Part shown: in pieces, positions 1 to 63,561 of the stretch | Position numbering within the stretch: position 1 is the stretch's first letter | Layout of the letters: every line of letters starts with the position of its first letter | IMG/VR virus record: IMGVR_UViG_3300044801_000216 | Location: 1 to 63,561 of that record | Direction: 5' to 3' (one strand) | Length of the DNA: 63,561 bases | Source: a virus | The notes under the pieces: model-generated | Databases searched by the model: none | The model's input: only the letters and a program-made list of their open reading frames with translations | Told to the model about the DNA's origin: nothing | Made by a program: the position numbers and the translations under genes

Positions 1-127
1 CTCTCGCTGGAACCGATTCAGGGCAACAGCCTGACCGAGTTCATTCGCTCGATCGAGGGACTGACGGGGAAGCAGGGACAGCAGATCTTAGGCTCCGGAT
101 TGGCGCAAGAGCAGTCGGGTGTGAACT
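1..127. repeat. Terminal direct repeat, left copy (circular joint)
   Basis: The first 127 bases are identical to positions 63435-63561. The open frame that enters here without a start continues upstream in the same frame from a GTG with a good ribosome binding site at 63399, so the repeat most likely marks assembly of a circular or circularly permuted molecule. An overlap of exactly 127 bases is a common assembler k-mer length (general knowledge). A true physical end here would cut a gene in half. Confidence 0.9.
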
Positions 128-579
128 CGGTGGCGCCCGTGCTGTCGTTGCTGACCAAATTGGTCAGTGGCGACCAGGCGGACATCACACAAGCCACTCA
201 GCCCGAGATCGACCAGATCACGCAGCAGTTCGACCAGGTAAGAAACCTGGTGTCGATGCAGCCCAGAGGCGGTGGAAAGACAACCGCGCTGGCGGAGGCT
301 CCGTTTCAGAAGTCTGCGTCGATCCAGCGCATGCAGGGCGACATGCGGACCAAAGCGGCCGGTGAACTAGGGACGTTAGGGACTAACCTGGCCGGCCTGG
401 GGTTGAACGAAGCGGGCCTGGGAGCGGGGCTGGAGAGTACGTCCGCCAACATCGCGCTCACCAAGGAAGGACAGGATTACAGCCAGCCGGGCATATTCCA
501 AGACATACTTGGCACTCTTCAAACAGTTTCCGGTCTTGGCAGCGCAGCGGCGCAAGCAAAGTACGCGGGGTTGTTCTAA
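1..579 (+). CDS. Putative virion/ejection protein (3' part; gene starts at 63399)
   Basis: This is the main part of a 204-residue protein that starts at GTG 63399, crosses the circular joint in frame and stops at 579. It is rich in Gln, Gly, Ala and Leu and has no cysteine that I can see, no signal peptide and no obvious catalytic motif. Its stop codon overlaps the ATG of the next gene (TAATG at 577-581), so the two are translationally coupled. It sits at the end of the late block, ahead of two larger proteins of similar low-complexity style, which suggests an internal or ejection protein of the particle. That role is inference from position only. Confidence 0.7.
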   Translation, partial: LSLEPIQGNSLTEFIRSIEGLTGKQGQQILGSGLAQEQSGVNSVAPVLSLLTKLVSGDQADITQATQPEIDQITQQFDQVRNLVSMQPRGGGKTTALAEAPFQKSASIQRMQGDMRTKAAGELGTLGTNLAGLGLNEAGLGAGLESTSANIALTKEGQDYSQPGIFQDILGTLQTVSGLGSAAAQAKYAGLF

Positions 580-2237
580 TGCCTACCGATACCGCTACCG
601 ACAACAACGCAATGTCAGGTCTTATCGATCGGACAAGTGGATGGGGAGGGCCCGGCGCATCTGGAGCCAATAGCGGCAGTGGCAGCGCAGGCGGCAGCGG
701 CGCGGGCGGCAGCGGCGGCAACGGCGGCAGTGGCGGCCTTGCTTCCAAACTCGTCTCGATGGCGATCGACCAGAAAGCGGCGCAGGAAAAGAAGGCTGCG
801 TTGGCCCCGTTGTCGGCGGCCAGGCTGGTCATGCAGACCTACGAGCGAGACCCCGACGCGGTAGACCCGGAAATGCTTCAGTGGTCGTTGAGCACGCTGA
901 GCGACATCGACAAGGTGATGCAGGGACAATCGCTGGGCGGTGGCAAGGGCAAAGGAGACGGCAAAGGCGGCGGAGTCAAAGGTAAACTCGGAGGCATTGG
1001 CAGCTTGCTGGCCAATATGATTACGGGCGGGTTGTCCGGCACGATGCAGGCGAACTCCAGACGGCGATCCGGAATGGCGGAAGCCGAGCGGCGCGCGGGA
1101 GCGTCGATGCCGCAAGGCAAAACTTTGACGCTGACTCCGGAAGAACGCCAGAAGCTCGAAGCCACACAGGCGGAAGCGGCGGCGGCCGAGAAGCTGAAGA
1201 TTCAGGAGGCCGAAGACACCTACAAGCGCAAGGCCAACCAGCAGGTCTACGAGCAAGAACTGGACCGTCTTATCGAAGCCGGACTGGACCCCATACGCGC
1301 TGCCGAAGAAGCCAACGCGATCGCGGCGGGAAGATCGATCCCGGCGGCGTCGAGGACGGCTGCCGCCGCACCGGCAAAGAAGCAGACGGCGGCCGAGATC
1401 GCGCATCAGGCATATGCCGACAAGCATGGGCTCGACGCATCCAAACTGACCGCCGAGCAGAAGATCAAGGCGGTGCAGGAAGCGAAGCCGACCGGACGCG
1501 CATCCGCCAATGCCGCCGGCGCCGATCCGGAAGTGAAGTTCACCGACAACGAATTACGATCTCAAGCCCGGTTGTCTCTTATCACCAAGCACGACCCAAA
1601 CTTCGGAACCAGGAACCCCAAGTTGACGGCCCGCTTCGGCGCGATCAAAGCCGAAGAGATCGAGAAGATGGGCGGCCCACAAGCCGTAGCCGCGGCACAG
1701 GCCAAGTACGCGGGCGAAACGCACAATCTGTCTGGACTGCTGCGGCTTCAGAGCCAAATGCGAGCGGCCAAATCCGGTACCGACTTGGAAATCGACCGGC
1801 TGAAGCGGTTGAGCAACAGTGTGGACTTGGATTCGGTTGCCCGCTACAACAGCTTCGAGCAGTTCCTATCGGCCAACCTGACCGACAATCCCGATCTGGC
1901 GCGCTTTAGAGAAGCGTTGGTGGCCGCGCGCTACCGCTACAACAGCATGATCTCTTCTTTCAGATCGAGCGGCGGATCGGCTACCAACCAAGTGCGAAGC
2001 GAGACCGCCGAGGAGATCATCAATCGCTCCATGGCGCGCGGAGCTTTGAATGCCGCCGCGGACGAGATGAAGGTGGGACTTCAGAACGTGATGTCCGGAT
2101 TGGACCAGGCGGTCGTGTCCACGGAGAACGAACTATCGGGCAAAGTGTCGGCGGATAAGCCAAATGCTGCATCGGCATCCGGCGTTAAAGTCAAGGTGTG
2201 GGACGATAAGCAAGGTAAGTTCGTGGAGGCGAAGTAA
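579..2237 (+). CDS. Putative internal virion (ejection) protein, 552 aa
   Basis: The protein has a Gly/Ser-rich low-complexity stretch at about residues 20-55, a second glycine/lysine-rich stretch near 115-140, and a long Ala/Glu/Lys/Gln-rich, probably helical region from about 180 to 300. No enzyme motif is visible. It starts in an overlap with the preceding stop and its own stop overlaps the next ATG (TAATG at 2235-2239), so three genes in a row are coupled. Large helical, low-complexity proteins at the end of a short-tailed phage structural block are often ejection proteins; I infer this role from size, composition and place. No family is recognised. Confidence 0.65.
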   Translation: MPTDTATDNNAMSGLIDRTSGWGGPGASGANSGSGSAGGSGAGGSGGNGGSGGLASKLVSMAIDQKAAQEKKAALAPLSAARLVMQTYERDPDAVDPEMLQWSLSTLSDIDKVMQGQSLGGGKGKGDGKGGGVKGKLGGIGSLLANMITGGLSGTMQANSRRRSGMAEAERRAGASMPQGKTLTLTPEERQKLEATQAEAAAAEKLKIQEAEDTYKRKANQQVYEQELDRLIEAGLDPIRAAEEANAIAAGRSIPAASRTAAAAPAKKQTAAEIAHQAYADKHGLDASKLTAEQKIKAVQEAKPTGRASANAAGADPEVKFTDNELRSQARLSLITKHDPNFGTRNPKLTARFGAIKAEEIEKMGGPQAVAAAQAKYAGETHNLSGLLRLQSQMRAAKSGTDLEIDRLKRLSNSVDLDSVARYNSFEQFLSANLTDNPDLARFREALVAARYRYNSMISSFRSSGGSATNQVRSETAEEIINRSMARGALNAAADEMKVGLQNVMSGLDQAVVSTENELSGKVSADKPNAASASGVKVKVWDDKQGKFVEAK

Positions 2238-3688
2238 TGCCTCAGACCTACCGCGTCGGGGACACCGACTATCAGTTTCCCGACGACTACACGGACGAGA
2301 AGGTGCAGGGTATCTTGTCCGCGCAGGGAATTATCAAAACCGGCAAGAAAGAGAAGCCCGGTTTCTGGTCGCAGTTGGGCACGCAAGCCAAATCGTTCGC
2401 GGGCACGCTCGTATCCGACATCGCCTCCGCACCTGGCGCTCTCGTACAAGCCGGGTCCCATCCGATCGACGCAGTAAGCGGCATCCTGAAAACTCAAGGT
2501 AAGGAGTTCGAGGAAGCCAAGTCCTCTTTCAAGAAGGGCGAGTACGCGCACGCGCTGCGGCATGGACTAGGATACCTTGTTCCGATCGCCGGTCCCGCCG
2601 CTTCCGAAGCCGGAGCCGAGATGGAACGCGGCGAATACGGCAAAAGCTTGGCTCACACGGCGGAGTTGAGCCCGCTGCCAGAGACCGCCGCCGGCAAACT
2701 CTTCGGGTTGAGTAAGAAGCTGGCTCGACCGGTGGCTGAAGCGGCGGCGAAGTCGGTATACGAAGCCGAGTTGAAACCTGGAATGAAGATGTCCTTGGCG
2801 CAGCGAGGAGAGGTTGTAGAGCGCGGTCTGAAGGGCGAACTGCCCATTGAGAAGAGTTCTTTGGACGTGCTTCAGAAGGAGATCGATTCCAACAGGCAAC
2901 ATATCGTGGATCTGACCAAGGACCCGGCATCGCCGTACAGCGAGCGCTCCGTGCCCGTAGCCGACGTTCTCATGCCCGTTGACAAATGGATTAACCGCGT
3001 GGCCAGAGTGGACAAGCGGGCGGCCAAGGCGCTCCAGCGTGCGCGCGATACATGGGCGGAGTCTCTTGGTTACGAGGCTCCTACGGCGGCCAAGAAAGTA
3101 CCCACGTCTATTTTGGAACCGTCCGGCAAACCTCTTACGAAAACCGTTGCCGGCACACCCGGCCGGGCGGAGACGACGATCGCCGAAGCGCAGCAACTCA
3201 AAGACGACCTGTACGCAGTCATCAACAGCGGCGCTTATGCCGAAACCGCCGAGCCCGGCACGATGACGGCGGGACGCAAACTGGCTGCACGCGGTATGAA
3301 GCGTGGTATTGAGAAGTCGATCCCCGAAGAACCAATACAGGCGATCAACCACGCGATCGAGACCGACATTCGTTTGAAGGAAGCGATCAACAGCGCCGTC
3401 AAAAGGCACCCCAGTTGGATCAACGACTGGGCGGTGTTCGTATTGGGCGCCGGTGTGGGAGAAGCAATCGGAGCTATGGTTGGAGGCGGAGCCGCGCGCG
3501 GTATCGGCGGGGGCGCTGGGGTAGCCGTAGGAGCGCTTACCCGCATGGCCGCCCGCAACCCAAGAATCATGAGCCGTCTGGCGATCGCGCTGAACCGCAG
3601 CGGCATACCCACCACCGGTTTTATCCGCGGCACATCGATTGCCGCGCGCACTGTTGCGATTGGGGCCAGGGAGCGTGATAATAACTGA
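2237..3688 (+). CDS. Putative internal virion protein, 483 aa
   Basis: The N-terminus (MPQTYRVGDTDYQFPDDYTD) matches a short module seen at the start of many phage internal proteins, where a Tyr-x-Phe-Pro-Asp segment is followed by a small helix. A Gly/Ala-rich hydrophobic stretch near residues 400-440 could cross a membrane. The middle is helical and charged. It is the last large gene of the late block and is coupled to the gene before it. A role in genome delivery is plausible from these features, but no catalytic motif (for example a transglycosylase Glu motif) could be identified with confidence. Confidence 0.65.
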   Translation: MPQTYRVGDTDYQFPDDYTDEKVQGILSAQGIIKTGKKEKPGFWSQLGTQAKSFAGTLVSDIASAPGALVQAGSHPIDAVSGILKTQGKEFEEAKSSFKKGEYAHALRHGLGYLVPIAGPAASEAGAEMERGEYGKSLAHTAELSPLPETAAGKLFGLSKKLARPVAEAAAKSVYEAELKPGMKMSLAQRGEVVERGLKGELPIEKSSLDVLQKEIDSNRQHIVDLTKDPASPYSERSVPVADVLMPVDKWINRVARVDKRAAKALQRARDTWAESLGYEAPTAAKKVPTSILEPSGKPLTKTVAGTPGRAETTIAEAQQLKDDLYAVINSGAYAETAEPGTMTAGRKLAARGMKRGIEKSIPEEPIQAINHAIETDIRLKEAINSAVKRHPSWINDWAVFVLGAGVGEAIGAMVGGGAARGIGGGAGVAVGALTRMAARNPRIMSRLAIALNRSGIPTTGFIRGTSIAARTVAIGARERDNN

Positions 3689-3699
3689 AGGCCACCCTC

Positions 3700-3999
3700 A
3701 TGAACGGATTGAACTCGGATTTATCCCTCCCCGCCACGACTACTTCCCAGCAGGACCTGACCACCGCCGGCCAGCGCCGGGTGAACCTCTTGTGGGAGTA
3801 CACCCAAGCCATCATCGCGATCGTCGTCACCGTTTGCACGATGACGGCGGGGGCCTACGCGACGTTCAACAAGAGCGAGACCCCGCCTGTGCTTAACATC
3901 TCGTTCGGCATGGTGATCGGGTTCTATTTCAGCCGGACGAATCACGCGGCCATCGGAGGCATTGGCAAGAAGCCGTCGCAAGATTACGAGGGACGGTAG
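3700..3999 (+). CDS. Holin-like small membrane protein, 99 aa
   Basis: Two hydrophobic segments are visible, at about residues 30-52 (around IIAIVVTVCTMTAGAY) and 62-82 (around VLNISFGMVIGFYF), joined by a short polar turn, with a hydrophilic N-terminus and a basic, glycine-containing C-terminus. Size and topology fit a class II holin or a holin-like late membrane protein. It ends only 5 bases before the end of the convergent minus-strand block, with no clear terminator between. A second holin-like gene lies at 37824-38027, so which one triggers lysis is unclear. Confidence 0.6.
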   Translation: MNGLNSDLSLPATTTSQQDLTTAGQRRVNLLWEYTQAIIAIVVTVCTMTAGAYATFNKSETPPVLNISFGMVIGFYFSRTNHAAIGGIGKKPSQDYEGR

Positions 4000-4004
4000 C
4001 CGTT

Positions 4005-4403
4005 CTACTCCATGTCGAACGCCAGCAGCCTGCTGGACAAAAAGGGCTTGCCTTCCGAATATGCCTGCGCGATCGTATCGGCGGGCACGCCCAAAGCGAG
4101 CAGCCGTTCCTTGCTCAATGTCTGGCGAGTTTGATACCCGTGATACTCGAACCCGCACAGGCCGTGCTTGAAGCCGGTCAATTCATACGCATGGCAGATG
4201 GCCGCCAGTTCTTCGCGGATTTCGGACTCGCGTTCCTTCAGCTCGCTCTGTTTGGCGCTATTGGCTACTCCTTCCTTGAGCAGCTTGACGGCGTGGCGCA
4301 TCGTTTCGGTGTCGTCGATCACGCTCGCTAAGGGTAGTTTCGAGTTGGCGGCGCTGGTGAAGCGCGGCGCCTTGGTGGGTTCGGATTCGGTTTCTTTCGG
4401 CAC
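4005..4403 (-). CDS. Hypothetical protein, 132 aa
   Basis: Starts at GTG 4403 with AAGGAG just upstream. It is helical and charged through residues 30-75 and has a single conserved-looking Cys-His segment (AAICHAYELTGFKHGLCGFE). It is the last gene of the minus-strand replication block, 3 bases after the DNA polymerase. The Tyr/Gln-rich C-terminal half is compact enough for a small domain, but no family is recognised. A polymerase accessory role would be a guess from position. Confidence 0.6.
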   Translation of the reverse strand: MPKETESEPTKAPRFTSAANSKLPLASVIDDTETMRHAVKLLKEGVANSAKQSELKERESEIREELAAICHAYELTGFKHGLCGFEYHGYQTRQTLSKERLLALGVPADTIAQAYSEGKPFLSSRLLAFDME

Positions 4404-4406
4404 AAG

Positions 4407-5861
4407 TTACTCCTTTTCTTTCCAGCGTTCCAGGATCTCGCAATCGGACTCTATCGGGGTCCGCCACAGACGCACACCCGTCTGGCGGTCGTCCATCACA
4501 TGATCGAACACATACTGCATCAACGAGCCCACCGATGCGGCGTAGTCTTCTTCGACCTCGGCGATGATCTGGTCGTGGACGCTCAGCAGCGCTTCGCAGT
4601 ACACATCGTTCGCGCGCAGGACTTCAAATTCGTCTTCGCACTCGGCCATGGCCAGTTTGGTTTGCTCCGCGTTGGATGCGGTGACGGCGAAGTTCTGAGC
4701 CTCTCTAAGCCCCTCGGATACCTTCCAGGACAGACTCGAACGAACCTGTGGGATGTAGCGCACCCGTCCCCAGGGGTCCCAAACAAACCCATATCTTCTT
4801 GCCCGATAGTACTGGACATCGAAGTACGGCTGGACCTCTGGATATGTTTGGTGCCAGGATTCGATGAACCGCTTGCACCACTCTTCGGTCAGCCAGTCGG
4901 GCGGCGTCATATCCGCGGCCCAGTAGTCGGTCACCAACTGGGCATGGAGACCTTTTTCGGTTGTGCCGTTCTGAATCCCGAAGTTCACCCTCTTACTGGG
5001 CAGCCGGTGCTTGTATTTGTCTACTTGCGCCGGGTCCGAGATCCCGAACGACTTCATCGCCGTGTTGGTGTGGATGTCTCCGCCCGCGTTGTAGATCCGG
5101 ATCATCGATCGAGCGTCGGCCAGGTGCGCGAGGTCGCGGATCTCCATCTGGGAGAAATCGACGCTGACCAGTCGGGTGCCCGGCGACGCCATAAACGCGC
5201 CGCGGATACGGGCCCCCAGATTGGAACGGATAGGTATTTGCTGGAGGTTTGGATTCCGGCTACTGAGCCTGCCCGTGATCGCGCGCGTGGTGGGGAAGGT
5301 AGTGTGCAAACGCCATGTAGACTCTACATGCGGCAGTTCGCACAGGGGGCACGATAGACCTTTGGGGTGCAGCCGGGCCTTTTGCGGCAGTGCGTCGCAG
5401 AATGCCGATTTGAGCTTGGCGCGTTCGCGATACTGGAGCACCAGCGGCACCACCGGATGATCGTCGCGGCACATCTCCAACTGCTTGCGTCCGGTGCTGA
5501 TACGGCCGGCGCCGGTCGTCTTGAGTTTCAGTTTGCTTCCGATGGCGAGCAAGTCGAACAGCAGGACCCGGATCTGTTCCGAGCTGGCGGCGTTGATGGT
5601 GGCGCTGCCCTGCTCTTCTTCGATGTTCGCCGCCGCCGCGCTGAAGCGGTCGAGCGCGTCCGGTGGGATGTAGGAGGCGATCCGCTTCTGAAGCTCCGCC
5701 ATCTCGGAGCCGAACTGGGAAGATAGCTCGCGCAGATAGGGCAGGTCAACGGCGATGCCGACGCGGGTCATTCTATTTAGCTGGGGCAAGACCATCAGAT
5801 CGAGCCGGCGGACGTTTTCAAGGTCCGGCCGGCCAGGCAGCGCGATGCCGTTATAGAGCAT
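4407..5861 (-). CDS. Family A DNA polymerase, polymerase domain, 484 aa
   Basis: The palm and fingers motifs of family A polymerases are present: motif A DFSQMEIR (about residue 235), motif B RLPSKRVNFGIQNG (about 290) and motif C LLSVHDQIIAEVE (about 430). The 3'-5' exonuclease is on a separate protein encoded just upstream, whose end overlaps this ATG by 11 bases. Relative to E. coli Pol I numbering, position 762 is Phe, position 766 (usually Tyr) is Asn, and the Glu of the motif C HDE is Gln. These changes may alter fidelity or speed. The perfect palindrome CATGTAGACTCTACATG lies inside this gene at 5314-5330. It should copy the phage genome. Confidence 0.93.
   Translation of the reverse strand: MLYNGIALPGRPDLENVRRLDLMVLPQLNRMTRVGIAVDLPYLRELSSQFGSEMAELQKRIASYIPPDALDRFSAAAANIEEEQGSATINAASSEQIRVLLFDLLAIGSKLKLKTTGAGRISTGRKQLEMCRDDHPVVPLVLQYRERAKLKSAFCDALPQKARLHPKGLSCPLCELPHVESTWRLHTTFPTTRAITGRLSSRNPNLQQIPIRSNLGARIRGAFMASPGTRLVSVDFSQMEIRDLAHLADARSMIRIYNAGGDIHTNTAMKSFGISDPAQVDKYKHRLPSKRVNFGIQNGTTEKGLHAQLVTDYWAADMTPPDWLTEEWCKRFIESWHQTYPEVQPYFDVQYYRARRYGFVWDPWGRVRYIPQVRSSLSWKVSEGLREAQNFAVTASNAEQTKLAMAECEDEFEVLRANDVYCEALLSVHDQIIAEVEEDYAASVGSLMQYVFDHVMDDRQTGVRLWRTPIESDCEILERWKEKE
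5316..5328. promoter_or_regulatory. 13-bp operator-like palindrome, perfect copy
   Basis: TGTAGACTCTACA, two 6-bp inverted half-sites around one central base; the symmetry extends to 8-bp arms (5314-5330). It lies within the polymerase gene, so it may act as a transcription roadblock, a partition-type site or a binding site of unknown use. Confidence 0.6.
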
Positions 5862-7224
5862 CGGCGTCCCCCTTGTAGATTCTGAACGCGCCCTTGCGCC
5901 GGCGCTCCAGATCGGCTGCGACACGTCCCGTCCAATCCGCGTCGCCGCAGGCGTAGTTGACCGCATCGGACAACTTGCAGTTGGCAATGCCTAAGATCGG
6001 ATACCGTCCCACGCGCGCTTCCACATACGCGGTCATCCACTCGTTCGACGGTTCGTTCCAGAAGTCGTTCAGCCGTTCCCAGGGGTCGTATTCGGAAGTT
6101 ATATCGGTCAACCGCAGCAGCCGGTCGAGCAACGATTCTAACTCGCCTTTGTGAACGACTTCCTTGACCCTGGTTTTGAGTCGCACACGTTCGGCGAAGC
6201 ACAGGTCTCTTTGCGCAATCCGCAAGGCTTCGATCATCCAGGTCTGCAACGCTTCGATGGAGGCCGGGCGCACGGTTTCGTTGTAACTTGTCATCGTGTG
6301 CCTGAACAGCCTGTACGCCAGCGCCTTCAGGCCTTGCGGCAGGTTGCCAAGATGAAAGGCTTCCTGCATTGTGTCGCGATAAGCTCTTACGCGGATGCCT
6401 AGCTGCCGGAGGACTTCGAGGTCGTAAGCGGCGTTGTGGAACACGACTTCTTCGGCGCAGGATAGAAGTCCCCGTAACTGGGCCAGCGCCGCGCTATCTC
6501 GAACTTGAACGAGACGGCCCATTCCAGGTTGTTCGCTGTACTGAACAGACCAAGGCGAACCTCCATGGCTCTCCGTGTCAACGGCGATTCTTGCGACCGT
6601 TTGGCCAGTTCTAAACGCAATGAGCCGGGCAACCTGATAATCATAAGTCTCCTTCGGTGGATCTTCTTCGTAACAGTAGTCCAACGGGTCGTTACGTTTC
6701 AGTCCCGCCCAGTCCTCCATGCAAATCTGCATCCAGCGCGATTCGTGCAAGCCGATAGACGGATGGTACATAGGCACCAGCCAGCCGGACCAGCCGAACA
6801 ACTTACCTACCTTGTTGGTGTGCTGTGGTATCCCGTGGTGCAATTCGAGCTTGATTCCGGGCACCAGCTTACACGCGGTAGCCCCCATCAGGATAATCTC
6901 CCGTGGATTCGTCTTCTCGATCTCATCCGGTATGTGGTGCTGCGCACAATGCAGGACTTCTTTGTCCGATGGGGTCTTGTTCGAGTCCGCCCAACAAAGT
7001 ACGGTGTTACATACGCGGACTTCCGAACGGTCAAGACCAGCTAAAGGCAGATACAGTTCGTCCCATTCTTGGCCGGTCTTGCCCACTAAGACGCGTCCGC
7101 GCAGGTTCTCGTCCTTGCCGGGACGCTCTGCGATGCAGAGGACCGCGGCCGGTTGCGGACCGTCGCCTCCGATGGCCCGATAGCGGCGCGGGCAGTGCGG
7201 ACAAGGAGTGGTCCAGTTGGGCAT
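5851..7224 (-). CDS. Uracil-DNA glycosylase / 3'-5' exonuclease fusion, 457 aa
   Basis: The N-terminal ~190 residues look like a family 4/5-type uracil-DNA glycosylase: CPHC near the start, ERPGKDENLRGRVLVGKTG in place of the GExPGxxED...G motif, further Cys residues (VCNTVLC, HCAQHH) that could bind an Fe-S cluster, and VPMYHPS as motif B. Residues ~215-450 form a DnaQ-type exonuclease with ExoI AVDTES, ExoII VFHNAAYDLEVL and ExoIII YACGD. Phage polymerases with an N-terminal UDG domain are known (SPO1); here UDG and exonuclease are joined but split from the polymerase. ATG 7224 overlaps the stop of the upstream gene (ATGA). Confidence 0.85.
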   Translation of the reverse strand: MPNWTTPCPHCPRRYRAIGGDGPQPAAVLCIAERPGKDENLRGRVLVGKTGQEWDELYLPLAGLDRSEVRVCNTVLCWADSNKTPSDKEVLHCAQHHIPDEIEKTNPREIILMGATACKLVPGIKLELHHGIPQHTNKVGKLFGWSGWLVPMYHPSIGLHESRWMQICMEDWAGLKRNDPLDYCYEEDPPKETYDYQVARLIAFRTGQTVARIAVDTESHGGSPWSVQYSEQPGMGRLVQVRDSAALAQLRGLLSCAEEVVFHNAAYDLEVLRQLGIRVRAYRDTMQEAFHLGNLPQGLKALAYRLFRHTMTSYNETVRPASIEALQTWMIEALRIAQRDLCFAERVRLKTRVKEVVHKGELESLLDRLLRLTDITSEYDPWERLNDFWNEPSNEWMTAYVEARVGRYPILGIANCKLSDAVNYACGDADWTGRVAADLERRRKGAFRIYKGDADAL

Positions 7225-7442
7225 CAGGCGGCTCGCGCCGGTTTCTCCGACGGTTTCTCCGCCGGTTCGGGCGGGTAGATAATCTGCACCAGACGTTCTT
7301 CGATCTCGTGGATCTCCACTTTGCAGCCGTAAGTGTTGGAAGTGATCCTGGCCCACGCCCAAGCGCAGGTAAGGTATCGATGGAACGACTGCACCGGGTG
7401 CCCGTCTTTGAGAAAGTCTACAGCGGTGGCTCGATACTTCAT
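7224..7442 (-). CDS. Hypothetical small protein, 72 aa
   Basis: I chose ATG 7442 (MKYRATAVDFLKDGHPV) because GGGAGGAG lies just upstream and because it gives an ATGA overlap with the ERCC4 nuclease gene before it; its own stop overlaps the ATG of the UDG fusion. The protein has a Trp-rich centre (CAWAWARI) and an Ala/Pro/Glu/Lys-rich tail. The tight coupling on both sides suggests it works with the replication and repair proteins. No family is recognised. Confidence 0.6.
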   Translation of the reverse strand: MKYRATAVDFLKDGHPVQSFHRYLTCAWAWARITSNTYGCKVEIHEIEERLVQIIYPPEPAEKPSEKPARAA

Positions 7443-8212
7443 GTGCTCCTCCCTCTCAGCCAGTTCACAATCGATCCGGCCGTCTCTTTTCCGAAGTGCT
7501 TCACGTTCCCTTTTCTGTCGGTCCATTCAACCCTGCGCCACTCTTTTTCGTCCGCGAGGCACATGTCCGCCGGGGATCTGAAGTGCTTGCCGATGTCCCA
7601 TGCCTTACTATCGATCCCCGGCACCTGCGCCGCCATCATCGTAACCGCGTTCGCTTCGCCCTGGTGAAGAATACAAGCGCCGCGCCGTTGAGCCGATGGC
7701 TCGTTCGAGAACAACACGTCGTGGCTCCGGTGAAGCTGATAGTCTTTCTGCCACCAGTGGAACCTGCTGGCATACAGGTGTGCGGTCTCCGCCAGCGAGC
7801 CAGTTCTCCAGCAAGGGACCCCGCCGCATTCGTACTGGCTGTACAGGTAACTGTCTACCTGCCTGTAGGAGATCCCGCTGCCGCGGTGGAACAACGTAGT
7901 CCACCCGCCGGCGCGACCGTTCACGATCTCTATGGCGCCGGTCTCTCCGGGGCGCCATACGCCTTCGACGATCAGCTCGACACGGTCGTAAATCCCCCAC
8001 ATGCCCTTCAGTTGGTGGCCGCTCAACCGTCTGTCCTGCATGCAGGCGATCAGGTCGGTCAGCCGCTTACGTTCATATCCGATCAGGAGCCCTTCGTTCG
8101 ACTGGATCGCCAGGTCGCCAAACTCCAGACGGACTACCGACAGGGGAAGACCGAAGCGGGAGAGCTGTTCTACCATCCCCGTGTCTTCCCGGTCGTCTAC
8201 CAGTATCGACAC
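7439..8212 (-). CDS. ERCC4/XPF-type nuclease, 257 aa
   Basis: The N-terminus carries the ERCC4 nuclease signature: ILVDDRED, then GDLAI, then GYERKRLTDLI and a basic helix with QDRRLSGH. This is the acid-acid-ERK arrangement of XPF/Mus81-type endonucleases. The last ~60 residues (AAQVPGIDSKAWDIGKHF) could be a helix-hairpin-helix DNA-binding unit. Such enzymes cut branched DNA; in a phage it may process replication forks or recombination intermediates before packaging. It lies in an operon with polymerase and helicase genes and overlaps the next gene by 4 bases. Confidence 0.85.
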   Translation of the reverse strand: MSILVDDREDTGMVEQLSRFGLPLSVVRLEFGDLAIQSNEGLLIGYERKRLTDLIACMQDRRLSGHQLKGMWGIYDRVELIVEGVWRPGETGAIEIVNGRAGGWTTLFHRGSGISYRQVDSYLYSQYECGGVPCWRTGSLAETAHLYASRFHWWQKDYQLHRSHDVLFSNEPSAQRRGACILHQGEANAVTMMAAQVPGIDSKAWDIGKHFRSPADMCLADEKEWRRVEWTDRKGNVKHFGKETAGSIVNWLRGRST

Positions 8213-8217
8213 AGGGG

Positions 8218-8547
8218 TTAGTTCCTTATCAGCGGTCCACGCGGGCCTGATTGACCTGGCACGACGATTTTGCGTTCCTGCGCGGCGCGCTGTTCCTTCA
8301 TCTTCAGCTCGAATTCGGCGCGTTCTACTTGCGCGTCTTCAATCGTTTTTCGGACCATCTCCTTGTAAGCGTCGGTCCGCTTACCCGGATCGCGCTGCCC
8401 GAAGAGCCTGGTGACGAGCATCTCGCAGAACGTGACGTTGTTCGAGATCAGGTTGCGGCTGATGTTCATATGGCTCACGTACTCGACTTGTTCGAGCAGG
8501 GCCTGTTCGATCTGGTTCGCGGTGACGCGGTCTTTCTGCTTTTTCAC
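8218..8547 (-). CDS. Hypothetical helical protein, 109 aa
   Basis: I prefer GTG 8547 (reads MKKQKDRVTANQIEQ) because ACGGAG lies 8-13 bases upstream and because it avoids a 53-base overlap with the previous gene that a start at 8619 would need. The protein is highly charged with a long likely coiled coil (about 65-95) and a basic, Pro/Gly-containing tail. No motif is recognised. It sits between glycosyltransferase and nuclease genes. Confidence 0.6.
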   Translation of the reverse strand: MKKQKDRVTANQIEQALLEQVEYVSHMNISRNLISNNVTFCEMLVTRLFGQRDPGKRTDAYKEMVRKTIEDAQVERAEFELKMKEQRAAQERKIVVPGQSGPRGPLIRN

Positions 8548-8566
8548 TTGGTTAATCTCCGTGCGG

Positions 8567-9328
8567 TTAATCTCCGTGCTTCCATTCTTCTCTCGACGGT
8601 TCCGTGGGGTCGAACGCAAACTCTTCGATCGACCGCATTTCCGATTCTCCGGCGAAGACCTGTTTGCCGAAGTCCCGGTCGTAGCCTTCGGGCGTTTGAT
8701 ACTGGCCCCTGGTGCGCCCGATGTTGTGAACTCTCGATAGCACCGGCGCCAGCGCCGTCAGCCTGTGCCGGCTCATCAACCTGGAGATCGACCAGTCCCA
8801 GCCGGTAGGACGTTCCCGTTTCGAGTTCCAGTTGGGGGCGAGCCATTCGATCCATTGGCGGCGTATGCAGCCCCATCCCCACGGCGTAAACGTGGATCTC
8901 TTTACTACCGCTTCGGGCTGGTCCGAAGTAACGCTGTTGGAGTACAGCATGACGCAGAGCGTCTGGTTGTAATCCTCCGCGTGCCACATGTGGTACCAGC
9001 AGGCCAGTCTGAGTGCGTCCGGGCTCGGCACCGTGTCGTCTTCCAGGTGCAGGTTGAAGTCCGAGTGCAATTCCTCAAAGGTGTACTGCAACAGCCGCCG
9101 GGGGTGTTCGTCCACGCCCAGATGGTCTGGCCAGGCAATCAAGGCGTAGGAGTCCAAACATCGGGCGGTATCGATAACTTTCGCTTGATTTGGCGCCGGA
9201 TCGACGCCGATCACAATCCGCTCCGGCGCATACTCGGGACAGTTCTCCAACGCCACCTTCAGACTTTCCAGCACTTGCTTGAGGTAGTCCGGTCTCCTGT
9301 AGGCCGCCACCGTGATCGTGCGTATCAT
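8567..9328 (-). CDS. Glycosyltransferase, GT-A (family 2-like), 253 aa
   Basis: Starts MIRTITVAAYRRPDYLKQVL, the usual first strand and helix of a GT-A nucleotide-sugar transferase; FNLHLEDDTVPSPDAL (about residue 95) supplies the DxD-like metal site, and TPWGWGCIRR and the Trp/Asp motif PTGWDW follow as acceptor-side elements. Family members move a sugar from a nucleotide donor. It is directly followed upstream by a second, unrelated glycosyltransferase gene. In a replication operon the acceptor could be modified phage DNA, but no base-hydroxymethylating enzyme is seen, so the target is open. ATG 9328 has GGGAG upstream. Confidence 0.8.
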   Translation of the reverse strand: MIRTITVAAYRRPDYLKQVLESLKVALENCPEYAPERIVIGVDPAPNQAKVIDTARCLDSYALIAWPDHLGVDEHPRRLLQYTFEELHSDFNLHLEDDTVPSPDALRLACWYHMWHAEDYNQTLCVMLYSNSVTSDQPEAVVKRSTFTPWGWGCIRRQWIEWLAPNWNSKRERPTGWDWSISRLMSRHRLTALAPVLSRVHNIGRTRGQYQTPEGYDRDFGKQVFAGESEMRSIEEFAFDPTEPSREEWKHGD

Positions 9329-9366
9329 TGTGTTACTCCCTATCGAAAGGGTCGGTTTTAACGTGC

Positions 9367-10650
9367 TCACGGTTTGATACTCTCCATTGCCGCTACGGCC
9401 GCTGCGGCGATCTCCTTGGCGTTCCACACCAAAGGCCGGCGCTGGCGGTAGTAGGTCAACTGCGGGCCGTACCAGGGGCCCGATGTGCGATCCGGCATAC
9501 CCCAGCGCCATTCGGAAGCGACGGGCAGCAGGACCAGCGTAGGAATTCCCAACAGGCCGGCCAGGTGAGCTACCGCCGTGTCCACGGTCAAAACGAAGTC
9601 CATCGAGCACATGTATTCGGCAGTGGCGCGCCATGAGGTCTGGCGTTCGGGTTCGAGTTTCATGAAATCGGTCTGCGCGGTCTGCGCGGTCTGCGCGGTC
9701 TGCGCGGTCTGCGCGGTCTGCGCGGTCTGCGCGGTCTGCGCGGTCTGCGCGGACGTGTCCTTACCGTACAGGCAGGCGTTGTCGATAGAGAGAGACAGGA
9801 CTTCAACCCCACCGGAGAATCTCCCGTCTTGGACCAGTTCGTACACGACCGCGCCGGCTCGATCGTAAGAGAGCGAGCGTTTGGGATACGGAGCGAAAGC
9901 TTCCTCGGCGCGCCAGCAGAAGCCGATGCGGAAAGGTCGATCCGCACAGGGACTCGCAAGCGAGAGACCGATAGCGCACGCTGAATTACCCTCTGGCGGC
10001 ACGTCCTCCCGCGTCTTCATCCCCAGCGCGCCCGGCAGGCTCAGAATGCTCGTGGCGTACTCGTACTCTCCGAATTTGAGCTGGTCCACGCCCACCTTGT
10101 AGACTCTACCAACGCCCAACGCGGACCAGTCGCAGAAATCCGCCAACCGCGGAAACAGCGTGAGACCGATCGTGCCAGCGCGCTTCTTGGCTTCCGGCAG
10201 CCAGCGCATAAACTGCATGATGTCGCCGTAGCCGCCTTCGGCCTGGATCAGAAGGCTGCCCGCTTGCTGGCCTGTCCACAACTTGCTACCCGGCCAAGGA
10301 ACCCAACTGACACCGATCCGTCCGGCTTCCCAGTAGGGCCAGGCTTCTTCAAAAAGCCCGTGACGCATCAGTGCGCACGCCAGACCTAACGCCGCAGTCT
10401 GGTACTCGGCCACGCGATCGTCGCTCATCTTGCGCGCGCGCATCAGCTCGACGGCGCGCCGGTGATAGACCAGCGCCTCCGTGAACGCCCCCATGTCGGT
10501 CTTGATCTGGCCGAAGGTGTGCCACAGGGCGGGTTCGTTAATGCGCTCCGGAAGCAGGTCGTCCGCGACCGTCATCGCCAGACCGGGTTTGCCGATCTGG
10601 CGCAATGTGACCGCCGCTTGCAATTGCTTTAGGTAGAGTTCGTCGTTCAT
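9367..10650 (-). CDS. TPR-glycosyltransferase (GT9/GT41-like GT-B), 427 aa
   Basis: The N-terminal ~110 residues look like two or three tetratricopeptide repeats (FTEALVYHRRAVELM is a typical helix). The C-terminal half ends with the GT-B donor-site block VDTAVAHLAGLLGIPTLVLL followed by a Trp-rich segment with GPWYGPQ, as in the bacterial TPR-plus-glycosyltransferase proteins. Inside it, nine tandem Ala-Gln-Thr repeats are encoded by a 9-bp DNA repeat, between the two halves of the catalytic region. Such repeats change length without a frameshift. Paired with the GT-A enzyme downstream. Confidence 0.8.
   Translation of the reverse strand: MNDELYLKQLQAAVTLRQIGKPGLAMTVADDLLPERINEPALWHTFGQIKTDMGAFTEALVYHRRAVELMRARKMSDDRVAEYQTAALGLACALMRHGLFEEAWPYWEAGRIGVSWVPWPGSKLWTGQQAGSLLIQAEGGYGDIMQFMRWLPEAKKRAGTIGLTLFPRLADFCDWSALGVGRVYKVGVDQLKFGEYEYATSILSLPGALGMKTREDVPPEGNSACAIGLSLASPCADRPFRIGFCWRAEEAFAPYPKRSLSYDRAGAVVYELVQDGRFSGGVEVLSLSIDNACLYGKDTSAQTAQTAQTAQTAQTAQTAQTAQTAQTDFMKLEPERQTSWRATAEYMCSMDFVLTVDTAVAHLAGLLGIPTLVLLPVASEWRWGMPDRTSGPWYGPQLTYYRQRRPLVWNAKEIAAAAVAAMESIKP
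9671..9751. repeat. 9-bp tandem repeat (GTCTGCGCG x 9)
   Basis: Nine perfect units of GTCTGCGCG inside the TPR-glycosyltransferase gene, encoding (AQT)9 on the minus strand. Units are identical, including third positions, which indicates recent expansion by slippage rather than selection for the amino-acid repeat. Confidence 0.95.
10098..10110. promoter_or_regulatory. 13-bp operator-like palindrome, 12/13 copy
   Basis: TGTAGACTCTACC differs from the perfect palindrome only at the last base. It lies within the TPR-glycosyltransferase gene. Confidence 0.4.
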
Positions 10651-10651
10651 C

Positions 10652-10876
10652 TCATGTGGTCTCCTTCGCGCTTACAAGCGCGCCGGCCCACTTGGACACG
10701 CGGGCCACCAGGCATTCTTGCGAGCAGATATGCACCAGCGTAGGACTTCCCGTGGTGTAAAACCTGGACAGCACCATGCAGCCGACCATGTCTGCCTGGT
10801 AACTGATGCAGAACCAGTGGTTGCTCTCCTGTTTGACCCGGCCGCATTCGTCGCACTTGTAGACTGTCTGCTGCAT
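10652..10876 (-). CDS. Small zinc-ribbon protein, 74 aa
   Basis: Two Cys pairs, YKCDECGR at residues 7-12 and ICSQEC near 52-56, should hold one zinc ion. A Phe/Cys-rich centre (WFCISYQADMVGCMV) lies between. This frame is preferred over the longer overlapping reading at 10647-11066 because it has the Cys pairs, fits exactly between its neighbours and starts ATG 10876 right after the stop of the ATPase gene. Function is unknown; small zinc ribbons in phage early operons are often regulators or accessory factors. Confidence 0.7.
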   Translation of the reverse strand: MQQTVYKCDECGRVKQESNHWFCISYQADMVGCMVLSRFYTTGSPTLVHICSQECLVARVSKWAGALVSAKETT

Positions 10877-10879
10877 CGC

Positions 10880-11680
10880 TTACTCCCAATCTTCGATGGA
10901 GCTGTCCGGCCGCAGTTCGCACGCCAGGTATTTGAACTCGATCATGTCGCCGGACAGCAAATGCTGCCCCGCCTCGCCCATCAGCGCAGCCCGGTCCTGG
11001 CACATACGGACATCCAGCCAGAAGCCGTCCTCGACGCTGAAGTGGGTCTCGACCAGCACATTGCACTCGTAACCGAGAGCTTTGTAACCGGCGTTTTCGT
11101 CGTACCCGAGAGCTTCTTTCTTCTGGTACGACTCTTTCGATTCGGTCGTGAACACCACATGCTTGGTTTGCAGGCTCTCAAGCAGCATCCGCATCTCGGT
11201 GTTCGGCGGTTCCCAGGCCGTCTTCTCGGCGCTGAAGCGCGTAGACCGCCCATAGTGGGCGGCGACGATCAGGTTGTACAACGTGTACCCGCTGTCGATC
11301 CCGATGGTTTTCACTTCCGGCATGTCCAACAGGGACCAGTACGCCGCCTTGATACGGTCCACCAGAGCCCGGTAGAACCCGATGGACTCCTCGCGGTTCA
11401 TCATCGCCAGCTCCATCGGGTTCTTATATCTGTAGAACTGCTCCGGGTCTTTGGGCCAGTAGACCTTACGGGTGGGATAGAGATCGCGCAAGACCTGTTC
11501 GATGGTGGGTCTGACTTTGCGCTGCAACGGGACCACGCCCAAACCCGGTGCGGTCGCCATCAGGCGGGTTTTGCCCGTGCCGGAACGTCCGAAGACGCCG
11601 ACGAACAGCTTTTCGGGAGCGCCGATTTTGAGCGTCTCGAACTCGACCTTCTGCGCGGCTGGCACCACTGTGTTTTTCAT
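10880..11680 (-). CDS. P-loop ATPase, phage AAA_24/Sak4-like, 266 aa
   Basis: Walker A is GVFGRSGTGKTRLM at about residues 28-41, and VKTIGIDSGYTLYNL at about 122 is the Walker B-like strand. The length and the short P-loop core match the phage RecA-like nucleotide-binding proteins often called AAA_24 or Sak4, which help single-strand annealing or replication. The gene just upstream encodes a RecB/Cas4-type nuclease and overlaps by 4 bases (ATGA at 11677-11680), a pairing typical for phage recombination modules. I chose ATG 11680 over TTG 11686 because GAGGGG is well spaced. Confidence 0.8.
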   Translation of the reverse strand: MKNTVVPAAQKVEFETLKIGAPEKLFVGVFGRSGTGKTRLMATAPGLGVVPLQRKVRPTIEQVLRDLYPTRKVYWPKDPEQFYRYKNPMELAMMNREESIGFYRALVDRIKAAYWSLLDMPEVKTIGIDSGYTLYNLIVAAHYGRSTRFSAEKTAWEPPNTEMRMLLESLQTKHVVFTTESKESYQKKEALGYDENAGYKALGYECNVLVETHFSVEDGFWLDVRMCQDRAALMGEAGQHLLSGDMIEFKYLACELRPDSSIEDWE

Positions 11681-12294
11681 TCGCAATACCCCTCTGAGAT
11701 CGCTCCGGAGCGGTTGTTCTCGATCATCTTACGCATCTCGCCTAACTCCTTGGATGTGAATCCGACCAGGTATTTCGTGTAAACCGGATCGGGAAACTCC
11801 ATCACACTTAATACGTGCCAGCGCACGAACTCGCAGCCGTACCCGATGCAGTAGCCGGCGCCTTGGCACAGCCATGCCCACTTCTTCTTGAGCATGTCCG
11901 CGCCCGTATATTTCTTGGCCCGGTTGCACTTGAACTCTTCGATGCAGGGCTGGTTCACGTCCGACAGATAGCCGATGCCGTCGCAGGTCATGATAACCGG
12001 ATCGGTTACCTCGCCGGGTTGCCAGACCATGTCCGGATAAAGCGATGCTGCAAACTCTTCCCATGCGATGCCGAGAGCCCACCGCAGCGGCACCGCTTCT
12101 TCGTCTAACTGTTCCAGGTAAGAAGTGATCCGAGACTTTTGAGCGACGTACCGCAACAGACCGGACAGATGCAGTCCCGGTGCGCGCGGCGGTGGCACGA
12201 TGAAGTTGTCCGACGTGTCGCGCGGCAGGACGATTCTCCTGCATAGGTCCGCTCGTTCGAGACGGACATCCGTTTCTGAAATTAGTGTGGGCAT
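11677..12294 (-). CDS. RecB/Cas4-like PD-(D/E)xK nuclease, 205 aa
   Basis: Visible motifs are the helix GIAWEEF (about residue 77), TCDGIGYL (Asp), CIEEFKCN (Glu-x-Lys) and QGAGYCIGYG (Gln-xxx-Tyr), in the order expected for RecB-family exonucleases such as Cas4 and lambda-type nucleases. No CRISPR array is present, so a phage recombination or end-processing role is more likely. A TAA lies four codons before ATG 12294, so the frame cannot extend upstream; no Shine-Dalgarno is seen, and instead a 264-bp hexamer repeat begins 16 bases before the start. Confidence 0.8.
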   Translation of the reverse strand: MPTLISETDVRLERADLCRRIVLPRDTSDNFIVPPPRAPGLHLSGLLRYVAQKSRITSYLEQLDEEAVPLRWALGIAWEEFAASLYPDMVWQPGEVTDPVIMTCDGIGYLSDVNQPCIEEFKCNRAKKYTGADMLKKKWAWLCQGAGYCIGYGCEFVRWHVLSVMEFPDPVYTKYLVGFTSKELGEMRKMIENNRSGAISEGYCE

Positions 12295-12309
12295 CTTGGT
12301 TGTTTACCC

Positions 12310-12573
12310 CGACCCCGACCCCGACCACGACCGCGACCCCGACCCCGACCACGACCGCGACCCCGACCCCGACCACGACCGCGACCCCGACCACGACCGC
12401 GACCCCGACCCCGACCACGACCGCGACCCCGAACGCGACCGCGACCGCGAACGCGACCCCGACCACGACCACGACCGCGACCCCGACCGCGACCCCGAAC
12501 ACGACCACGACCGCGACCCCGACCGCGACCCCGACCACGACCACGACCCCGAACGCGACCCCGACCACGACCA
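12310..12573. repeat. Hexanucleotide tandem repeat, 44 units of CGACCN
   Basis: A tract of 44 consecutive CGACCN-type units (N mostly C, A or G; a few units read CGAACN). All six frames stay open because of the repeat. It lies between two minus-strand genes, just upstream of the RecB/Cas4-like nuclease start. The transcript strand reads GGTCGN repeats, which could form stacked two-tetrad G-quadruplex-like structures in the 5' leader. Confidence 0.93.
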
Positions 12574-12601
12574 TCCCGCAAACAACCACGAAGCAGTCAT
12601 C

Positions 12602-12883
12602 CTACACCACCCGACGGGGAGCACCGGAAATCTGTACAGCGTCGATGAGGGCGCTTCTGCCAACGGCTACCAGACCATCGGGGAAGGGTTCGACCTCGCT
12701 AAAATTCAAGGTCTTCAGAGCCTCGTTGAATCGACCTGTGTCGGCGATCCAGGCCGCGTCTTTGAGCACGATTTCATGCTCGTCGATCGACACTAGAATG
12801 CCTGTGTCGATCATGGTCACTGTGCGGATTAGGTAAGCCTCTCCTACCCGCCAAAACGATTTGACTTTCTCGCTCGCTGCCAT
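12602..12883 (-). CDS. Conserved hypothetical phage/prophage protein, 93 aa
   Basis: The sequence (YLIRTVTMIDTGILVSIDEHEIVLKDAAWIADTGRF...) is a compact mixed alpha/beta protein with the pattern 'TG.L....E.VL.DAAWIADTGRF', which I recall from many prophage and bacterial hypothetical proteins; a name cannot be given. A good GGGGAG lies before ATG 12883. Its stop lies 28 bases before the hexamer repeat begins on the opposite coordinate side. Function is unknown. Confidence 0.65.
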   Translation of the reverse strand: MAASEKVKSFWRVGEAYLIRTVTMIDTGILVSIDEHEIVLKDAAWIADTGRFNEALKTLNFSEVEPFPDGLVAVGRSALIDAVQISGAPRRVV

Positions 12884-13015
12884 TTTGTTAACTCCCCGAT
12901 TGGATTCTCTATTCCCGTTGGGGCCGGCGCTCGCTCATGGAGTAAACCACGGTGGCGCGCGCCACACGCCGGCCCCACGCAAGAACGACTACATCGGAAC
13001 GACTACATCGTCCGC
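12884..13015. other. Intergenic stretch with nested inverted repeats
   Basis: GGGGCCGGCG (12920-12929) pairs perfectly with CGCCGGCCCC (12967-12976), and the loop contains the palindrome TGGCGCGCGCCA (12953-12964). Next to it the 14-mer GAACGACTACATCG is present twice in tandem (12983-13010). No U-tract follows on either strand, so this is not a standard terminator; an RNA structure or protein-binding site is possible. Confidence 0.75.
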
Positions 13016-13951
13016 TTAGTCGGCGAACTTCACCTGGCCGTTCTCCAGGATCTCGAACAGGCCCTCGGCAGCGCCGGTGGCTTCCAGCCAGTCGTCGTCG
13101 CCCAACTGATTTTGCACCGCCTTCTTCAGCTCGGCCGGCACCGCCGGCTTGTGCTTGCTGATGGCCATCAACGCTTCGATCTTCAGGCGCTTGATGTCGG
13201 CGATCACCACGCCCTTTCTGGCGGGCGCCAAGGTCTTCGAGAGGATCGCCGCGGCGATCTCTTCGGCGGATTCGCTAGCGGGTTCTACCGCAGCGGCGGC
13301 GGGAGCGGTTGCAGAAGCCGCCGCCTTGCCCTTCGGCGCCGGTTTGCCCTTTGCGGCCGGCTTAAGCTCGTAAGGGAACTCCTTGATCTCGGTCACCAAG
13401 AACACTGTGGGATCGCTGGTCTGGTCGTCGCGGAACTTCTTGCGCGTTTCCGTTTTGAAGTAGGCGTACAGGCCCACCAGGTCGTTGAACCAGGTGCGCT
13501 TCAGAATCTTGGGCTGGAAACCCTTTTCCTGAAGCGAGGCCGTGAACGTCATCCACTTGGTCTTGTCGTTGAGCTGGAACCCGTCCTGCACAGCAAACAG
13601 GGTGTCCCCCTCGGCGCCGAGTTCGCCGGTCATGTCTTCGGGATCGCTGTCGGGGTTGCCGTCCACAAACCTGCCCGGATGGCACAGGTTGAGTTCGCCA
13701 CTTTCTTTGTTGGCGCTCTGGATCGAGAGCAAGACTTCGCTCGGCTGTTCGGCGCTCTGGTTGCCCGCGTTGTCGTTGAAACGCTGGATCTCCAGGCAGG
13801 CAAACAGTCCGGGGGGGCCTTGCCGGCTGGATTCCTTGTCCGGAGGAAACTGGAATACGAGCGCTTTGGCGCTGGTGATTTTGCCCCATCCGTCCGCGAA
13901 TCCACCCTTAAAGTGGAACGCATCCTCGGGGGCGCTACTGACTCTGGGCAT
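13016..13951 (-). CDS. Putative ssDNA-binding-type replication protein, 311 aa
   Basis: Starts MPRVSSAPEDAFHFKGGFAD at ATG 13951. The first ~200 residues are beta-rich with many aromatic residues and could form an OB fold; then an Ala/Lys/Pro-rich flexible linker (about 205-235) precedes a small C-terminal helical domain. Core domain plus flexible linker is the plan of phage single-strand-binding proteins, and the gene sits between the helicase and the recombination genes. However, no diagnostic motif can be read by eye, so the function is inference. Confidence 0.55.
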   Translation of the reverse strand: MPRVSSAPEDAFHFKGGFADGWGKITSAKALVFQFPPDKESSRQGPPGLFACLEIQRFNDNAGNQSAEQPSEVLLSIQSANKESGELNLCHPGRFVDGNPDSDPEDMTGELGAEGDTLFAVQDGFQLNDKTKWMTFTASLQEKGFQPKILKRTWFNDLVGLYAYFKTETRKKFRDDQTSDPTVFLVTEIKEFPYELKPAAKGKPAPKGKAAASATAPAAAAVEPASESAEEIAAAILSKTLAPARKGVVIADIKRLKIEALMAISKHKPAVPAELKKAVQNQLGDDDWLEATGAAEGLFEILENGQVKFAD

Positions 13952-13968
13952 GATGGTACTTCTCCTTT

Positions 13969-15585
13969 TCAGTTTGGGTTGGCACTTTTGACGGTGCTGT
14001 TGGTGGTGTTGATACGCGGCGGAGGCGGGGGCGCCGCCAGCACCGTAAAGATTCGGAACCCCGGAGGGCAATACGAGCGCCCTTCCGGACCGCACAGTTG
14101 ACGCACGGCGTTATCGTACACGAAGTTCTCGCAGCGGTCGGTCTCGTACCGGCGCGCGCGGCCCACCATCTGATAGATCCGTTGGGCGGCGTGATGGAGC
14201 CGGTAACCGCCAATCTGCGCACAGCGTTCCTTGACTACCCTCTGCGTTTCGTTTGGGAACGGGAACTTGAGGAAGTGCTGGTGCTCGCATTCGACGCCGG
14301 GGAAGTCGAAACCTTGCTCGACAGATGGCGTAACGAGAATTGTCCGCGCACAGGTTCCAGGACTGGCTGCCCTGAATTCGTCCAGGCAACGCGCAAGGTC
14401 GCTTCCTTGTTCGTTAAAGATGAACCGTCGAGCGTGACGCGAATGCTGCAAGGCTCGTCTGGATCGAGCGTAACTGACTGTATGAACAATCCCTTTCCGG
14501 TCGAGACGTTGATCGATAACCTTGTCCATCGCGGCGATGACTTCTTGGTAGTCTTCATCGGTACTCCTCCACGAGAGCTTTTTGGTTGGGATGTGATAGA
14601 CCGGAGCGTTCGATGCCGGGAAGACCTGGTCCCAGGCGCGATAGTCGTACAGGGTGTCCTGCGGCATCAGCAGGCGCAAAGTGAACTGGTTCAAACTGGC
14701 GGACATCAGCAGCACGCGCGGGACACCGCTAAAGAGCGTGCGCATCCAGGGGTTCAATCGGATGGGCTCGAATGTGACGTGACCTCGATCGTCGAATTGC
14801 CACACCCAGTTGGAGTTCATGCGAATAACACGTCGCAGACGATCGCAGAGGTCCTTGTCGTCGTCGTCGTTCGATCCGGCAAGCTTGTCGGCACGGCTCT
14901 TAGACCACTCGCGCCAGATGCGAGAGGCATTCTCTTCGTCGGTCCGATATGAACCTCCGTCCGCCGGCTGCATGACACCCGCACGCGGCAGCGACGAACC
15001 TGTCTTGCCCAGTTCGCTCGCGTAAAACTTCACCGCTGCGAACCCGCCAAGCTGTCCTTCGAGCGCATGTGCTTCGTCGCAGATCAGCAGCTCGACAGGC
15101 CAACCGTCAAGCTCCAGCGCCCGGCTGTTATGCTTTCGGGCGTGCAGCCAGTACGCATAGTTGGTAACGATCAGCCGCGAGTTTTTGGCGTTGTCTACCG
15201 CGTTGGCATACTCGCACCCGCTGGTGTTGGACACACTGCACTCTTCGTCGTAGCCGCGCTCGCAATCGCCGTAGTTGGGACAGCGGTAGTTGGCGCGCCC
15301 GCGGATGTCCACCATGCCCATCGAAGCGAAGTCCCTCAGGACCTGGCTCTGAAGCTGCTTGGTGGCCACCAGATAGACCGCTTTGACGTTTGTAAGTTGC
15401 GCGAGCGCCATCGCGATCGCGGTCTTGCCGCCGCCAGTAGGCAAACAGGCGGCGCTAATGGGTTGCTCGCATGCGGCGGTGAGCCACTCAAGAGCCTCGC
15501 GCTGGTGGCGGCGGAAGGTAGTAAACTTGTCCGGCAGTCCCAGATCGGCGGGAGAGAGCGAATCGAAGATCGATTGGGCGTTCAT
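13969..15585 (-). CDS. XPD/DinG-like superfamily 2 helicase with Fe-S cysteines, 538 aa
   Basis: Helicase motifs: PTGGGKTAIAM (motif I, about residue 50), the four-Cys segment CPNYGDC...EEC...GC (about 100-125) in the place of the Fe-S domain of XPD/DinG enzymes, CDEAHALE (motif II, about 168), LLMSASL (III), SVEQGFDFPG (V) and QMVGRARR (VI). Such enzymes unwind DNA 5'-3' and resolve R-loops or forks. It may act as the replicative or repair helicase here, since no DnaB-type helicase is obvious apart from the ATPase at 16267-17538. Confidence 0.88.
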   Translation of the reverse strand: MNAQSIFDSLSPADLGLPDKFTTFRRHQREALEWLTAACEQPISAACLPTGGGKTAIAMALAQLTNVKAVYLVATKQLQSQVLRDFASMGMVDIRGRANYRCPNYGDCERGYDEECSVSNTSGCEYANAVDNAKNSRLIVTNYAYWLHARKHNSRALELDGWPVELLICDEAHALEGQLGGFAAVKFYASELGKTGSSLPRAGVMQPADGGSYRTDEENASRIWREWSKSRADKLAGSNDDDDKDLCDRLRRVIRMNSNWVWQFDDRGHVTFEPIRLNPWMRTLFSGVPRVLLMSASLNQFTLRLLMPQDTLYDYRAWDQVFPASNAPVYHIPTKKLSWRSTDEDYQEVIAAMDKVIDQRLDRKGIVHTVSYARSRRALQHSRHARRFIFNEQGSDLARCLDEFRAASPGTCARTILVTPSVEQGFDFPGVECEHQHFLKFPFPNETQRVVKERCAQIGGYRLHHAAQRIYQMVGRARRYETDRCENFVYDNAVRQLCGPEGRSYCPPGFRIFTVLAAPPPPPRINTTNSTVKSANPN

Positions 15586-15631
15586 CTCGGAGCAGCCTTT
15601 ATCATACGCCCCAGATCAAGAACTGTCAAGT

Positions 15632-16270
15632 TCATTCGTCCACTTCCATAGTCTGCCACGGTTCGCTGCCGGCAATCGCCAGCAGCAGATCCCGAAAAGG
15701 CAATGGAGTCAGCTCCCGTTCCCGATGCGACAACTTCTGGCAAGTGCCGGTGCGAATCCTGCGCCTGCGCTCTTCTGCGGAATGGAAGCCATCCTCCAAT
15801 CTTACTTTGCCGGGTATCTTACCCCATCGCAGATTGGGCAACGCCGTATCGAAAGCGTACAGCCAAGTCGCCTTTTGGGCACGGTGACCATACCAGCCCT
15901 GATCGACACAACATGTCCATCCGCCAAAGAGTCCTCCGTCGGCGGGAATCCATCCTCCTTCGCGCGGCGGGGTTGTCAACCCGAACGCCTTCCACGCCCA
16001 CGACGCCGCCGGGTGTTCAAGCACGCCACCCCATTGGCGCACGGCGGACAACGCGGCAACAAAACATCCACCATCGTCGCCTTTTTGAAGACGCACCTTG
16101 GACGAAGGTCCGCCAAACCAGTAGCGGCCCCATCTGGCACATGGCGGGTGAGCCACGACCTTATGCGGTCCACGATATAGTCTTGCGTCCCGCGTTTCCG
16201 TCCAGGGATCGACGTGCCGGAGACCGATGTACGGGCCTGTAGCGTTTACGAAAAGAGCGGCGATCATCAT
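15632..16270 (-). CDS. Cytosine methylase-like protein, 212 aa
   Basis: Contains VAHPPCARWGRYW (a Pro-Pro-Cys segment like motif IV of C5 DNA methyltransferases) at about residue 35, GGVLEHPAASWAW (like the ENV/ENP motif) at about 80, and a conserved-looking GGWTCCVDQGWYGHRAQK segment. It lacks a clear FxGxG SAM motif I, so it may be a divergent or incomplete methylase relative. ATG 16270 overlaps the stop of the preceding gene (ATGATGA). Confidence in the fold is moderate and in the activity low. Confidence 0.55.
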   Translation of the reverse strand: MMIAALFVNATGPYIGLRHVDPWTETRDARLYRGPHKVVAHPPCARWGRYWFGGPSSKVRLQKGDDGGCFVAALSAVRQWGGVLEHPAASWAWKAFGLTTPPREGGWIPADGGLFGGWTCCVDQGWYGHRAQKATWLYAFDTALPNLRWGKIPGKVRLEDGFHSAEERRRRIRTGTCQKLSHRERELTPLPFRDLLLAIAGSEPWQTMEVDE

Positions 16271-17538
16271 TCGTCCCACCCCATGCGCAACATCGTCAGC
16301 GCCTTTTCGCTGATGCTCCAGGGGCCGCTGGAATCCGGCGCGGGACAATCCAGCAGGCCGTGGACCTTCAGATCTTCGAGCGTCCGCTTGGCCGCTCCGA
16401 TGGCGATGCCGATCCGGCCGGCGATGTCGCTCGCGCCCTTGAGGCCGTTTCGGATTGCCGCGATCGCCGCGGCCCTGGTAGACGGCAGGCTGTCCATCGC
16501 ACAATGTCGCAGCACATCCAGGCTTTCGTTTGGCGTGCAGCCGATGCGCTCCATGCCACGAAGAAGCTGTGCAAAGGTGTTGGCTATGCGCGGTCCTAAT
16601 GCGGACCTGGTGATCCCGCTGATCTCGTTATGGTTCCAGCGGTCGCGCTGGACCGCCGATCTGCCTCTGGCGCAGAACTGCGACAGGATCGAGATCGTCT
16701 TGCGCTCACCGTCCGTCAGCGGCCGGGGCGGCGAAAACTCGTCCCAGTCCAGGTCCACCTCGAACGACCAGTTTAAAAAGTGCAGCGCCAGATCGTTCGC
16801 CTTGCCCGGACCGTCCGGGTTGTCGAGCGCGCTGTCGATCTCGTGATAGCCTTCGCTCTTGGGGTAGCGGTAATACAGACACCGTTCGCCCATTTCCGCG
16901 TTGGCGCGCTGGTTGTCGGGACTGTCGATCACATCCGTACAAGCCGCGACAAAGCCGATCTTGCCGGAGAACGAAAGCGTCTTGCCGCCATCGGTGCCGA
17001 CCTCGCGCTGGTAATGCTGGTCGTGCAGCATTCCGATGGCGCCCATTGAAGCTCTGCTGGCTGCCGGGTCGGCTGCTAAAACGGTACGGGCGAAGTCCAG
17101 CATGACCAGCATGCCGCGCGGGAACCCCGCCGGACTCTTGGGGATGCTGGCCAGAAGACCTCCCGTGGCGTCCGCCGTGCGCTCTTTCGCCTTGGTGCCG
17201 CTCAGCAACGCCGCTTTGCCGGATAGGTCTCCGCATTCGCGGCAGGAGTCCAAGTTCAGCAGTGGCTTCAGCAGTTCGGTCTTACCGCTCTCGGGCGGTC
17301 CTACCAGCATGATCCAGACCGGATACCCGCGCATGGTGTTGGCCACCAGCGCACCGCAGACTGCATAGAGCGGCCCAGGATCGGGAAAGTACAAACACGA
17401 TTGAATCGCGGACGCCAGCTTGTGAATTGGTGTGTTCGGGTTCGCCAGCGGCGACCGCGTGCTCGAAACCAGGAACGGTCTCGGGCGCGAAGGAGCGGAC
17501 AAGTCCGGTTTGTGATTGAGCGCGGCTTCTCGAATCAC
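16267..17538 (-). CDS. P-loop ATPase/helicase-like protein with C-terminal wHTH, 423 aa
   Basis: Walker A is VGPPESGKTELL at about residue 78 and RGMLVMLDFAR (about 145) the Walker B strand; a Cys pair (DSCRECG) lies between. The C-terminal ~100 residues look like a winged helix (GASDIAGRIGIAIGAAKRTL). The plan resembles plasmid/phage primase-helicase C-terminal modules that lack the primase part. It could load or drive the replisome. The start at GTG 17538 has no clear ribosome binding site and is uncertain. It lies just downstream of the ParB-like gene. Confidence 0.65.
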   Translation of the reverse strand: MIREAALNHKPDLSAPSRPRPFLVSSTRSPLANPNTPIHKLASAIQSCLYFPDPGPLYAVCGALVANTMRGYPVWIMLVGPPESGKTELLKPLLNLDSCRECGDLSGKAALLSGTKAKERTADATGGLLASIPKSPAGFPRGMLVMLDFARTVLAADPAASRASMGAIGMLHDQHYQREVGTDGGKTLSFSGKIGFVAACTDVIDSPDNQRANAEMGERCLYYRYPKSEGYHEIDSALDNPDGPGKANDLALHFLNWSFEVDLDWDEFSPPRPLTDGERKTISILSQFCARGRSAVQRDRWNHNEISGITRSALGPRIANTFAQLLRGMERIGCTPNESLDVLRHCAMDSLPSTRAAAIAAIRNGLKGASDIAGRIGIAIGAAKRTLEDLKVHGLLDCPAPDSSGPWSISEKALTMLRMGWDE

Positions 17539-17616
17539 ACAGATACCAGTAAGTAATCGGGATTAAACGAACGGAACTAACTTAACACCAAACGTCGGGT
17601 AAGTGCAAGAGCGAAG
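17539..17616. other. Short intergenic gap
   Basis: 78 bases between the ParB-like gene and the ATPase gene. It is richer in A and T than its surroundings. I see no clear promoter or hairpin. Confidence 0.4.
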
Positions 17617-18939
17617 TTACTTGCCCTTCTTGACTGGCTTCTTCGTTGCGGGCTTCGGCGCGGTCTTCTTCGCCGCCGGTGCGACGGTCTTCTTCGCCGC
17701 TTTGGCAATCTTGGACTTCGGCCGCTTGGCCGCGGCTTCTTCGACCAGTAGGGCTATCTGGTTCCAGTGCTCGATCACTTCTTGGTCCAGCGCGTCGCCT
17801 CTCCACCACTGGTCGCCCAAGGTCGAGATGAAGTTCCGCATCACATCCGGGTAAGAAGCTCCGCGCAGTACTTCGAGCAGTTTGCGCAGCTCGGCCGGCG
17901 TCTTCTGAAGCGGCCTGTCGGCCTTCAGAGCCTTGGCTTCCTTGGCGGCCTGGCGGATGTGCTTCTTCTCGACTTTGACGGGTACGGCCGCTCCGGCTGC
18001 CTTGTCCGTCCCGGTCGCCCCAGCCGCTTTGGCCGCTTTGGCCGCTTTCTCGGCTGCGATGCGCTCTTTGTGCTTCCTGCGCTGTTCGTCGAACACACCC
18101 TTGGGCGTCTTGACGGCCGGTTTGCCCCTTTTTACCGGCGCGGACGCCTCTTCCTTGCCACCGTCCTGCAATTCCTGGACCGCTGGCGCGTCCGTTTCGA
18201 CTTCCGGCGTGGGTAGGACCGGCTCGGGTGCAATTGAAGCCTTCTGAGCGGCACGGACGCGCTCCTCTTCGGCAATCTTCTGCGCCCCGGACACGACTAC
18301 ACCCGCTTTGGACGGTTCGACGTGCGTCAAGGCAAAGAACGCCGCGTCGGCGCGCATGCCGCCACTGGCGACTTGGGTCAGCAAATCGTCGTAGACCGCT
18401 TGCTCCATCGCTTCGGGCTTGTGCAGCAGTTTGTCGTGCTCGCTCACTTGCGCCCGCGACACCCCCAGGTACAGAGCTACCTCGCGCGTTCCTTCCCAGC
18501 CATGCGACGCGCGCAGGTCTTGACACAGCTTAGCGAGTTGCAGCGCGGTATACCCGCGGCGCTTCAGATTGGCATGAATGGCCAGCCTGAGTGCGTCTTC
18601 GGGCGAACCGGACGCGCCGACGGCGCAAAGAAGCTGGAACGGCTCCTTGGCGTCGATCCGCCTGGCGGCCTTCAGGCGCCGTCCGCCGTCGATCAGATAA
18701 TACGCGCCGTCGGCGCGCTGTTCGACTACGCAGGGCACGATCTGGCCGTTGGACTGAAGCGACTTGGCCAGCGCGCCGATGCTGTCGTCCTCGTCGGGCG
18801 GCAGCGGCTCGGGACGGCTCTTGGCCACCAGCGGATCGACGACGATCTGATTGGGGCGCAGGAAGACCAGGCGCGGACCAGTAGTGGGTTCACTTGGATG
18901 CGCGCTGTTTTCGTTCACGACTGTTTCGACTCTTGCCAT
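17617..18939 (-). CDS. ParB-like DNA-binding protein, 440 aa
   Basis: Residues ~25-120 match the ParB/Spo0J N-terminal domain: FLRPNQIVVDPL, SIGALAKSLQSNGQIVPCVV, YYLIDGGRRLKAARR (the G-x-R-R box). Residues ~125-175 hold a helix-turn-helix (REVALYLGVSRAQVSEHDKL). The last ~200 residues are Lys/Ala-rich with a helical block and a strongly basic tail (KKTVAPAAKKTAPKPATKK). No ParA gene is seen. It may partition a plasmid-like prophage, silence or regulate transcription, and could be the reader of the dispersed 13-bp palindromes. Overlaps the XRE gene by 50 bases. Confidence 0.8.
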   Translation of the reverse strand: MARVETVVNENSAHPSEPTTGPRLVFLRPNQIVVDPLVAKSRPEPLPPDEDDSIGALAKSLQSNGQIVPCVVEQRADGAYYLIDGGRRLKAARRIDAKEPFQLLCAVGASGSPEDALRLAIHANLKRRGYTALQLAKLCQDLRASHGWEGTREVALYLGVSRAQVSEHDKLLHKPEAMEQAVYDDLLTQVASGGMRADAAFFALTHVEPSKAGVVVSGAQKIAEEERVRAAQKASIAPEPVLPTPEVETDAPAVQELQDGGKEEASAPVKRGKPAVKTPKGVFDEQRRKHKERIAAEKAAKAAKAAGATGTDKAAGAAVPVKVEKKHIRQAAKEAKALKADRPLQKTPAELRKLLEVLRGASYPDVMRNFISTLGDQWWRGDALDQEVIEHWNQIALLVEEAAAKRPKSKIAKAAKKTVAPAAKKTAPKPATKKPVKKGK

Positions 18940-19228
18940 GGAAGGATTCCTCGTCGGGCGGTAAAGTATTCGTCTTTGGCTTTGGCTGGTACAAACCGTT
19001 GACCTGGTCCAGCGTCCAGCCCATCAGCTTGGCGACCTTCTGCGCCACGCCCATGGACGGCCTGCTGTGGCCGTTCAGGATGCGGCCAGCATATGTGGAG
19101 CTGATGCCGATGGACTTGCCGATGCGCCGCAGATCCACGTCCGGATAAGACGCGCAGCGCCGTCCCCGCGTGCCTGGGGCGCGCTGGGGGACCGGATTGG
19201 ACGGTTGCAACTGTCTGGCCTTGGCCAT
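18890..19228 (-). CDS. XRE-family (Cro/CI-like) repressor candidate, 112 aa
   Basis: A helix-turn-helix of the XRE type spans about residues 35-85: DLRRIGKSIGISSTYAGRIL then SRPSMGVAQKVAKLMGWTLD. It is the first gene of the leftward replication block and is divergent from the zinc-ribbon gene, the place where a phage switch repressor is expected. ATG 19228 is chosen because the candidate promoter at 19237-19265 would start RNA near 19230, giving an almost leaderless message; a start at 19246 is also open. A perfect 13-bp palindrome lies 55 bases upstream. Confidence 0.75.
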   Translation of the reverse strand: MAKARQLQPSNPVPQRAPGTRGRRCASYPDVDLRRIGKSIGISSTYAGRILNGHSRPSMGVAQKVAKLMGWTLDQVNGLYQPKPKTNTLPPDEESFHGKSRNSRERKQRASK

Positions 19229-19236
19229 GCAGAACA

Positions 19237-19265
19237 ACCGTATCATATCGTGCAGTGGAAGTCAA
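19237..19265 (-). promoter_or_regulatory. Candidate leftward promoter for XRE/replication block
   Basis: On the minus strand TTGACT (19265-19260), 17-base spacer, TACGGT (19242-19237) preceded by TG two bases before (extended -10 style). RNA would start near 19230. Confidence 0.45.
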
Positions 19266-19283
19266 CAATCAAAATGCGGAGCC

Positions 19284-19296
19284 TGTAGAGTCTACA
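19284..19296. promoter_or_regulatory. 13-bp operator-like palindrome, perfect copy
   Basis: TGTAGAGTCTACA, 18 bases upstream of the -35 of the leftward candidate promoter and in front of the XRE gene, as for an autoregulatory operator. Confidence 0.65.
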
Positions 19297-19417
19297 TGGA
19301 TCGCAAAACTTGGAAAGAGGCGGGGTGTCCGCCGGGCATACCGCGATGTCCGGCGGGCGCCCCGCTCAAGGAGGCGAACGACAGATGCAGAGGTGAGCAT
19401 GTTGCGAGCACGAGATC

Positions 19418-19446
19418 ATGGTAGCGCAGGAGCGAGTGGAAGTCAA
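19418..19446 (-). promoter_or_regulatory. Second candidate leftward promoter
   Basis: On the minus strand TTGACT (19446-19441), 17-base spacer, TACCAT (19423-19418). The sequence around the -35 is a duplicate of the first promoter's (shared ATTRTTGACTTCCACT). Confidence 0.4.
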
Positions 19447-19493
19447 TAATGGCGTGGGGTCTTGAGTATTGTATCAAAAGTGGAAAATGTTAG

Positions 19494-19570
19494 AGTTGTG
19501 CTTTCCGCGTAGAACTAAGAGGATTAGAATCCCCCCTAAATCTCTTTAGTTCTACGCGGAAAGCACAACT
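19494..19570. repeat. Long inverted repeat, 25-bp perfect arms
   Basis: Left arm 19494-19518 begins AGTTGTGCTTTCCGCG; right arm 19546-19570 is its exact reverse complement. With one bulged G the stem can continue (AGAGGATT against AATCTCT) to about 32 bp around a C-rich loop. It stands 34 bases upstream of the ATG of the zinc-ribbon gene. T-rich sequence follows on both strands (TTTCTCTTTT on +), so it could work as a bidirectional terminator or attenuator, or be a recombination or protein site. Confidence 0.9.
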
Positions 19571-19604
19571 TTCTCTTTTGCCAGTTTTATGTTATAGTCA
19601 CGGT

Positions 19605-20717
19605 ATGAATCACCACATATCGTCTATCTTCATGCCAGGACAGAAGTTAGAAGGCACGATGCTGACCGTGATCGGTCCCACTGGTACTACCTGGAGGATG
19701 ATTCGCTGTCGTTGCGACTGCGGAAACGAGTTCGTCGCCACCTATGGGGCGCTCTTTTATGGCAAGTATTCGTGCGGCTGTAGACGCCGCAACGGCTCGA
19801 TGTTTCATTCGGGCGAGCGCGTTCTGGACAGTATGCTGACCGTGATCGGCCCCTTCGCAGGTTCCTGGTCGCATATCCAATGCTTGTGCGACTGCGGCAA
19901 AGAGGTGGTGATACGCTACCAAAACCTGCGCACCGGACAGTACTCCTGCGGTTGCCAGCGGCGTTTGCGAGAGTGTGTGTTCAAACCGGGCGAGCGTTTG
20001 CCCGACACGATGCTGACCGTAATCGGACCGGAATACTCGAACTCCTGGTCGTATGTGCGGTGCTTGTGCGACTGCGGCGCGGAGATTGTAGTCAGCTATC
20101 AGCGCTTGCGGTCCGGCAAGTTCTCGTGCGGTTGCAAACGCAAACTGCGTCCCGACATGGCCGACCATACGGGATGGACGACTGCCACAGTCTACGGCAA
20201 CGACGGACGCGGCCGTAAGCTGACCATCTTGTATTTCGATCCGGAAAGCCAGCAGTGGGTCTACTTGTGCCACTGCTGCGCCGAGGTGTTCCAATTGCCG
20301 CGGGGAGCGCGCAGGGGTGTACAGGACACGCTGCACGAACTGGCCGGCGCTATCTGTCCCAACTTCTTAGGCGAGTTTGTGCCGGCCTTCTACGCGAACG
20401 ACCGTCTCAGCTTCACATCCGGGGGCAGCCGTATGGTGGGCGCCGAATGCCTGGCGCGCAAACTGGAAGCGCGCGGTTTGAACAAGTTCGTCAAGCGCGA
20501 CTACAAAGGCGCTCTGGAAGGCTTCTATGTGCCGTCCGACGGCAGTTTCCCACAGATCAGAATCGAAGTCTCGGAGATGAAAGCGATGGTCGAGCGCGAG
20601 CCCGAGCTGCTCAAGCTGGGACTCGCCAAACCACCCGAGCCACAACCGGTCAAGCAAGTCATCGACGAAGACGCGGAAGGCTTCGCGGAACTCGACAAGA
20701 CCGGCGCGGAAGACTGA
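19605..20717 (+). CDS. Triple zinc-ribbon DNA-binding-like protein, 370 aa
   Basis: Three tandem modules of about 50 residues (about 10-62, 65-115, 118-170) share the pattern MLTVIGP...W..(I/V)RC.CDCG.E.V..Y..L..G..SCGC.R+. One such CDCG...SCGC module usually precedes an AP2 or HNH domain in phage endonucleases and regulators; here it is triplicated with no nuclease motif visible. A Cys pair (LCHCC) and an unknown C-terminal domain follow. ATG 19605 lies 6 bases after a TATAGT -10-like hexamer, so it may be leaderless. As the only + strand gene in the regulatory centre it could be an antirepressor or early regulator. Confidence 0.65.
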   Translation: MNHHISSIFMPGQKLEGTMLTVIGPTGTTWRMIRCRCDCGNEFVATYGALFYGKYSCGCRRRNGSMFHSGERVLDSMLTVIGPFAGSWSHIQCLCDCGKEVVIRYQNLRTGQYSCGCQRRLRECVFKPGERLPDTMLTVIGPEYSNSWSYVRCLCDCGAEIVVSYQRLRSGKFSCGCKRKLRPDMADHTGWTTATVYGNDGRGRKLTILYFDPESQQWVYLCHCCAEVFQLPRGARRGVQDTLHELAGAICPNFLGEFVPAFYANDRLSFTSGGSRMVGAECLARKLEARGLNKFVKRDYKGALEGFYVPSDGSFPQIRIEVSEMKAMVEREPELLKLGLAKPPEPQPVKQVIDEDAEGFAELDKTGAED

Positions 20718-20729
20718 TCCGTTCCCGTT

Positions 20730-20742
20730 TGTAGAGTCTACA
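20730..20742. promoter_or_regulatory. 13-bp operator-like palindrome, perfect copy between convergent genes
   Basis: TGTAGAGTCTACA with 7-bp arms (TTGTAGA / TCTACAA), filling most of the 27-bp gap between two convergent genes. This is no promoter position, so it fits a transcription roadblock ('stoperator') or partition-type site. Confidence 0.65.
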
Positions 20743-20744
20743 AG

Positions 20745-21044
20745 CTAAAGTTTGACGCCTTCTTCGGTACGCTCCATGCGGACGCCTACCGACACGCCGA
20801 GCGAAAATGCGTGCAGGAACAAGCTTTTGGAAAACTCGTGCGGCAGCGGTTTCCTGCCGTGCTGCACCAGGAACCCCGTCACGATAGCCATGGCCATCGC
20901 ATCCGCCATGTCCAAGATGCCCGGCACCGCGTCTACGTCTTTGGCGAATTCCTGCTGGGTGGCCGTGAGCCGGTCAACGTCGTCCGGCGCCGGATTGCCC
21001 TCGAATACCACGAAGTTCTGCATCGCTTCCTGAAGCGTCATCAT
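20745..21044 (-). CDS. Hypothetical protein, 99 aa
   Basis: A mostly helical, acidic protein (MMTLQEAMQNFVVFEGNPAP...) with a moderately hydrophobic stretch (about 45-62, MADAMAMAIVTGFLVQHG). Its ATG 21044 overlaps the stop of the integrase gene (ATGA), so the two are coupled. It is the last gene of the leftward small-gene block. Being coupled to an integrase, an excisionase role is conceivable, but the sequence has no recognisable excisionase helix-turn-helix or basic winged helix. Confidence 0.55.
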   Translation of the reverse strand: MMTLQEAMQNFVVFEGNPAPDDVDRLTATQQEFAKDVDAVPGILDMADAMAMAIVTGFLVQHGRKPLPHEFSKSLFLHAFSLGVSVGVRMERTEEGVKL

Positions 21045-22024
21045 CTGGGTTCGTCTCCTCTGCCGTTCTCCAAGTCCATATAATCTCCTGCGTTGGCTTC
21101 TTCGCCGGTCCTGGTGTAGATCTCGGTCGTCTTCAGACTCGCATGTCCCAGGCTGTGCTGGATGGTTTCCAGCGGAGCGCCGCCTAAGCGCGACAGTTTG
21201 GCGTAGGTGCGTCTGAGATCGTGAGGTCTAAGTCGTGGTACGCCGATCGTTGTGCCGTAGCGTTTGACGATGTCTCTGACCGCCGCGGCCGACAGAGACC
21301 CGTTGATTGTGCCGCCGCGATCGACCGACCGCAGCAGGTAACCGTCGATAATCCCCGCCGCTTTGTGCCAGGCTTCGATGGTCTTCTGAGCCCACTGAGG
21401 CACCGCGATGCTTCGGATACGTCCGCCTTTGCCGACCAGGTTGACCAGCAGCATGTGGCCGGCCCTGTATTCGATCTGCTGGATTGTGCAGCCGCACGCT
21501 TCGGAACGGCGCAGGCCGCAGCCTAACAGCAGCGCCAGGACAGCGCGGTCGCGCCGTCCGATCGTGGTTGTGCCGCTGGGCGCCAGCAGCAGTTGTATGC
21601 ATTGCGCCTTGTCGAGCCACAAGCCGGTTCTGACGCCCGAGATCCGTTTGGCCTTGATTGCGCCTATGCGGACCGCCGCGTCGTGTTCGATCCAGCCGAG
21701 TTCTCCGGCTTCGATGGCGAGCTTCTTTAGCGCCGCCAAGGCTTGATTGCGCACTTGGGGGCTCGATTGTGCCACTTCCAAGCTGCGCAGCCAGGCTTTG
21801 ACGCTCTCGCGGTCCAGCGCCGTTGCGCCCGTTGTGCCGCCGGACCAGGCCAGCCAGGCTTTGATGCGCTGGTGGTAGACCCGGCGCGAACAGTCGGAGA
21901 GTCCCGATAGCGCCGCTGCGATGCAGCGGTCGGCCAGGGACGGAGATTGAGATTGTGCCGGCGCTTGTGCCGGCGCGCGTATTAGAGTTTGCGTGCTCAT
22001 GGTTGTGCTCATGGTTGTGCTCAT
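21041..22024 (-). CDS. int: Tyrosine recombinase / phage integrase, 327 aa
   Basis: The XerC/D-type catalytic residues are present: Arg in LLGCGLRRSEAC (about residue 171), Lys in GKGGRIRS, LRPHDLRRTYAKL (His-xx-Arg, about 266), HSLGHASLKTTEIYTR (His and the nucleophile Tyr, about 304). The N-terminal core-binding SAM-like domain spans about 30-130. The length is typical of XerC/D-like enzymes. The start at ATG 22024 overlaps the stop of a 47-residue membrane protein gene (ATGA) and gives MSTTMSTTMSTQ from a 12-bp duplication. It may integrate the prophage or resolve dimers of a circular plasmid prophage; no att site could be identified in this window alone. Confidence 0.92.
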   Translation of the reverse strand: MSTTMSTTMSTQTLIRAPAQAPAQSQSPSLADRCIAAALSGLSDCSRRVYHQRIKAWLAWSGGTTGATALDRESVKAWLRSLEVAQSSPQVRNQALAALKKLAIEAGELGWIEHDAAVRIGAIKAKRISGVRTGLWLDKAQCIQLLLAPSGTTTIGRRDRAVLALLLGCGLRRSEACGCTIQQIEYRAGHMLLVNLVGKGGRIRSIAVPQWAQKTIEAWHKAAGIIDGYLLRSVDRGGTINGSLSAAAVRDIVKRYGTTIGVPRLRPHDLRRTYAKLSRLGGAPLETIQHSLGHASLKTTEIYTRTGEEANAGDYMDLENGRGDEPR

Positions 22025-22164
22025 AGGTTTCTCGTCAGATAGATCAGCGCGCATACGGCCAACATCAGCAGAGCGCAAGCCAGCATCCAATGCGCCAGTT
22101 GCATGTCCGGCTTGCGCTCGATTGGTTCGAGCGGCTGTGTAGTGCGACGTTGTTGGGAGCCCAC
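22021..22164 (-). CDS. Small single-pass membrane protein, 47 aa
   Basis: A short frame from GTG 22164 reads MGSQQRRTTQPLEPIERKPD then one hydrophobic span (HWMLACALLMLAVCALIYL) and a short basic end. GAGGAG lies 10 bases before the GTG, which follows the stop of the upstream gene by 3 bases, and its TGA overlaps the integrase ATG. Both links support a real gene. The orientation (basic/polar N-terminus, C-terminal anchor) allows many roles; none can be assigned. Confidence 0.6.
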   Translation of the reverse strand: MGSQQRRTTQPLEPIERKPDMQLAHWMLACALLMLAVCALIYLTRNL

Positions 22165-22167
22165 GGG

Positions 22168-22452
22168 TTACTGCTCCTCGCCCGTGCGGGCTTGGACTAC
22201 TTCTGCGGTGTAGTGCATGTGGGCCACGCGGTCGAGTTCGGCAAACTGCGACTTCCATCCGTCGCACCAGTGCCGAATGTCCGCGAGCAGGTCGATCACG
22301 GCTTGTTCGCCGTCGCCGTGCGTGCTCGGGTAGCCGATCAGTTTCGTTATGCGCTCGGCGCGCACTTCGTTTTCTGTTCTGTAGGCCAGCCGCCGTTTGG
22401 CGAGGGCCCGGTCTTCTTTCGTTCGCTTCTGTGCCTTCTGTGCTTGTGCCAT
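22168..22452 (-). CDS. Hypothetical protein, 94 aa
   Basis: The basic N-terminus is rich in Lys, Arg and Ala (MAQAQKAQKRTKEDRALAKR); the rest forms likely amphipathic helices with Trp and His (DIRHWCDGWKSQFAELDRVA). Part of the leftward small-gene block, directly upstream of the membrane protein and integrase genes. A GGAGGATC precedes ATG 22452. No known family. Confidence 0.6.
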   Translation of the reverse strand: MAQAQKAQKRTKEDRALAKRRLAYRTENEVRAERITKLIGYPSTHGDGEQAVIDLLADIRHWCDGWKSQFAELDRVAHMHYTAEVVQARTGEEQ

Positions 22453-22539
22453 CGTTCGATCCTCCCGCCTGAAGGTCCGGGTGTCTGTCCGGGCCTTCGG
22501 GTGGAAGGCCAGCGCCCACGCTGGCCGGTAAATACCTGA
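22453..22539. other. Intercistronic gap with hairpin
   Basis: GGCCAGCG (22507-22514) and CGCTGGCC (22519-22526) form an 8-bp perfect stem with a 4-base loop. A closely related hairpin is in the gap at 23217-23294. No U-tract follows, so it is more likely an RNA processing or stability element than a terminator. Confidence 0.7.
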
Positions 22540-22923
22540 TTATCCCAATGCATTCGGGATAGCCACCTCCTCCGCTCCGAGTTGATGCACCCAGCGGCAT
22601 GGCGCATCTGGCGCAAGCGCGCGGAACAGATGGACCCGGATACCCTTTGCGCCTCGGACGATCTCTCCGAGGTAGCGGGTGCTTTCGGGTGTCCACTCAC
22701 GGAATAGGTACGTGACGCCAGAAGTCTTGAGCCTCGCGGTCAGATGGCGATGTGTGGTGCGATAGAGCGGCTGGCTGGCCGCTCGGGTGACTACCTGGGC
22801 GGGTAGCTCGATCCAGCCGCGGAAAACGAGTTCGTCCGCGTGATGGGCGCGGGCATTAGCGTTGGTTTGCCGCGCCACGGCGGGAGCGGCGAAGAGGGAC
22901 TGCATTAGGTCTCGTCTTGTCAT
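22540..22923 (-). CDS. Hypothetical protein, 127 aa
   Basis: Starts MTRRDLMQSLFAAPAVARQT, which resembles a short twin-arginine (RR) export signal with a weak hydrophobic part. The body carries aromatic and Arg residues and a central strand-rich stretch (VTYLFREWTPESTRYLGEIV). ATG 22923 overlaps the stop of the preceding gene (ATGA). Function unknown; the Tat signal reading is tentative because the hydrophobic stretch is short. Confidence 0.55.
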   Translation of the reverse strand: MTRRDLMQSLFAAPAVARQTNANARAHHADELVFRGWIELPAQVVTRAASQPLYRTTHRHLTARLKTSGVTYLFREWTPESTRYLGEIVRGAKGIRVHLFRALAPDAPCRWVHQLGAEEVAIPNALG

Positions 22924-23216
22924 GCGATCTCCTTGTTCCGCCGATACCCCCGGCGGCGTTTCAGTTTCGATGGCCGCAACCCGTGCGGCGTCTTGACCGG
23001 GCCACTCACTATGCGGTCCCAGGCCTCGCGCCGCAATCGGCGTAAACGATACGATATCAACTCCTCGCGCGCATCGGCGGTAAGTGCTGGGTACTCGATC
23101 TCAGTGAGTGCCGCTTCCTGCTGGCAGTCTTCGGGGAGCGCCAGCCATAACCAGCGGTGGATGTGGCCGTACCGGGCGGCCAGCGGAGCCAATCGGATTG
23201 TGGATTGCGGCAGCAT
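22920..23216 (-). CDS. Hypothetical basic protein, 98 aa
   Basis: A Trp/His-containing N-terminal half (GHIHRWLWLALPEDCQQEAA) is followed by a strongly basic C-terminal half (SYRLRRLRREAWDRIV, KLKRRRGYRRNKEIA). The charge suggests nucleic acid binding. It is coupled by a 4-base overlap to the next gene. No family recognised. Confidence 0.55.
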   Translation of the reverse strand: MLPQSTIRLAPLAARYGHIHRWLWLALPEDCQQEAALTEIEYPALTADAREELISYRLRRLRREAWDRIVSGPVKTPHGLRPSKLKRRRGYRRNKEIA

Positions 23217-23294
23217 AATTAATTCCTATTGTGGACGCGGGGCCGGGTGAAAGGGCCAGCGCCCATGCTGGCCGTGATACTTGGCCGGGCTTGC
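23217..23294. other. Intercistronic gap with hairpin
   Basis: GGCCAGC-GCCCAT-GCTGGCC at 23255-23274 forms a 7-bp stem; it closely matches the hairpin in the gap at 22507-22526. It is preceded by GGACGCGGGGCCGGGTG, a string repeated in the next gap at 23518-23534. Confidence 0.65.
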
Positions 23295-23498
23295 TTAACC
23301 CTCATCGACGATTGCGAGGCCAGTCTTGGCGGCGATACGCCTGGCTCTCGCTATCGCGTCCGCGTAGTGGTCATAGATAGCGATGGTTTCGGGAGCATCC
23401 ACGTGATTGATGCCTCGACTGACAATGTAGGGCCGGTCTGGATCGGTTTCGTCAATCCATACCTGTATGGTCTCTTGTTCGTCCATCTCATCCTCCAC
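23295..23498 (-). CDS. Hypothetical acidic protein, 67 aa
   Basis: A compact acidic protein (EQETIQVWIDETDPDRPYIV...) that ends in an Ala/Arg-rich helix (DAIARARRIAAKTGLAIVDEG), a strand-strand-helix plan like many small phage proteins that act on host targets. ATG 23498 or 23486 are both possible. It stands alone between two hairpin-bearing gaps. Function unknown. Confidence 0.55.
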   Translation of the reverse strand: MEDEMDEQETIQVWIDETDPDRPYIVSRGINHVDAPETIAIYDHYADAIARARRIAAKTGLAIVDEG

Positions 23499-23585
23499 CT
23501 GGCCTCGCCTCCGCTCGGACGCGGGGCCGGGTGGGCCGGGGTGCCAGACCCCGGCTATGCTCTCAACAGCTGGAGCGTCAAACCG
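23499..23585. other. Intercistronic gap with hairpin
   Basis: GCCGGGGT (23535-23542) and ACCCCGGC (23548-23555) form a perfect 8-bp stem with a 5-base loop. The string GGACGCGGGGCCGGGTG is shared with the preceding gap (23232-23248). Confidence 0.7.
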
Positions 23586-24443
23586 TCAAACGTACACGTA
23601 CACGTTGTTTCTTGTGCGCACTTCGTCGTCCGCCTTGTCCACCTCCGATCCTTTGCCCGGCTTGAACTTCTCCCGCTGCCCGCTCAGCAGCTCCAGTTCC
23701 CGCCAGAATTCCACGTCCGCTTTGGCCGTTTCGAGTTCCGCCAGCAGAGCCGCGCCTTGCGGCTCCGAGTGCTTGAACGGTTCTGGCTTCGTTCCATAGT
23801 GGCCGTCCGCGTATCGGTCCACGATGGCTTTGTAGTAGTTGTCTTCACGCGCTTTCAGTTCGCTCAAGCGCACCACGCGCCGCCCGACGAGTTTGTCCAG
23901 CTCGGCGTAGATCTCCGTCTTGATTGGGTAGAAGCGGTTCATCGGCTGCCCTTTGCGCATCGCCATGACCCGCGCGAGTCCGCGTCCGAACCGCCGCTGC
24001 CGTTCGCGTTTCTCTTGGTCGTACACGCGCCACCACGCGGACCCGTAGCGGTCGCCGAAGTAGTACTCGTAGGACTTCGAGAATCGCGTGAGATGGTTGC
24101 AAAAGATACCTCGCGCGTGCTGGACGCTCTCTTCGGCTTTGTGCCGTCCGCGCGTGCATTGCTCCAGAGTCAGCGGGCTATCCGGTATGGCGACCTTGGG
24201 AACGAGCGTTGTGCGCGCCTTGTGCTTAACTGGCGTCCCCCAAGCCGTCACCGTGGCCGTATAAAACGAATCCGATCCGGCCACGGGTGCGAGTTCCAGC
24301 CGGTACTGTAGGCCGTCGCGGGCCAGCGATTTGCATGTCGCAATGAGCGCGTGCCAACGGTCGCGGGGCGTGTGCCGTAACACGATTGTGGTTGTGCGGT
24401 CTATCTCGTCCGCGTCGATTTTGATTGAGTAACGTCCTTGCAT
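23586..24443 (-). CDS. Hypothetical protein, 285 aa
   Basis: I chose ATG 24443 (MQGRYSIKIDADEIDRTT), which has GAGGGC upstream. The first ~100 residues look like a beta-rich domain; the middle (about 100-220) is helical, rich in Arg, Tyr and Trp (SKSYEYYFGDRYGSAWWRVY) and basic; a final helical segment ends in a polar tail. The largest gene of the small-gene block. It overlaps the preceding zinc protein gene by 43 bases. No motif of a known enzyme is seen. Confidence 0.6.
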   Translation of the reverse strand: MQGRYSIKIDADEIDRTTTIVLRHTPRDRWHALIATCKSLARDGLQYRLELAPVAGSDSFYTATVTAWGTPVKHKARTTLVPKVAIPDSPLTLEQCTRGRHKAEESVQHARGIFCNHLTRFSKSYEYYFGDRYGSAWWRVYDQEKRERQRRFGRGLARVMAMRKGQPMNRFYPIKTEIYAELDKLVGRRVVRLSELKAREDNYYKAIVDRYADGHYGTKPEPFKHSEPQGAALLAELETAKADVEFWRELELLSGQREKFKPGKGSEVDKADDEVRTRNNVYVYV

Positions 24444-24658
24444 TGTGCCCTCGCGTAGACTGCCGTGTACACCGTGCGCTTGATTACCAGTCGCATGGGC
24501 CAGCCGCAACATGTAAAAACGTGCTCCGGCGGCAGAGCGAAATAATCGCCCCGATGGGCGCTGTCCTCGGCGCCGCAGTGTTCGCAGAACAGTATCGGGT
24601 GCGGAACGTTAGACCTGGTTTGGTCTTTCAGGTCTCTTACGTGTACTAGTTTTTGCAT
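24401..24658 (-). CDS. Small zinc-finger-like protein, 85 aa
   Basis: Starts MQKLVHVRDLKDQTRSNVPH at ATG 24658, behind two good ribosome binding sites (GAGGAGG and AAGGAGG). Cys pairs CEHCG (about residue 25-29) and CCG (about 50) could bind zinc, with aromatic residues between. The C-terminal end is basic and overlaps the start of the next gene by 43 bases. A small regulator or host-targeting protein is plausible but unproven. Confidence 0.55.
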   Translation of the reverse strand: MQKLVHVRDLKDQTRSNVPHPILFCEHCGAEDSAHRGDYFALPPEHVFTCCGWPMRLVIKRTVYTAVYARAQCKDVTQSKSTRTR

Positions 24659-24736
24659 TGTGCCTCCTTGCCTCCTCGCTTCCGTTCTAACCGTTCGCCC
24701 GCATGGCACTCTAACAAGTGCCATGCGGGCGATGGG
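24659..24736. other. Intercistronic gap with a long hairpin
   Basis: CGCCCGCATGGCAC (24696-24709) and GTGCCATGCGGGCG (24718-24731) form a 14-bp perfect stem with an 8-base loop; flanking TTCTAACC / GGTTAGAA can extend it into the stop codon of the upstream gene. On the minus strand no U-run follows, so read-through with RNA processing is more likely than termination. Confidence 0.85.
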
Positions 24737-25030
24737 TTAGAAGTCTGCCATATGTGTCACCTCCGATCCGTCTGCGCGTTCGCACAGCAGGATGCTGATT
24801 TGGCGCTCTTGCTTGGGCTTCACAGACACGTTTCGGCCAGCGGAAGCATCGCGGTATTTCTGCCGATAGATTTCTTCTGCCTGCCGCTTGGTGCTCGCTT
24901 CGACTACTGCAAAATGGGACTTGCGACGTTCAGACGGCCCAGATCGCCCCATCCCACGGAACGGCATCCATGTGTAGCATGACCATTGTTTCATCAGTAC
25001 CTTCCCTAGCGGGTTACGTTTCGTATTCAT
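24737..25030 (-). CDS. Hypothetical basic protein, 97 aa
   Basis: ATG 25030 (MNTKRNPLGKVLMKQWSCYT) follows a run of overlapping GAGAGGAGAGGAGAGGAG ribosome-binding-like repeats, which may raise initiation. The protein is basic with a central strand/helix block (FAVVEASTKRQAEEIYRQKY) that resembles single-domain alpha/beta proteins able to bind nucleic acid. No family recognised. Confidence 0.55.
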   Translation of the reverse strand: MNTKRNPLGKVLMKQWSCYTWMPFRGMGRSGPSERRKSHFAVVEASTKRQAEEIYRQKYRDASAGRNVSVKPKQERQISILLCERADGSEVTHMADF

Positions 25031-25062
25031 AATCTCCTCTCCTCTCCTCTCGGCGCTTCCGG

Positions 25063-25578
25063 TTAGAACGGCTCCCCGCACGTTACCTCGGCAATGAACG
25101 CGTGGGAGTCTTTGTACTTCGATTCAAACGTATAACTCAGCATAGCTACTCCCGACTGAGTTATATTGCGATATTCCGGCGCGCCCCACAAATCGAATAC
25201 GTATTTTACACATTGCACCCGGCGTGGCAGTGGACTCTCGGCGCAAACGTGTATGGTGGCCACGTCTACCAGGCTTCCGTCCGGTCGCTCAAATAGCTGT
25301 GAGCTCGTGAAACCTCGATAGCGCCGTCCGGCGATCTGAACGGACCCTTCCAAACAGTATCCCGACTCACGAAGTGCGCTCAGGGTCCGTGTGCCATAGA
25401 CGTAACCGTGGAATCCTGCCGCCAATGCCCGATAGGACACCGGAATCCGACACATGCACGTAGTCTTGAGACTTCCCCGGACTTCGTCTACTCCGTCTGG
25501 AACGTTCCAGACATTGTTAGGCGGGAGTTTCCACGCGGATGATGCCGTATCCGCGACCACGTATTTCGTGCGCTTCAT
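25063..25578 (-). CDS. Hypothetical protein, 171 aa
   Basis: Starts MKRTKYVVADTASSAWKLPP at ATG 25578 with AGGAGAG upstream. It is beta-rich with several Cys (TTCMCRIP, YCLEGS, HVCAES) and aromatic residues. The order of strands and the mixed Cys content give no clear family. It belongs to the leftward early block, between two hairpin gaps. Confidence 0.55.
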   Translation of the reverse strand: MKRTKYVVADTASSAWKLPPNNVWNVPDGVDEVRGSLKTTCMCRIPVSYRALAAGFHGYVYGTRTLSALRESGYCLEGSVQIAGRRYRGFTSSQLFERPDGSLVDVATIHVCAESPLPRRVQCVKYVFDLWGAPEYRNITQSGVAMLSYTFESKYKDSHAFIAEVTCGEPF

Positions 25579-25633
25579 ATTCTCTCCTATCAACCTTTCC
25601 GGTAAGCTCACATTCGCGTGTGAGCTTGGCGCG
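25579..25633. other. Intercistronic gap with hairpin
   Basis: AAGCTCACA (25604-25612) and TGTGAGCTT (25619-25627) form a perfect 9-bp stem with a 6-base loop, in the gap between two leftward genes. Confidence 0.75.
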
Positions 25634-26191
25634 TTAGACAACACTCCAGATCGCGCGCAGCGTCCGGCACGTCTTCACGTACAAGGTGACGTTGCCATGG
25701 TCGTTCACAACGGCCGCCTCGCCACGGAACCAAGCGGGAATTTCGGCCAGGTCCGCGACCTTGAGTTTGTCGCCGAAGTCTACGGCGCAGCCGTGCTGAG
25801 TCGCTATGGTGTCCAGTGTGCGAAACTCTTCGTCCCAGCCTTCCGATAGCCAGAAGCCATAGTCCGCGCCATCGCCGGGGTGAGAGCCGAAGTAGAAGTA
25901 TGGACCCGCATACTCGCCGAGTGCATCGACCAAGGCGTCAAGATCCCAGTCCGAATCTTCGGACGCCAAGTAATCGTCGTGCAGCGTGCTATTCGTGGCA
26001 TGGCTGTGTTTGTCGATCTCGCGTACCAGCTTGAGGTGATCGCGGCGCCGCTTGCCCGATACGATACCGGGCCGCTTTGCCAAGCTCTCCAGCTCGGATG
26101 CAAACGTGGGGATAAGATCCTCGGGCCGCATGGTTCCGCTCGAAACCGATCCCATAGGATAGTGGATGCGCTGTTTTTGGTAGCGTGCCAT
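25634..26191 (-). CDS. Hypothetical acidic protein, first gene of leftward early block, 185 aa
   Basis: ATG 26191 has a perfect AGGAGG (26198-26203) and stands 22 bases after the -10 of a near-consensus promoter, so it should be strongly expressed and early. The protein has a basic N-terminal third and an acidic aromatic middle (SDWDLDALVDALGEYAGPYFYFG). As the first gene of an early operon it could be a host-takeover or antidefence protein, but that is inference from position. No family is recognised. Confidence 0.6.
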   Translation of the reverse strand: MARYQKQRIHYPMGSVSSGTMRPEDLIPTFASELESLAKRPGIVSGKRRRDHLKLVREIDKHSHATNSTLHDDYLASEDSDWDLDALVDALGEYAGPYFYFGSHPGDGADYGFWLSEGWDEEFRTLDTIATQHGCAVDFGDKLKVADLAEIPAWFRGEAAVVNDHGNVTLYVKTCRTLRAIWSVV

Positions 26192-26212
26192 TTGTGTTTC
26201 CTCCTAGCATCC

Positions 26213-26242
26213 ATCTTAGACGCCCCCGGTATGTAATGTCAA
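26213..26242 (-). promoter_or_regulatory. Strong sigma70-like leftward promoter
   Basis: Minus strand TTGACA (26242-26237), 18-base spacer, TAAGAT (26218-26213), followed by AGGAGG and the ATG at 26191. This is the best consensus match in the window and should drive the block 26191-20745. Confidence 0.7.
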
Positions 26243-27006
26243 GGACAAAACTAGAGAGTTATGTGTATTTAATTTGGCCACGCGATTGCAGGCAGGAGCG
26301 GGCCCGGCAGCACGCTGTCTCATGGAGCCACGGGCGTCGAGCGTAGCGAGACGGTGGCGACAGGTGACAGCCTAAGGCAGACAGCCCATCGCAACAGAGT
26401 GTAGTCAAAATGACTACACATCCGCTCATAAGTGTGGCCAATCAGCCACACAAGTGTAGTCAAAATGATGCACTGTGTGATACACTGTATGCACTGGCAC
26501 GTTCGGGAAGGGTGGCGGGGGTCATAACAGCACTGTGCAGTATGAATAGAGGATACGTGCGTGCGTGGCGCGGGACCTGGCGAGGCGCAAGCTGTGCCGC
26601 TATGTGTCGGTGTCATGCGCTGGGTTGACGCCAACGCAGACCACACACACACTGTAGCAGACTCACCAGGTCACGTCCAGCCTGGTCTGTACATACTCAT
26701 GATAATGTCTGTTATCAGCATGTAAGTCTTGTGGTGTGTAATACTTACATAGCTGGCAGACATGCCGGCGCACCAGCGTCGCTTCATTGTCTAGGGGTTG
26801 AAGCTGTGGATTGCGGCTTGACTCCGCGCAGGCCGATCGCAATTTCAGTCCGGTTTTTTATCGTACCTGTGGGGAATAAATCAACGAGATTTCAAGCGTG
26901 GATTTTTCACTGCGACAGTTCGCGCGGGTAAGAACATCTACTTGCCCGCGACACCGCGACAGTTCGCGCGTCTGCGCGACGAACTGGAGCACACAAGCGG
27001 TGACCT
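26243..27006. other. 764-bp non-coding region: candidate origin or control locus
   Basis: No gene with coding character is seen. It has: inverted repeat GTGTAGTCA / TGACTACAC around AAA (26399-26419); a second copy of GTGTAGTCAAAATGA (26455-26469); GTGTGGC / GCCACAC (26432-26451); several CACTGT units (26471-26536); TGATAA-TGTCTG-TTATCA (26700-26717); ATGTAAGT / ACTTACAT (26720-26750); and two copies of GCGACAGTTCGCGCG (26912-26926, 26956-26970). It is more A+T-rich in its middle and right parts than the rest. Confidence 0.55.
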
Positions 27007-27936
27007 TCATTTGTTATCGCGCATGCGCTTCTCCGCCAGGGCCAGGTAGTCCGCGTTCAAGTCGATGCCCACGCTGTTCATGCCAAGCTGGTTCGCGACC
27101 ATCGATGTCGTGCCAGATCCACAGAACGGGTCGAGCGCGTAACCTCCGGCGGGGCACCCGGCCCGCAAGCACACGCGTACCAGTTCCGGCGGGAACGTCG
27201 CGAAGTGCGCGCCCTTGTAAGGATGCGTGGCGATGGTCCAGACGGAGCGGCGGTTGCGGGTATCTCGTGCAGGAATCAAATGCAGGTTAGCTCTGGTCCT
27301 TCCCTTTTTGGGGTCTTCTAGCGCATAGACATTGGTGTCAACATTCCCTGATTGCCTGTTAGTAGACGGTTCCTTTACTGCCTCCACGTCATACCAGTAC
27401 TTCTCTGACTTCGCCATCAGAAACATGTACTCGTGACTCTTTGTCGGCCGGTCGGTCACGCTCTCCGGCATCGGATTCGGCTTGTGCCAGATGATGTCCG
27501 AGCGCAGATACCAGCCATCCGCCTGGAGCGCGAACGCCACGCGCCAGGGGATGCCTACGAGGTCTTTAGGCTTCAGGGACACTCCGGAAGTGCCACAAGC
27601 GACTTCATGCGGAACGCCTCCACGCTTTGAAGAACGCGACAGTCCAGGATTAGCGTGCCAGTCTTTGTGAGCGTCACCCCCGCTGGCCGTGTAAGAATCG
27701 CCTAAATTCAAAAACAGCGTGCCATCGTTCCGCAGAACGCGCCGCACTTCTCTGAACACCTCAACCATCCGCGCAACGTAAGCCTCCGGGGTTGCCTCAA
27801 GCCCGAGTTGGCCGACCACGCCGTAATCCCGCAGTCCCCAGTACGGCGGCGACGTAACGCAGCAGTTGAAGAATCCGTCCGGCCAGTCGCGCAGCAGCGC
27901 CCGCGCGTCGCCTTGCAGCAGACAGTAGTCCATCAC
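27007..27936 (-). CDS. DNA amino-methyltransferase (N4-cytosine/N6-adenine type), 309 aa
   Basis: Motif IV is CCVTSPPYWGLRDYG near residue 27 and the SAM-binding motif I is ALDPFCGSGTTSM near 268, so the order is IV...I as in the beta class of amino-methyltransferases. The Ser-Pro-Pro-Tyr form occurs in both N4-cytosine and N6-adenine enzymes. It starts at GTG 27936 or ATG 27933, overlapping the stop of the upstream gene. No partner restriction enzyme is seen, so it more likely protects phage DNA from host enzymes or marks it for regulation. It is an isolated two-gene unit next to the candidate origin. Confidence 0.9.
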   Translation of the reverse strand: MMDYCLLQGDARALLRDWPDGFFNCCVTSPPYWGLRDYGVVGQLGLEATPEAYVARMVEVFREVRRVLRNDGTLFLNLGDSYTASGGDAHKDWHANPGLSRSSKRGGVPHEVACGTSGVSLKPKDLVGIPWRVAFALQADGWYLRSDIIWHKPNPMPESVTDRPTKSHEYMFLMAKSEKYWYDVEAVKEPSTNRQSGNVDTNVYALEDPKKGRTRANLHLIPARDTRNRRSVWTIATHPYKGAHFATFPPELVRVCLRAGCPAGGYALDPFCGSGTTSMVANQLGMNSVGIDLNADYLALAEKRMRDNK

Positions 27937-28955
27937 AATATCTTCTTCTCCCGGTCGATCAACTCCAGCCAGTCTTTACTGGCGATTCTATATCTCCAGG
28001 GGTGATACTCATACGGATCTCTGGGCCCCCTGAAACTGGCTCTCTGCGCGACGATGCGCTCGATATTCAGCCGCTTCACTTCGTCGTTGGCCAATCGGTG
28101 CGGCGCGTACCCGTACTTTCTGAAGCGCTGATACGCTTGAATTCCTTCGGATCTTTTCAATGCCGTTTGCTTCAGGATCTCCACCGTCACAAAGGGAATC
28201 GAGTCTCTCATTACACGTTCCACGGCGCGCCAGTCGGGCCCCCGGCCGTCGCTGTATAACAAGCTCACACCCGTTGCGATCGCGGTCAGATTGCCGACCA
28301 GGCTCTCCCAGTCGGTCTGCAACGGTGCGATGCGCTGCAACAGTTCGCACCAGTACATGAACGCATCGGGTAATCTTACCGCCGCATCGGACACGATGGC
28401 GCGATGGGAGTCGTCCAGGACTCTTCTTGCCCTGCGCCCCAGCTCGGCCAGGTCTTCGTGCCTGTCCGCCAGGGCCGCATACGCGCTTCTGGGGTGTTCG
28501 ACTCTCAATCGGACGCACATGGCCATCAGCACCGCATAGGTTCTGGTCATCATCTGGCGCCAGCCGACGTGGGTCCACAACTGAGACGCGGGCAGGCGGT
28601 CCGGCAACCTGCGCCACTCGGCATCGACAAACACGCCCGTGGCGCCGGCGGCCGAACCAGGCGCGGTCCTGGTGGACAACCACTGCTGCAAGGTCTCTTC
28701 GCATTGCTGGGTTCTCATCACCCGCGGCACCGCCAGACTGTGCGTCGCGGCTTCGCCACCTAATGAAAACCAGGCTTCCGACGTGTCTCTGCTCGGATAA
28801 TCGGTCTCCACAATGAGCCACGGGCGCTTGCGCCTGGTCAGCTTGGGGTCCAGCAGCGCGGTCAACAACACCTCCGTCGCCTGACGGTCTTTCTGGCCGA
28901 ACCGGGCCTCCAGCCATTGATGAAGTTCTTCGATCCGGTTCGGGTAGGGGTTCAT
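27933..28955 (-). CDS. Hypothetical protein, 340 aa
   Basis: ATG 28955 (MNPYPNRIEELHQWLEARFG) follows the TATAAT of a good promoter by 18 bases. The protein is helical and Arg/Leu-rich through most of its length, with a central block (LPDAFMYWCELLQRIAPLQTDWESL) and a basic C-terminal part. I do not recognise its family. It is transcribed with the methyltransferase and may regulate it or replication. No Walker or helix-turn-helix motif could be read with confidence. Confidence 0.55.
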   Translation of the reverse strand: MNPYPNRIEELHQWLEARFGQKDRQATEVLLTALLDPKLTRRKRPWLIVETDYPSRDTSEAWFSLGGEAATHSLAVPRVMRTQQCEETLQQWLSTRTAPGSAAGATGVFVDAEWRRLPDRLPASQLWTHVGWRQMMTRTYAVLMAMCVRLRVEHPRSAYAALADRHEDLAELGRRARRVLDDSHRAIVSDAAVRLPDAFMYWCELLQRIAPLQTDWESLVGNLTAIATGVSLLYSDGRGPDWRAVERVMRDSIPFVTVEILKQTALKRSEGIQAYQRFRKYGYAPHRLANDEVKRLNIERIVAQRASFRGPRDPYEYHPWRYRIASKDWLELIDREKKIL

Positions 28956-28973
28956 ATTCGTACTTGACAGATC

Positions 28974-29002
28974 ATTATAACCGTGGCATCCTTGAAATGC
29001 AA
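28974..29002 (-). promoter_or_regulatory. Leftward promoter for 28955-27007
   Basis: Minus strand TTGCAT (29002-28997), 17-base spacer, perfect TATAAT (28979-28974). RNA would start near 28967, 12 bases before ATG 28955. Confidence 0.65.
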
Positions 29003-29097
29003 TGGCCATCAAAACAGAGTACAAAGATCCGGGCGGCGAGCTGCCGACTCTGACCTGCGCCTATGGAGAGACCGAGATAGTTGTCTCGGTAGGGTGA
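29002..29097 (+). CDS. Putative microprotein, 31 aa
   Basis: Reads MAIKTEYKDPGGELPTLTCA then YGETEIVVSVG. No strong ribosome binding site is seen and the -10 for a rightward promoter (TTGACA 28964-28969) is weak, so it may be leaderless or not real. It is followed 7 bases later by a second small frame, which supports a late-operon start here. Confidence 0.35.
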   Translation: MAIKTEYKDPGGELPTLTCAYGETEIVVSVG

Positions 29098-29104
29098 GTC
29101 ACGC

Positions 29105-29221
29105 GTGACTTGGTACGACATCGTAGGGCTGATGCTGTTAGGCGCTATCCTGATCGGTCTGATCGACGCGCTGCTAGGCCGACCGGGACATATCAGGCAT
29201 CGGCGCAAGCCTTGGAGGTAG
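29105..29221 (+). CDS. Small membrane protein, 38 aa
   Basis: GTG 29105 reads MTWYDIVGLMLLGAILIGLI followed by DALLGRPGHIRHRRKPWR. One hydrophobic helix with a strongly basic C-terminal tail; GGTAGGGTGA precedes the start. The stop is 9 bases ahead of the next gene. Its shape fits a small phage membrane protein; no role can be assigned. Confidence 0.5.
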   Translation: MTWYDIVGLMLLGAILIGLIDALLGRPGHIRHRRKPWR

Positions 29222-29230
29222 ACTCTCTAT

Positions 29231-30139
29231 ATGCCGACCATCAACCGTTTGCCATCGCAGTTGACCTACAACGACCTCAACGGTCAGGAAGCGGTCGAGA
29301 TCCTGACCGACTGGTTCCGCCAACTACTCGCGACGCGTCCCGAGCTGCAACCGCATCTGACATTGCCTAACGCCCGCATCGGACTGGTTATCGGCGTGTC
29401 GATCGACATGTTCGTCGGGGGCACCGTACCTGTAGCGAGTCCGCCCGATAAGCTCGAATTTGGCGGCCAAGTAGTGCTGGACAACCAGGCGCCCGGCGGA
29501 GAGCCCGTAGGGCGCGCCGAATTCCTCAAGCATGTGGACGCCACCTTGGAGCAGATTATCAACGTCGCGCCCATCGCGGGCGGCAAGGTGCCCGACCAGG
29601 TTCGAGCCGATCACGATCTGCCCATCGGCCGTCCCGGCTATGGTCCGCGCGACACAGGCTCGCATCTGTTCATCGCGGACATCGTCGAACAGACCGATCG
29701 TAATCGAGGCGAGGAGCGCCAAAGTGAGCGCGCCGCGTCCGCGCGGGCGCGCGAACAGGACAGGGAACGCGAGAGCCCCACCGGCGGTCGCGAAGGCATC
29801 GTGGCCGAGGGCTACCAGTTCTCCAGCGAGCCCGCATCCGCATCGGTCAGCGTGCATGCTACGTCCGGCATCGAACAGACCATCCCCATGGGAGGCCGCG
29901 GCAAAATCGAGATCGATCTGACCGGCGAGGGCAAACTGCACGAGGGCGGCACAATCGTCAAACTGGGCACGATGGACGTCGCCTCGGCCAAGTCCGCCGG
30001 AGACCAGCGCGGCGCCGAATACGGCGCCGTATCCGGCACGTACGATGCGGGTCCGGCGGGACTGGCCCGGCCCAATCGCGGCGGCGGCGGGTTATACAGC
30101 GACGGCCGCTCGCGCATCAGCTTCGGCAACAAACATTGA
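29231..30139 (+). CDS. Hypothetical protein, 302 aa
   Basis: A globular N-terminal part (about 1-140) is followed by an Arg/Glu-rich segment with long charged stretches (about 150-185), then a Gly-rich tail. It ends in GGGGLYSDGRSRISFGNKH. Position at the head of the late block, upstream of the terminase, suggests a structural or packaging accessory gene. No motif recognised. Confidence 0.6.
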   Translation: MPTINRLPSQLTYNDLNGQEAVEILTDWFRQLLATRPELQPHLTLPNARIGLVIGVSIDMFVGGTVPVASPPDKLEFGGQVVLDNQAPGGEPVGRAEFLKHVDATLEQIINVAPIAGGKVPDQVRADHDLPIGRPGYGPRDTGSHLFIADIVEQTDRNRGEERQSERAASARAREQDRERESPTGGREGIVAEGYQFSSEPASASVSVHATSGIEQTIPMGGRGKIEIDLTGEGKLHEGGTIVKLGTMDVASAKSAGDQRGAEYGAVSGTYDAGPAGLARPNRGGGGLYSDGRSRISFGNKH

Positions 30140-30187
30140 CGGTGACTTACAACGACTTACTAACTCGTTTACGAAAGGAACTCTAAC

Positions 30188-30691
30188 ATGTCTCTAGCAC
30201 CCCCGCGGCAGCTTGAAATCGGCACCATCCTGACGCTTCGCATGCGCGGGCATTCCAGAACCAACGGCGAGGACTACTACGCGCCGGCGGTGGTTCTCAA
30301 ACAGCATCGGCCCAACGGCGAGATCGAGGTCATGATCTGGGACTCGACGGCGGGGACGCATTATAACGCCGCCTATCCGATACGGGACATCTCTTCCCGC
30401 GGCGAAGGCGCCGGGCGCGAACTGTACGAAGAATCCAACATCGGCCAGGTCTTGTTCAGCCCCGTGCGGTTCGCCGAAGCGATGGACCTGGTGTTGGACA
30501 TGCAGCAGGAGATGCTCAACCTCCAGATCGACGTGGCCGGCCTGAAGCGTTGGCGCGCGGAGATCGAGGCGCGGACTACCGGGCAAGCCGGCGGCGAACA
30601 ACCCGCCGGGGCCATTGGGTCCGCTGGAGCCGCTGGAGCGACGCTGCACGATGCGCCGGGGGCGCCGAAGGCGCCAACGGCGAAGAAGTGA
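30188..30691 (+). CDS. Hypothetical protein, 167 aa
   Basis: Strong AAAGGAA precedes the ATG. A beta-rich first ~70 residues (LEIGTILTLRMRGHSRTNGE) resembles a small barrel, followed by a helical part (EAMDLVLDMQQEMLNLQIDV) and a Gly/Ala/Pro-rich tail. No family is recognised. Part of the late block. Confidence 0.6.
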   Translation: MSLAPPRQLEIGTILTLRMRGHSRTNGEDYYAPAVVLKQHRPNGEIEVMIWDSTAGTHYNAAYPIRDISSRGEGAGRELYEESNIGQVLFSPVRFAEAMDLVLDMQQEMLNLQIDVAGLKRWRAEIEARTTGQAGGEQPAGAIGSAGAAGATLHDAPGAPKAPTAKK

Positions 30692-30720
30692 AGCGGAGCG
30701 TGTGACAGTGCAGGTTAAAG

Positions 30721-30933
30721 ATGAAGGACAAGCATGTAGAGGATGACTTCGAGCGTACTCAACGGCGCATCGCCCAATTGAAGGTACGCATCGCCGACGC
30801 CGCGATGGAAGAATATCGTCTCTCGATCATGCTGGCTGGCAGCTTCACGAGCGAGGTGGAGGCGGAGAAGAAGACGATGTGGCTCTGCGCCGAGCTTGCG
30901 GCTCTGGAGTCGGAAACGGGAGGCCGGAAGTGA
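30721..30933 (+). CDS. Small helical protein, paralogue of the next gene, 70 aa
   Basis: Likely a single long amphipathic helix pair: ERTQRRIAQLKVRIADAAME and KKTMWLCAELAALESETG. Its C-terminal half is clearly related to the next gene (shared RIADAAM, LCAELAAL, GGRK ending), which shows a tandem gene duplication. Ends in GTGA overlap with a possible GTG start of the next gene. Confidence 0.6.
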   Translation: MKDKHVEDDFERTQRRIAQLKVRIADAAMEEYRLSIMLAGSFTSEVEAEKKTMWLCAELAALESETGGRK

Positions 30934-30938
30934 GGCAC

Positions 30939-31244
30939 ATGCCGGATCGGACGGTCGAAATTTTCCGCGAGCTTGCCGCGTTGGAGTCCGTGGAAATGTC
31001 AAGCAAGGCGAAAGAGGAGGGTCCGGAAGTGAGTTCGGAAAACACTTCGGTTGCCGTGTCCCCGGAATATGCCGCACGGCTCCGTCGCCGTATGCGGATC
31101 GGTACGCTCAGGGGCCGCATCGCCGACGCCGCGATGAAGTGGTACTGGAGCGGATGCGCTGCGGAGGAATGGACTGAATTGGAAAAACTCTGCGCTGAGC
31201 TTGCGGCGCTGGTGTCCGCCCCCATGGGCGGAGGGAGAAAGTGA
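30939..31244 (+). CDS. Small helical protein, paralogue of the previous gene, 101 aa
   Basis: Shares the pattern RGRIADAAMKWYW ... LEKLCAELAALVS ... GGRK with the upstream gene. ATG 30939 is used; GTG 30930 overlapping the upstream stop is also possible. The N-terminal half is extra. The stop overlaps the next start (TGATG). Function unknown. Confidence 0.55.
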   Translation: MPDRTVEIFRELAALESVEMSSKAKEEGPEVSSENTSVAVSPEYAARLRRRMRIGTLRGRIADAAMKWYWSGCAAEEWTELEKLCAELAALVSAPMGGGRK

Positions 31245-31396
31245 TGGCCGCTGAATCGGCCGACGCCGAAGTGATTTGCGAGTTCATGGAGCCGAGGCCC
31301 CCGTTGCCGGAAGCGTGGCCGGGGGGCGAGTACGTCTTTGTTGGCACTTATCCTACCCTCCGCGAGGCGCTCAGGGCCGCAGAGAAAAAGGCATGA
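31244..31396 (+). CDS. Small protein, 50 aa
   Basis: Reads MAAESADAEVICEFMEPRPP and ends LREALRAAEKKA. Coupled at both ends (TGATG at the start, ATGA at the end). Acidic and proline-rich first half, helical end. Short but well placed in the operon. Function unknown. Confidence 0.5.
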   Translation: MAAESADAEVICEFMEPRPPLPEAWPGGEYVFVGTYPTLREALRAAEKKA

Positions 31397-31407
31397 GAGG
31401 CGACCAT

Positions 31408-31851
31408 ATGAGCCTGATCTCCATCGTGGCCGATCTGTTCGGTCTTACCGCCGCGATCGACCGCAACACTGCGGTGCAAACCCGTATCGCCGAAGCGCTG
31501 GAGCGGTTATCTCCACCGCCGCTGGTTATGGCGAGCGATCTTGCCGGCGCGTCCCTTGCCGGCGCGGCCGGTACACGTTTCGACGACGGTTTCCATCTGT
31601 CCGAATCTCCCGAAGAATACCAGGAGCGCACCAATTCGGAAGCCGCCCTGGCTATCTCTCTCGGCGTAGCTCCCTGGTCGCCGGCGTTCCAGGACGCGAT
31701 CTTATCGATGCGCAACGGCCTGATGCGGCCTACAATGGTGGTGAACGATGAAGGCCAACTTGTCGAAGTCCCCGGTCTCGACGAAGCGCAAGCCGCACAG
31801 GCTGTTCGAGACGCCTTCGTTCAAGCCCGCGCGCAAGAGAACGAGCGCTAA
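31408..31851 (+). CDS. Hypothetical protein, 147 aa
   Basis: ATG 31408 has GAGAGG upstream; ATG 31393, overlapping the stop before it, is also open. The first helix (SLISIVADLFGLTAAIDRNT) is amphipathic, and the rest is acidic and Ala-rich. Its last 104 bases overlap the next gene in another frame. Function unknown, possibly a packaging accessory. Confidence 0.55.
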   Translation: MSLISIVADLFGLTAAIDRNTAVQTRIAEALERLSPPPLVMASDLAGASLAGAAGTRFDDGFHLSESPEEYQERTNSEAALAISLGVAPWSPAFQDAILSMRNGLMRPTMVVNDEGQLVEVPGLDEAQAAQAVRDAFVQARAQENER

Positions 31852-32677
31852 GGCCGAAGCATCGGCGGCAGTGGCGGCGGTGGCGGTAGAGCTTGTACCC
31901 GCGACGCAGAATCGCAAGCCGCTGCCGCCCGAGCCCGTACAGGACTTGACCGTTGAAGATCCGCCCGTACAGGATCGGTCTTCCGCATCCGCGCCGCTCC
32001 ATCAGGTCAACGCCTCGGGCAATATCACCCGCGCGCTGCACACGCCCTTGAGTGCCGCATTCCGGTTTGTAGAGCCTACATGGCGCAACTACATCGTCTA
32101 CGTCGATCTGGAAGCGCGCACGGGCAACGCGGACGCCAGGCGTTATTTGGAATGCTGGCAGGCGCTTTCTCCATCGGAGCGCCGCTTGCATTGGCCCGAA
32201 CAACTCTGTGAACTCGCGATAGTCCACACAGCCGACCTGGTCCGCTGGGTCGCCGGACAAGCCTGGCAGGAGGGCGCGACCAAGGCCGCTATGTGTATGA
32301 CGTTTATGCGAGATCGCGTGTTGGAGAAGTCGGCCGAGTTTGCTATGTCCGCTCCGGAGAACTTCAAGCACGCCGAGCTGTTCATGAAAGCCAGCGGGCT
32401 ACTACCTGCATCGGGTCCGCGCGGCAGCGGCCCCGGCGCGGTCAATATCTTCACCGCGCCGATGGCGTCCAACGGCTCCGTCGTGTTGGCCGACGGCCGT
32501 ACCGAGATGTCGCCAACTCATACGTCCGGCCTGCGTTCGATGGACGAAGACATCGTGGAACTGAGCAAGATCATGCAGACGGGAGACACCCACTGCGCGG
32601 CGGAGGAGCTGAAGGACGACATAAAGGACGCGGACGACGATGACGACGACGAAGACGGAAACGAAGACGAAGACTGA
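31748..32677 (+). CDS. Putative small terminase subunit, 309 aa
   Basis: Basic N-terminus (MKANLSKSPVSTKRKPHRLF), a helical middle around residues 105-220, and an extremely acidic tail (DDIKDADDDDDDEDGNEDED). A basic head, helical core and acidic tail directly ahead of the large terminase is the usual place and charge plan for a small terminase, but no DNA-binding motif is evident, so this is inference. The start overlaps the preceding gene by 104 bases. It encloses a near copy of the 13-bp palindrome at 32068-32080. Confidence 0.5.
   Translation: MKANLSKSPVSTKRKPHRLFETPSFKPARKRTSAKAEASAAVAAVAVELVPATQNRKPLPPEPVQDLTVEDPPVQDRSSASAPLHQVNASGNITRALHTPLSAAFRFVEPTWRNYIVYVDLEARTGNADARRYLECWQALSPSERRLHWPEQLCELAIVHTADLVRWVAGQAWQEGATKAAMCMTFMRDRVLEKSAEFAMSAPENFKHAELFMKASGLLPASGPRGSGPGAVNIFTAPMASNGSVVLADGRTEMSPTHTSGLRSMDEDIVELSKIMQTGDTHCAAEELKDDIKDADDDDDDEDGNEDED
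32068..32080. promoter_or_regulatory. 13-bp operator-like palindrome, 12/13 copy
   Basis: TGTAGAGCCTACA, one mismatch in the right half-site. Inside the putative small terminase gene. Confidence 0.4.
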
Positions 32678-32873
32678 AGACCTGGTGGCGGAGCACCGGG
32701 AGTGCGTCGAGATTTGGACGGCGATTTCGCATATTGCCGCCGCATGTTACCCTAAGCTCGACGAAGACGCGCGCAACGCCTACGAGATACTTCCGGGGCT
32801 GATCGACCGCTGCAAGGAAACGTTCGATGCGCTGCCGGTGGAGAGCCGTCCGCTGCACTACTTGATGGTCTGA
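32640..32873 (+). CDS. Small protein between terminase genes, 77 aa
   Basis: Starts MTTTKTETKTKTEDLVAEHR (a low-complexity head made from overlap with the acidic tail of the previous gene in another frame, 38 bases), and the body is helical with two Cys. GTG at 32685 could be the true start. Its stop overlaps the terminase ATG (TGATG). Function unknown. Confidence 0.5.
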   Translation: MTTTKTETKTKTEDLVAEHRECVEIWTAISHIAAACYPKLDEDARNAYEILPGLIDRCKETFDALPVESRPLHYLMV

Positions 32874-35191
32874 TGTACGCCAAACGCATTATCGACCGCA
32901 ACATAGACCGCTGGCTGGCGAGCCCGGCCAATCGCGGCGCCAAACTGGAACCCGTGTCCGTTCTCGAATTCTCGCGCGTGGTCGCGCACCTCGATTCTCT
33001 TGTCGAGAAAGATCGAGAATCCGGCCGGCTCATACCCATACGCCAGACGACTCCCGACGGCCGCCAGGTCTTCAACTCCTCCACGGGTCAGCCGCTTCTG
33101 ACCTGGCAGGACACCCTCACCGAAGAAGAGCGCAAGTGGATCAGGCATCAACGTGTCCTGTGCGCGCTGGACTTCTGGTACTGGGTAGAGCGCGCCTGCT
33201 GGATCAAGGACACCGACAACCAGACCGTCCGTATGGAGTTGTGGAAGAGCCAGCAAATCTTCCTCGAACTCGTGGCCGAGATGGAGGACGAAGAGATCGC
33301 GATCTTCCTCATCATCTTGAAGGCGCGGCAGCTCGGCATCAGCCGTATCATCACGCTCATCTTGCTTCACCGCGTGGTGTTCGACTCCAATATCAACGCT
33401 TACCTGGCTTCTTCGACCGAGAAGAAGACGCTGAAGCTCTTCAAGCTGATCTCGTTCGTGCTGGTCCGCATGCCCTTCTGGATGCAGCCCGGCAGCGGCC
33501 AACCGGGCAAACTCGGCAAGGTGGACCAAGCCGGCAAGCTGCTGGAGTTCTTTAACGGCTCCGCGATCACGATGGAGCACGGCCAACAGTCTACCGGCAT
33601 GGCCCGCGGCGACTCGCCGAACGTGGTCCATCTGTCCGAACTGGCCGAGTTCGACGACCTCACCTCTCTTGTCGATTCCGCCCTGCTGCGCGGAATGCAT
33701 CCGTCCCCCCGTGCGTTTCTGGCTCTTGAAGGCACTGCCGAAGGCATCAACAACCCGTGGCATCAGAAGTGGGAGTCCGCCAAGTCGGACTGGCCGCAGC
33801 GCAGAGGCAGGCTCCGGCCTCTCTTCTTGCCGTGGTTTGTAGGCGGTTTGTACCCGAAGGAAGTCTTCTTGCGCTCGAACCCGGTGCCGCCCGACTATTC
33901 TACTTCGATGGCTTCCTGGGCTCTGTCGCACGCCAAGATGGCCGAAGAATATGTGCGTCAGAACGACTACCTGGCCCGGCGCCTGGGTTCCAACTGGCAG
34001 ATGCCCCTGGAGCAGATCTGGTACTACGAGTGCGAACGCGGCAGCGCCGTCAAGGAGAACCGTCTCAACAAGTTCCTGCAAGAGATGCCGGCCAACGACG
34101 ACGAAGCCTTTCAGAGTTCCAATATCACCGTGTTCGACGTGGAGACCCTGAACTTCTACCGCACCAACACACGTACCCAACCTGTCTGGGGCGTGTTCGG
34201 CTTGCGCGGACCCACCGAGTTTGTCCCCCCGCGCCTTCAGCCTTCCGACATTCTCATTAACAAGTCCCTGCCGCCCATTCCAATAGACGCCGACGCCGGC
34301 GGCGGCGTCACGATCCACTTTGAACTGGTTCCCTTGCAATTCAGAGGTTGGGACTACGAGGGCGACAGCGCCAAAGGATCGGTGGACAAAATCTACGTTT
34401 GGGAGCCTCCCATCGAAGGTTTCGAGTACGGGTTCGGCTGCGACACCGGCGACGGCATCGACAAAGACCGCACCTGCATCGAGGGACTGCGAAAATACTC
34501 TCTGGAGGGCCCGACCAAGCAGGTCTGCGAGTTCTCTTCCGGCCATATGAACGCCTTGGACGCCTGGCCTTTCTTACTCGCCTTGGGCACCTGGTACAGC
34601 GTGCCAGACCGCCACGGTACGCGCCGCCAGGCACGTATGGCGATCGAATGCAAAGGTCACGGCGACCTGGTACAGAACGTCCTGCGCCTGATGAACTGGA
34701 CTAACTTCCACATGTGGAACGACCGCAAGATCGACGACCGCAAGGTCGATCTCTCGCAGGCTCACAAGATGGGCGTGTTCACCAACTTCTTCTTCCGCCG
34801 CGCCATGATCGAGATGATCGTCCGCAGCTTGCGCGATGGCGAGATCGAGGTCTGCTCTCCGTTTTTTGTGAAAGAGATGCAGTCGCTTGAAGGCGACGAA
34901 TACGCCCAAGAACTGCGGGCCGGCTACGGCGGCCACGACGACCGGATTATGAGCCTGGGTTTCATCCTCTCCAGCTTTTATAAGTGGGACCCGAACTACT
35001 GGCGCGCGGCCAAGATCATGGCCTACAGCGGGCGCAACCCGGCGCACGCGGCCTACGATAATTCGATCCTCTTGGGTTCTTCGGGCGCACCCGGACAATC
35101 CATAACGCGCGCGCAACCGAGCCGGCAATACGCCTCTTGGGCCTACGGAGCGCAGTCGAACACCGACGGTCTGCCCGAGCGGCGTTCTTGA
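32873..35191 (+). CDS. terL: Large terminase subunit, 772 aa
   Basis: The ATPase part has the terminase-style Walker A LKARQLGISRI at about residue 150 and VVHLSELAEFD near 250 as Walker B plus the catalytic Glu. A second acidic cluster, FGCDTGDGIDKDRTCI (about 520), is the first motif of the RNase H-type nuclease domain, and GGHDDRIMSLGF near 685 its last acidic motif. It is longer than the usual 450-600 residues, with an N-terminal extension of about 90 residues and a Ser/Gly-rich end. It cuts and translocates DNA into the prohead with the portal. Confidence 0.93.
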   Translation: MYAKRIIDRNIDRWLASPANRGAKLEPVSVLEFSRVVAHLDSLVEKDRESGRLIPIRQTTPDGRQVFNSSTGQPLLTWQDTLTEEERKWIRHQRVLCALDFWYWVERACWIKDTDNQTVRMELWKSQQIFLELVAEMEDEEIAIFLIILKARQLGISRIITLILLHRVVFDSNINAYLASSTEKKTLKLFKLISFVLVRMPFWMQPGSGQPGKLGKVDQAGKLLEFFNGSAITMEHGQQSTGMARGDSPNVVHLSELAEFDDLTSLVDSALLRGMHPSPRAFLALEGTAEGINNPWHQKWESAKSDWPQRRGRLRPLFLPWFVGGLYPKEVFLRSNPVPPDYSTSMASWALSHAKMAEEYVRQNDYLARRLGSNWQMPLEQIWYYECERGSAVKENRLNKFLQEMPANDDEAFQSSNITVFDVETLNFYRTNTRTQPVWGVFGLRGPTEFVPPRLQPSDILINKSLPPIPIDADAGGGVTIHFELVPLQFRGWDYEGDSAKGSVDKIYVWEPPIEGFEYGFGCDTGDGIDKDRTCIEGLRKYSLEGPTKQVCEFSSGHMNALDAWPFLLALGTWYSVPDRHGTRRQARMAIECKGHGDLVQNVLRLMNWTNFHMWNDRKIDDRKVDLSQAHKMGVFTNFFFRRAMIEMIVRSLRDGEIEVCSPFFVKEMQSLEGDEYAQELRAGYGGHDDRIMSLGFILSSFYKWDPNYWRAAKIMAYSGRNPAHAAYDNSILLGSSGAPGQSITRAQPSRQYASWAYGAQSNTDGLPERRS

Positions 35192-35194
35192 GCC

Positions 35195-35223
35195 TTGATT
35201 TCCGTTCCTATACGGTCTATAAT
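35195..35223 (+). promoter_or_regulatory. Consensus-like rightward promoter
   Basis: TTGATT (35195-35200), 17-base spacer, perfect TATAAT (35218-35223). It should start RNA near 35230, ahead of the 55-residue gene and the glycosyltransferase. Confidence 0.65.
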
Positions 35224-35256
35224 CGGTATCGTCCGCCCCATGGAGGAATCACAACA

Positions 35257-35424
35257 ATGACAGTCGAAGAAGTGCAGGCCAAGACGGCCGAACTCAAACT
35301 CCAGATTCAGGGTTTGGTGCAGGAGTTCGAGATGGCCACGGGATGTATCGTGCATTCCATACCGATCTACCCCGGTTTCCAGGTCAGGCCGGTTACCGTG
35401 GACGTGAAGGTTCAGATCCCTTAG
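35257..35424 (+). CDS. Small protein, 55 aa
   Basis: ATG 35257 follows GGAGG. The first half is a helix (VEEVQAKTAELKLQIQGLVQ), the second strand-like. This is the first gene behind the promoter at 35195-35223. Helix-plus-strand design with many hydrophobics could be a small scaffold or chaperone-type protein; unknown. Confidence 0.55.
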   Translation: MTVEEVQAKTAELKLQIQGLVQEFEMATGCIVHSIPIYPGFQVRPVTVDVKVQIP

Positions 35425-35433
35425 AGGCGCACC

Positions 35434-36522
35434 GTGCTAGATTATCTCGATTCTCCGTCGCCCCTCTATCACCCCAACGTCCACGCCCCCTGGTCCAAGT
35501 GGAGCGAGGACCAGATCCTGCACGTGGCCGGCGTCTACTCGAACCCTTTCAGGTGGCGCAACCGCCGCCAGTTGTTCAACGACTTCGTGCGCCACATGCG
35601 GGCCACCCCCAACGTTGTTCTGCATGTGGTCGAGCTGGCCTACGGAGATCGTCCGTTCGAGGTGACCGAAGACGGAGACCCCCTCTCGATCCGGTTGCGC
35701 ACGGATTGCGAGATGTTCCACAAGGAAAACCTTGTGAACCTGGCCGTCCGCTCGTTCCCGCCCGATTGGAAGTACGGCGGCTATAGCGACGGCGACTTCC
35801 ACTTCACCCGGCACGACTGGGCGCTGGAAGCCATCCATATGCTTCAGCACCACGAGTTCGTCCAGCTCTTTTCCAACTACGCGGACGTAACTTCTTCGAC
35901 GGCAACGAGCGACACCGGCCACCGGATGTACCGCAGCAACTCCAGCTTCGCGTGGAACTATCTGCACCAGCCGGAGTTCAAGGCCCTGAAGCGGAAGCAA
36001 CAGGCAACGGACCCCTATTATGGTCTCCCGCTGCCGTCCGCCGAGTTCCCGTTCGGGTTCCCGCCCGGCGCCCCCGGCGGCGCATGGGCGTGGCGCCGCG
36101 GCGCGTTCGACACCGTCGGAGGCATGCTGGACACCTGTGTGATGGGCTCGGCCGACTGGTGGATGGCGTTCGGTCTCATTGGCCAGCAAACGATGTTGCG
36201 TGGCGACGCCACCGTCAGATCGTACAACGACGAGATCCGTAACTGGCAGCGGCGCGCCCGCGCGCTCACCGCCAACATCGGCTGCGTGGACAACTTCGCG
36301 CTGCACTTCTGGCACGGAGCGTCTTCGAGCCGCGCCTACGGCAACCGCGAAGGCATCCTGATCGATTTCAAGTTCGACCCCCGCTACGACATCACGAAAG
36401 ACTGGCAGGGAGTGTATCGGTGGACGGGCAACAAGCCGCGGCTGCGCGACGCCGTGCGCCGGTATTTTATCAACCGCATGGAAGACACACCCTCGCCGCA
36501 TGGAAAGGCCGGGTTGCCGTAA
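35434..36522 (+). CDS. Glycosyltransferase-like GT-A protein in the late block, 362 aa
   Basis: The segment KYGGYSDGDFHFTRHDWALE (about residue 112-131) supplies an Asp-Gly-Asp metal site, and MGSADWWMAFGLIG (about 235) an acceptor-side Asp; the first ~90 residues (ILHVAGVYSNPFRWRNRR...) resemble the nucleotide-binding half. This fits a GT-A glycosyltransferase, perhaps acting on surface or virion proteins since the gene lies between terminase and portal genes. A third glycosyltransferase in one phage is unusual. Activity is not proven. Confidence 0.7.
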   Translation: MLDYLDSPSPLYHPNVHAPWSKWSEDQILHVAGVYSNPFRWRNRRQLFNDFVRHMRATPNVVLHVVELAYGDRPFEVTEDGDPLSIRLRTDCEMFHKENLVNLAVRSFPPDWKYGGYSDGDFHFTRHDWALEAIHMLQHHEFVQLFSNYADVTSSTATSDTGHRMYRSNSSFAWNYLHQPEFKALKRKQQATDPYYGLPLPSAEFPFGFPPGAPGGAWAWRRGAFDTVGGMLDTCVMGSADWWMAFGLIGQQTMLRGDATVRSYNDEIRNWQRRARALTANIGCVDNFALHFWHGASSSRAYGNREGILIDFKFDPRYDITKDWQGVYRWTGNKPRLRDAVRRYFINRMEDTPSPHGKAGLP

Positions 36523-36534
36523 AGGAAAACTCGT

Positions 36535-37050
36535 ATGAAATTCAACATCGCTTCTCGAACCGTTTTGATCTCCGTTCTCTGTCTCTGCTTGATCGGATGC
36601 ACCCCCACGCAGATCATCGCCGACATCACGACCGCCGTGAACGCCGCCGAGGTCATCATTCCGATCATCATGCCCTTTCTGAACGCGAGTCCCAAGGCGC
36701 AAGCCGTAAGCGACTGGACCCAGGCGGCGCTGGCCGGTCTCGATTCCGTGTCGAACTGTCTGTCCATCGGCGGCACCCAAACCGAACAGGCGGCGTGCGT
36801 CACGGCCAACTTAGCCAAGGTTGCCGCTACCGTGCCGGAACTGGCCGGGCTGCCATCCAATGTCGCCGCGGCGGTCTCGGTGCTGGCATCGGATGTCGAG
36901 AACCTGCTCAAGACCTACGGGACTCCTCCTACTGCGAAAGCGGCGTCGAGCAACACGGAGATTCACTACAACGCTCGCGCGCAGAGCCAGTTGTCCGCGT
37001 TGAAGGTGCGTATCGCAAAAGACCTGGGACGGCTACGGGCGGGGATGTAG
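36535..37050 (+). CDS. Putative lipoprotein, 171 aa
   Basis: A type II signal peptide with lipobox LIGC (MKFNIASRTVLISVLCLCLI then GC) is visible; Cys at about residue 21 would be lipidated. The mature part is Ala/Ser/Thr-rich and helical, and ends in a basic segment (LKVRIAKDLGRLRAGM). Phage lipoproteins are often superinfection-exclusion factors or outer-membrane spanin parts. The gene lies with papain-like and holin-like genes, so either use is possible. Confidence 0.75.
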   Translation: MKFNIASRTVLISVLCLCLIGCTPTQIIADITTAVNAAEVIIPIIMPFLNASPKAQAVSDWTQAALAGLDSVSNCLSIGGTQTEQAACVTANLAKVAATVPELAGLPSNVAAAVSVLASDVENLLKTYGTPPTAKAASSNTEIHYNARAQSQLSALKVRIAKDLGRLRAGM

Positions 37051-37054
37051 GGCC

Positions 37055-37816
37055 ATGCCGGTCAAGTTAGGTAAGCGCGCCGCCCGGTTCGACCCGCGCA
37101 CGCTCAAGATGGCGCGGTATATCGAGATCGCAGGCGCTCCGCCCGCGCCCCCATCTGCAATCGACTGGCTCGCGAACGTGTCCAGTTGGCCCATGTATAT
37201 GAACGACGTGCTGGGCGATTGTGTAGAGGCGGCCGGCGGCCACATGGTCGAGCTTTGGGAGAAGTACACGAACTCGAACAAGCCGCAACCGACCAATTCG
37301 CAGATCGTGCAAGCTTACTCTGGCGCCGGCGGGTACGTTCCAGGAGATCCATCGACGGACCAAGGGACCGACATGCTCTCGTTCCTGAAGTACTGGAGAT
37401 CGACCGGTATCGGCGGGCACAAGATCCTGGCGTTTGTGTCTCTCAAGCGCGGCGACTTGACCGAACTTCGTCAGGCGATCTGGCTGTTCGGCGCGGCCAT
37501 TATCGGGGTGCAGTTGCCCGTAAGCGTGCAGAACGCAAACGAGTGGTCGGTACCTGACGGACTGTCGGGAGACTACGCACCCGGTTCCTGGGGCGGCCAC
37601 TGCGTGCCGGTTGGAGCTTACAACGAACAGTTGCCGGGGAGGCTCAGAAACAAGCTGGTCACATGGGGGTCGGTGATCCCCATGAGCGACTACTTCTACT
37701 ACTGTTATTGCGACGAAGCCTACGCGGTTCTGAGTCAGGACTGGATCGACACCAACGGCCTGGCGCCCAACTTGTTCGATCTGGATCTTCTCCAATCCGA
37801 CCTGGCGGCACTATAA
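37055..37816 (+). CDS. Papain-like cysteine peptidase-fold protein, 253 aa
   Basis: The pattern is DWLANVSSWPMYMNDVLGDC (Cys about residue 56) with VEAAGGH following, and a SWGGHCVPVGAYN (His about 188) followed by a Thr-Trp-Gly segment, as in papain-fold enzymes (Cys...His...Trp). No signal peptide is seen. In phages such folds act as endolysins or processing peptidases. Neighbours (lipoprotein, holin-like) suggest lysis, but many proteins of this type in databases remain uncharacterised, so the activity is uncertain. Confidence 0.65.
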   Translation: MPVKLGKRAARFDPRTLKMARYIEIAGAPPAPPSAIDWLANVSSWPMYMNDVLGDCVEAAGGHMVELWEKYTNSNKPQPTNSQIVQAYSGAGGYVPGDPSTDQGTDMLSFLKYWRSTGIGGHKILAFVSLKRGDLTELRQAIWLFGAAIIGVQLPVSVQNANEWSVPDGLSGDYAPGSWGGHCVPVGAYNEQLPGRLRNKLVTWGSVIPMSDYFYYCYCDEAYAVLSQDWIDTNGLAPNLFDLDLLQSDLAAL

Positions 37817-37823
37817 TAGACTC

Positions 37824-38027
37824 ATGTCAACCGACCGTCTCTTGCTTTTGCAGGCAATCTTCGTGACGCTTCAGATCATCAACGCGGGACTGGCGGGGAT
37901 TCTGCCTCATAGTCCCGTGGGGGCGTTCGTTCAACTTGTGGTTGCGGCGGTGGTAGGCGGGTTCCAGTTCTACCTCCAGAACCTTGGCAACCAGGCGTTG
38001 CCGGCGGCAACTCAATCGAAACCGTAG
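37824..38027 (+). CDS. Holin-like membrane protein, 67 aa
   Basis: Two hydrophobic spans are separated by a short turn (about 7-27 LLLQAIFVTLQIINAGLAGI and 34-53 AFVQLVVAAVVGGFQFYLQN). Size fits a class II holin. It follows the papain-like gene by 7 bases and so would form a lysis pair. There is a second candidate at 3700-3999. Confidence 0.65.
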   Translation: MSTDRLLLLQAIFVTLQIINAGLAGILPHSPVGAFVQLVVAAVVGGFQFYLQNLGNQALPAATQSKP

Positions 38028-38036
38028 GTGCGGTGC

Positions 38037-38291
38037 ATGGCCTTTAGAGCATTGCAGAGCCGTCATATGTACGGCGCCGATTACGACACCGACGCCCAAG
38101 CGCTCACAATCCAGTTCGTCAACGGAGCGGTGCATCGCTACATCGGCGTCCCTCAGACCACCGCGGATACGCTGTTTCAGGTGAGCAGTCCGGGGACTTA
38201 TTTTCACGACAAAATCAGGGGTAATTATCGCGAGTTCCAGATCGCGTCCGGCTCGACCAAGAGCGGGCGCAGAAGCCGGCGGAGATTCTGA
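38037..38291 (+). CDS. KTSC-domain protein, 84 aa
   Basis: The sequence YDTDAQALTIQFVNGAVHRY followed by IGVPQTT and a Gly/Tyr-containing SPGTYFHDKIRGNY ending matches the KTSC domain, a small fold common in phages and bacteria with a likely nucleic acid-related role. The basic tail (KSGRRSRRRF) supports nucleic acid binding. ATG 38037 is used; GTG 38028 is also open. It sits 1 base ahead of the next gene. Confidence 0.75.
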   Translation: MAFRALQSRHMYGADYDTDAQALTIQFVNGAVHRYIGVPQTTADTLFQVSSPGTYFHDKIRGNYREFQIASGSTKSGRRSRRRF

Positions 38292-38292
38292 C

Positions 38293-39030
38293 ATGCCCAT
38301 GATCGCTTTCAAGTGTCCCTGTTGCGGACGTGTGGAGGACCAGTTCTTACATCCACGCAATATTCATGCGGGGATGACCCGCGAATGCGAGGGTGTGATC
38401 CTGCCCGAGCCGGAGATCAGGAAAGAGAAGGTCGAGATCAGGATTAACAACCCCGACGGCACTCAAACGATCGAGTACGAAGAAATCGAACTCGAACTCG
38501 CGCCCGCGATGACGATTTGCACGGGCACGATGACGCAGTGCAGCCTTATGGAAGTCCCGCGGTACGGTTCGCGTAACGCACGCGGGTTCGAGCCCCTGGT
38601 GGTTTACGAGCGCGTCGGCGAACTCTCTCGTGGCCAGCAGCGTTACTACGTTCCCGGCCGCAACAACGAGCCGACCGAACCGGGCATGAAGCGCGTCGAG
38701 CTGACCAACATGGCGGAGTACAACCGCTTCGTCAAGACCGCCAACGAGTACGAAACCGGAAAGATGCGAGATCACCGCGAGATGCACAGGTTCTATTGGG
38801 ACTCGCGCCGCAAAGCGATGCGGGATCACGTGGACTCGCGGATCAGGCATTCGCCGCTGCTTGTATCTCTGGCGCGGCTGGTACGTGCAAGAAGCGACCG
38901 GAAGTCCAACGCGCGTTACGGCAAACCGCTGGACGCTCACTTTCACTCGCAGTTGATGGAGTTCAACCAGGGCAACATTCAAGACTTCTGCGCCGAGGAC
39001 ACCGGATGGAAAGCGACACGTGCGCGTTAG
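38293..39030 (+). CDS. Zinc-ribbon protein of unknown role, 245 aa
   Basis: Starts MPMIAFKCPCCGRVEDQFLH, with a CPCC zinc-ribbon knuckle of the FmdB/CxxC type; a second Cys near 33 and Cys at about 75-82 (MTICTGTMTQCS) may complete the site. The rest is charged with a helical C-terminus rich in Arg and His. Late-block position, 7 genes before the coat protein. Phage zinc-ribbon proteins of this size are often virion accessory factors; unknown. Confidence 0.6.
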   Translation: MPMIAFKCPCCGRVEDQFLHPRNIHAGMTRECEGVILPEPEIRKEKVEIRINNPDGTQTIEYEEIELELAPAMTICTGTMTQCSLMEVPRYGSRNARGFEPLVVYERVGELSRGQQRYYVPGRNNEPTEPGMKRVELTNMAEYNRFVKTANEYETGKMRDHREMHRFYWDSRRKAMRDHVDSRIRHSPLLVSLARLVRARSDRKSNARYGKPLDAHFHSQLMEFNQGNIQDFCAEDTGWKATRAR

Positions 39031-39197
39031 AATCCGGCACGGCCACACCCGGCCTGGACTTTCCCGACCCCGAGTGGAACATCCTGCCCGACGATTTCAA
39101 TATCCGCAAACGCAGGCCGTATCACCGCCGTATTCGTAAGCGCGTATCTCTTCGCCGCTTCCCGTTTGAACGGGTTAGAGTTACACTGACATTGTGA
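39006..39197 (+). CDS. Small basic protein, 63 aa
   Basis: ATG 39006 overlaps the end of the preceding gene by 25 bases. The first half is acidic with LDFPDPEWNILPDDFNIRKR, the second strongly basic (RRPYHRRIRKRVSLRRFPFE). It could bind nucleic acid or another protein. It ends 7 bases before the portal gene. Confidence 0.5.
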   Translation: MESDTCALESGTATPGLDFPDPEWNILPDDFNIRKRRPYHRRIRKRVSLRRFPFERVRVTLTL

Positions 39198-39204
39198 ACC
39201 TCCG

Positions 39205-41418
39205 ATGAACCGCCACCCCGGTTACTCGCCTATCGACACCGCTTACTTGTGTCCCGCTCCATTCGAGCTTGACCGCAGCCGCCAGGAGTGGACCCCCTGT
39301 TCGCCCGACGAACTCTTCGCCTGGTCGCAGCAGATGCTCTCGGACGCACGCAGCTATCTCCGTCTCCAGCCGGCCTACAAGTACATCGCCGATGGCATGG
39401 ACATGGTCAACGGGGACTACCTGGTTACAGGCACCCAGTCGTTATCGGACGTGCGCACCGAGGCCACGATGCGCAACACCCGCGAGATCGTGGCCGCCCA
39501 GACCAATCTGCGCATCATCCCGTCGTTCAAATCCGAAGCGGAGCAGTACCGCGAGCAGAACGCGATATTAAACAAGGGCTTCATCGCCTGGCAGAACATG
39601 ACCTTCGCGGACCGTCAGCTCCGCAAGGCGTGGCAGTGGGCCTGCGCGGGCGGAACGGGGTACATAGGCCCCCGCTACGATCCCCATTATTATCATCGCG
39701 GCAAGGGAGACATCGTCTGGGACCCCTACGGACCGCTCGACGTTCTGCCGCTGGGTCTGCCGTCCAATCTGAGCCTGCAAGGAGCCTATGCCGTCGGTCT
39801 TCGCAAGAAGATGCCGATCCACCAGGTCTGGCGGATGTTCCCGTTGCAGCGCGACAACATCAAGGCCAACCGGGTCTCTACCGGCGGCAAAGGCATGGTG
39901 ATCGCGCAGGCGGTCAAGTTCGCCAGTGCGGTCCTGAAGCGCTTCGGTCAAGGCAACCGCCAGCCCGAGGAAGCGTCCACCTGGGACACAACCGACGTGT
40001 ACTACATCTACGTGGACGACGACTCGGTGAACGAAACAGGGCATCCGTTACAAATCTGCGGTCCCGACGGCCAGTGGGGCACCAGTTGGTCTTACACCGT
40101 GCCCTTTGTGGGACAACAGGTAGCTACAGGCCGGGTTCTGTCCGGCGGACGCCAGGAGTTCCGCACGGCCCGTCGCGAAGACTGCCTGATCTATCCCAAC
40201 CGCAGGCTGGTCATCGCTACGGACACCTGCATTATCAATCCGGCGCCGGAGCACCAATCGTCCTACCGCTGGGACGGCCGTGTGCCCATCGTGCAATTCA
40301 GGGCGGACGACTGGGCCTGGAATTTCCTCGGGTTCCCCGTGACCCGTTACGGCCAGTCGATCGAGAAGCTGATGATCGAGCTGTGGCGCGGCGTCGGCGA
40401 CAAGATGAATTTGAGCCTGAACCCCAGCGCGTTTTACGACCGCGGCTCCAGCGCGCTGGCAATGCTGCAAACGGTGAACCCGCGGATACCCGGATTGCGC
40501 GTCGGTTTGGACATGGGTTTGACCGGCGCTTCGAGCCAGTTCGTGCCCATGCTGCCTCACGAATGGTATCAGGTGGACTCCGGAATCGTCGAAACGGTGT
40601 CCAAGATCCTGCCGGCCATTCTGAAAGAGCAGATGGGAGTGGCCGACGTATCGGCGATGGCGCGGGCAAGGCAGCTACCCAGCGGAGATTCCACCGAAAA
40701 GCTGCTGGAAGCGATGGGTCCGCTGGTGAAAGACCAGTCGCGCAACATGGAGGAAGGCATCAGGCTCGCCGGCGAGATGTGGAAGTCCGACTGGTTCCAG
40801 TTCGCCACCGCCAAACGCCGCATGCAGATGTTAGGCCCCGATGGCGTCGCCGAAGAGGACTTAGATTTCGAGCCGGGCACGCTCATCCCAATGTCCGAGG
40901 ACCCCAACGACAAGAAGCGGACGCTGCCGATGTTGGAGGGACCGGACGGCTCCTGGAATTACAGCCCCGATGCGCCGGACGAACGCATGCCATCGCTTGC
41001 AGTGGAGCAGTTCGAGCGCGCCCGCTGGCACAAGGGAAACTTTACATTCTCCGTCACACCTTATTCGCTTCACGAGTTCAATTCCACGACGCGCAAGTTG
41101 TTCATGCTCCAGTTGATGAAAGTCGGGTTCCCGCTTTCGTGGTGGACACAGGCCGATTTGTTCGACGTGAAGAACTTCGGTCCCTGTATGTTCAAAGATC
41201 CCGAATCGGGAGAACTCCGCGAAGCCCGCAACGAGATCGAGCGCTGGACCGTGCAGCTTGAAATTCAGGCCCGAATCGCGCAAGCGATGGGCGGCGGAGG
41301 CGGCGGCAAAGGCAAAGGCGGCCAGCGCGGCCGTCCGCAGACGTTCGCTCAACCGCCCGTGATGGAAAGCAAGGCCGGCGGCTCGACCAGTACGGTCAGA
41401 ACATCGGCACATAGTTAA
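39205..41418 (+). CDS. Portal protein, 737 aa
   Basis: A large protein with a helical N-terminal part, a strand-rich core with Trp-rich segments (WDPYGPLDVLPLGLPSN) and a long helical stem (residues ~490-560), followed by a Gly/Lys-rich tail with GGGGGGKGKGGQRGR. Its size (700-750 aa) and its position after the terminase and before scaffold and coat genes match portal proteins of P22-like and other short-tailed phages. It forms the dodecameric channel through which DNA enters and leaves. No single motif proves it. Confidence 0.85.
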   Translation: MNRHPGYSPIDTAYLCPAPFELDRSRQEWTPCSPDELFAWSQQMLSDARSYLRLQPAYKYIADGMDMVNGDYLVTGTQSLSDVRTEATMRNTREIVAAQTNLRIIPSFKSEAEQYREQNAILNKGFIAWQNMTFADRQLRKAWQWACAGGTGYIGPRYDPHYYHRGKGDIVWDPYGPLDVLPLGLPSNLSLQGAYAVGLRKKMPIHQVWRMFPLQRDNIKANRVSTGGKGMVIAQAVKFASAVLKRFGQGNRQPEEASTWDTTDVYYIYVDDDSVNETGHPLQICGPDGQWGTSWSYTVPFVGQQVATGRVLSGGRQEFRTARREDCLIYPNRRLVIATDTCIINPAPEHQSSYRWDGRVPIVQFRADDWAWNFLGFPVTRYGQSIEKLMIELWRGVGDKMNLSLNPSAFYDRGSSALAMLQTVNPRIPGLRVGLDMGLTGASSQFVPMLPHEWYQVDSGIVETVSKILPAILKEQMGVADVSAMARARQLPSGDSTEKLLEAMGPLVKDQSRNMEEGIRLAGEMWKSDWFQFATAKRRMQMLGPDGVAEEDLDFEPGTLIPMSEDPNDKKRTLPMLEGPDGSWNYSPDAPDERMPSLAVEQFERARWHKGNFTFSVTPYSLHEFNSTTRKLFMLQLMKVGFPLSWWTQADLFDVKNFGPCMFKDPESGELREARNEIERWTVQLEIQARIAQAMGGGGGGKGKGGQRGRPQTFAQPPVMESKAGGSTSTVRTSAHS

Positions 41419-41430
41419 GGAGACAGTCGA

Positions 41431-41589
41431 ATGCTCGTTACGATTCTGTTGGTATTCGCTTTCGTGCTCGCGTTGATCGGTTCGGTCATGGGTCCGGCAG
41501 TGGAGCCCTGGACCTGGCGTTGGCGCCTGGTCTGGCTCGGCGTGTCCTGCTGGATTCTGGCCACGCTGCTGGCGCAGGGTAAGTTCTAA
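41431..41589 (+). CDS. Small membrane protein, 52 aa
   Basis: ATG 41431 is preceded by AAGGAGA. It reads MLVTILLVFAFVLALIGSVM, a hydrophobic span, then a Trp-rich segment (EPWTWRWRLVWLGVSCWI) with a second span, ending AQGKF. Two-helix membrane protein inserted between portal and scaffold genes. Function unknown; it may alter the host envelope at late stages. Confidence 0.6.
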   Translation: MLVTILLVFAFVLALIGSVMGPAVEPWTWRWRLVWLGVSCWILATLLAQGKF

Positions 41590-41590
41590 C

Positions 41591-41767
41591 GTGCCTTCCA
41601 GCGAGGTCATGCACGAGTTCAAGCGGGGACGCTTGCATTCCGGAGGCAAGCGCGGCCTCAAGGTGAAGTCCCGCAAGCAGGCGATCGCGATCATGCTGTC
41701 GGAGCGCCGTAAGGAGCGTGGCGGTGCCGGAAAACGAAAACGGTCGCGTTCCACCAAGCAGCGGTAA
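41591..41767 (+). CDS. DUF6496-like small basic protein, 58 aa
   Basis: GTG 41591 gives MPSSEVMHEFKRGRLHSGGK then RGLKVKSRKQAIAIMLSERRKE and a basic tail. The pattern VMxEFKxGxLxSG...VKSRKQAIAIALSE is a conserved small bacterial/phage protein family that I recall as DUF6496. It starts 1 base after the stop of the membrane protein. Strong basicity fits DNA or RNA binding. Overlaps the next gene by 50 bases. Confidence 0.6.
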   Translation: MPSSEVMHEFKRGRLHSGGKRGLKVKSRKQAIAIMLSERRKERGGAGKRKRSRSTKQR

Positions 41768-41993
41768 GACCTGTGGAACCTTCAACGGTTCTTCGCTCTC
41801 CGCTTTGACGGGCGCCGTACCATCCGCCAAGCTACAGGTAGAAGTCCGTTTGCCGGCGTCTTCGATGGCTGAAGTTCTGGAAACGATTCACCGCTTGGGC
41901 AGGACCGGCAATCTGACCGTGAACTTCTCGAACGGTCACGCGATGGACCTCAAGTGGTCCAGCAGCAGGCAGGCAAAACCACCGGAAGTGTAG
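41718..41993 (+). CDS. Hypothetical protein, 91 aa
   Basis: Begins at GTG 41718 or 41724 inside the preceding gene. The C-terminal two-thirds look like a small alpha/beta domain (LQVEVRLPASSMAEVLETIH, TVNFSNGHAMDLKW). Its stop codon TAG lies inside the perfect 13-bp palindrome at 41989-42001. No function assigned. Confidence 0.5.
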   Translation: MAVPENENGRVPPSSGKTCGTFNGSSLSALTGAVPSAKLQVEVRLPASSMAEVLETIHRLGRTGNLTVNFSNGHAMDLKWSSSRQAKPPEV

Positions 41994-42001
41994 ACTCTAC
42001 A
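41989..42001. promoter_or_regulatory. 13-bp operator-like palindrome, perfect copy before small-RNA promoter
   Basis: TGTAGACTCTACA lies 11 bases upstream of TTGACA (42013-42018), the -35 of a candidate promoter that leads to a ~108-nt terminated transcript. This is the clearest promoter-linked copy in the window. Confidence 0.7.
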
Positions 42002-42012
42002 GGAATCCGCAC

Positions 42013-42042
42013 TTGACAGATTCGATCTCTTACCCCCATACT
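42013..42042 (+). promoter_or_regulatory. Candidate promoter of the putative small RNA
   Basis: TTGACA (42013-42018), 18-base spacer, CATACT (42037-42042). Predicted start near 42049. Confidence 0.6.
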
Positions 42043-42048
42043 GTTTGC

Positions 42049-42156
42049 TGAAGGGCGTTCATCGCGGCAGGGAACGTCCCCGGATGCGATTCACCTCCTT
42101 GGGTGGATTTAGCGAAAGGCAGGTCACTCAATCAGCCGGGTGGCCTGCCTTTTGTG
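42049..42156 (+). ncRNA. Putative phage small RNA with an anti-Shine-Dalgarno segment
   Basis: A transcript from the promoter at 42013-42042 to the terminator at 42115-42156 would be about 108 nt. It has a 5' hairpin (GGGCGTTC 42053-42060 with GAACGTCCC 42072-42080, one bulge), then TCACCTCCTT at 42091-42100, which is identical to the conserved 3' end of 16S rRNA, held in a small CACC...GGTG hairpin with the loop exposing UCCUU. It could pair with ribosome binding sites of many mRNAs, or with a specific one. No start codon follows it on the minus strand, so it is not simply a minus-strand ribosome binding site. Function is a hypothesis; no expression data. Confidence 0.55.
42115..42156 (+). 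terminator. Rho-independent terminator
   Basis: AAAGGCAGG (42115-42123) pairs with CCTGCCTTT (42144-42152), the loop side holds partial TCAC / GTGG pairing, and TTTTGTGTTTC follows. Ends the putative small RNA and shields the downstream capsid genes from upstream RNA. Confidence 0.8.
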
Positions 42157-42262
42157 TTTCTGGGGACTGGCTCTAATGCGCAGTGCGTTCGTTCCAAGTA
42201 CCGATAGCCGGGACACAGGGTAACCTGTTCGATCCTTGGTGGTCGGAGAAAGGAGCAACACC

Positions 42263-42340
42263 ATGACGGAGAACCTGTTCGGGCCGGTGGAGAATCGGCG
42301 CGGTAAGGGACGCCACAAGGGCCGCGGCAAAAAGCGGTAA
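42263..42340 (+). CDS. Putative basic microprotein, 25 aa
   Basis: ATG 42263 follows a very good AAAGGAG. It reads MTENLFGPVENRRGKGRHKG then RGKKR: an acidic head and a Lys/Arg/Gly-rich tail, a design that could bind nucleic acid. It is alone between the terminator and a strong hairpin. A short size makes it uncertain, but the ribosome binding site is better than for many real genes here. Confidence 0.45.
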   Translation: MTENLFGPVENRRGKGRHKGRGKKR

Positions 42341-42349
42341 CCTGTGAGA

Positions 42350-42385
42350 CCGGCCCCCGTTCGATTCGACTCTTGCGGGGGCCGG
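42350..42385 (+). terminator. Strong GC hairpin (terminator-like, no U-tract)
   Basis: CCGGCCCCCG (42350-42359) and CGGGGGCCGG (42376-42385) form a perfect 10-bp stem with a 16-base loop. The sequence after it (CCTTGACTTG) has no U-run, so it could be an RNA processing or pausing site instead. Confidence 0.5.
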
Positions 42386-42439
42386 CCTTGACTTGTAACC
42401 AGTACCAGCCCTTTGTAGAACGTAACGGAGGGATATTCG

Positions 42440-42793
42440 ATGCCTGAAGTCAACTCGCCCGCGTCGGCGTCCCCCTCGATGCTGGCCGGAATGAACCCTC
42501 CCCCGCCGGAAGGCGGCGGCGAAATGTCGGGCCGCGTGCCCGGCTCCGGTTCCCCGGACCAGGCTCAGGCCGGATCGCAGCCGGACCAGCAACGGTCCTC
42601 TGCGGACGCGAAGCTGAACAAGGACGTTCAGACACTACGCTCGATGGAGGCGGCGCTGCTGGAGATGGGACAATCCTATCCGACAGCCACCAAGAGCCTC
42701 CGAACCGCTTCGGAGTCCATCCGTTCCGCACAAAGGCAGATCGTGTCGAGTCCAGGCACGGCCGAGCCCCCGGTGCCCAACACCACCGCGTGA
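42440..42793 (+). CDS. Hypothetical protein before scaffold, 117 aa
   Basis: The N-terminal half is Pro/Ser/Gly-rich and disordered; the second half is a helix (about 58-100: TLRSMEAALLEMGQSYPTAT). Located just ahead of the scaffold gene. A capsid-assembly accessory is likely by position only. Confidence 0.6.
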   Translation: MPEVNSPASASPSMLAGMNPPPPEGGGEMSGRVPGSGSPDQAQAGSQPDQQRSSADAKLNKDVQTLRSMEAALLEMGQSYPTATKSLRTASESIRSAQRQIVSSPGTAEPPVPNTTA

Positions 42794-42905
42794 CAGGCGG
42801 GGTGCTGGCAAGGCGCCGCGGACAAACTTGACCGGGCCAGGTTCGATCGGCAGTTTAGTTCAGCAACCCGTTGCACAAATGCAAACGGACTGAAAGGAAA
42901 ACAAC

Positions 42906-43940
42906 GTGCCAGTAGACAAGCAGTTTTTGGAACAGTGCATCGCAGAAGCCTCCGATGGCGACCAGGAGTTCGCCACCGCCTTGCGCGCCAAGCTCAGTGC
43001 GAACGACACTCTGGCGGCCAAGTTCGTAGGCGGCTACATGCGCAATTCGGACTACACCAGGAAGACGCAGGAGTTGTCCGACCAGCGCAGGCAGTTCGAC
43101 GGTCAATCCGGACAGCTCGACACCTTGCGCAAGGCGCTCGAAGCCGCCGAAATGGAGAAGGCGAACATCCTGAAGGAATTGGCGGGCCACCGCATCGGCA
43201 CCGCCAAAGCGCGCGAGCTGATGAAGCTCCTGCAAGAGAAGTATCAATTGACCGACGACGATCTGCCGGGGATGAGCGATCTGATCGAGACCTCCAAAAA
43301 GGGCAAGCCGGTCGATACGACCGAGGACGTGGACTCCCGCATCAAGGCAGCGGTCGCCGAAGCCGAAACCCGGATGGAGAAGAAGTTCGCCGGCGCGATG
43401 ATCCCCGAGATCGGCGCCATGGCCGCGATGCCCCGCGTATGGGGCTCGATCGAGCGAGAGCACAAGGATCTGACCGGCAAGGATCTCAGCGACGAAGAAG
43501 CCACGGCGATCCTACAGGACGCGCGCACGAACAACAAGTCGCTGCGCCAGTCCTGGGAGGACAAGTTCGGCATCGGCGGCAGCGACGGCCTGCGGATGCA
43601 GAAGCGCGACGAGAAGCTGAAGTCGCAGTGGCAGGCCGATCGCGAGAAGGAAGAAGCGGATAAGCGCAGCAAACAGGCGCTCGAAGTGGTAACACCCGCC
43701 CAGGCGGACCTGGGAAGCGGACCCGGCATCAGCCCCGCGTTCAAGACCAGGTTCAGAACTTTCGAGATGGACCCGAACAAACCGGCGCAGGCTGCCGGCG
43801 ACGGGGTTCCTACCTTGAAGGTCGAACCCGGACAGCATGTGCGGCAAGCGGGCGACCGCGGACCCTCTGGAGCGCAGCGGGCCGCCGCGAAGTTTTTGGA
43901 GAGAGTCAACAGCGGAGGTTACGGCAAGAAAACGGCGTAG
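42906..43940 (+). CDS. Scaffolding protein, 344 aa
   Basis: GTG 42906 gives MPVDKQFLEQCIAEASDGDQ. Long helical, acidic/basic alternating body with few aromatics (about 60-270), typical of coiled-coil scaffolds, and a Gly-rich, basic C-terminal end that could contact the coat protein. It is encoded immediately before the major capsid protein, the classic place. The scaffold role is inferred; no protease is visible nearby, so it may be removed intact. Confidence 0.75.
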   Translation: MPVDKQFLEQCIAEASDGDQEFATALRAKLSANDTLAAKFVGGYMRNSDYTRKTQELSDQRRQFDGQSGQLDTLRKALEAAEMEKANILKELAGHRIGTAKARELMKLLQEKYQLTDDDLPGMSDLIETSKKGKPVDTTEDVDSRIKAAVAEAETRMEKKFAGAMIPEIGAMAAMPRVWGSIEREHKDLTGKDLSDEEATAILQDARTNNKSLRQSWEDKFGIGGSDGLRMQKRDEKLKSQWQADREKEEADKRSKQALEVVTPAQADLGSGPGISPAFKTRFRTFEMDPNKPAQAAGDGVPTLKVEPGQHVRQAGDRGPSGAQRAAAKFLERVNSGGYGKKTA

Positions 43941-43961
43941 CCTCGAAAGGAGTGAAATCAG

Positions 43962-45101
43962 GTGGCAGATCCGTTGTTAGATCCTATCAACGAAACGACA
44001 CTTCCGGAAGTGAACCAGGATGCGATCGAGGATGAGTTCTTTCTATCGAGCGTTTTCCAGGCTCACCTCCGCAGTAAGTGCTTGGTTCCTTTTGAGGGCG
44101 GCGCTTTCATGCGCAACCTTCAACTCTATGCGCCTCTCATCGGCGGCGCATATGCCAAGGGCGTAGGCGGCTTCAATCTCACCAAGCCGCTGACAATCAG
44201 CTCGAACGTCTTCGACCCTAAGTACTACGTGGTCATGATTGTCGAGTACCTGGAGGACATCAGCGTCCTCAACACAGGGGACCTTGCGGTCTTCAGCCTG
44301 CTCGAAACCGACATGGCGAACGCCTACCTGACCATGAGCACAATCATGGCGCTGGATCTCCAGCAGAACGGCCAGGTGGCGCCTCGGACCATCAACATGA
44401 ACGGCTGGACGGAGTTCCTGAACAACGGCGTGGACCCCTCGTATGACGCGGGCATCTACACCACCTACGGCACGGCTGCCCGCAACGGCGCGACCGGCGC
44501 GGCGCTCAACGGCAATGTCTACTGGGGCGGACAGGCCAAGTCGGGTTCGACCGCCGCGGCCGGCACGATCCAGTACGCGCAGATCAACGCGATGTACATC
44601 TTGGCCAAGCGCGGCCAGGCCGAGCCGGAGTTGTTCACGATGAACAAGCCGCTCAACAACTTTGTCGAGAACCGCATTCAGCAACAGCAGCGGTTTGGCA
44701 CGGAAGGCGCGGGAGTACGCGACCCGTTCTTCGGCGCGATGGGGTTCCGCTTCAAGAACCTGATTGTGATGGTGGACGACTACTTCCCGTCGAGCTTCGG
44801 CGCGTTCGGCAAGACCACCAATCCGGGCGGCAGCAACCTGACCGGCACGGTGGCGACCGGCGCCGCGACCAGCTCTAACTTCCCGCTGAACGCGACCTGC
44901 ACGGTTGGCGAGGTCGGCTGCATGTTCAACATGGGCCGCATCGCTTTCCGGCTCTCGGCCAGCTCGGAGTTCGGCTTCATGCCGACCGACTTCATACGGG
45001 CTCCCGACAACACGCGGGTAGCTTCTCAACTGAAGGCCGCCGTCAACGTCGAGAACACCGCCCCCTGGACCGGAGTTCAGGGTTACGGCTGGACTTCATA
45101 G
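43962..45101 (+). CDS. Major capsid protein, 379 aa
   Basis: GTG 43962 (MADPLLDPINETTLPEVNQD) follows GGAGTG. It is a 379-residue protein rich in Gly, Thr, Asn and Ala. Phe/Met-rich strand-turn segments (AFMRNLQLYAPLIGGAYAKG) and GFRFKNLIVMVDDYFP suggest an HK97-type fold, and its place right after scaffold and before decoration-like genes is typical. It should form the icosahedral shell. I found no direct motif proof, only size, order and composition. Confidence 0.82.
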   Translation: MADPLLDPINETTLPEVNQDAIEDEFFLSSVFQAHLRSKCLVPFEGGAFMRNLQLYAPLIGGAYAKGVGGFNLTKPLTISSNVFDPKYYVVMIVEYLEDISVLNTGDLAVFSLLETDMANAYLTMSTIMALDLQQNGQVAPRTINMNGWTEFLNNGVDPSYDAGIYTTYGTAARNGATGAALNGNVYWGGQAKSGSTAAAGTIQYAQINAMYILAKRGQAEPELFTMNKPLNNFVENRIQQQQRFGTEGAGVRDPFFGAMGFRFKNLIVMVDDYFPSSFGAFGKTTNPGGSNLTGTVATGAATSSNFPLNATCTVGEVGCMFNMGRIAFRLSASSEFGFMPTDFIRAPDNTRVASQLKAAVNVENTAPWTGVQGYGWTS

Positions 45102-45119
45102 GAAAGGGGGACCACTCAC

Positions 45120-45791
45120 ATGGCAGCAGCCAGAGGAAACTACAGAGACGTACTCATCACCCAGCGGTATCTCAATACCGCCACCTACGCGGGCGACCCC
45201 GCGCCCGGCACGCTCGTTCAAACGTCCGACGTGTCCGGCTCCATCGTGCAGTCCTACGACGGCATGAAGGGCGCGATCATGACGTTCAGCGCCGCGGAAG
45301 CCGCCAATTACAGCGATCCCAACTACGCGACGCTGTACGGCGGCGAGTTCCAGTACGTGCGGTTCGTGCCCGCTACCGGGCCGGCCGTGCAGGGCCAGGT
45401 CGTGTTCTGGAAGGACTCGACCGTCAACCTGCTCACCGGGTACCGCGATGTCACCTCCGACGAATCCGCCGCCGAACTGGGCGAGATCGCCGGCATCGCG
45501 CTCGCCAACACCGCCAAGAACAAGTATTGGTGGATTCAGATTTCGGGCGTGGCGCAGGTGAAGTTCGCCGGCGCTAACAACGCGGCGACGCCGGCGGTCG
45601 GCGATCTCGTGTTCGCCGATTACGCGGCCGGCAGCATCTATGCGATCAACCCGACGCAGAGCACTACCGGGCTGACCCTGGCGCAGTTGAAGGCGTGGCT
45701 GGGCACCGCTTTTGCGACGGCGCCGGCCAACAGCTCGATCTCGCCTGTTCTGTTGGGCGGACCCGGTCCCAAGTACTATCCGGGCACCTAA
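45120..45791 (+). CDS. Putative capsid decoration / head protein, 223 aa
   Basis: A beta-rich Ala/Thr/Gly-rich protein directly after the coat gene, with strand-rich segments (TLVQTSDVSGSIVQSYDGMK, KNKYWWIQISGVAQVKFAGA). Trp pair WW and a final GGPGPKYYPGT. A decoration protein or head-completion protein is likely from position. No signal peptide or membrane segment. Confidence 0.6.
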   Translation: MAAARGNYRDVLITQRYLNTATYAGDPAPGTLVQTSDVSGSIVQSYDGMKGAIMTFSAAEAANYSDPNYATLYGGEFQYVRFVPATGPAVQGQVVFWKDSTVNLLTGYRDVTSDESAAELGEIAGIALANTAKNKYWWIQISGVAQVKFAGANNAATPAVGDLVFADYAAGSIYAINPTQSTTGLTLAQLKAWLGTAFATAPANSSISPVLLGGPGPKYYPGT

Positions 45792-45804
45792 GGAGGACAC
45801 CTAC

Positions 45805-46170
45805 ATGGCAGGTTCTTTCGCGGACAGCCCGCGTAACGGCTGTTGGGGAGATCGTCCCTACTCGGTGATCGATTGGCCGGGACCGGCATCGTACTCGCAG
45901 GTCTCGGAAGCTACTCCGCCGACCGGAGGCCAGGCGATCGATCCGACGGCCTTCGGCTTGGTAGCCGGTCTGGAGGGCATCTTCATGGTCGGCGCGTCCA
46001 CCACCGGCACTTACGGTGTGGTGGCGATGCAGGCGGGCGGACAACAACCGGGGCTTCCCAATCCGGCATGGATCTTGCTCTGGTACAACCTGCATACCGG
46101 AGCCGAAGCGTCCGGGGCGGCCAACTTGTCCGGAGAAACGGTTCGCTTGATCGCGTTCGGACCGTACTAA
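45805..46170 (+). CDS. Putative head/tail accessory protein, 121 aa
   Basis: ATG 45805 follows AAGGAGGA; a longer reading from 45712 overlaps the previous gene and is unlikely. Ala/Gly/Ser-rich, beta-rich with several aromatics (ILLWYNLHTGAEASGAANLS). A small virion component by position. Function unknown. Confidence 0.6.
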   Translation: MAGSFADSPRNGCWGDRPYSVIDWPGPASYSQVSEATPPTGGQAIDPTAFGLVAGLEGIFMVGASTTGTYGVVAMQAGGQQPGLPNPAWILLWYNLHTGAEASGAANLSGETVRLIAFGPY

Positions 46171-46220
46171 CTATCGGGGCGGGGACATGACATCCGGTCG
46201 AGTCCCCGCTTGGATTGTGC

Positions 46221-47291
46221 ATGCCCAGCCCCTACCAGATGCTCAGTTTCGAGCAGCTCTACAAAGAGTTGCAAGGGGAAATATCCGCACTGCCCGACCC
46301 GATGGCGATGCGGATTATCAACCGCGCCTGGAAGCGGGTCAACGATTACAGGTTGTGGTCCTGGCAGGTTATCAGCAACGCACAGTTATTTGTTCCCAAG
46401 CTGATCTTCGCCGGCGCCGCCACAGCCACCTTCAACAGCACCGCGGTAACGATGGATGCGACGGCTACAGCGGCGCTCAACGTTGTCGTGTTTGGGAATC
46501 CCCCGCTGGCGAGCCCGATCTTGGGCGTAGGCTACCAGATCCGGATCGGCACATCCACTACCGGCCTCTCTTCTCCAACGGGCCCGAGTTACACCATCGT
46601 CGCCTGGGACGGCGCGGGCAACCTCACCATCGACCGGCCGTATGGAGAATCGAGCCAGGTTGACGCCACGTATCAGGTTCTCAAATGCTACTATGCGGCG
46701 CCGTTTCTGCCGGTGACTTCGACCGGCGCGGATGGGCAGTTCGCCAGATACATGTCGGTGACCAATCTGCTCGACGGCTACGCGATCACGGGCAAACAGC
46801 TCTACTTCAACCAGGAAGAGTTGAACCGTATCGACCCGCAGCGCGGCGGCCAGGGCGACGCCTACATACTGGCCTACTACCAGCCAAACTCGCTTGGCCA
46901 GCCTGTGTACGAGATGTACCCGAACCCGGTCGGTGAAACGACCTACCAGGCCAATTACGTTTCCAAAGGCCCGCTGCTGACGATGACTACCGGGTTGCCG
47001 CAGGTCAGCTACGCGCTCGACGACACGGTGACGTTTCAGGCCAAGCAATTCGCCGGCCAGTGGGCCGCGGCGAACGCAGGCAGGTTTAAAGACTTGCAAG
47101 GCGTCAACTGGCTCTGGTACTGCGATCAGATGGAGCGGGAGTACAAGAAGAGTCTCATTTTGTGCATCAAGGAAGACGACGAGATCATGCCGAGCCCGAA
47201 GCCGTTTGTGTACAACGGCGGATTTTCGTTCCCGCTTGGGGGCGAGTTCTTGCAGTCTCACGATCTGTCTTCTATCCTCGCGCCGATGTAG
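46221..47291 (+). CDS. Putative head-tail connector protein, 356 aa
   Basis: Helical N-terminus (SPYQMLSFEQLYKELQGEIS) with a Trp-containing DYRLWSWQVI segment, then a beta-rich middle with several Thr/Ala tracts, and a helical C-terminus. It starts at ATG 46221 (MPSPYQML). The gene order (capsid, decoration, this) fits a connector or adaptor between portal and tail. Its stop TAG is inside a near copy of the 13-bp palindrome (47287-47299). Confidence 0.6.
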   Translation: MPSPYQMLSFEQLYKELQGEISALPDPMAMRIINRAWKRVNDYRLWSWQVISNAQLFVPKLIFAGAATATFNSTAVTMDATATAALNVVVFGNPPLASPILGVGYQIRIGTSTTGLSSPTGPSYTIVAWDGAGNLTIDRPYGESSQVDATYQVLKCYYAAPFLPVTSTGADGQFARYMSVTNLLDGYAITGKQLYFNQEELNRIDPQRGGQGDAYILAYYQPNSLGQPVYEMYPNPVGETTYQANYVSKGPLLTMTTGLPQVSYALDDTVTFQAKQFAGQWAAANAGRFKDLQGVNWLWYCDQMEREYKKSLILCIKEDDEIMPSPKPFVYNGGFSFPLGGEFLQSHDLSSILAPM

Positions 47292-47299
47292 AGTGTACA
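47287..47299. promoter_or_regulatory. 13-bp operator-like palindrome, 12/13 copy over a stop codon
   Basis: TGTAGAGTGTACA, one mismatch, overlapping the stop of the connector gene and preceding the ribosome binding site of the 64-residue gene. Confidence 0.4.
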
Positions 47300-47321
47300 A
47301 TCGATTGAAAGGAGAATTTCA

Positions 47322-47516
47322 ATGGGATCTCGAATCACCAGTAAAGGCAAATCCGGTATGATCGGCGGCGTCCGTTCGCCGATGGCCGCATCCGGAAACG
47401 GCTTGGTCGCCAAGCCCAAGTTGCACCCGTCTGTCGCGGCCAACACGACCCGGCCGGGCATCAGTAAGAAGACCGCGCCGATCCGCAGTCCGCAGAACAA
47501 GGGCGACATCGTCTAA
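47322..47516 (+). CDS. Small basic protein, 64 aa
   Basis: ATG 47322 follows AAAGGAGAA. Reads MGSRITSKGKSGMIGGVRSP and is rich in Lys, Ser, Ala and Pro with no helix or strand pattern; likely extended or disordered. Possibly a small head-joining or DNA-condensing protein. Unknown. Confidence 0.55.
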   Translation: MGSRITSKGKSGMIGGVRSPMAASGNGLVAKPKLHPSVAANTTRPGISKKTAPIRSPQNKGDIV

Positions 47517-47548
47517 TACGTTCCGGTTGGCCGGGTGGCCGGTCTGCG

Positions 47549-48916
47549 ATGGGCTATGCGTTCATTACCTTCCCTGCGGCCCGAGCCGCTTTGGCCGCGC
47601 GGTTGCAAGACACTGGGCTGGTTTACTGGAACCAGCCCGGCGAGCTGGACGCCTGCCTGATCGAATCCTTGAGATTTCATCAGGCGCTCACCGGGGCCTA
47701 CAAGCAGAAGATCGCGTTTCAGACTCAACTCGATATTTGCTTCTACGATCTCCCGCTGCTGACGGGCGTCGCCAACGGCGCGGCGGTGGCTTACACGGCG
47801 ACCGACGTAGAGGTGGCGAACAACGTACTCGCCGCGTTGCTTGAACCCCCGTTGGCCGCCGTGTGGTCCGGAACGGGGCAGTTCTCTATCGCACAACTAC
47901 AGGTTGCACTTCAGAATCGGTTGAACCGCTTCATTGGCGACACCGGCTGTACGGTGACCCGTCAGATTGTGGCTTGTCCGCCTCCGCCGGCAGAGGTGAC
48001 CTCGCTGCCGGATAGCACGCTCGACGTAAGGCGTGTCGCATGGCGACCGTTGCCGTTGCCTTACAACCGTATTACCAATCCTTATGGCCCCATACCTCCT
48101 TATTATCCGGCTTACCCGCTGGGCCGGATGGACGAATGGGCGGAACAAGCCTATGTTCCCGGCGCCGCGCAGGACCCGATGCAGCCGTTCGGATACTCCA
48201 CCTACGGCGTCCCCCCGGTGTCGATCCGGACGATCCCGCCGCCGATTGACGAAGGCGCGATCGACAGCCTGCTCGTAATGAGCGGTCCCACGGTGAATCT
48301 CGACCCGCTCAATCCGGTGGTGTTAGGCCTACCCGACAATCTCTCTCCGGCTCTCAAGTGGGGCGTGCTGGCCGAGATGCTGGCGAGCGACGGACCATCG
48401 AGAGATTACGCGCGCGCGGCTTATTGCGAACAACGCTACCAGGAATTTGTTCAATTGGCCGCGCTGATGCCGATGGCGCTTCTGGCGGACATCGGCAACG
48501 CCGGATGCGGCATCGGATCTGTAATCGACCTGGACGCTTTCCAGCCGGATTGGCAGCGCACCACCGGACCACCCTCGTTCGTAGGCATGTGCGGGCGCAA
48601 TATGGCCTGCATCGGACAGACGCCGGACGGCACATACGGCGTCGGCCTGTGGGTGTCCGCCAATGCATCAGTGGACACCACCGGGTTCTTGCAAATCGGC
48701 CGCGATCAAATCGCCCCGGTGCTCGATTACGCACAACACATCGCCTGTTTCAAGATGGGCGGCGCGGAGTTCGATCAGACCGCCGGGCTGTATCAAAATC
48801 TGATCGCCGCCGCCAAAGTTCAGAACGCCCGTTTGAACGCGGTGGCTTTCTATCGCGGACAGCTCGAACAACCGGCCCAGAAGTCCGAGTTGCAAGTGAA
48901 CCGATTGACGGTCTGA
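47549..48916 (+). CDS. Virion structural protein, 455 aa
   Basis: Strand- and turn-rich protein with a Pro-rich segment about residues 150-200 (ITNPYGPIPPYYPAYPLGRM). Its size and place (between connector and the large tail protein) suggest a tail or adaptor component. No family motif is visible. It ends 1 base before the next start. Confidence 0.6.
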   Translation: MGYAFITFPAARAALAARLQDTGLVYWNQPGELDACLIESLRFHQALTGAYKQKIAFQTQLDICFYDLPLLTGVANGAAVAYTATDVEVANNVLAALLEPPLAAVWSGTGQFSIAQLQVALQNRLNRFIGDTGCTVTRQIVACPPPPAEVTSLPDSTLDVRRVAWRPLPLPYNRITNPYGPIPPYYPAYPLGRMDEWAEQAYVPGAAQDPMQPFGYSTYGVPPVSIRTIPPPIDEGAIDSLLVMSGPTVNLDPLNPVVLGLPDNLSPALKWGVLAEMLASDGPSRDYARAAYCEQRYQEFVQLAALMPMALLADIGNAGCGIGSVIDLDAFQPDWQRTTGPPSFVGMCGRNMACIGQTPDGTYGVGLWVSANASVDTTGFLQIGRDQIAPVLDYAQHIACFKMGGAEFDQTAGLYQNLIAAAKVQNARLNAVAFYRGQLEQPAQKSELQVNRLTV

Positions 48917-48917
48917 C

Positions 48918-51900
48918 ATGGCATCCTACCAGCGCGACTCCAACAAATTCGCTTACTCGGGCATGGATATTCGCCACCCGCCCGATCTGATGCCCGCTGG
49001 AAGATGTCCGCTGCTGTTCAACCTGCAACCGGACTTGCAATCCGGCGCGCTGGCGCTTCGTCCGGCGATCTCGCTATTGGCTACTGTGGGTGCGGGCGTG
49101 CCCGTTCATTCGGTGGTCCGGCTGAACGATAGCGTCCCCGGAGCCAACGCTTCAAGCAGGTTTGTCGGAGCCGGAGCGAATCTCTATAGTCCAGCCGGTC
49201 TGTTGGACACCGGCTACAGCGGCAACCCGCTGGCGCTGGTTCCATACCGTCCCGCTCAATCTCCGGAGTCCTGGTTGTACGTCTACGACTCGCTCCGGCA
49301 GCGCCGATGCAAGACCGACAACGCGCCGATCCAGCAGATCGGCATCGCCGCTCCCACGCAAGAACCGGCTGTAGCGTCCGTGCTTCCGCTGTACGATCTG
49401 CTCGATAACGCCGCTCTGGCCGCGTCGTGGACGGCTATCGATCTCTCCGGGGGCACGGCCGGCGCGGCAACTCAGGTAAACCGCGTGCCGCAACCCGGCG
49501 CCGGTATGTCGCTGCTGACTTCGCTCTACGACTCCGGCGTTACCGGCATGGGCTTGTTCGCTCCCACACTGTACGTCTACGGTCCTCAGGAATTCGCGTG
49601 GATGTCCGAGGGCAGCATGGTCACCCTCGGCGGCGAGACCGTGACGATCGAGCAGGTCGTACCGGGCACTTACAGCACAACGGTTAGCTCGATCGCTTAC
49701 GATTCGGGCGCTACCGGACTTTGCACCATCGTGCCGGCGGTACCGCTTCCGGGTCTGGTTCGCAACGCGCTGATCTGTTTGAACACGACTTCCACGCCCC
49801 CAAACGGCACATACGCTCGCGTTCTGAGCGTCACCGCCGGCCCGGACGGATCTTACTCGTTTCGGTGCTCGACCGGCGCCGCCACGATATTGTCCGGTCA
49901 AACTATCGTGGGCATCCCGTGCTTTCGGGCGTGGACCGCCGCCAATCATGTAGCCAACGCACCCGTCACGGGCAAGTCGATCAACTTCACGTTCACCCCC
50001 ACCGTAACCAACGGTTCGATGTCGGCGATCGTTAACGCCACACCCGTAACAGGTAACATCTCTTATGCCGGCGCGCGGCCTCTTCAGAACGAAGACTACA
50101 TGCACTTGAGCCTGGCCTTCGACCATCCCGAGTGGGTGACCGAAGTCCACATTCTGCTCGATGTAGACGCCGCGACCAACGACTTCACGCAGAACTACTA
50201 CTACTACGTGATGCGCCAGGGAGACTTCCAAGCGTCCAACGTGGGCGGGTCCACTACCTTGCAGGACCAGTTTAACGCGCTGTCCAATGCGATTGCCAAT
50301 CAATTGGGGTCCGTCGAGGAACCGGCGGCCGGAAGCGGCGCGCCAAGCTACCCGGTGCCGGAAGAATTACAGACGAGTCCGCCGTTGACGGCCCAACTGA
50401 TCCTGGGTTCCCTTGGTTGGACCGAGGTCATGTTCAAACTGTCCGATCTGACTCGTGTAGGATCGGATCAAAGCAAAACCTTGGCCAATGTGGCCAAGAT
50501 CGGCATTCAGGTTTTCACGAGCGGCGGAGTGGTCAACTTATACTTCGGCGGCTGGTGGGCCGGCGGCGGCTACGGTCCGGACTGCAACTTTAACTCCGGC
50601 GGCAATCAGGCGCCGCCGATCCAGTGGAGATACCGGTATCGGAACTCGCTCACGGGCGCCCGCAGCACCGTGAGCCCGGAGACGCGCAATGGTGAAATAC
50701 TACGTCGTCAGGCGATCTCGCTCACGGTCCCCAACAGTGCGGATACTCAGGTTGACACCGTTGATTTCGAGCGAAGAGGTGGAACGAATCCGGACTGGCA
50801 TTACGTCGCTTCGGTGCTGCAAGGCGGAAGCACAACCACGTTTGAAGATCATGTGACCGAGGCGGCCGCGCAGATTAGCGATCCGCTGGAGGTGGCCTGC
50901 TACCAGCCCTGGCCGGTCACGGATATGCCAAGAACGGGAACCGCAACGGTGGTTGGGACCTCGGTAGTCTGGTTGTCCGGAGACAAGTTCAACCTGCGCT
51001 GGCTACGGGGCGCCGAGATCGTCATCGGCGGAAACACGTACAGCCTGTTCGCACCGCCTACAAGCGCGACAGTTATTCAACTGGCGGAGAACGTACCGCC
51101 GCCAGGTGGAGTTCTCGCTTTCTCTATCCCCGAAGCGACCATCGAAGGACAACCCCTGTATGGTTGTTGGTTGGATGAAGCGAACAACCGGATCTGCGGT
51201 GTGGGCGACCCGCTCAACCCAGGCCTGATGTACTTCTCGAACAACGACAACCCGGACGGCGCATCGGATTCGGGATACCTTGAGATCACAAGCCCGAGCG
51301 AACCGTTGCTGAACGGGTTCTATGCCGAGGGTTCCAACTACGTCTTCACCTCTTCGTCGCTGTATCGTGTAGAGTCTACACCTGGAGCGGCGAACCCGTA
51401 TGCGGCGTACCGCTTGAGCGGCATCGAGGGTCTGGCCGGCGCATGGGCCTTCGATGTACGGCGCAAGATGCTGTTCTATTGGGGGCCGGACGGGGTATAC
51501 GCTTACGGCTTCGGCGCGGCGGCGGAGAACCTGACCGCGACGGACCTATATCCGTTGTTTCCGCATGCGGGCCAGGCCGGTCAACCGGGCTTTCCGGGTG
51601 TGCCCGTAAACGTGGTGGGCCAGACGATCTACCCGCCCAACTATGCGCTGCCCAACTTGTTGCGCGTCGGTTACGCGGAGAACTTCGTCTACGCCACCTA
51701 CCAGAACTCGAACGGCACGATCGAAGCGTTGGTGTACTCGATCTTGTCGAAGGGCTGGCGCAAGGATTCGTATCTGCCCGGAGCGACGCTGTTTGTGCTG
51801 GAGAAGGGTGTGCAGAACCCGGTGCTGATGGTAGGCGGCGCGGACGGCAATCTGTACCAGGTGGACAGCACGGCCACCGCGGATACGGGCGGACCGATCG

Positions 51901-52859
51901 ACTGGGTTGTCTTACCGCCCGTTAAAGACATGGGCGACAGCCGCGCGGTGAAGCAATTTGGCGACCTGTGGTTCTCTTACGCCGGATCTCCCTCGATGCA
52001 GGTATTGTGGGACAACCTGCTTGTAACGGGCCCGGCGCCAACAATCGCGGCGGCTGCCGCACGCACTCAAGCGATTCTGGATCTGTTCGCGTCACCGGAC
52101 ACGAACGATACGCCGTTGATTCACTACAATTTGACCGCGTTGCTGACCGGCACCGGACCTGTTTGGCTTTACGAGTGGCAACCTTCGTTCATCCCGCTGC
52201 CGGAGTCCACGACCTCGCGCGTGACCGCATGGGGCGGTGGAGACACGTTGCACTACAAGTTCGTGCAGGGCATACGGATTCACGCGAACACGCAGGGCCG
52301 GACGAAGCAATTACAAGTCCAATACGACGGCTACCAGGTGGGTCCCACAATTGCGGTGAACCACGACGGCGAGCAAACCCTGCCGTATTCGTTCGCCGTT
52401 CCTTTCAAGGCGCACATGATGCGTTTGGTCCCATTGGACGACGTGCCTTGGGAACTCTGGGAAGACAGCCAGTGGGTGTACGAACCCGAGCCGGAACCGG
52501 CTAACTACTGGATCTCGCAGCCGACCTCGCTTGGGCAGTCCGGGTACGTTCACGCACGCGAAAGCTGGATTGCGTTCGCTGGAGCGCAGGGTGGCACTGT
52601 AAGCGCCGTTGTGGACGGAGGGCCGGCTACGCTGATCGCCAGTTTGCCGGCGGCGTCCACGCCGGTCAAGCAATACTTTGTATGTCCCCCGCTGAAGGGC
52701 CGGTACTGGCAGTTGACCGCGTCGGGAACAGGGTTGCAATTGTACGAGAAGGACATCGAATTCCTGGTCAAGTCCTGGGGCAGCGCCGGACCCTACCAGA
52801 GAGTGAAGCCGTTTGGCGATCTTAGTGGCGGCGGCGGCGCGTCGGGAGCGCGGATCTGA
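48918..52859 (+). CDS. Large tail protein, 1313 aa
   Basis: The largest protein in the window. It is beta-rich, with Gly/Thr/Ser-rich segments typical of tail hub, nozzle or tailspike-adapter proteins, and contains no signal peptide or repeated motif I could name. It is the expected long tail gene of a short-tailed phage. A perfect 13-bp palindrome lies inside it (51368-51380). Its stop overlaps the next start (TGATG). Confidence 0.65.
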   Translation: MASYQRDSNKFAYSGMDIRHPPDLMPAGRCPLLFNLQPDLQSGALALRPAISLLATVGAGVPVHSVVRLNDSVPGANASSRFVGAGANLYSPAGLLDTGYSGNPLALVPYRPAQSPESWLYVYDSLRQRRCKTDNAPIQQIGIAAPTQEPAVASVLPLYDLLDNAALAASWTAIDLSGGTAGAATQVNRVPQPGAGMSLLTSLYDSGVTGMGLFAPTLYVYGPQEFAWMSEGSMVTLGGETVTIEQVVPGTYSTTVSSIAYDSGATGLCTIVPAVPLPGLVRNALICLNTTSTPPNGTYARVLSVTAGPDGSYSFRCSTGAATILSGQTIVGIPCFRAWTAANHVANAPVTGKSINFTFTPTVTNGSMSAIVNATPVTGNISYAGARPLQNEDYMHLSLAFDHPEWVTEVHILLDVDAATNDFTQNYYYYVMRQGDFQASNVGGSTTLQDQFNALSNAIANQLGSVEEPAAGSGAPSYPVPEELQTSPPLTAQLILGSLGWTEVMFKLSDLTRVGSDQSKTLANVAKIGIQVFTSGGVVNLYFGGWWAGGGYGPDCNFNSGGNQAPPIQWRYRYRNSLTGARSTVSPETRNGEILRRQAISLTVPNSADTQVDTVDFERRGGTNPDWHYVASVLQGGSTTTFEDHVTEAAAQISDPLEVACYQPWPVTDMPRTGTATVVGTSVVWLSGDKFNLRWLRGAEIVIGGNTYSLFAPPTSATVIQLAENVPPPGGVLAFSIPEATIEGQPLYGCWLDEANNRICGVGDPLNPGLMYFSNNDNPDGASDSGYLEITSPSEPLLNGFYAEGSNYVFTSSSLYRVESTPGAANPYAAYRLSGIEGLAGAWAFDVRRKMLFYWGPDGVYAYGFGAAAENLTATDLYPLFPHAGQAGQPGFPGVPVNVVGQTIYPPNYALPNLLRVGYAENFVYATYQNSNGTIEALVYSILSKGWRKDSYLPGATLFVLEKGVQNPVLMVGGADGNLYQVDSTATADTGGPIDWVVLPPVKDMGDSRAVKQFGDLWFSYAGSPSMQVLWDNLLVTGPAPTIAAAAARTQAILDLFASPDTNDTPLIHYNLTALLTGTGPVWLYEWQPSFIPLPESTTSRVTAWGGGDTLHYKFVQGIRIHANTQGRTKQLQVQYDGYQVGPTIAVNHDGEQTLPYSFAVPFKAHMMRLVPLDDVPWELWEDSQWVYEPEPEPANYWISQPTSLGQSGYVHARESWIAFAGAQGGTVSAVVDGGPATLIASLPAASTPVKQYFVCPPLKGRYWQLTASGTGLQLYEKDIEFLVKSWGSAGPYQRVKPFGDLSGGGGASGARI
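51368..51380. promoter_or_regulatory. 13-bp operator-like palindrome, perfect copy
   Basis: TGTAGAGTCTACA with 7-bp arms (GTGTAGA / TCTACAC, 51367-51381), inside the large tail gene. Confidence 0.6.
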
Positions 52860-53284
52860 TGGCCAAGTCCAAACGTCCGCCGGTAGCGATCAACCCGTCG
52901 ATACCGCTCGAAATCCAGCGCGAACTGCGCAAAGTAGCGTCGTTCGCCTTCGACGCGCAGGACAGATCCGACGAAGCGCTCGAAGGTCTGAAGGGCAAAG
53001 TCGGAAAGAACGCGCAAGACCTGATGGAAGTCAGTTCGTTCGTTTCCAATCAGGTGCAGGCCGGTGGGAAATATCCGATCAAATTGACTTCCCTGGTGGG
53101 ATCGGTACCGTCGTCCACGATCGCGGACGAAGGCAAGATTCTTACGGCCGGCGGGGTAAGACAGCCGACATGGCAGGCGGCCAATACTACGGGTATCACC
53201 GCAACAATCTCTTACAGAAAGTCGGATGGAGTCACCAACGGAACCCTGAATTTCACCAATGGGCTTTTGACCGGTTCCAGCTAG
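52859..53284 (+). CDS. Putative tail fibre attachment protein, 141 aa
   Basis: The N-terminal half is helical and charged (KSKRPPVAINPSIPLEIQRE), the second half Gly/Ser/Thr-rich and beta-like, ending ATISYRKSDGVTNGTLNFTN. It sits between the large tail gene and the fibre genes, a usual place for a fibre adaptor. A predicted coiled-coil-to-beta transition fits that use. No signal peptide, unlike the next genes. Confidence 0.6.
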   Translation: MAKSKRPPVAINPSIPLEIQRELRKVASFAFDAQDRSDEALEGLKGKVGKNAQDLMEVSSFVSNQVQAGGKYPIKLTSLVGSVPSSTIADEGKILTAGGVRQPTWQAANTTGITATISYRKSDGVTNGTLNFTNGLLTGSS

Positions 53285-53293
53285 GCGTAAAAT
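53267..53293 (+). promoter_or_regulatory. Candidate promoter before the secreted fibre cluster
   Basis: TTGACC (53267-53272) with a 15-base spacer, or TTTGAC (53266-53271) with 16, to TAAAAT (53288-53293), 19 bases before ATG 53313. Spacing is short, so confidence is low. Confidence 0.4.
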
Positions 53294-53312
53294 AGAGTAA
53301 GGAGATGCAACA

Positions 53313-55757
53313 ATGAAACGATGGATCGCGCTTCTGACGTTCTCGGCTGTGTGTGCCGCTCCGGCGCACGCGATCGCCACGGCGCAGGGCTGGTGCGAAC
53401 TGGGGAATCAAACCGTCGCGGTGCAGGGTTACATCAGCAGCGCCGATACGCCGGCGCAGCGGTCCTACCCAGGGTGTACCGTGACTGTGTATGTCACCGG
53501 ATCTTCGGGCACGCTGGCCACGCTCTACGCCGACAACAACGGTACGGGCTTGGCGAACCCGTTCACGGCGGACAGTTATGGCCGCTGGTTCTTTTACGCC
53601 TCGGGCGGCTACTACGACGTGTCGATCTCCGACGGAGGAATGCCCACACCATATACTTTTGGCGCAATAGACGCGGTGGATACGTGCCTGGTCGGCAAGG
53701 TGCTGTCGAAGGTGCTGGTGCAGGTAGCCGACGTGAACGTACCCAACGCACAGGTGATGGGCGCGCTGGGAACGGGGATCGTCAAAAACACGGCCGGCTC
53801 GGGAGTACAGTCGATCGCGGTCGGAGCCGATCTGCCGCCGATGATAGGGGATTCGGGTTCCGGTGGCACACGGGGCGCGGTGCCGGCGCCACCCGCGGGA
53901 AGCGCCGCGGGCAACGAGTTTCTATCCGCGTCGGGCACTTGGGGTCCTATACCGATTTTGATAGGCGATTCGGGCTCGGGTGGGACCGCCGGGGAAGCTC
54001 CGGCGCCGCCGGCCGGGTCCGCCGTGGCTGGAAAGTTCTTGAGCGCGGACGGAACCTGGGCCGTTCCGAGCGGAGGCGGTGGCGGCACATGTTCCAATTG
54101 CGTCACTTTGGACACGGTGCAGACCATAGTGGCGGCGAAGACGTTCACCGCGGGGATTGTGATGTCCGGTTCGGATGTGGAGTTCGACAACGGGCATCAG
54201 GTTCGGTTCAAGGATACGTCGGGCAGTTATCAGACCGCTTTGACGTGGGACGCATCGAACAATGTCGATGTAGGTCCTGTTAGCGGGAGCGGGGGAAACA
54301 CTTATTTGTGGGCGGGCGGATACGCCGTCGCGGGCGCGACTGTGACCGCCTTTTTACCCAACGGCGATTTCACCAAGAATTTGGGAGACGGGACGCACCG
54401 TTGGCTCTCTCTGTCGGTGGGCACCGTCGATGTTTATGGCAGCGGGGCTCCTCCTAACCTGGAATTACTCAACCCCACGAGTGGCCAGTACGTGGACATC
54501 ACTCTGCCCGCCACGGTGACTACTTCGTACACGCTGACGTTGCCTCCCGCTCCCGCTTCGGCCGGCAATTGCCTTGGAACCACGGGCGCCGGCGCTACAT
54601 TGTACTGGGTGGCTTGCAGCGGCGGTACGGGAAGTCTTCCGGCGCTCGACTCTACCTCTATCGTCGAAGGCTCCTCCGATAACACGAAGCAGATGAAGTT
54701 CAGCGTCGCGGGACTTACGACCGGAACCACGCGCACGCTGACGGTGCCGGACGCCAACATCACCCTGGCCGGACTCGAAAATACACAGACGTTCACGGGG
54801 CAGAAGACGTTCTCCACCGCGAACGTGATTCTGGCCGGGTCCATAGAAGTTCAACCGGCTACGGACTTCGGTTCCCTACTCGGAGACGCCACGCACCGTT
54901 TTGGGGAACTGTTCGCGGGGCACGTCGGTTTGTACAGCGGAAGTTATTACGTGGAATTGAGTACCGCCGCGAGTCCGAGCGCGTCTTATAATCTGACGTT
55001 TCCTCCCGCCGCCGCTACGGGCGCCGGTTGTCTGGGCACTGCCGGAGCGGGTTCCACACTCTCATGGGTGACTTGTTCGGGCGGCGGCGGCCTGCCCGTG
55101 GTCGATTCCACATCCATCGTCGAAGGGTCTTCGGATTCGACCAAGCAGATGCGGTTCAGCGTAGCCGGTCTGACTACCGGCAACACGCGGGTGATGACCG
55201 TACCGGACTCGAATATGACTCTGGCGGGACTGGAGAACGCACAGACGTTTACGGGGGCGAAAACATTTAGCAATTCGGACGTGGTTCTGTCTGGGGTTAA
55301 TTTGGATCTCGACAACAACACATCGATTCGTTTCAGGGACACGATTGCGGTCTATCGGACAACGTTGACGTTGGACAGCAGCGGCAACGTGGACGTAGGA
55401 GCGATCACCGGAAGTGGAAACGCTTACCTGTGGGCGGGCGGATACGCCGTCGCGGGCGCGACTGTGACCGCCTTTTTACCCAACGGCGATTTCACCAAGA
55501 ATTTGGGAGACGGGACGCACCGTTGGCTGAGTTTGTCCACCGGGAACATAGACATCTATGGCAGCGGGGCTCCTCCTAACCTGGACTTGCTGAACCCTAC
55601 GAGTGGCCAGTACGTGGACATCACTCTGCCCGCCACGGTGACTACTTCGTATACGCTGACGTTACCGGCGGGTCCGGCTCCCACTGGCGCCCAATACTGT
55701 CTCGGAATCGCCAGCGGAGGCGGCGGTACGCTGACCTGGGTGCAATGCACTCCGTAA
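53313..55757 (+). CDS. Fibre-like protein with Sec signal peptide, 814 aa
   Basis: The N-terminus MKRWIALLTFSAVCAAPAHA is a typical Sec signal peptide with a probable cut after AHA. The rest is a fibre-like beta-rich protein with two copies of a module starting VEGSSD(N/S)TKQM(K/R)FSVAGL and two copies of a VTAFLPNGDFTKNLGDGTHRWLS segment; at DNA level 100 bp are identical (54307-54406 and 55429-55528). Bacterial export of a phage fibre would be unusual. It is the first of a run of signal-peptide genes. Confidence 0.7.
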   Translation: MKRWIALLTFSAVCAAPAHAIATAQGWCELGNQTVAVQGYISSADTPAQRSYPGCTVTVYVTGSSGTLATLYADNNGTGLANPFTADSYGRWFFYASGGYYDVSISDGGMPTPYTFGAIDAVDTCLVGKVLSKVLVQVADVNVPNAQVMGALGTGIVKNTAGSGVQSIAVGADLPPMIGDSGSGGTRGAVPAPPAGSAAGNEFLSASGTWGPIPILIGDSGSGGTAGEAPAPPAGSAVAGKFLSADGTWAVPSGGGGGTCSNCVTLDTVQTIVAAKTFTAGIVMSGSDVEFDNGHQVRFKDTSGSYQTALTWDASNNVDVGPVSGSGGNTYLWAGGYAVAGATVTAFLPNGDFTKNLGDGTHRWLSLSVGTVDVYGSGAPPNLELLNPTSGQYVDITLPATVTTSYTLTLPPAPASAGNCLGTTGAGATLYWVACSGGTGSLPALDSTSIVEGSSDNTKQMKFSVAGLTTGTTRTLTVPDANITLAGLENTQTFTGQKTFSTANVILAGSIEVQPATDFGSLLGDATHRFGELFAGHVGLYSGSYYVELSTAASPSASYNLTFPPAAATGAGCLGTAGAGSTLSWVTCSGGGGLPVVDSTSIVEGSSDSTKQMRFSVAGLTTGNTRVMTVPDSNMTLAGLENAQTFTGAKTFSNSDVVLSGVNLDLDNNTSIRFRDTIAVYRTTLTLDSSGNVDVGAITGSGNAYLWAGGYAVAGATVTAFLPNGDFTKNLGDGTHRWLSLSTGNIDIYGSGAPPNLDLLNPTSGQYVDITLPATVTTSYTLTLPAGPAPTGAQYCLGIASGGGGTLTWVQCTP
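54307..54406. repeat. 100-bp direct repeat, copy 1
   Basis: Identical to 55429-55528 within the same fibre gene; similarity continues less perfectly to about 54547 and 55669 respectively. Confidence 0.9.
55429..55528. repeat. 100-bp direct repeat, copy 2
   Basis: Second copy of the 54307-54406 sequence, 1122 bp away, in frame. It may mark a recent intragenic duplication that allows recombination between fibre modules. Confidence 0.9.
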
Positions 55758-55779
55758 ACTTACAATAAGGAGAACGCCA

Positions 55780-56103
55780 ATGCGCGCGATCGCAACTCTG
55801 ATTTTTACGGCCCTTGTTGTCTTGGCCGCGGACACGAAACCCACGGTTACGTCCCCGGCCGGTCCCCTGCCGATCCCCAAGGACCGCCAGGAAGACATCT
55901 CCCGCGCCATGCTGCACGTGCAGCAAACGCAGATGGCCGAGGTTCAGACCCGTACCGCCGCCGAGTCCGCCGCCGAGCACTACCGCATTATGCTGGCGGC
56001 GCTTCAGAAAGAGTTCAACGCCGAAGGCTGCGATCTGGACCTCGACAAGACGTGGCGTAACTGCCCGGCGGAGAAAACTCCGGCGGTTCGGCCCGCGAAG
56101 TGA
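55780..56103 (+). CDS. Secreted helical protein, 107 aa
   Basis: MRAIATLIFTALVVLAADTK is a signal peptide or N-terminal anchor. The mature part is a long helix with Gln/Ala/Glu (MLHVQQTQMAEVQTRTAAES), suggesting a coiled coil, and two Cys near the end. It lies between two fibre-like genes. It may be a periplasmic helper, or a spanin-like protein, but no spanin partner is apparent. Confidence 0.6.
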   Translation: MRAIATLIFTALVVLAADTKPTVTSPAGPLPIPKDRQEDISRAMLHVQQTQMAEVQTRTAAESAAEHYRIMLAALQKEFNAEGCDLDLDKTWRNCPAEKTPAVRPAK

Positions 56104-56109
56104 GAATCT

Positions 56110-59100
56110 ATGCGTAGAATCGTTCTGCTGTTCCCGTTATTGATCGCGTCCGCCTGGGCTCAGTGCGCGGGTGGCGCCGGAGTAATCACCAGCCCATCCA
56201 CGTGCGGAGGATGCTCCGGTGGCGGCGGCGGCGGCGGAAGCGTCTCGTGGGGCGCCATCGTGGGCACGCTGGGCAACCAGCTCGATCTGGCGGCAGCGTT
56301 GAACGCGAAGCAGAATACAATCGCGTCCTACGCAACCATCAGCGGTTTGCTGGGGTATCCGAGCGCGTTCAACCCGGTGAACACGGGCGACTGGGCGGGG
56401 ACCTGGCAGACGCACCAGCCGTCGTACTTCCAACCCGCGTTGAGCGCCTACTCGACCATCAGCGGGCTGAGCGGGTACCCGTCCACTTTCCCGCCGATCA
56501 ATACGGGCGACTGGGCGGGGACGTGGCAGGGCCAATCGCCGGGCGCGTGGGGGAGGTATTTCTCCGCGACGCGGACCAGCGGCGCGGTGCTCACGCTGGG
56601 GGCGGACTGCACAAGTGCCAATCCCTGCCCGGTGAGGGTCGGCAATACTACCTACCGGCTGACCTCGAGCGCTACGGTGACTCTCAGCGCGGGCGCCGGC
56701 AGCGGCACGGCCCAGGTCTACGTGGTGAGCGGCGGCGCGCTCACGGTTGGGCACAACCTGACGGGCGCGGATGTGACTTGCGGGGGCTGCACGGCGGTTT
56801 CCAGCGTCACCAATCCGCCCGTGCCATCGACGCTGCTGTGGACCTGGACGGCGACTTCGAGCACATGGGACACCTCCGGGGGGACCGACTTTCGCGCGGC
56901 CTACTCGACACAGAACGTACAGGCGGGAAGCGCGGGCGGAGTGGCGGTGAGTACTTCGGGGGATGCGACTACGGTGGAGCAGGACCCGGCTACGATCTAT
57001 GGATACGCCCCCGCGAGGACCGGGACTATCGGAAGCTTGCCGGGAACGTGCGGAGCCGGGGAGCAGTATTTCGCCACCGATGCGCCGCCCGGAGCCAATC
57101 TGTATTTCTGCACGGCGACCGATACCTGGACTTCAATGGGCGCGATTATCGACTCGTTCACGACAACTTCTCTTACCCTGTATCCGCTAGTGAACCCGAC
57201 AAACACGTCTTATGCCAATCCAGGTGGATCGGGAGACCGAAGATCCTCTATAGTCGTAGCGGTTTCGTCCCCAAACTCCCCCGTGGGAGGAGATCTAACG
57301 GAACTGGTCGATGGGATTACGAGCGGCGGGGGCGTGTACTTTCCAATCGCCACGGACATTTCCGGCCGATGGGTTAGCTTTGACTTCGGCGTACCACGTC
57401 TGATATCCGAGGTTACTTTGTACCTCTGGGGAAGTAACGATATGCAGAACTGGAAATGGCAAGCTTCCGCGGATAGTTTTGCTTGGACCGATATTAGCGC
57501 GATCTTCGATATTCCAGGAAACACCAGTCCACTTACTGTAAGTTGTCCCGGATCGACATCGTACCGTTATTGGCGAATGATCGAGACGAGCGGAGTGGTA
57601 AGCGGAGGAGCGGTTCGGGAGGTCACGTTCAAAATCTCCACCGACCCCCTCCTGGATACAACGTTGACGAACTACGGAAAGTCCCTGACCTATGGGATAG
57701 AATCGGCGCAGGCGTTCCAGGCCATCGGGGTATACAAAGGAACTTGCGACATCTCCGCCAGAGGCCAAATCTACGTGGACAAGGGAGCTTCGGGAGTCTC
57801 CGACCAGAGTTACGAGTGTATAAAGGACGCGAACGACGCTTATGTATGGTTGCCGCTTACGCCCTCGGTGCGGTCGGATTTCTTCTCCTGGAACGTGGTA
57901 CCGGGAACGGCTTGGGCATCGGCGGGAGCGCAAACCGCGACTTTGGCGCCAGTGCCCGCCGGAGTCAACGGCGCGGATTCTTCGCACAATCTGTACATCT
58001 CGGACGGGTCTAACTCGGAAGTGGTAACGATCACGGGTGGAACGGCCGTCAGTGGGGCGGCTTCCGGCACGATAACGTTCACTACGGCGAACGCACACAA
58101 TAACACCGCCTGGACTCTCGGTTCCGCCACGGCGGGAATAAAAGAGGCTTCCGAGTATCTGGTTTCCGGGGGGACGATACACGTTCCCGCCGGCAATTCC
58201 ACGATGCGCGCCGCGGCGGCGATTACCAAGTCCGCCATCAAAATCGTGGGAGACGGCGGGTGGTCCGCGTCATACGACGACACATCTCATGGGTCCGTGC
58301 TGGTCAACCACTCGAACACAGCCGATGTTATCCAGATCGGAGACGCCTCGAATCATACTTACGGCTTCCAACTGGAAAGTGTTGGGTTCACGACGGACAC
58401 CTACGCGGTCTCCGGAGCGGCGACCGATGGCGGGTTAATTAAGTTGACGATAGCTCCGCACGAGTTCTCTACCGGCGACAAGGTGTATGTGCGCAACGTC
58501 GGCGGGGTGACGGCGGCAAACGGATACTGGACGGCAACTGTCGTGGACGGCACGCACATCGACCTGCAAGGCTCGACGTTCTCCGGCGCTTACTCCTCCG
58601 GCGGAGCTGTCTATCGGTCTAAAACCGCCGGGTCCGCGATCCATCTCTATAGCTTCTCGAACGCCTCGGTACGCGATGTTACTATCCGCCATCATTACCA
58701 GCCGGTCTTGGTTGGGTACGGCGACAACTTCCATTTCGACAACTATGTCATCAAAGGCACGACGCCAAACGTTATATCCGCCGGGAGCGCGGGCATCGCT
58801 ATCAACACCGCCGGAAACGAAGTCTTCGTCGGAAAAGGCGTCATCGACGTGGACGACGGCGTTTGGACGGCCAACGGGGGTCCGTGCGATTTGTCTTACG
58901 GGTTCTGTCCCAACCAGGAGCCATACGCGGGCATTTTGATGTTACAAGGTTTTGGCATATATATCGACGGCGCCAGCGTGATTCACGGCGGCCATGGTCT
59001 GCTTGCGACCCCCACAGCGGGAACGGCGGTAACGTGGGTTTATATCGTAAACTCCCTGTTCGATACGTCGTCGGGTACGAACTTGATTCAACCGAACGGT

Positions 59101-59781
59101 AGCGGCGCTAACGTGTACGGCGTGGTTCTCGCAAACGATTGGTTCACTAACAACAACGACACGGGGTTGACAATCTCCCAGTCTTCCTCCGGTGTGGTGG
59201 ACGGGGTACAAATCTCCAACGCCCGTGTGTTCGACAATAGGCAGAACGGAATTTATTTAGCGGCGGGGCGCAACCTCCAAATCGGGTCCGAGTCCCAAAT
59301 CTGCGGTAACGGCCTGGGTTCTTCCAACACTTACGACGGCTTGGTAGTCGGCGCCGGCGCCTCTCACTGGTCGTTTGGGAACTCCACATCGGGAACTTGC
59401 TCTGGGTTTGGAACGAACCAGCGTTACGGCGTCAACATCGGAGCCAGCGGGCCGTACTTCAGAGTTGTGGGCAACGATTTATCGGGGAACGCCACGGGTG
59501 GATTTGCGAATACAAGTGGGGCCGCAAACGGGATCGTATCCAACAATTTGGGATACAACCCGGTGGGGGCCGGTTCAATCAGCGTGACCGGAAGCCCGTT
59601 CACCTACACGGCCGGCCCCAGTCCAGAGGTAGTCTACATCAACGGCGGCACGGTTTCCGGGGTGGTGCGGGGATCTTCGACGATCTGCGCGGCGAGTCCA
59701 TGCCAAGCGACACTGCCTCCGAACGGCGCGGTGGTTGTCACCTACAGCTCGGCTCCGACGATGGTCAAGGACGTACAGTAA
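56110..59781 (+). CDS. Beta-helix spike-like protein with Sec signal peptide, 1223 aa
   Basis: Begins MRRIVLLFPLLIASAWAQC, a Sec signal peptide ending in Ala-Gln, then a Gly-rich linker (SCGGCSGGGGGGG-like). Residues ~370-510 look like an F5/8-type C (discoidin) sugar-binding domain (WVSFDFGVPRLISEVTLYLW; Trp and Gly positions fit). Residues ~690-1150 are long right-handed beta-helix-like repeats with Gly/Asn/Val turns (NTAGNEVFVGKGVIDV, NLIQPNGSGANVYGVV). It could be a spike that binds or cuts cell-surface sugar. No catalytic triad is evident. Confidence 0.7.
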   Translation: MRRIVLLFPLLIASAWAQCAGGAGVITSPSTCGGCSGGGGGGGSVSWGAIVGTLGNQLDLAAALNAKQNTIASYATISGLLGYPSAFNPVNTGDWAGTWQTHQPSYFQPALSAYSTISGLSGYPSTFPPINTGDWAGTWQGQSPGAWGRYFSATRTSGAVLTLGADCTSANPCPVRVGNTTYRLTSSATVTLSAGAGSGTAQVYVVSGGALTVGHNLTGADVTCGGCTAVSSVTNPPVPSTLLWTWTATSSTWDTSGGTDFRAAYSTQNVQAGSAGGVAVSTSGDATTVEQDPATIYGYAPARTGTIGSLPGTCGAGEQYFATDAPPGANLYFCTATDTWTSMGAIIDSFTTTSLTLYPLVNPTNTSYANPGGSGDRRSSIVVAVSSPNSPVGGDLTELVDGITSGGGVYFPIATDISGRWVSFDFGVPRLISEVTLYLWGSNDMQNWKWQASADSFAWTDISAIFDIPGNTSPLTVSCPGSTSYRYWRMIETSGVVSGGAVREVTFKISTDPLLDTTLTNYGKSLTYGIESAQAFQAIGVYKGTCDISARGQIYVDKGASGVSDQSYECIKDANDAYVWLPLTPSVRSDFFSWNVVPGTAWASAGAQTATLAPVPAGVNGADSSHNLYISDGSNSEVVTITGGTAVSGAASGTITFTTANAHNNTAWTLGSATAGIKEASEYLVSGGTIHVPAGNSTMRAAAAITKSAIKIVGDGGWSASYDDTSHGSVLVNHSNTADVIQIGDASNHTYGFQLESVGFTTDTYAVSGAATDGGLIKLTIAPHEFSTGDKVYVRNVGGVTAANGYWTATVVDGTHIDLQGSTFSGAYSSGGAVYRSKTAGSAIHLYSFSNASVRDVTIRHHYQPVLVGYGDNFHFDNYVIKGTTPNVISAGSAGIAINTAGNEVFVGKGVIDVDDGVWTANGGPCDLSYGFCPNQEPYAGILMLQGFGIYIDGASVIHGGHGLLATPTAGTAVTWVYIVNSLFDTSSGTNLIQPNGSGANVYGVVLANDWFTNNNDTGLTISQSSSGVVDGVQISNARVFDNRQNGIYLAAGRNLQIGSESQICGNGLGSSNTYDGLVVGAGASHWSFGNSTSGTCSGFGTNQRYGVNIGASGPYFRVVGNDLSGNATGGFANTSGAANGIVSNNLGYNPVGAGSISVTGSPFTYTAGPSPEVVYINGGTVSGVVRGSSTICAASPCQATLPPNGAVVVTYSSAPTMVKDVQ

Positions 59782-59794
59782 TAGGAGATAACTT

Positions 59795-60952
59795 ATGCGA
59801 AGAATCTTTGCACTGTGCGCACTGTGCGCGTTGTGGACGCTGGCTATTATAAGCGCGGCGGCGCAGATCACGCCTCCGCCAGGCGGCGGCGGCAGTCCGG
59901 TTGACCTCACCGCGATTCACCCCGCCAGCGCCCTAACCGGCAGTGGCGCGCTGCTGAAGGACTCCGCAGCGGGGACGGTGGGGCTTCAGACCGGCACGGG
60001 AGTTGCGCGGCTCGCTTCCGGCGTAGCAACCGCAGCCGAACTCTCGGGCGACGCAACCACCAGCGGGAGTAATGCCGTTACCGTCACGGCTCTCCACGAT
60101 TCGATCTGTCACGGTGCCGGTGGTGGAGCGGTCTTGCACAGCGATTCTCCATATGCGATTCCAGCGGGGTGCAGCTACATGGACTGCGACGCCACGGCGG
60201 GAGCCGTTGTGCTGACTCTTCCCGCTACGTCGGGGAGCGGAAGAGAGATCACAGCCAAAAAGATAGACTCCTCGACGAGCGCCTGCACCCCAACCGTTAC
60301 CGGCGGCGATGCGGTAGACGGTGTTTCGTCTTTCAGTTTGACCTCGCAATGGGCTTCCAGTAAGGTAGTTGACCGGGCAACGGGATACTGGGACAGGTCG
60401 CATGTGAATCAGTTGGCGGGAGACGTATCCGGGGCCAGCACAGCCAACACTGTGACTAAGATAAATGGAACGTCTCTCGCGGGGCTGGCAACCGGATTCC
60501 TGTTCAACACGATTACTACGGGAGTTCCCACGGTTCCCACCGCAACAGCCAATACGGTGCTCGCTGGTCCAACTTCCGGCGCTGCGGCGGTTCCGACTAC
60601 CCGCGCTTTGGTGGCTGCGGATATTCCGGCAGTTCCTATCGTTTCCGGCACCGGGGGCGCGCTTACCGGGCCGTCCGAGTTTTACGTTTGCACAACCACA
60701 TGTACGGTGACTCCTCCGGTCCCCGTGGCAGGTTATCAGTTCTGCATTCGCAACGCTCCCGGAGTTTCCACGGTTATCACTCTCGCTGGAGTCGCACTGG
60801 TGTACTACGAGAAAACCGACTTATCGGGGTATGGGACTGTTGCGACGGCGGCAACGTCGAGCGGGATAACCGGAGACAAGATTTGTATTGTGGGGCTGGA
60901 TGCAACCCATTACTTGACGTACTCATATATGGGCACGTGGACGGTGAACTAA
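59795..60952 (+). CDS. Fibre-like protein with Sec signal peptide, 385 aa
   Basis: MRRIFALCALCALWTLAIIS is followed by AAAQITPPPGGGG, a signal peptide and linker. Residues ~75-105 (ELSGDATTSGSNAVTVTAL) match a short phage fibre module seen in many tail fibres. The rest is Ala/Thr/Gly-rich and beta-like with two Cys pairs. The repeat CTGTGCGCA in the signal peptide DNA is a local direct repeat. Its stop and the next ATG overlap (TAATG). Confidence 0.65.
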   Translation: MRRIFALCALCALWTLAIISAAAQITPPPGGGGSPVDLTAIHPASALTGSGALLKDSAAGTVGLQTGTGVARLASGVATAAELSGDATTSGSNAVTVTALHDSICHGAGGGAVLHSDSPYAIPAGCSYMDCDATAGAVVLTLPATSGSGREITAKKIDSSTSACTPTVTGGDAVDGVSSFSLTSQWASSKVVDRATGYWDRSHVNQLAGDVSGASTANTVTKINGTSLAGLATGFLFNTITTGVPTVPTATANTVLAGPTSGAAAVPTTRALVAADIPAVPIVSGTGGALTGPSEFYVCTTTCTVTPPVPVAGYQFCIRNAPGVSTVITLAGVALVYYEKTDLSGYGTVATAATSSGITGDKICIVGLDATHYLTYSYMGTWTVN

Positions 60953-62160
60953 TGAAACGGCTTTTCGGTTCGCTCGTTTTGTTTGCCGCTATCGGGATGG
61001 GGCAGATTCTCGATCCCATACTTTCCGGTGACGGAGGTCCGTTTACGCTGGTCGCAACCACGGTCGGGTCTTCGCAGACGGTGACAATAAACAGGCTGAC
61101 ACTCAATGGCAACGCTCTGCTCAATTGGGGCGATGGCGGCACCGCTACCATTACCAGCGGCAACACCGGAGCATGGACCCATGTGTATGCGGCGGCTGGG
61201 GCGCACGCGATCACGCTTCCGAACGCTCGGATGATCGTGGGATTGGACTTGCGCGACGCACAACTAGGCGGGCTGAATACCTCGCAGTTGAGAACAAGCT
61301 CGCTGAACTACTTCTATGCGACTGCCATAACCGGGAGCACGGTTAAGAGCGCGGACATGAGCGCGTGGAGGCCAACGTACTGGGGACTGTACTCCATGCC
61401 CGCCGGAACCTACTCGATCTCCAGCGCGGATATGTCGGCGTGGCGGCCTACGACTTGGTCCCTAGCCTACATGCCCACTGGAACCTACAGCATCTCCAGC
61501 GCGGATATGTCGGCGTGGCGGCCTACGACTTGGTACCTGTTCTCCATGCCCACGGGGACGTACTCGATTTCCAGCGCGGACATGAGCGCGTGGAGGCCAA
61601 CGAACTGGGACCTGTTCTCCATGCCCGCCGGAACCTACTCGATTTCCAGCGCGGACATGAGCGCGTGGAGGCCAACGAACTGGTACCTGTTCTCCATGCC
61701 CACGGGGACGTACTCGATTTCCAGCGCGGACATGAGCGCGTGGAGGCTAACGAACTGGGAACTGTTCTCCATGCCCACGGGGACGTACTCGATTTCCAGC
61801 GCGGACATGAGCGCGTGGACGACGGTGCAAAATCTGTATTGTTATTCTAACGTGGGTGGTGTACTAACCATCTCGGCGTATACGGATTTTACCGGACTCG
61901 TTGCGCTGCACAATCTGCAACTGCAAAACAACGCCTTAGCCCAAGCGTCGGTGGATGCCGTGCTTAAAGGACTCTGGACCGCCCGCGCCAGCTTCACGTA
62001 TGCGACCCCATCGCTGACGATCAATGGGACGAACGCAGCGCCTTCTGGAATCTATCAATCGAACTGCCCAACCCCCGCGACAGGTAAAGAATGGGCATAC
62101 GATCTGGTCCATGAAACGTGTGCGGGCGGTGGACACGTCTGGACTGTAGCGACTAACTAA
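60952..62160 (+). CDS. Repeat-rich secreted fibre-like protein, 402 aa
   Basis: MKRLFGSLVLFAAIGMGQIL is a signal peptide. Residues ~45-85 resemble a PKD-like domain (NWGDGGTATITSGNTGAWTH). Then six 25-residue repeats (61354-61803) with the core SADMSAWRPTxWxLxSMPxGTYSI (shortened here), then a C-terminal Cys-containing part. The repeats vary mostly at the residue pair after Thr-x-Trp-x-Leu, like a modular ligand-facing surface. It could be a receptor-binding or decoy protein. Confidence 0.65.
   Translation: MKRLFGSLVLFAAIGMGQILDPILSGDGGPFTLVATTVGSSQTVTINRLTLNGNALLNWGDGGTATITSGNTGAWTHVYAAAGAHAITLPNARMIVGLDLRDAQLGGLNTSQLRTSSLNYFYATAITGSTVKSADMSAWRPTYWGLYSMPAGTYSISSADMSAWRPTTWSLAYMPTGTYSISSADMSAWRPTTWYLFSMPTGTYSISSADMSAWRPTNWDLFSMPAGTYSISSADMSAWRPTNWYLFSMPTGTYSISSADMSAWRLTNWELFSMPTGTYSISSADMSAWTTVQNLYCYSNVGGVLTISAYTDFTGLVALHNLQLQNNALAQASVDAVLKGLWTARASFTYATPSLTINGTNAAPSGIYQSNCPTPATGKEWAYDLVHETCAGGGHVWTVATN
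61354..61803. repeat. 75-bp tandem repeat, six units
   Basis: Units start at GAC 61354, 61429, 61504, 61579, 61654, 61729; a partial seventh begins at 61804. Two synonymous codon versions exist: units 2-3 begin GATATGTCGGCGTGGCGG, the others GACATGAGCGCGTGGAGG. The variable residues after W are Gly, Ser, Tyr, Asp, Tyr, Glu. Confidence 0.9.
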
Positions 62161-62174
62161 AAGGAGAAACCTCA

Positions 62175-62561
62175 ATGAAGCGAACGATTGTGATTTTAGC
62201 TCTGGCTATTTTGCCTGGATTGCTCTCGGCGCAAACAACCGTAGCGACGGTGACGATTACCGTGCCAACTGCGGCGGTTCCGATTGTCAACGCCTGGATC
62301 GCAACGCAGTGTGCCGTCTATGCAACCGATGGCATAACCTGTGTGACCCCTCAGTACGCCTCGGCCAAGGACCTGGCTCAACAGATTGTCCAGGCGGCGA
62401 TCAATGCCAAACTGATGGGCATTTTGCAGTGGGCCGTCACAACTACTGATCCGAGCATCCCGGCGGCCGTGAAAACTCAGATAACAAACCGGCTCAATGC
62501 ACAGACGGCCATCGCGAACGCGCAAACGGCGGCGGCAACGGCTACCGTTACGGTGAATTGA
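62175..62561 (+). CDS. Secreted protein, 128 aa
   Basis: MKRTIVILALAILPGLLSAQ is a clear Sec signal peptide ending in Ala-Gln, followed by a Val/Thr/Ala-rich mature part with two Cys (ATQCAVYATDGITC) and a helical end (LNAQTAIANAQTAAATATVT). Follows the repeat-rich gene by 14 bases with AAAGGAGAAA before the ATG. A small periplasmic or surface protein. Function unknown. Confidence 0.6.
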   Translation: MKRTIVILALAILPGLLSAQTTVATVTITVPTAAVPIVNAWIATQCAVYATDGITCVTPQYASAKDLAQQIVQAAINAKLMGILQWAVTTTDPSIPAAVKTQITNRLNAQTAIANAQTAAATATVTVN

Positions 62562-62563
62562 GA

Positions 62564-62902
62564 ATGAGACATACGCCCTGGCTTTTGGCCGCTCTGATAT
62601 TCGCGCTGGCGATGGCTCCTCTGCTGCACGCCGGAGAGAACCACCGCCATCTTTGGCTTGCGTCGGTTGCCACGCTCGTCGCAGCGGAGGGAATGGACGT
62701 AGCCAGTTCGCGCGGTGGAGTGGAAGCGAATCCGATCATGAAGCACGGCGGAGTGGCGATCAAAGTATCCGCAGTAGGAGCGGTAGTGTTGATCGAGTGG
62801 CTGGCGACAAGACACCACCCAAGCAAAGTGCCAGCTATTGTGAACTTCGCTGGAGCGGGCGCACTAACCGGCGTGGCTGTGAGAAACTGGAGGATCAAAT
62901 GA
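62564..62902 (+). CDS. Membrane or exported protein, 112 aa
   Basis: ATG 62564 gives MRHTPWLLAALIFALAMAPL, a signal peptide or first membrane helix; a second hydrophobic stretch (about 27-42) and a third (about 60-78) follow, with EANPIMKHGG between them, a pattern known from small bacterial membrane proteins with an Asp-Asn-Pro motif. The stop overlaps the next ATG (ATGA). It could be a holin or antiholin-type protein, but the family is not certain. Confidence 0.55.
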   Translation: MRHTPWLLAALIFALAMAPLLHAGENHRHLWLASVATLVAAEGMDVASSRGGVEANPIMKHGGVAIKVSAVGAVVLIEWLATRHHPSKVPAIVNFAGAGALTGVAVRNWRIK

Positions 62903-63000
62903 AACGCATTCTGCTGTTCGTTGCGATCTGCGGGGCGGCGATGGGGCCTCGGAGCGATTCTCGGTTCGCCGCAAACTCAAGAAAGGACGTATACTACTGA
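62899..63000 (+). CDS. Short signal-peptide ORF, possible frameshifted leader, 33 aa
   Basis: Reads MKRILLFVAICGAAMG then a polar tail that ends at TGA 62998-63000. The other frame downstream of a GGGG run (62944-62947) reads GLGAILGSPQTQERTYTT and continues without a stop into the next gene. A -1/+1 slip at that run would join this signal peptide to the 125-residue protein. It may be a real small gene, a frameshift remnant or a programmed frameshift. Confidence 0.4.
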   Translation: MKRILLFVAICGAAMGPRSDSRFAANSRKDVYY

Positions 63001-63001
63001 C

Positions 63002-63379
63002 ATGGGCGCATATGCGACAGGCTTTCCATTGTTTCCCGCCGGCTACGTGGCCGGCACGATCACGATCTCAGCCGGACAGGCGAACTCGCCGCAATCGCTT
63101 CTGGCGCTCATTCAAGCGCAACTGGACGCCAACTGCGCCGGGTCTTACCAGGAGGTCACCTTGCAGGCGGACGCCAGCGGCGCATTGTACGTGGGCCGCC
63201 CGAACATCGTCGGACCTCTGTCCACCACCAACTACGGCTACATCCTGGCCGCGGCCACCACTGGGGCAGCAGGGGCTTCACGCACCTACAGGTCCAGCTT
63301 TCCGGGCAACAACTCTCCGGTCGGCGATCTGATGGTGCTGATGAGCGGCGCCGGAACGTTCCATGTCGAGGTAGCATAA
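63002..63379 (+). CDS. Small beta-rich protein, 125 aa
   Basis: ATG 63002 (MGAYATGFPLFPAGYVAGTI) follows GAAAGGACG by 12 bases. It is rich in Ala, Gly, Thr and Ser with strand-like segments, resembling a short fibre tip or surface protein. The preceding short ORF might supply a signal peptide through a frameshift. The next gene, with AGGAGG, starts at 63399. Confidence 0.55.
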   Translation: MGAYATGFPLFPAGYVAGTITISAGQANSPQSLLALIQAQLDANCAGSYQEVTLQADASGALYVGRPNIVGPLSTTNYGYILAAATTGAAGASRTYRSSFPGNNSPVGDLMVLMSGAGTFHVEVA

Positions 63380-63398
63380 GAGGCAGGAGGCAAACCCG

Positions 63399-63561
63399 GT
63401 GGCTTCCAACACACCCGCCACGCCCGGCCAAGGCCTCTCGCTGGAACCGATTCAGGGCAACAGCCTGACCGAGTTCATTCGCTCGATCGAGGGACTGACG
63501 GGGAAGCAGGGACAGCAGATCTTAGGCTCCGGATTGGCGCAAGAGCAGTCGGGTGTGAACT
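63399..63561 (+). CDS. Virion/ejection protein, 5' part (continues at position 1)
   Basis: GTG 63399 with GCAGGAGGCAAA upstream gives MASNTPATPGQG, 12 codons to 63434, then the repeated 127 bases that equal positions 1-127. Joined to 1-579 it encodes 204 residues. See the entry at 1-579 for the role. Confidence 0.8.
   Translation, partial: MASNTPATPGQGLSLEPIQGNSLTEFIRSIEGLTGKQGQQILGSGLAQEQSGVN
63435..63561. repeat. Terminal direct repeat, right copy
   Basis: Identical to positions 1-127. See left copy. Confidence 0.95.

What the first reader, a model, noticed from the sequence alone, without database searches (positions are those of the whole stretch)
42049..42156. Putative phage small RNA with a perfect anti-Shine-Dalgarno decamer
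The order is palindrome (41989-42001), TTGACA-18-CATACT promoter, 5' hairpin, UCACCUCCUU (42091-42100, identical to the 16S rRNA 3' end) in a small hairpin loop, and a Rho-independent terminator. No ORF fits the transcript. It could base-pair with ribosome binding sites of host or phage mRNAs, or mimic the 16S end to titrate factors, and its operator could tie it to lysogeny control. A 3'-16S mimic in a phage is, to my knowledge, not described.
Basis: partly seen in the sequence, partly recalled or inferred. Interest (0 to 1): 0.8.

Follow-up and report, generated by a model that had tools for sequence, protein, structure and literature searches.

The report
Attenuated leader RNA of phage head operon
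The spot is not a ribosome-mimicking small RNA but the start of a long, folded leader, with a promoter and an early stop signal, that precedes the phage's head-building genes and recurs at the same place in its relatives, while the ribosome-like stretch occurs in this one phage only.

Summary
The sequence features are real: palindrome, TTGACA-18-CATACT promoter, 5' hairpin, UCACCUCCUU, strong intrinsic terminator, no conserved ORF. But the anti-SD decamer is not the point. It lies mostly inside a stem (6 of 10 bases paired), occurs by chance in 13% of shuffled windows, and is absent from all related leaders, including the closest (TCATCCTCCTC). What is conserved, in 27 distinct related viral modules, is: sigma70-like promoter, structured leader (usually with an embedded intrinsic terminator), a second hairpin AGTACCGATAG..GTCGGRGAAAGGAG at the ribosome-binding site, and a tiny Arg/Lys-rich ORF heading the scaffold/major-head-protein genes. 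Sequence after the terminator pairs back with sequence before it (combined P about 1e-9), so the read-through RNA is under selection. No comparable promoter lies within 3 kb downstream in any relative. Five relatives lack the terminator but keep promoter and second hairpin. Best reading: attenuated leader of the head operon, working like lambda pR'-tR' (short terminated RNA unless polymerase becomes terminator-resistant), without detectable Q, N or put homology. A trans anti-SD role is unsupported. The RNA family is not in Rfam. All evidence is computational; transcription is not shown.

The parts
41989..42001 (.). 13-bp palindrome TGTAGACTCTACA, 11 bp upstream of the -35 box; one of 8 dispersed copies
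   Evidence: same place in L002, L005, L006
42013..42042 (+). sigma70-like promoter TTGACA-18-CATACT
   Evidence: promoter at the equivalent place in the related modules
42049..42087 (+). 5' leader segment: local hairpin GGGCGUUC/GAACGUCCC, or 5' arm of long-range helix P1
42088..42109 (+). variable middle hairpin P2; carries the anti-SD decamer 42091-42100 in this phage only
42112..42158 (+). intrinsic terminator: GC-rich hairpin plus U-tract (P3)
   Evidence: terminator found in 22 of 27 modules; stem covaries in the distant clade
42157..42195 (+). post-terminator segment that pairs back with 42053-42085 (3' arm of P1)
42197..42254 (+). element 2: AGTACCGATAG-hairpin-GTCGGAGAAAGGA, conserved hairpin ending at the Shine-Dalgarno sequence
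42263..42340 (+). tiny Arg/Lys-rich ORF, 25 aa (MTENLFGPVENRRGKGRHKGRGKKR), first gene after the leader
42350..42386 (+). hairpin with conserved 16-nt loop TTCGATTCGACTCTTG; three copies of the loop in L002
42440..45101 (+). head genes downstream of the leader: 117-aa protein, scaffold-like (42906-43940), major head protein (43962-45101)
   Evidence: phrog_3927, phrog_9953

Best explanation
The region is the promoter and attenuated 5' leader of the phage head-morphogenesis operon. Host polymerase starts near 42049. By default most transcripts stop at the intrinsic terminator near 42156, giving a roughly 105-nt RNA. When polymerase is made terminator-resistant (by a phage factor bound at the promoter or upstream palindrome, or by the leader RNA itself), it reads through; the post-terminator segment then folds back onto the 5' segment (P1), and element 2 with its Shine-Dalgarno sequence leads into the tiny basic peptide and the scaffold and head genes. 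Supported by comparison: the module, its structure, the terminator and the lack of another recognisable promoter. Inferred: that it is transcribed, that the terminator works, and that read-through is regulated. The anti-SD decamer is incidental.
For: 27 distinct modules with promoter, leader, element 2 and, in nearly all, a recognisable basic ORF. Terminator in 22 of 27; L005, L066, L070, L078 and L080 lack it but keep promoter and element 2, as expected if the promoter serves the downstream genes. No promoter of at least 10/12 within 3 kb downstream in any of the 27 and only one upstream in about 100 kb. Closing-helix pairing P = 2.7e-14 combined, much weaker on the opposite strand; pre/post-terminator pairing P about 1e-9. 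Leader 42049-42262 z = -6.5 on + and -1.6 on -; the + strand folds more stably in 26 of 27. Where portal and head genes are separated (L027), the module stays with the tiny ORF. Other promoters of the window have short leaders without terminators.
Against: No transcription data. No Q, N or other known antiterminator was found among the proteins scanned with PHROGs or Pfam (not every gene was scanned). No direct-repeat Q-binding element seen conserved between -35 and -10. The terminator may simply be leaky. The relatives are not fully independent, and P1 pairs only 77% of cells in the fixed-column alignment of the distant clade. Promoter scoring assumes a sigma70-type consensus in an unknown host.
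Confidence: 0.6

Rival explanations
1. A free-standing trans-acting small RNA whose anti-SD decamer pairs with ribosome-binding sites or mimics the 16S 3' end.
For: Own promoter and terminator; perfect decamer; CU-rich stretches also occur in the middle hairpins of L002, L011, L013 and L053.
Against: Decamer absent from every relative's leader, mostly paired, found in 13% of shuffles; only the structure and flanks are conserved; conservation extends beyond the terminator; the known anti-SD sRNA class keeps several invariant unpaired motifs (PMC10746234).
Confidence: 0.08
2. The terminated RNA has a trans function unrelated to anti-SD pairing (for example binding host RNA polymerase or a protein), and the terminator exists to make it.
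For: Terminated RNA should be abundant; the 5' segment GAAGGRCGUUC..CGG is the best conserved part of the leader among close relatives; other phages make abundant ncRNAs of unknown function (PMC5712189).
Against: Five relatives lack the terminator yet keep the promoter; leaders of distant relatives share almost no sequence with the window's; evidence of selection on post-terminator pairing.
Confidence: 0.17
3. A ligand- or protein-sensing attenuator (riboswitch-like, or autoregulated by the tiny Arg-rich peptide) rather than a processive antitermination system.
For: Structured leader before a terminator; second conserved hairpin at the SD; downstream peptide resembles RNA-binding arginine-rich motifs (resemblance from general knowledge).
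Against: No conserved antiterminator alternative fold was noticed (not searched for systematically); the 5' part is not conserved in sequence across the whole family; no Rfam match.
Confidence: 0.15

Closest known systems
Lambdoid late promoter pR' with terminator tR' and antiterminator Q (lambda, phage 21; PMC6606751, PMC6266700)
   Same: Strong promoter followed by a promoter-proximal intrinsic terminator ahead of late genes; short terminated RNA expected; the promoter region diverges fast between relatives.
   Different: No Q homologue or Q-binding repeat detected; the post-terminator RNA pairs back to the leader; a second conserved hairpin and a tiny basic ORF follow; the promoter lies between portal and scaffold genes.
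HK022 put RNA (PMC9378689)
   Same: Structured 5' RNA with hairpins directly downstream of a phage promoter, able in principle to act on polymerase in cis.
   Different: put consists of two stem-loops of about 70 nt acting on early transcripts; no direct comparison or activity test was made here.
NfeR1 / alpha-r14 'cuckoo' anti-SD sRNAs (PMC10746234)
   Same: Several hairpins, an anti-SD-like motif.
   Different: Those carry three identical ultraconserved unpaired CCUCCUCCC motifs with variable stems; here a single motif, mostly paired and not conserved.

Membership tests
Anti-SD trans sRNA (NfeR1 / cuckoo type) | anti-SD motif conserved among homologues | tested here: not met
Anti-SD trans sRNA (NfeR1 / cuckoo type) | motif in unpaired regions, in several hairpins | tested here: not met
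   one copy, 6 of 10 bases paired
Lambdoid pR'-tR'-Q late control | sigma70-type promoter plus promoter-proximal intrinsic terminator before late genes, with no other recognisable promoter nearby | tested here: met
   (sequence criteria only)
Lambdoid pR'-tR'-Q late control | Q-family antiterminator gene | tested here: inconclusive
   none found among the proteins scanned; not every ORF was scanned and Q families are diverse
Lambdoid pR'-tR'-Q late control | Q-binding element between -35 and -10 and a -10-like pause element | tested here: inconclusive
   read by eye in the modules; no conserved repeat seen in the spacer
HK022 put RNA | about 70-nt two-stem RNA that suppresses termination via the RNAP beta' zinc-binding domain | not testable with these tools
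   needs in vitro transcription
Any Rfam family | covariance-model match at gathering score | tested here: not met
   ten relatives gave only group I introns elsewhere

The most novel reading that the evidence does not exclude
An undescribed family of phage late-operon leader RNAs in which the nascent RNA itself, or the arginine-rich micropeptide encoded just downstream, acts on RNA polymerase to pass an embedded terminator: an N/Q-independent late-gene switch, probably in phages of soil Acidobacteriota.
Probability: 0.2. Interest if true: 0.75.

Novelty: new variant of a known kind. Interest (0 to 1): 0.45.

Why it matters
It replaces an anti-SD story with a testable view of late-gene control in an uncultured phage group: promoter, attenuator and a conserved RNA hairpin placed before the capsid genes in many relatives. 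The RNA has no match in Rfam, so it would be a new family, and it suggests that promoter-proximal termination before structural genes is used well outside the lambdoid phages.

Tried and rejected
Rfam at gathering and relaxed thresholds: nothing credible. DNA similarity in named phages: no match. A scan of IMG/VR for the 5' hairpin pattern gave mostly chance hits. Anti-SD in cis, leader against its own downstream SD: P = 0.045, weak. SD sequestration by the junction next to element 2: P = 0.86, rejected, although the window itself predicts GUUCC/GGAGC pairing. Prophages in GTDB genomes: none by pattern or portal, so the host stays unproven. Tunturi_1, the nearest named phage (portal 29%), shows no such promoter-leader between portal and head genes. 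A coding explanation for 42049-42156: the only ORFs of 40 aa or more there (43 aa on +, end of a 109-aa ORF on -) have no support as genes. A Q-binding repeat or known antiterminator gene was looked for without success.

Full report
What is there. The window is a 63.6-kb viral contig of a presumably temperate tailed phage (integrase, ParB-like and HTH_3 genes) with an apparent early region on the - strand and late genes on the + strand. The finding lies between the portal gene (39205-41418, identified through its 29% match to the annotated portal of Tunturiibacter phages) and the scaffold and major head genes (42906-45101). The promoter, palindrome, 5' hairpin, decamer and terminator are present as described.

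Is the decamer meaningful? At least one TCACCTCCTT turns up in 13% of shuffled windows. In the fold, UCACCU is paired and only CCUU is free. The closest relative, L002 (portal 94%), has TCATCCTCCTC in the same hairpin; L004 (81%) has no such motif; other leaders have unrelated middle hairpins. In 1.27 Mb of fetched loci (which include duplicates) the decamer is found in three loci, on the - strand each time, so not in a leader. CU-rich stretches recur in some middle hairpins, but complementarity to the gene's own SD is barely above chance. The motif is not what selection maintains.

What is maintained. Portal homologues in IMG/VR gave 31 loci. In most, a TTGACA-17/18-TAnnnT promoter lies upstream of the head genes, followed by a structured leader. 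Close relatives share GAAGGRCGUUC..CGGC..CCCCGGA..AGCNGAAGGC; distant ones share little sequence with the window's leader yet keep promoter, terminator and position. Downstream of the terminator sits a second element, AGTACCGATAG-hairpin-GTCGGRGAAAGGAG, with an invariant outer helix and a covarying inner helix, then a tiny Arg/Lys-rich ORF. Two pattern scans with element 2 found further contigs, giving 27 distinct modules.

The RNA does not end at the terminator. Folding whole leaders showed the post-terminator segment pairing back with the pre-terminator segment, for example CGGUAAGCCCGCU/AGCGGGUCUACCG in L032. Against shuffles the pairing is significant in combination: P about 1e-9 for pre/post segments, 2.7e-14 for the closing helix over all 27, against 4.7e-5 on the opposite strand. 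Lineages are not independent, so these P values overstate the case; nevertheless 21 of 22 terminator-bearing leaders lean the same way. The window leader to the start codon folds at z = -6.5 on + and -1.6 on -. This points to selection on the read-through RNA, which a free-standing terminated sRNA would not predict.

Function. No promoter of similar strength is found within 3 kb downstream in any module (less where the contig ends), and only one in about 100 kb upstream. Five relatives lack the terminator but keep promoter and element 2. In L027, where other genes separate portal and head genes, the module stays with the tiny ORF. Hence the promoter most likely serves the head operon and the terminator attenuates it. 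This is the layout of lambdoid pR'-tR', where Q makes polymerase terminator-resistant (PMC6606751, PMC6266700). HK022 put shows that a structured 5' RNA alone can do the same (PMC9378689). Neither a Q gene nor a described put element was found, so this may work like such a system but is not filed as a member. How read-through is achieved is inference. All statements on transcription rest on sequence only.

Palindrome. TGTAGASTCTACA occurs eight times with at most one mismatch, against none in 100 shuffles, mostly inside genes, one next to the HTH_3 gene (19284). Dispersed sites of this kind recall mycobacteriophage stoperators (PMC9283540, abstract) or ParB sites. One copy lies 11 bp from the -35 box here, and near it in L002, L005 and L006. 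A link to lysogeny is plausible but untested.

Verdict. The element is an RNA family not in Rfam, in a known kind of regulatory layout.

Noticed in passing
window 5316, 10098, 19284, 20730, 32068, 41989, 47287, 51368: 13-bp palindrome TGTAGASTCTACA dispersed over the genome, 8 copies against 0 in 100 shuffles; related GTAGNNNCTAC palindromes are also frequent in L026, L101 and L105. Possible stoperators or ParB-type sites.
   Followed up: partly
window 42350-42386; L002 about 4840-4945; L004 about 3918-3950: Hairpin with changing stem but conserved 16-nt loop TTCGATTCGACTCTTG between the tiny ORF and the next gene; L002 has three copies of the loop in tandem.
   Followed up: no
window 42197-42254 and relatives: Element 2, AGTAMCGATAG-hairpin-GTCGGRGAAAGGAG, is the best conserved non-coding element of the group; L011 carries what looks like a tandem duplicate.
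   Followed up: partly
window 42263-42340 and relatives: Tiny Arg/Lys-rich ORF (13-25 aa, e.g. MARRRGRRRGRRR in L023) first after the leader; possible RNA- or DNA-binding micropeptide.
   Followed up: no
L031 7670-7856 and L032 3566-3767: Group I introns (Rfam RF00028) downstream of the leader module in two related phages.
   Followed up: no

Follow-up and report, generated by a model that had tools for sequence, protein, structure and literature searches.

Sec signal peptides in a fibre cassette suggest that the spikes of a soil phage and its relatives, among them cultured Acidobacteriota phages, leave the cytoplasm to mature

In the textbook picture of tailed phages, folding and assembly of tail fibres and tailspikes take place in the cytoplasm of the host cell. 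Virion proteins using the Sec pathway are known from filamentous phages, whose coat proteins are inserted into the membrane; these, however, are non-lytic, extruded phages with an unrelated fold and assembly. Among podophages, the tailspikes of the cyanophages Pan3 and Pam1 carry a head-binding domain, the part of the protein that docks on the virion tail. In the open-licence papers that we searched, there was no report of tailed-phage spikes bearing signal peptides (SPs). The chimeric MAT fibres of Bdellovibrio bacteriovorus serve in recognising prey, and their genes belong to a predatory bacterium and not to a phage (PMC10769870). WceF of Pantoea stewartii, although exported and built on a trimeric beta-helix like that of tailspikes, is a bacterial enzyme with a Tat signal, encoded in an exopolysaccharide cluster, and no virion role has been described for it (PMC7949094).

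The stretch of DNA analysed here, referred to as the window, is the IMG/VR record IMGVR_UViG_3300044801_000216 at its full length of 63,561 nucleotides. It represents a complete 63.5-kb phage genome, because a direct terminal repeat is present at its ends (positions 1..127, identical to 63435-63561), and among cultured phages it is related to Tunturi 1 and 2, podoviruses that infect Acidobacteriota (PMC11924767). Two clade markers, both encoded on the plus strand, place it among the Tunturi_1-like podoviruses: the terminase large subunit (32873..35191; phrog_2), of about 30% identity to its Tunturi_1/2 homologues, and a 1313-aa SP-less tail protein (48918..52859), which has homologues in 37 of 51 records and matches a Tunturi_1/2 virion structural protein with 28% identity over 98%. 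Tunturi_1 has a similar run of SP-bearing (SP+) fibres, but the order and content of the cassettes differ, and the main text of PMC11924767 mentions neither signal peptides nor mass spectrometry. These closest cultured relatives infect Tunturiibacter; two genome scans for an acidobacterial host locus gave none, the second one returning only a Rhodobacteraceae MAG.

The original prediction held that all eight ORFs located between positions 53313 and 63000 begin with Sec signal peptides and belong to the fibre/spike region. We scored N-termini with a rule-based n/h/c-region test for Sec-type SPs, and found a tripartite SP with a cleavage site in all eight, in comparison to SP-like starts in 2 of the 59 genes called elsewhere in the window (Fisher 6.9e-9, or 7.4e-6 when just six ORFs are counted; the run was picked post hoc). 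All of these ORFs exist, and the first part of the prediction is thus confirmed, whereas a fibre- or spike-like character was found for four of the proteins (814, 1223, 385 and 402 aa) and not for the other four. The starts lie at 53313, 55780, 56110, 59795, 60952, 62175, 62564 and 62899. Shine-Dalgarno-like motifs (AAGGAG, AGGAG, GGAGG) are present upstream of 53313, 55780, 59795, 62175 and 62899; each of the starts at 60952 and 62564 either overlaps or adjoins the stop codon of the gene before it, and both look translationally coupled; at 56110 the ribosome-site motif is weak. A gene caller blind to SPs preferred later starts for the 402-aa and 112-aa ORFs and left the 33-aa ORF uncalled. 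Seven ORFs of the run resemble working genes, the 33-aa one being probably a remnant. As for the two SP-like genes outside the run, one encodes a probable lipoprotein and the other is a doubtful small ORF.

All ORFs of the run lie on the plus strand. The first gene (53313..55757, AAGGAG motif) encodes an 814-aa tailspike or fibre, in which a Sec SP (beginning MKRWIALLTFSAVCAAPAHA-) is followed by a head-binding domain and repeated phage-fibre modules. Its body has fibre-like matches to phrog_13925 and phrog_692 (virion structural). Then comes a gene (55780..56103, AAGGAG motif) for a 107-aa SP+ protein with two cysteines and no Pfam or PHROG match, which seems coiled-coil-like by eye and, as a guess, might be an assembly helper or a spanin-like protein. 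The 1223-aa fibre (56110..59781; phrog_10667) has an SP and repeated fibre-like motifs, and is locally similar to SP-less phage virion proteins. An F5/8C-like domain, predicted earlier, is indeed present in this protein, with borderline scores (PF22633, E 4.7e-6; PF00754, E 2.5e-5), whereas beta-helix repeats, claimed earlier for the long ORFs, were not confirmed in it by Pfam or by a PDB sequence search, the latter giving only chance-level cyclophilin matches. The next two genes encode a 385-aa fibre-like SP+ protein with 10 cysteines (59795..60952, AGGAG motif), for which Pfam and PHROG gave no confident family match, and a 402-aa SP+ protein in which units of the SADMSAW type recur (60952..62160), whose ATG overlaps the stop codon of the 385-aa gene and for which the caller's favoured start, 60997, would leave no SP. 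The 128-aa SP+ protein (62175..62561, AAGGAG motif) has no family match and, like the 107-aa one, is predicted to be a small exported protein. The 112-aa ORF (62564..62902), with its hydrophobic N-terminus and further hydrophobic helices, resembles a membrane protein of small size and several helices. Finally, the 33-aa SP-like ORF (62899..63000, GGAGG motif) is probably what remains, after truncation, of a 98-aa SP+ protein encoded at the matching place in the relative L020, where that ORF precedes the homologous 'MGAxxTG' gene.

It is the 814-aa protein, alone in the run, whose head-binding domain (residues about 27-125; 53391..53690, plus strand) proved homologous to solved ones, both by profile and by fold. 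In hmmsearch against the PDB it matched the tailspikes of Pan3 (9vyg, E 4.5e-4) and Pam1 (7eeq, E 8.6e-3). The AlphaFold2 model of the domain (pLDDT 91.4; one row from a deposited phage record was left out of the input) was paired by Foldseek with the tailspike domains of the same two structures (prob 1.00, E 0.015-0.05), and in BFVD it matched spike proteins of phages (E about 1e-6). A plasmid collection searched with a composite consensus of the domain gave no match. As in the cyanophages, the gene lies in the tail module, after the tail protein and a 141-aa SP-less protein (52859..53284, plus strand), whose position and N-terminus are kept in relatives. This small protein has no family match and is a possible adaptor or, alternatively, possibly the true receptor-binding protein. 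The N-termini differ: in the Pam1 and Pan3 chains the aligned domain starts near residue 20, leaving no room for an SP, whereas the window protein adds a Sec SP and, within the domain, a Cys pair (C28/C55).

In sister genomes, the head-binding gene in the slot MCP-cement-p356-head-binding gene-p455-TAIL is SP+ in three cases (G014, G010, G020) and SP-less (SP-) in two (G034, G029), and in G013 and G038 SP- copies are located between p455 and TAIL. The Cys pair was found in 36 of 38 SP+ copies, the exceptions being L003 and L074, and in 0 of 11 SP- copies (Fisher 2.7e-9, kinship ignored). Moreover, two copies are present on each of the contigs L055 and L059, one SP+ with the pair and one SP- without it. 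In SP- copies the Met is always 7 residues ahead of the Cys1 column, and in SP+ copies the predicted mature start has a median position 9 residues ahead of it (two predictor calls were corrected by eye), the predicted cleavage motifs being typical, often between A and Q. As the Met of the SP-less copies thus lies close to the predicted mature start of the SP+ ones, the hydrophobic segment appears to be an add-on placed before a complete head-binding domain. The tree of this domain is weakly resolved (the best tree has 4 SP changes, bootstrap 3-6) and compatible with a single origin; between the window and L002, the SP features are kept despite sequence change.

The original prediction had called for a check of related phages, and the pattern does recur there. 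SP+ fibre cassettes were found in metagenomic relatives of the window phage and, among the four Tunturi genomes scored (1, 3, 4 and 5), in a podovirus (Tunturi 1), a siphovirus (Tunturi 4) and a jumbo myovirus (Tunturi 5); Tunturi_3 had no SP+ fibres. The proteins concerned are gp12, 13, 14 (tail spike), 16 and 17 of Tunturi_1, gp113 and 114 of Tunturi_4, and gp337, 341, 342 (all annotated as tail fiber) and 338 of Tunturi_5. Tunturi_1 gp17 contains CHB_HEX_C_1, Fn3_assoc and Beta_helix domains, and Tunturi_4 gp114 contains Big_2. By the same rule-based test, ordinary fibres and spikes of T7, SP6 and epsilon15 were SP-, as were the Rhodobacter, Bradyrhizobium and Dinoroseobacter homologues. 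When genes of the window and 21 related genomes were compared (conserved meaning present in at least half of them), SP-like starts occurred in 0 of 123 long conserved genes vs 48 of 341 other long genes (Fisher 3e-7, kinship ignored). The long SP+ proteins are rich in cysteine, median content in the same genomes being 1.85% in SP+ proteins vs 0.72% in conserved genes.

Such export signals are at odds with cytoplasmic fibre assembly, as was claimed at the outset and as we uphold here. Judged from their sequences, Sec export of the run's proteins is well supported; that exported spikes return to the virion is what we infer. We consider it fairly probable that the run is a tailspike/fibre cassette whose products are exported by Sec, cleaved, folded in the periplasm and joined to virions at lysis. 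In this scenario, the spike and fibre proteins would be translocated into the periplasm and lose their SP, so that they would begin near the point where ordinary tailspikes begin. They would fold in that compartment, probably stabilised by disulfide bonds, with heads and tail machines being assembled in the cytoplasm. When lysis opens the inner membrane, the spikes may dock via the head-binding domain onto the tails. Genuine tailspikes are favoured because a docking domain follows the first SP and SP-less copies share the tail-module slot.

On the other hand, the SP+ proteins could be exported and never become parts of virions, working in the periplasm, on the cell surface or after release in soluble form, for example as depolymerases of exopolysaccharide, in receptor masking, in superinfection exclusion or as decoys, with SP-less proteins binding the host. 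The surface-display, biofilm and decoy roles offered by the original prediction likewise keep some probability, though less than genuine tailspikes. The SPs do point to export, the SP-less 141-aa protein comes after the tail protein in the clade, domains of Tunturi_1 gp17 and Tunturi_4 gp114 are found also in bacterial extracellular proteins, and bacteria do export SP-bearing tailspike-like proteins (Bdellovibrio MAT, PMC10769870; Pantoea WceF, PMC7949094). We nevertheless regard this explanation as unlikely, since the first SP+ protein retains a virion-docking domain and sits in the slot of the SP-less tailspikes of sister phages, and since the Tunturi_1 and Tunturi_5 records label SP+ proteins as tail fiber or tail spike. 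A still less probable scenario, suggested by the high variability of fibre cassettes and by modules that look like secreted proteins, is that fibre genes recombine with genes of secreted host proteins and carry the leaders along as passengers of little own function. However, the SP stands before a phage head-binding domain and not a host one, its state tracks the Cys pair inside that domain, its features persist as the sequence changes (window, L002), and phages of three unrelated morphotypes have SP+ fibres.

Two further possibilities concern the N-termini themselves. The original prediction had allowed for the hydrophobic N-terminus being a virion anchor; if left uncleaved, it might hold the fibre there or within some inner structure. 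The hydrophobic segments are real, but given the typical cleavage motifs, the association with cysteines and a predicted mature start matching the start of SP-less relatives, we find this very improbable. That the SPs are an artefact of wrong start codons is hardly credible at all: even with the weak ribosome site at 56110 and two starts shifted by the SP-blind caller, we rejected it on the strong Shine-Dalgarno-like motifs at most starts and on recurrence, as equivalent genes of divergent phages share the SP, also when the Tunturi genes are read from the starts that their depositors chose.

Acidobacteriota are among the most abundant soil phyla. Our analysis suggests that spikes and fibres of the window phage and its relatives mature outside the cytoplasm and join the particle afterwards, an idea open to test now on cultured phages. 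More tentatively, and with rather more doubt than confidence, one may suppose that unrelated groups of tailed phages of Acidobacteriota have each routed their host-binding spikes or fibres via Sec, with assembly divided between cytoplasm and periplasm and completed at lysis. Should spikes form in the periplasm, disulfide-bonded spikes would become possible, receptor-binding proteins would be misannotated by tools that count an SP against a role in the virion, and the standard assumption about virion assembly would fail for Acidobacteriota phages.

Signal-peptide-like starts were found by a rule-based n/h/c test in 8/8 ORFs of the run at 53313-63000 (814, 107, 1223, 385, 402, 128, 112 and 33 aa), against 2/59 called genes elsewhere in the window (Fisher 6.9e-9; the test is home-made and the run was delimited post hoc), which bears out the original prediction that all eight N-termini resemble Sec-type signal peptides (SPs). 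A Shine-Dalgarno-like motif, or overlap with the preceding stop, marks most of these starts. A gene caller blind to SPs moved two of them downstream and left the 33-aa ORF uncalled. Seven of the eight look like working genes, and the 33-aa ORF is probably what is left of a 98-aa SP protein present in relative L020. The 402-aa protein (60952-62160) carries a SADMSAW-containing unit in several copies.

Residues ~27-125 of the 814-aa protein match the tailspike head-binding domains of the cyanophages Pan3 (solved structure 9vyg, profile E 4.5e-4) and Pam1 (7eeq, 8.6e-3), and therefore the SP directly precedes a virion-docking domain. An AlphaFold2 model of this domain (pLDDT 91.4) matched those of Pan3 and Pam1 in Foldseek with probability 1.00 but E 0.015-0.05, and BFVD phage spike proteins match the fold at E ~1e-6. 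Among the run proteins only this one was shown to carry the domain; for the 1223-, 385- and 402-aa proteins, a fibre-like nature is indicated by weak family matches and by inspection.

The SP is strongly associated with two cysteines in the head-binding domain (C28/C55 in the 814-aa protein), by statistics that ignore phylogeny. Among 49 distinct copies, 36 have SP and pair, two the SP alone, none the pair alone and 11 neither (Fisher 2.7e-9), with one partial row left out and two predictor calls set by eye beforehand (L055_5055 to SP-less, its Met lying inside the domain; L031 to SP-bearing, its hydrophobic leader having been missed); the uncorrected calls give 35, 3, 1 and 11 (p 1.1e-7). The Met of SP-less proteins is always 7 residues ahead of the column of the first cysteine, and most predicted mature starts of SP-bearing ones fall 7-11 residues ahead of it (median 9; outliers exist), an agreement which supports SP cleavage. 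The cysteine pair suggests that SP-bearing spikes may form disulfides; in the fibre bodies behind the domain the cysteine contrast is less clear (1.63% vs 0.59%, p 0.029). Contigs L055 and L059 each carry both kinds of copy. The best domain tree has 4 SP changes (bootstrap 3-6), with weak resolution and too few independent pairs, and a single origin of the SP is possible.

The window has a 127-bp direct terminal repeat and is thus a complete genome. Its terminase and 1313-aa tail protein (48918-52859) are 28-30% identical to those of Tunturi 1 and 2, cultured Acidobacteriota podoviruses (PMC11924767), and homologues occur in 41/51 and 37/51 records searched, respectively (~40/51). Residues ~1104-1194 of the tail protein, in its C-terminal part, are multi-copy in relatives G044, G045 and G048, a domain copy-number variation. 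The terminase matches of G044 (L003) and G045 (L004), each with one in-frame TAG, agree in extent and score; the two fibre regions also look identical, and the records may represent a single virus that was sampled twice. Elsewhere in the window, low-complexity repeats at 11729-12796 produce long opposing ORFs, one reading DPDPDHDRD and the other VVVGVAVGV, whose coding status is doubtful, and the 171-aa product of 36535-37050, which begins with a lipobox-like segment (LIGC), is a possible lysis or spanin lipoprotein.

A search of related phage genomes for SP-bearing fibre genes, proposed with the original prediction, recovered them in metagenomic relatives and in Tunturi_1, 4 and 5. Within the order MCP-cement-p356-[head-binding gene]-p455-TAIL, the copy bears an SP in G014, G010 and G020, as it does in the corresponding MCP-to-TAIL order of Tunturi_1 (under other gene names), and lacks one in the same p356/p455 slot of G034 and G029. 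G013 and G038 have an SP-less copy between p455 and TAIL, and in the window and G048 the gene lies downstream of the tail protein and a candidate adaptor (141 aa, 52859..53284). Carrying an SP is thus optional for an otherwise conventional tailspike gene. G034 and G039 (L065, L070) combine an SP-less head-binding copy with other long SP-bearing genes, one of 384 aa and two of 790 and 1792 aa that hold 36 and 44 Cys. SP state can therefore be mixed within a genome. Across the window and 21 related genomes, SP-like starts occur in 0/123 long genes common to at least half of the genomes and in 48/341 other long genes, the latter including false positives such as an epimerase-like gene of G013. 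SP-bearing long genes are richer in cysteine (median 1.85% vs 0.72% in conserved genes and 1.12% in the remaining long genes).

Of the five cultured Tunturi phages, 1, 3, 4 and 5 were scored; Tunturi_2, left out, is a close relative of Tunturi_1 in the same genus (PMC11924767). SPs were found on gp12, 13, 14, 16 and 17 of Tunturi_1, on gp113 and gp114 of Tunturi_4 (and on its tail fiber gene ending at 83171, given the gene caller's upstream start), and on gp337, 338, 341 and 342 of Tunturi_5, three of them deposited as tail fiber; the rule-based test found none on Tunturi_3 fibre genes. SP-bearing fibre cassettes are therefore present in 3/4 scored phages: a podovirus, a siphovirus and a jumbo myovirus. 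In a small control set, no SP was found on the fibres or spikes of T7, SP6 and epsilon15, nor on three homologues from other hosts.

A search of open-licence papers, the only ones covered, yielded no account of tailed phages whose tailspikes bear SPs, and this absence is therefore weak evidence; the main text of the Tunturi paper (PMC11924767) mentions neither signal peptides nor mass spectrometry. Bacterial parallels of an exported fibre- or spike-like protein are Bdellovibrio MAT and Pantoea WceF. Judged from the predicted N-termini, Sec export of the SP-bearing spike and fibre proteins is well supported. The main rival to a virion role is that these proteins are exported but stay off the virion. 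Ordinary tailspikes dock late, onto otherwise finished particles, so spikes waiting in a periplasmic pool could join them once the membrane is breached. Exported spikes would, on our preferred reading, accumulate in such a pool and attach to virions at lysis.
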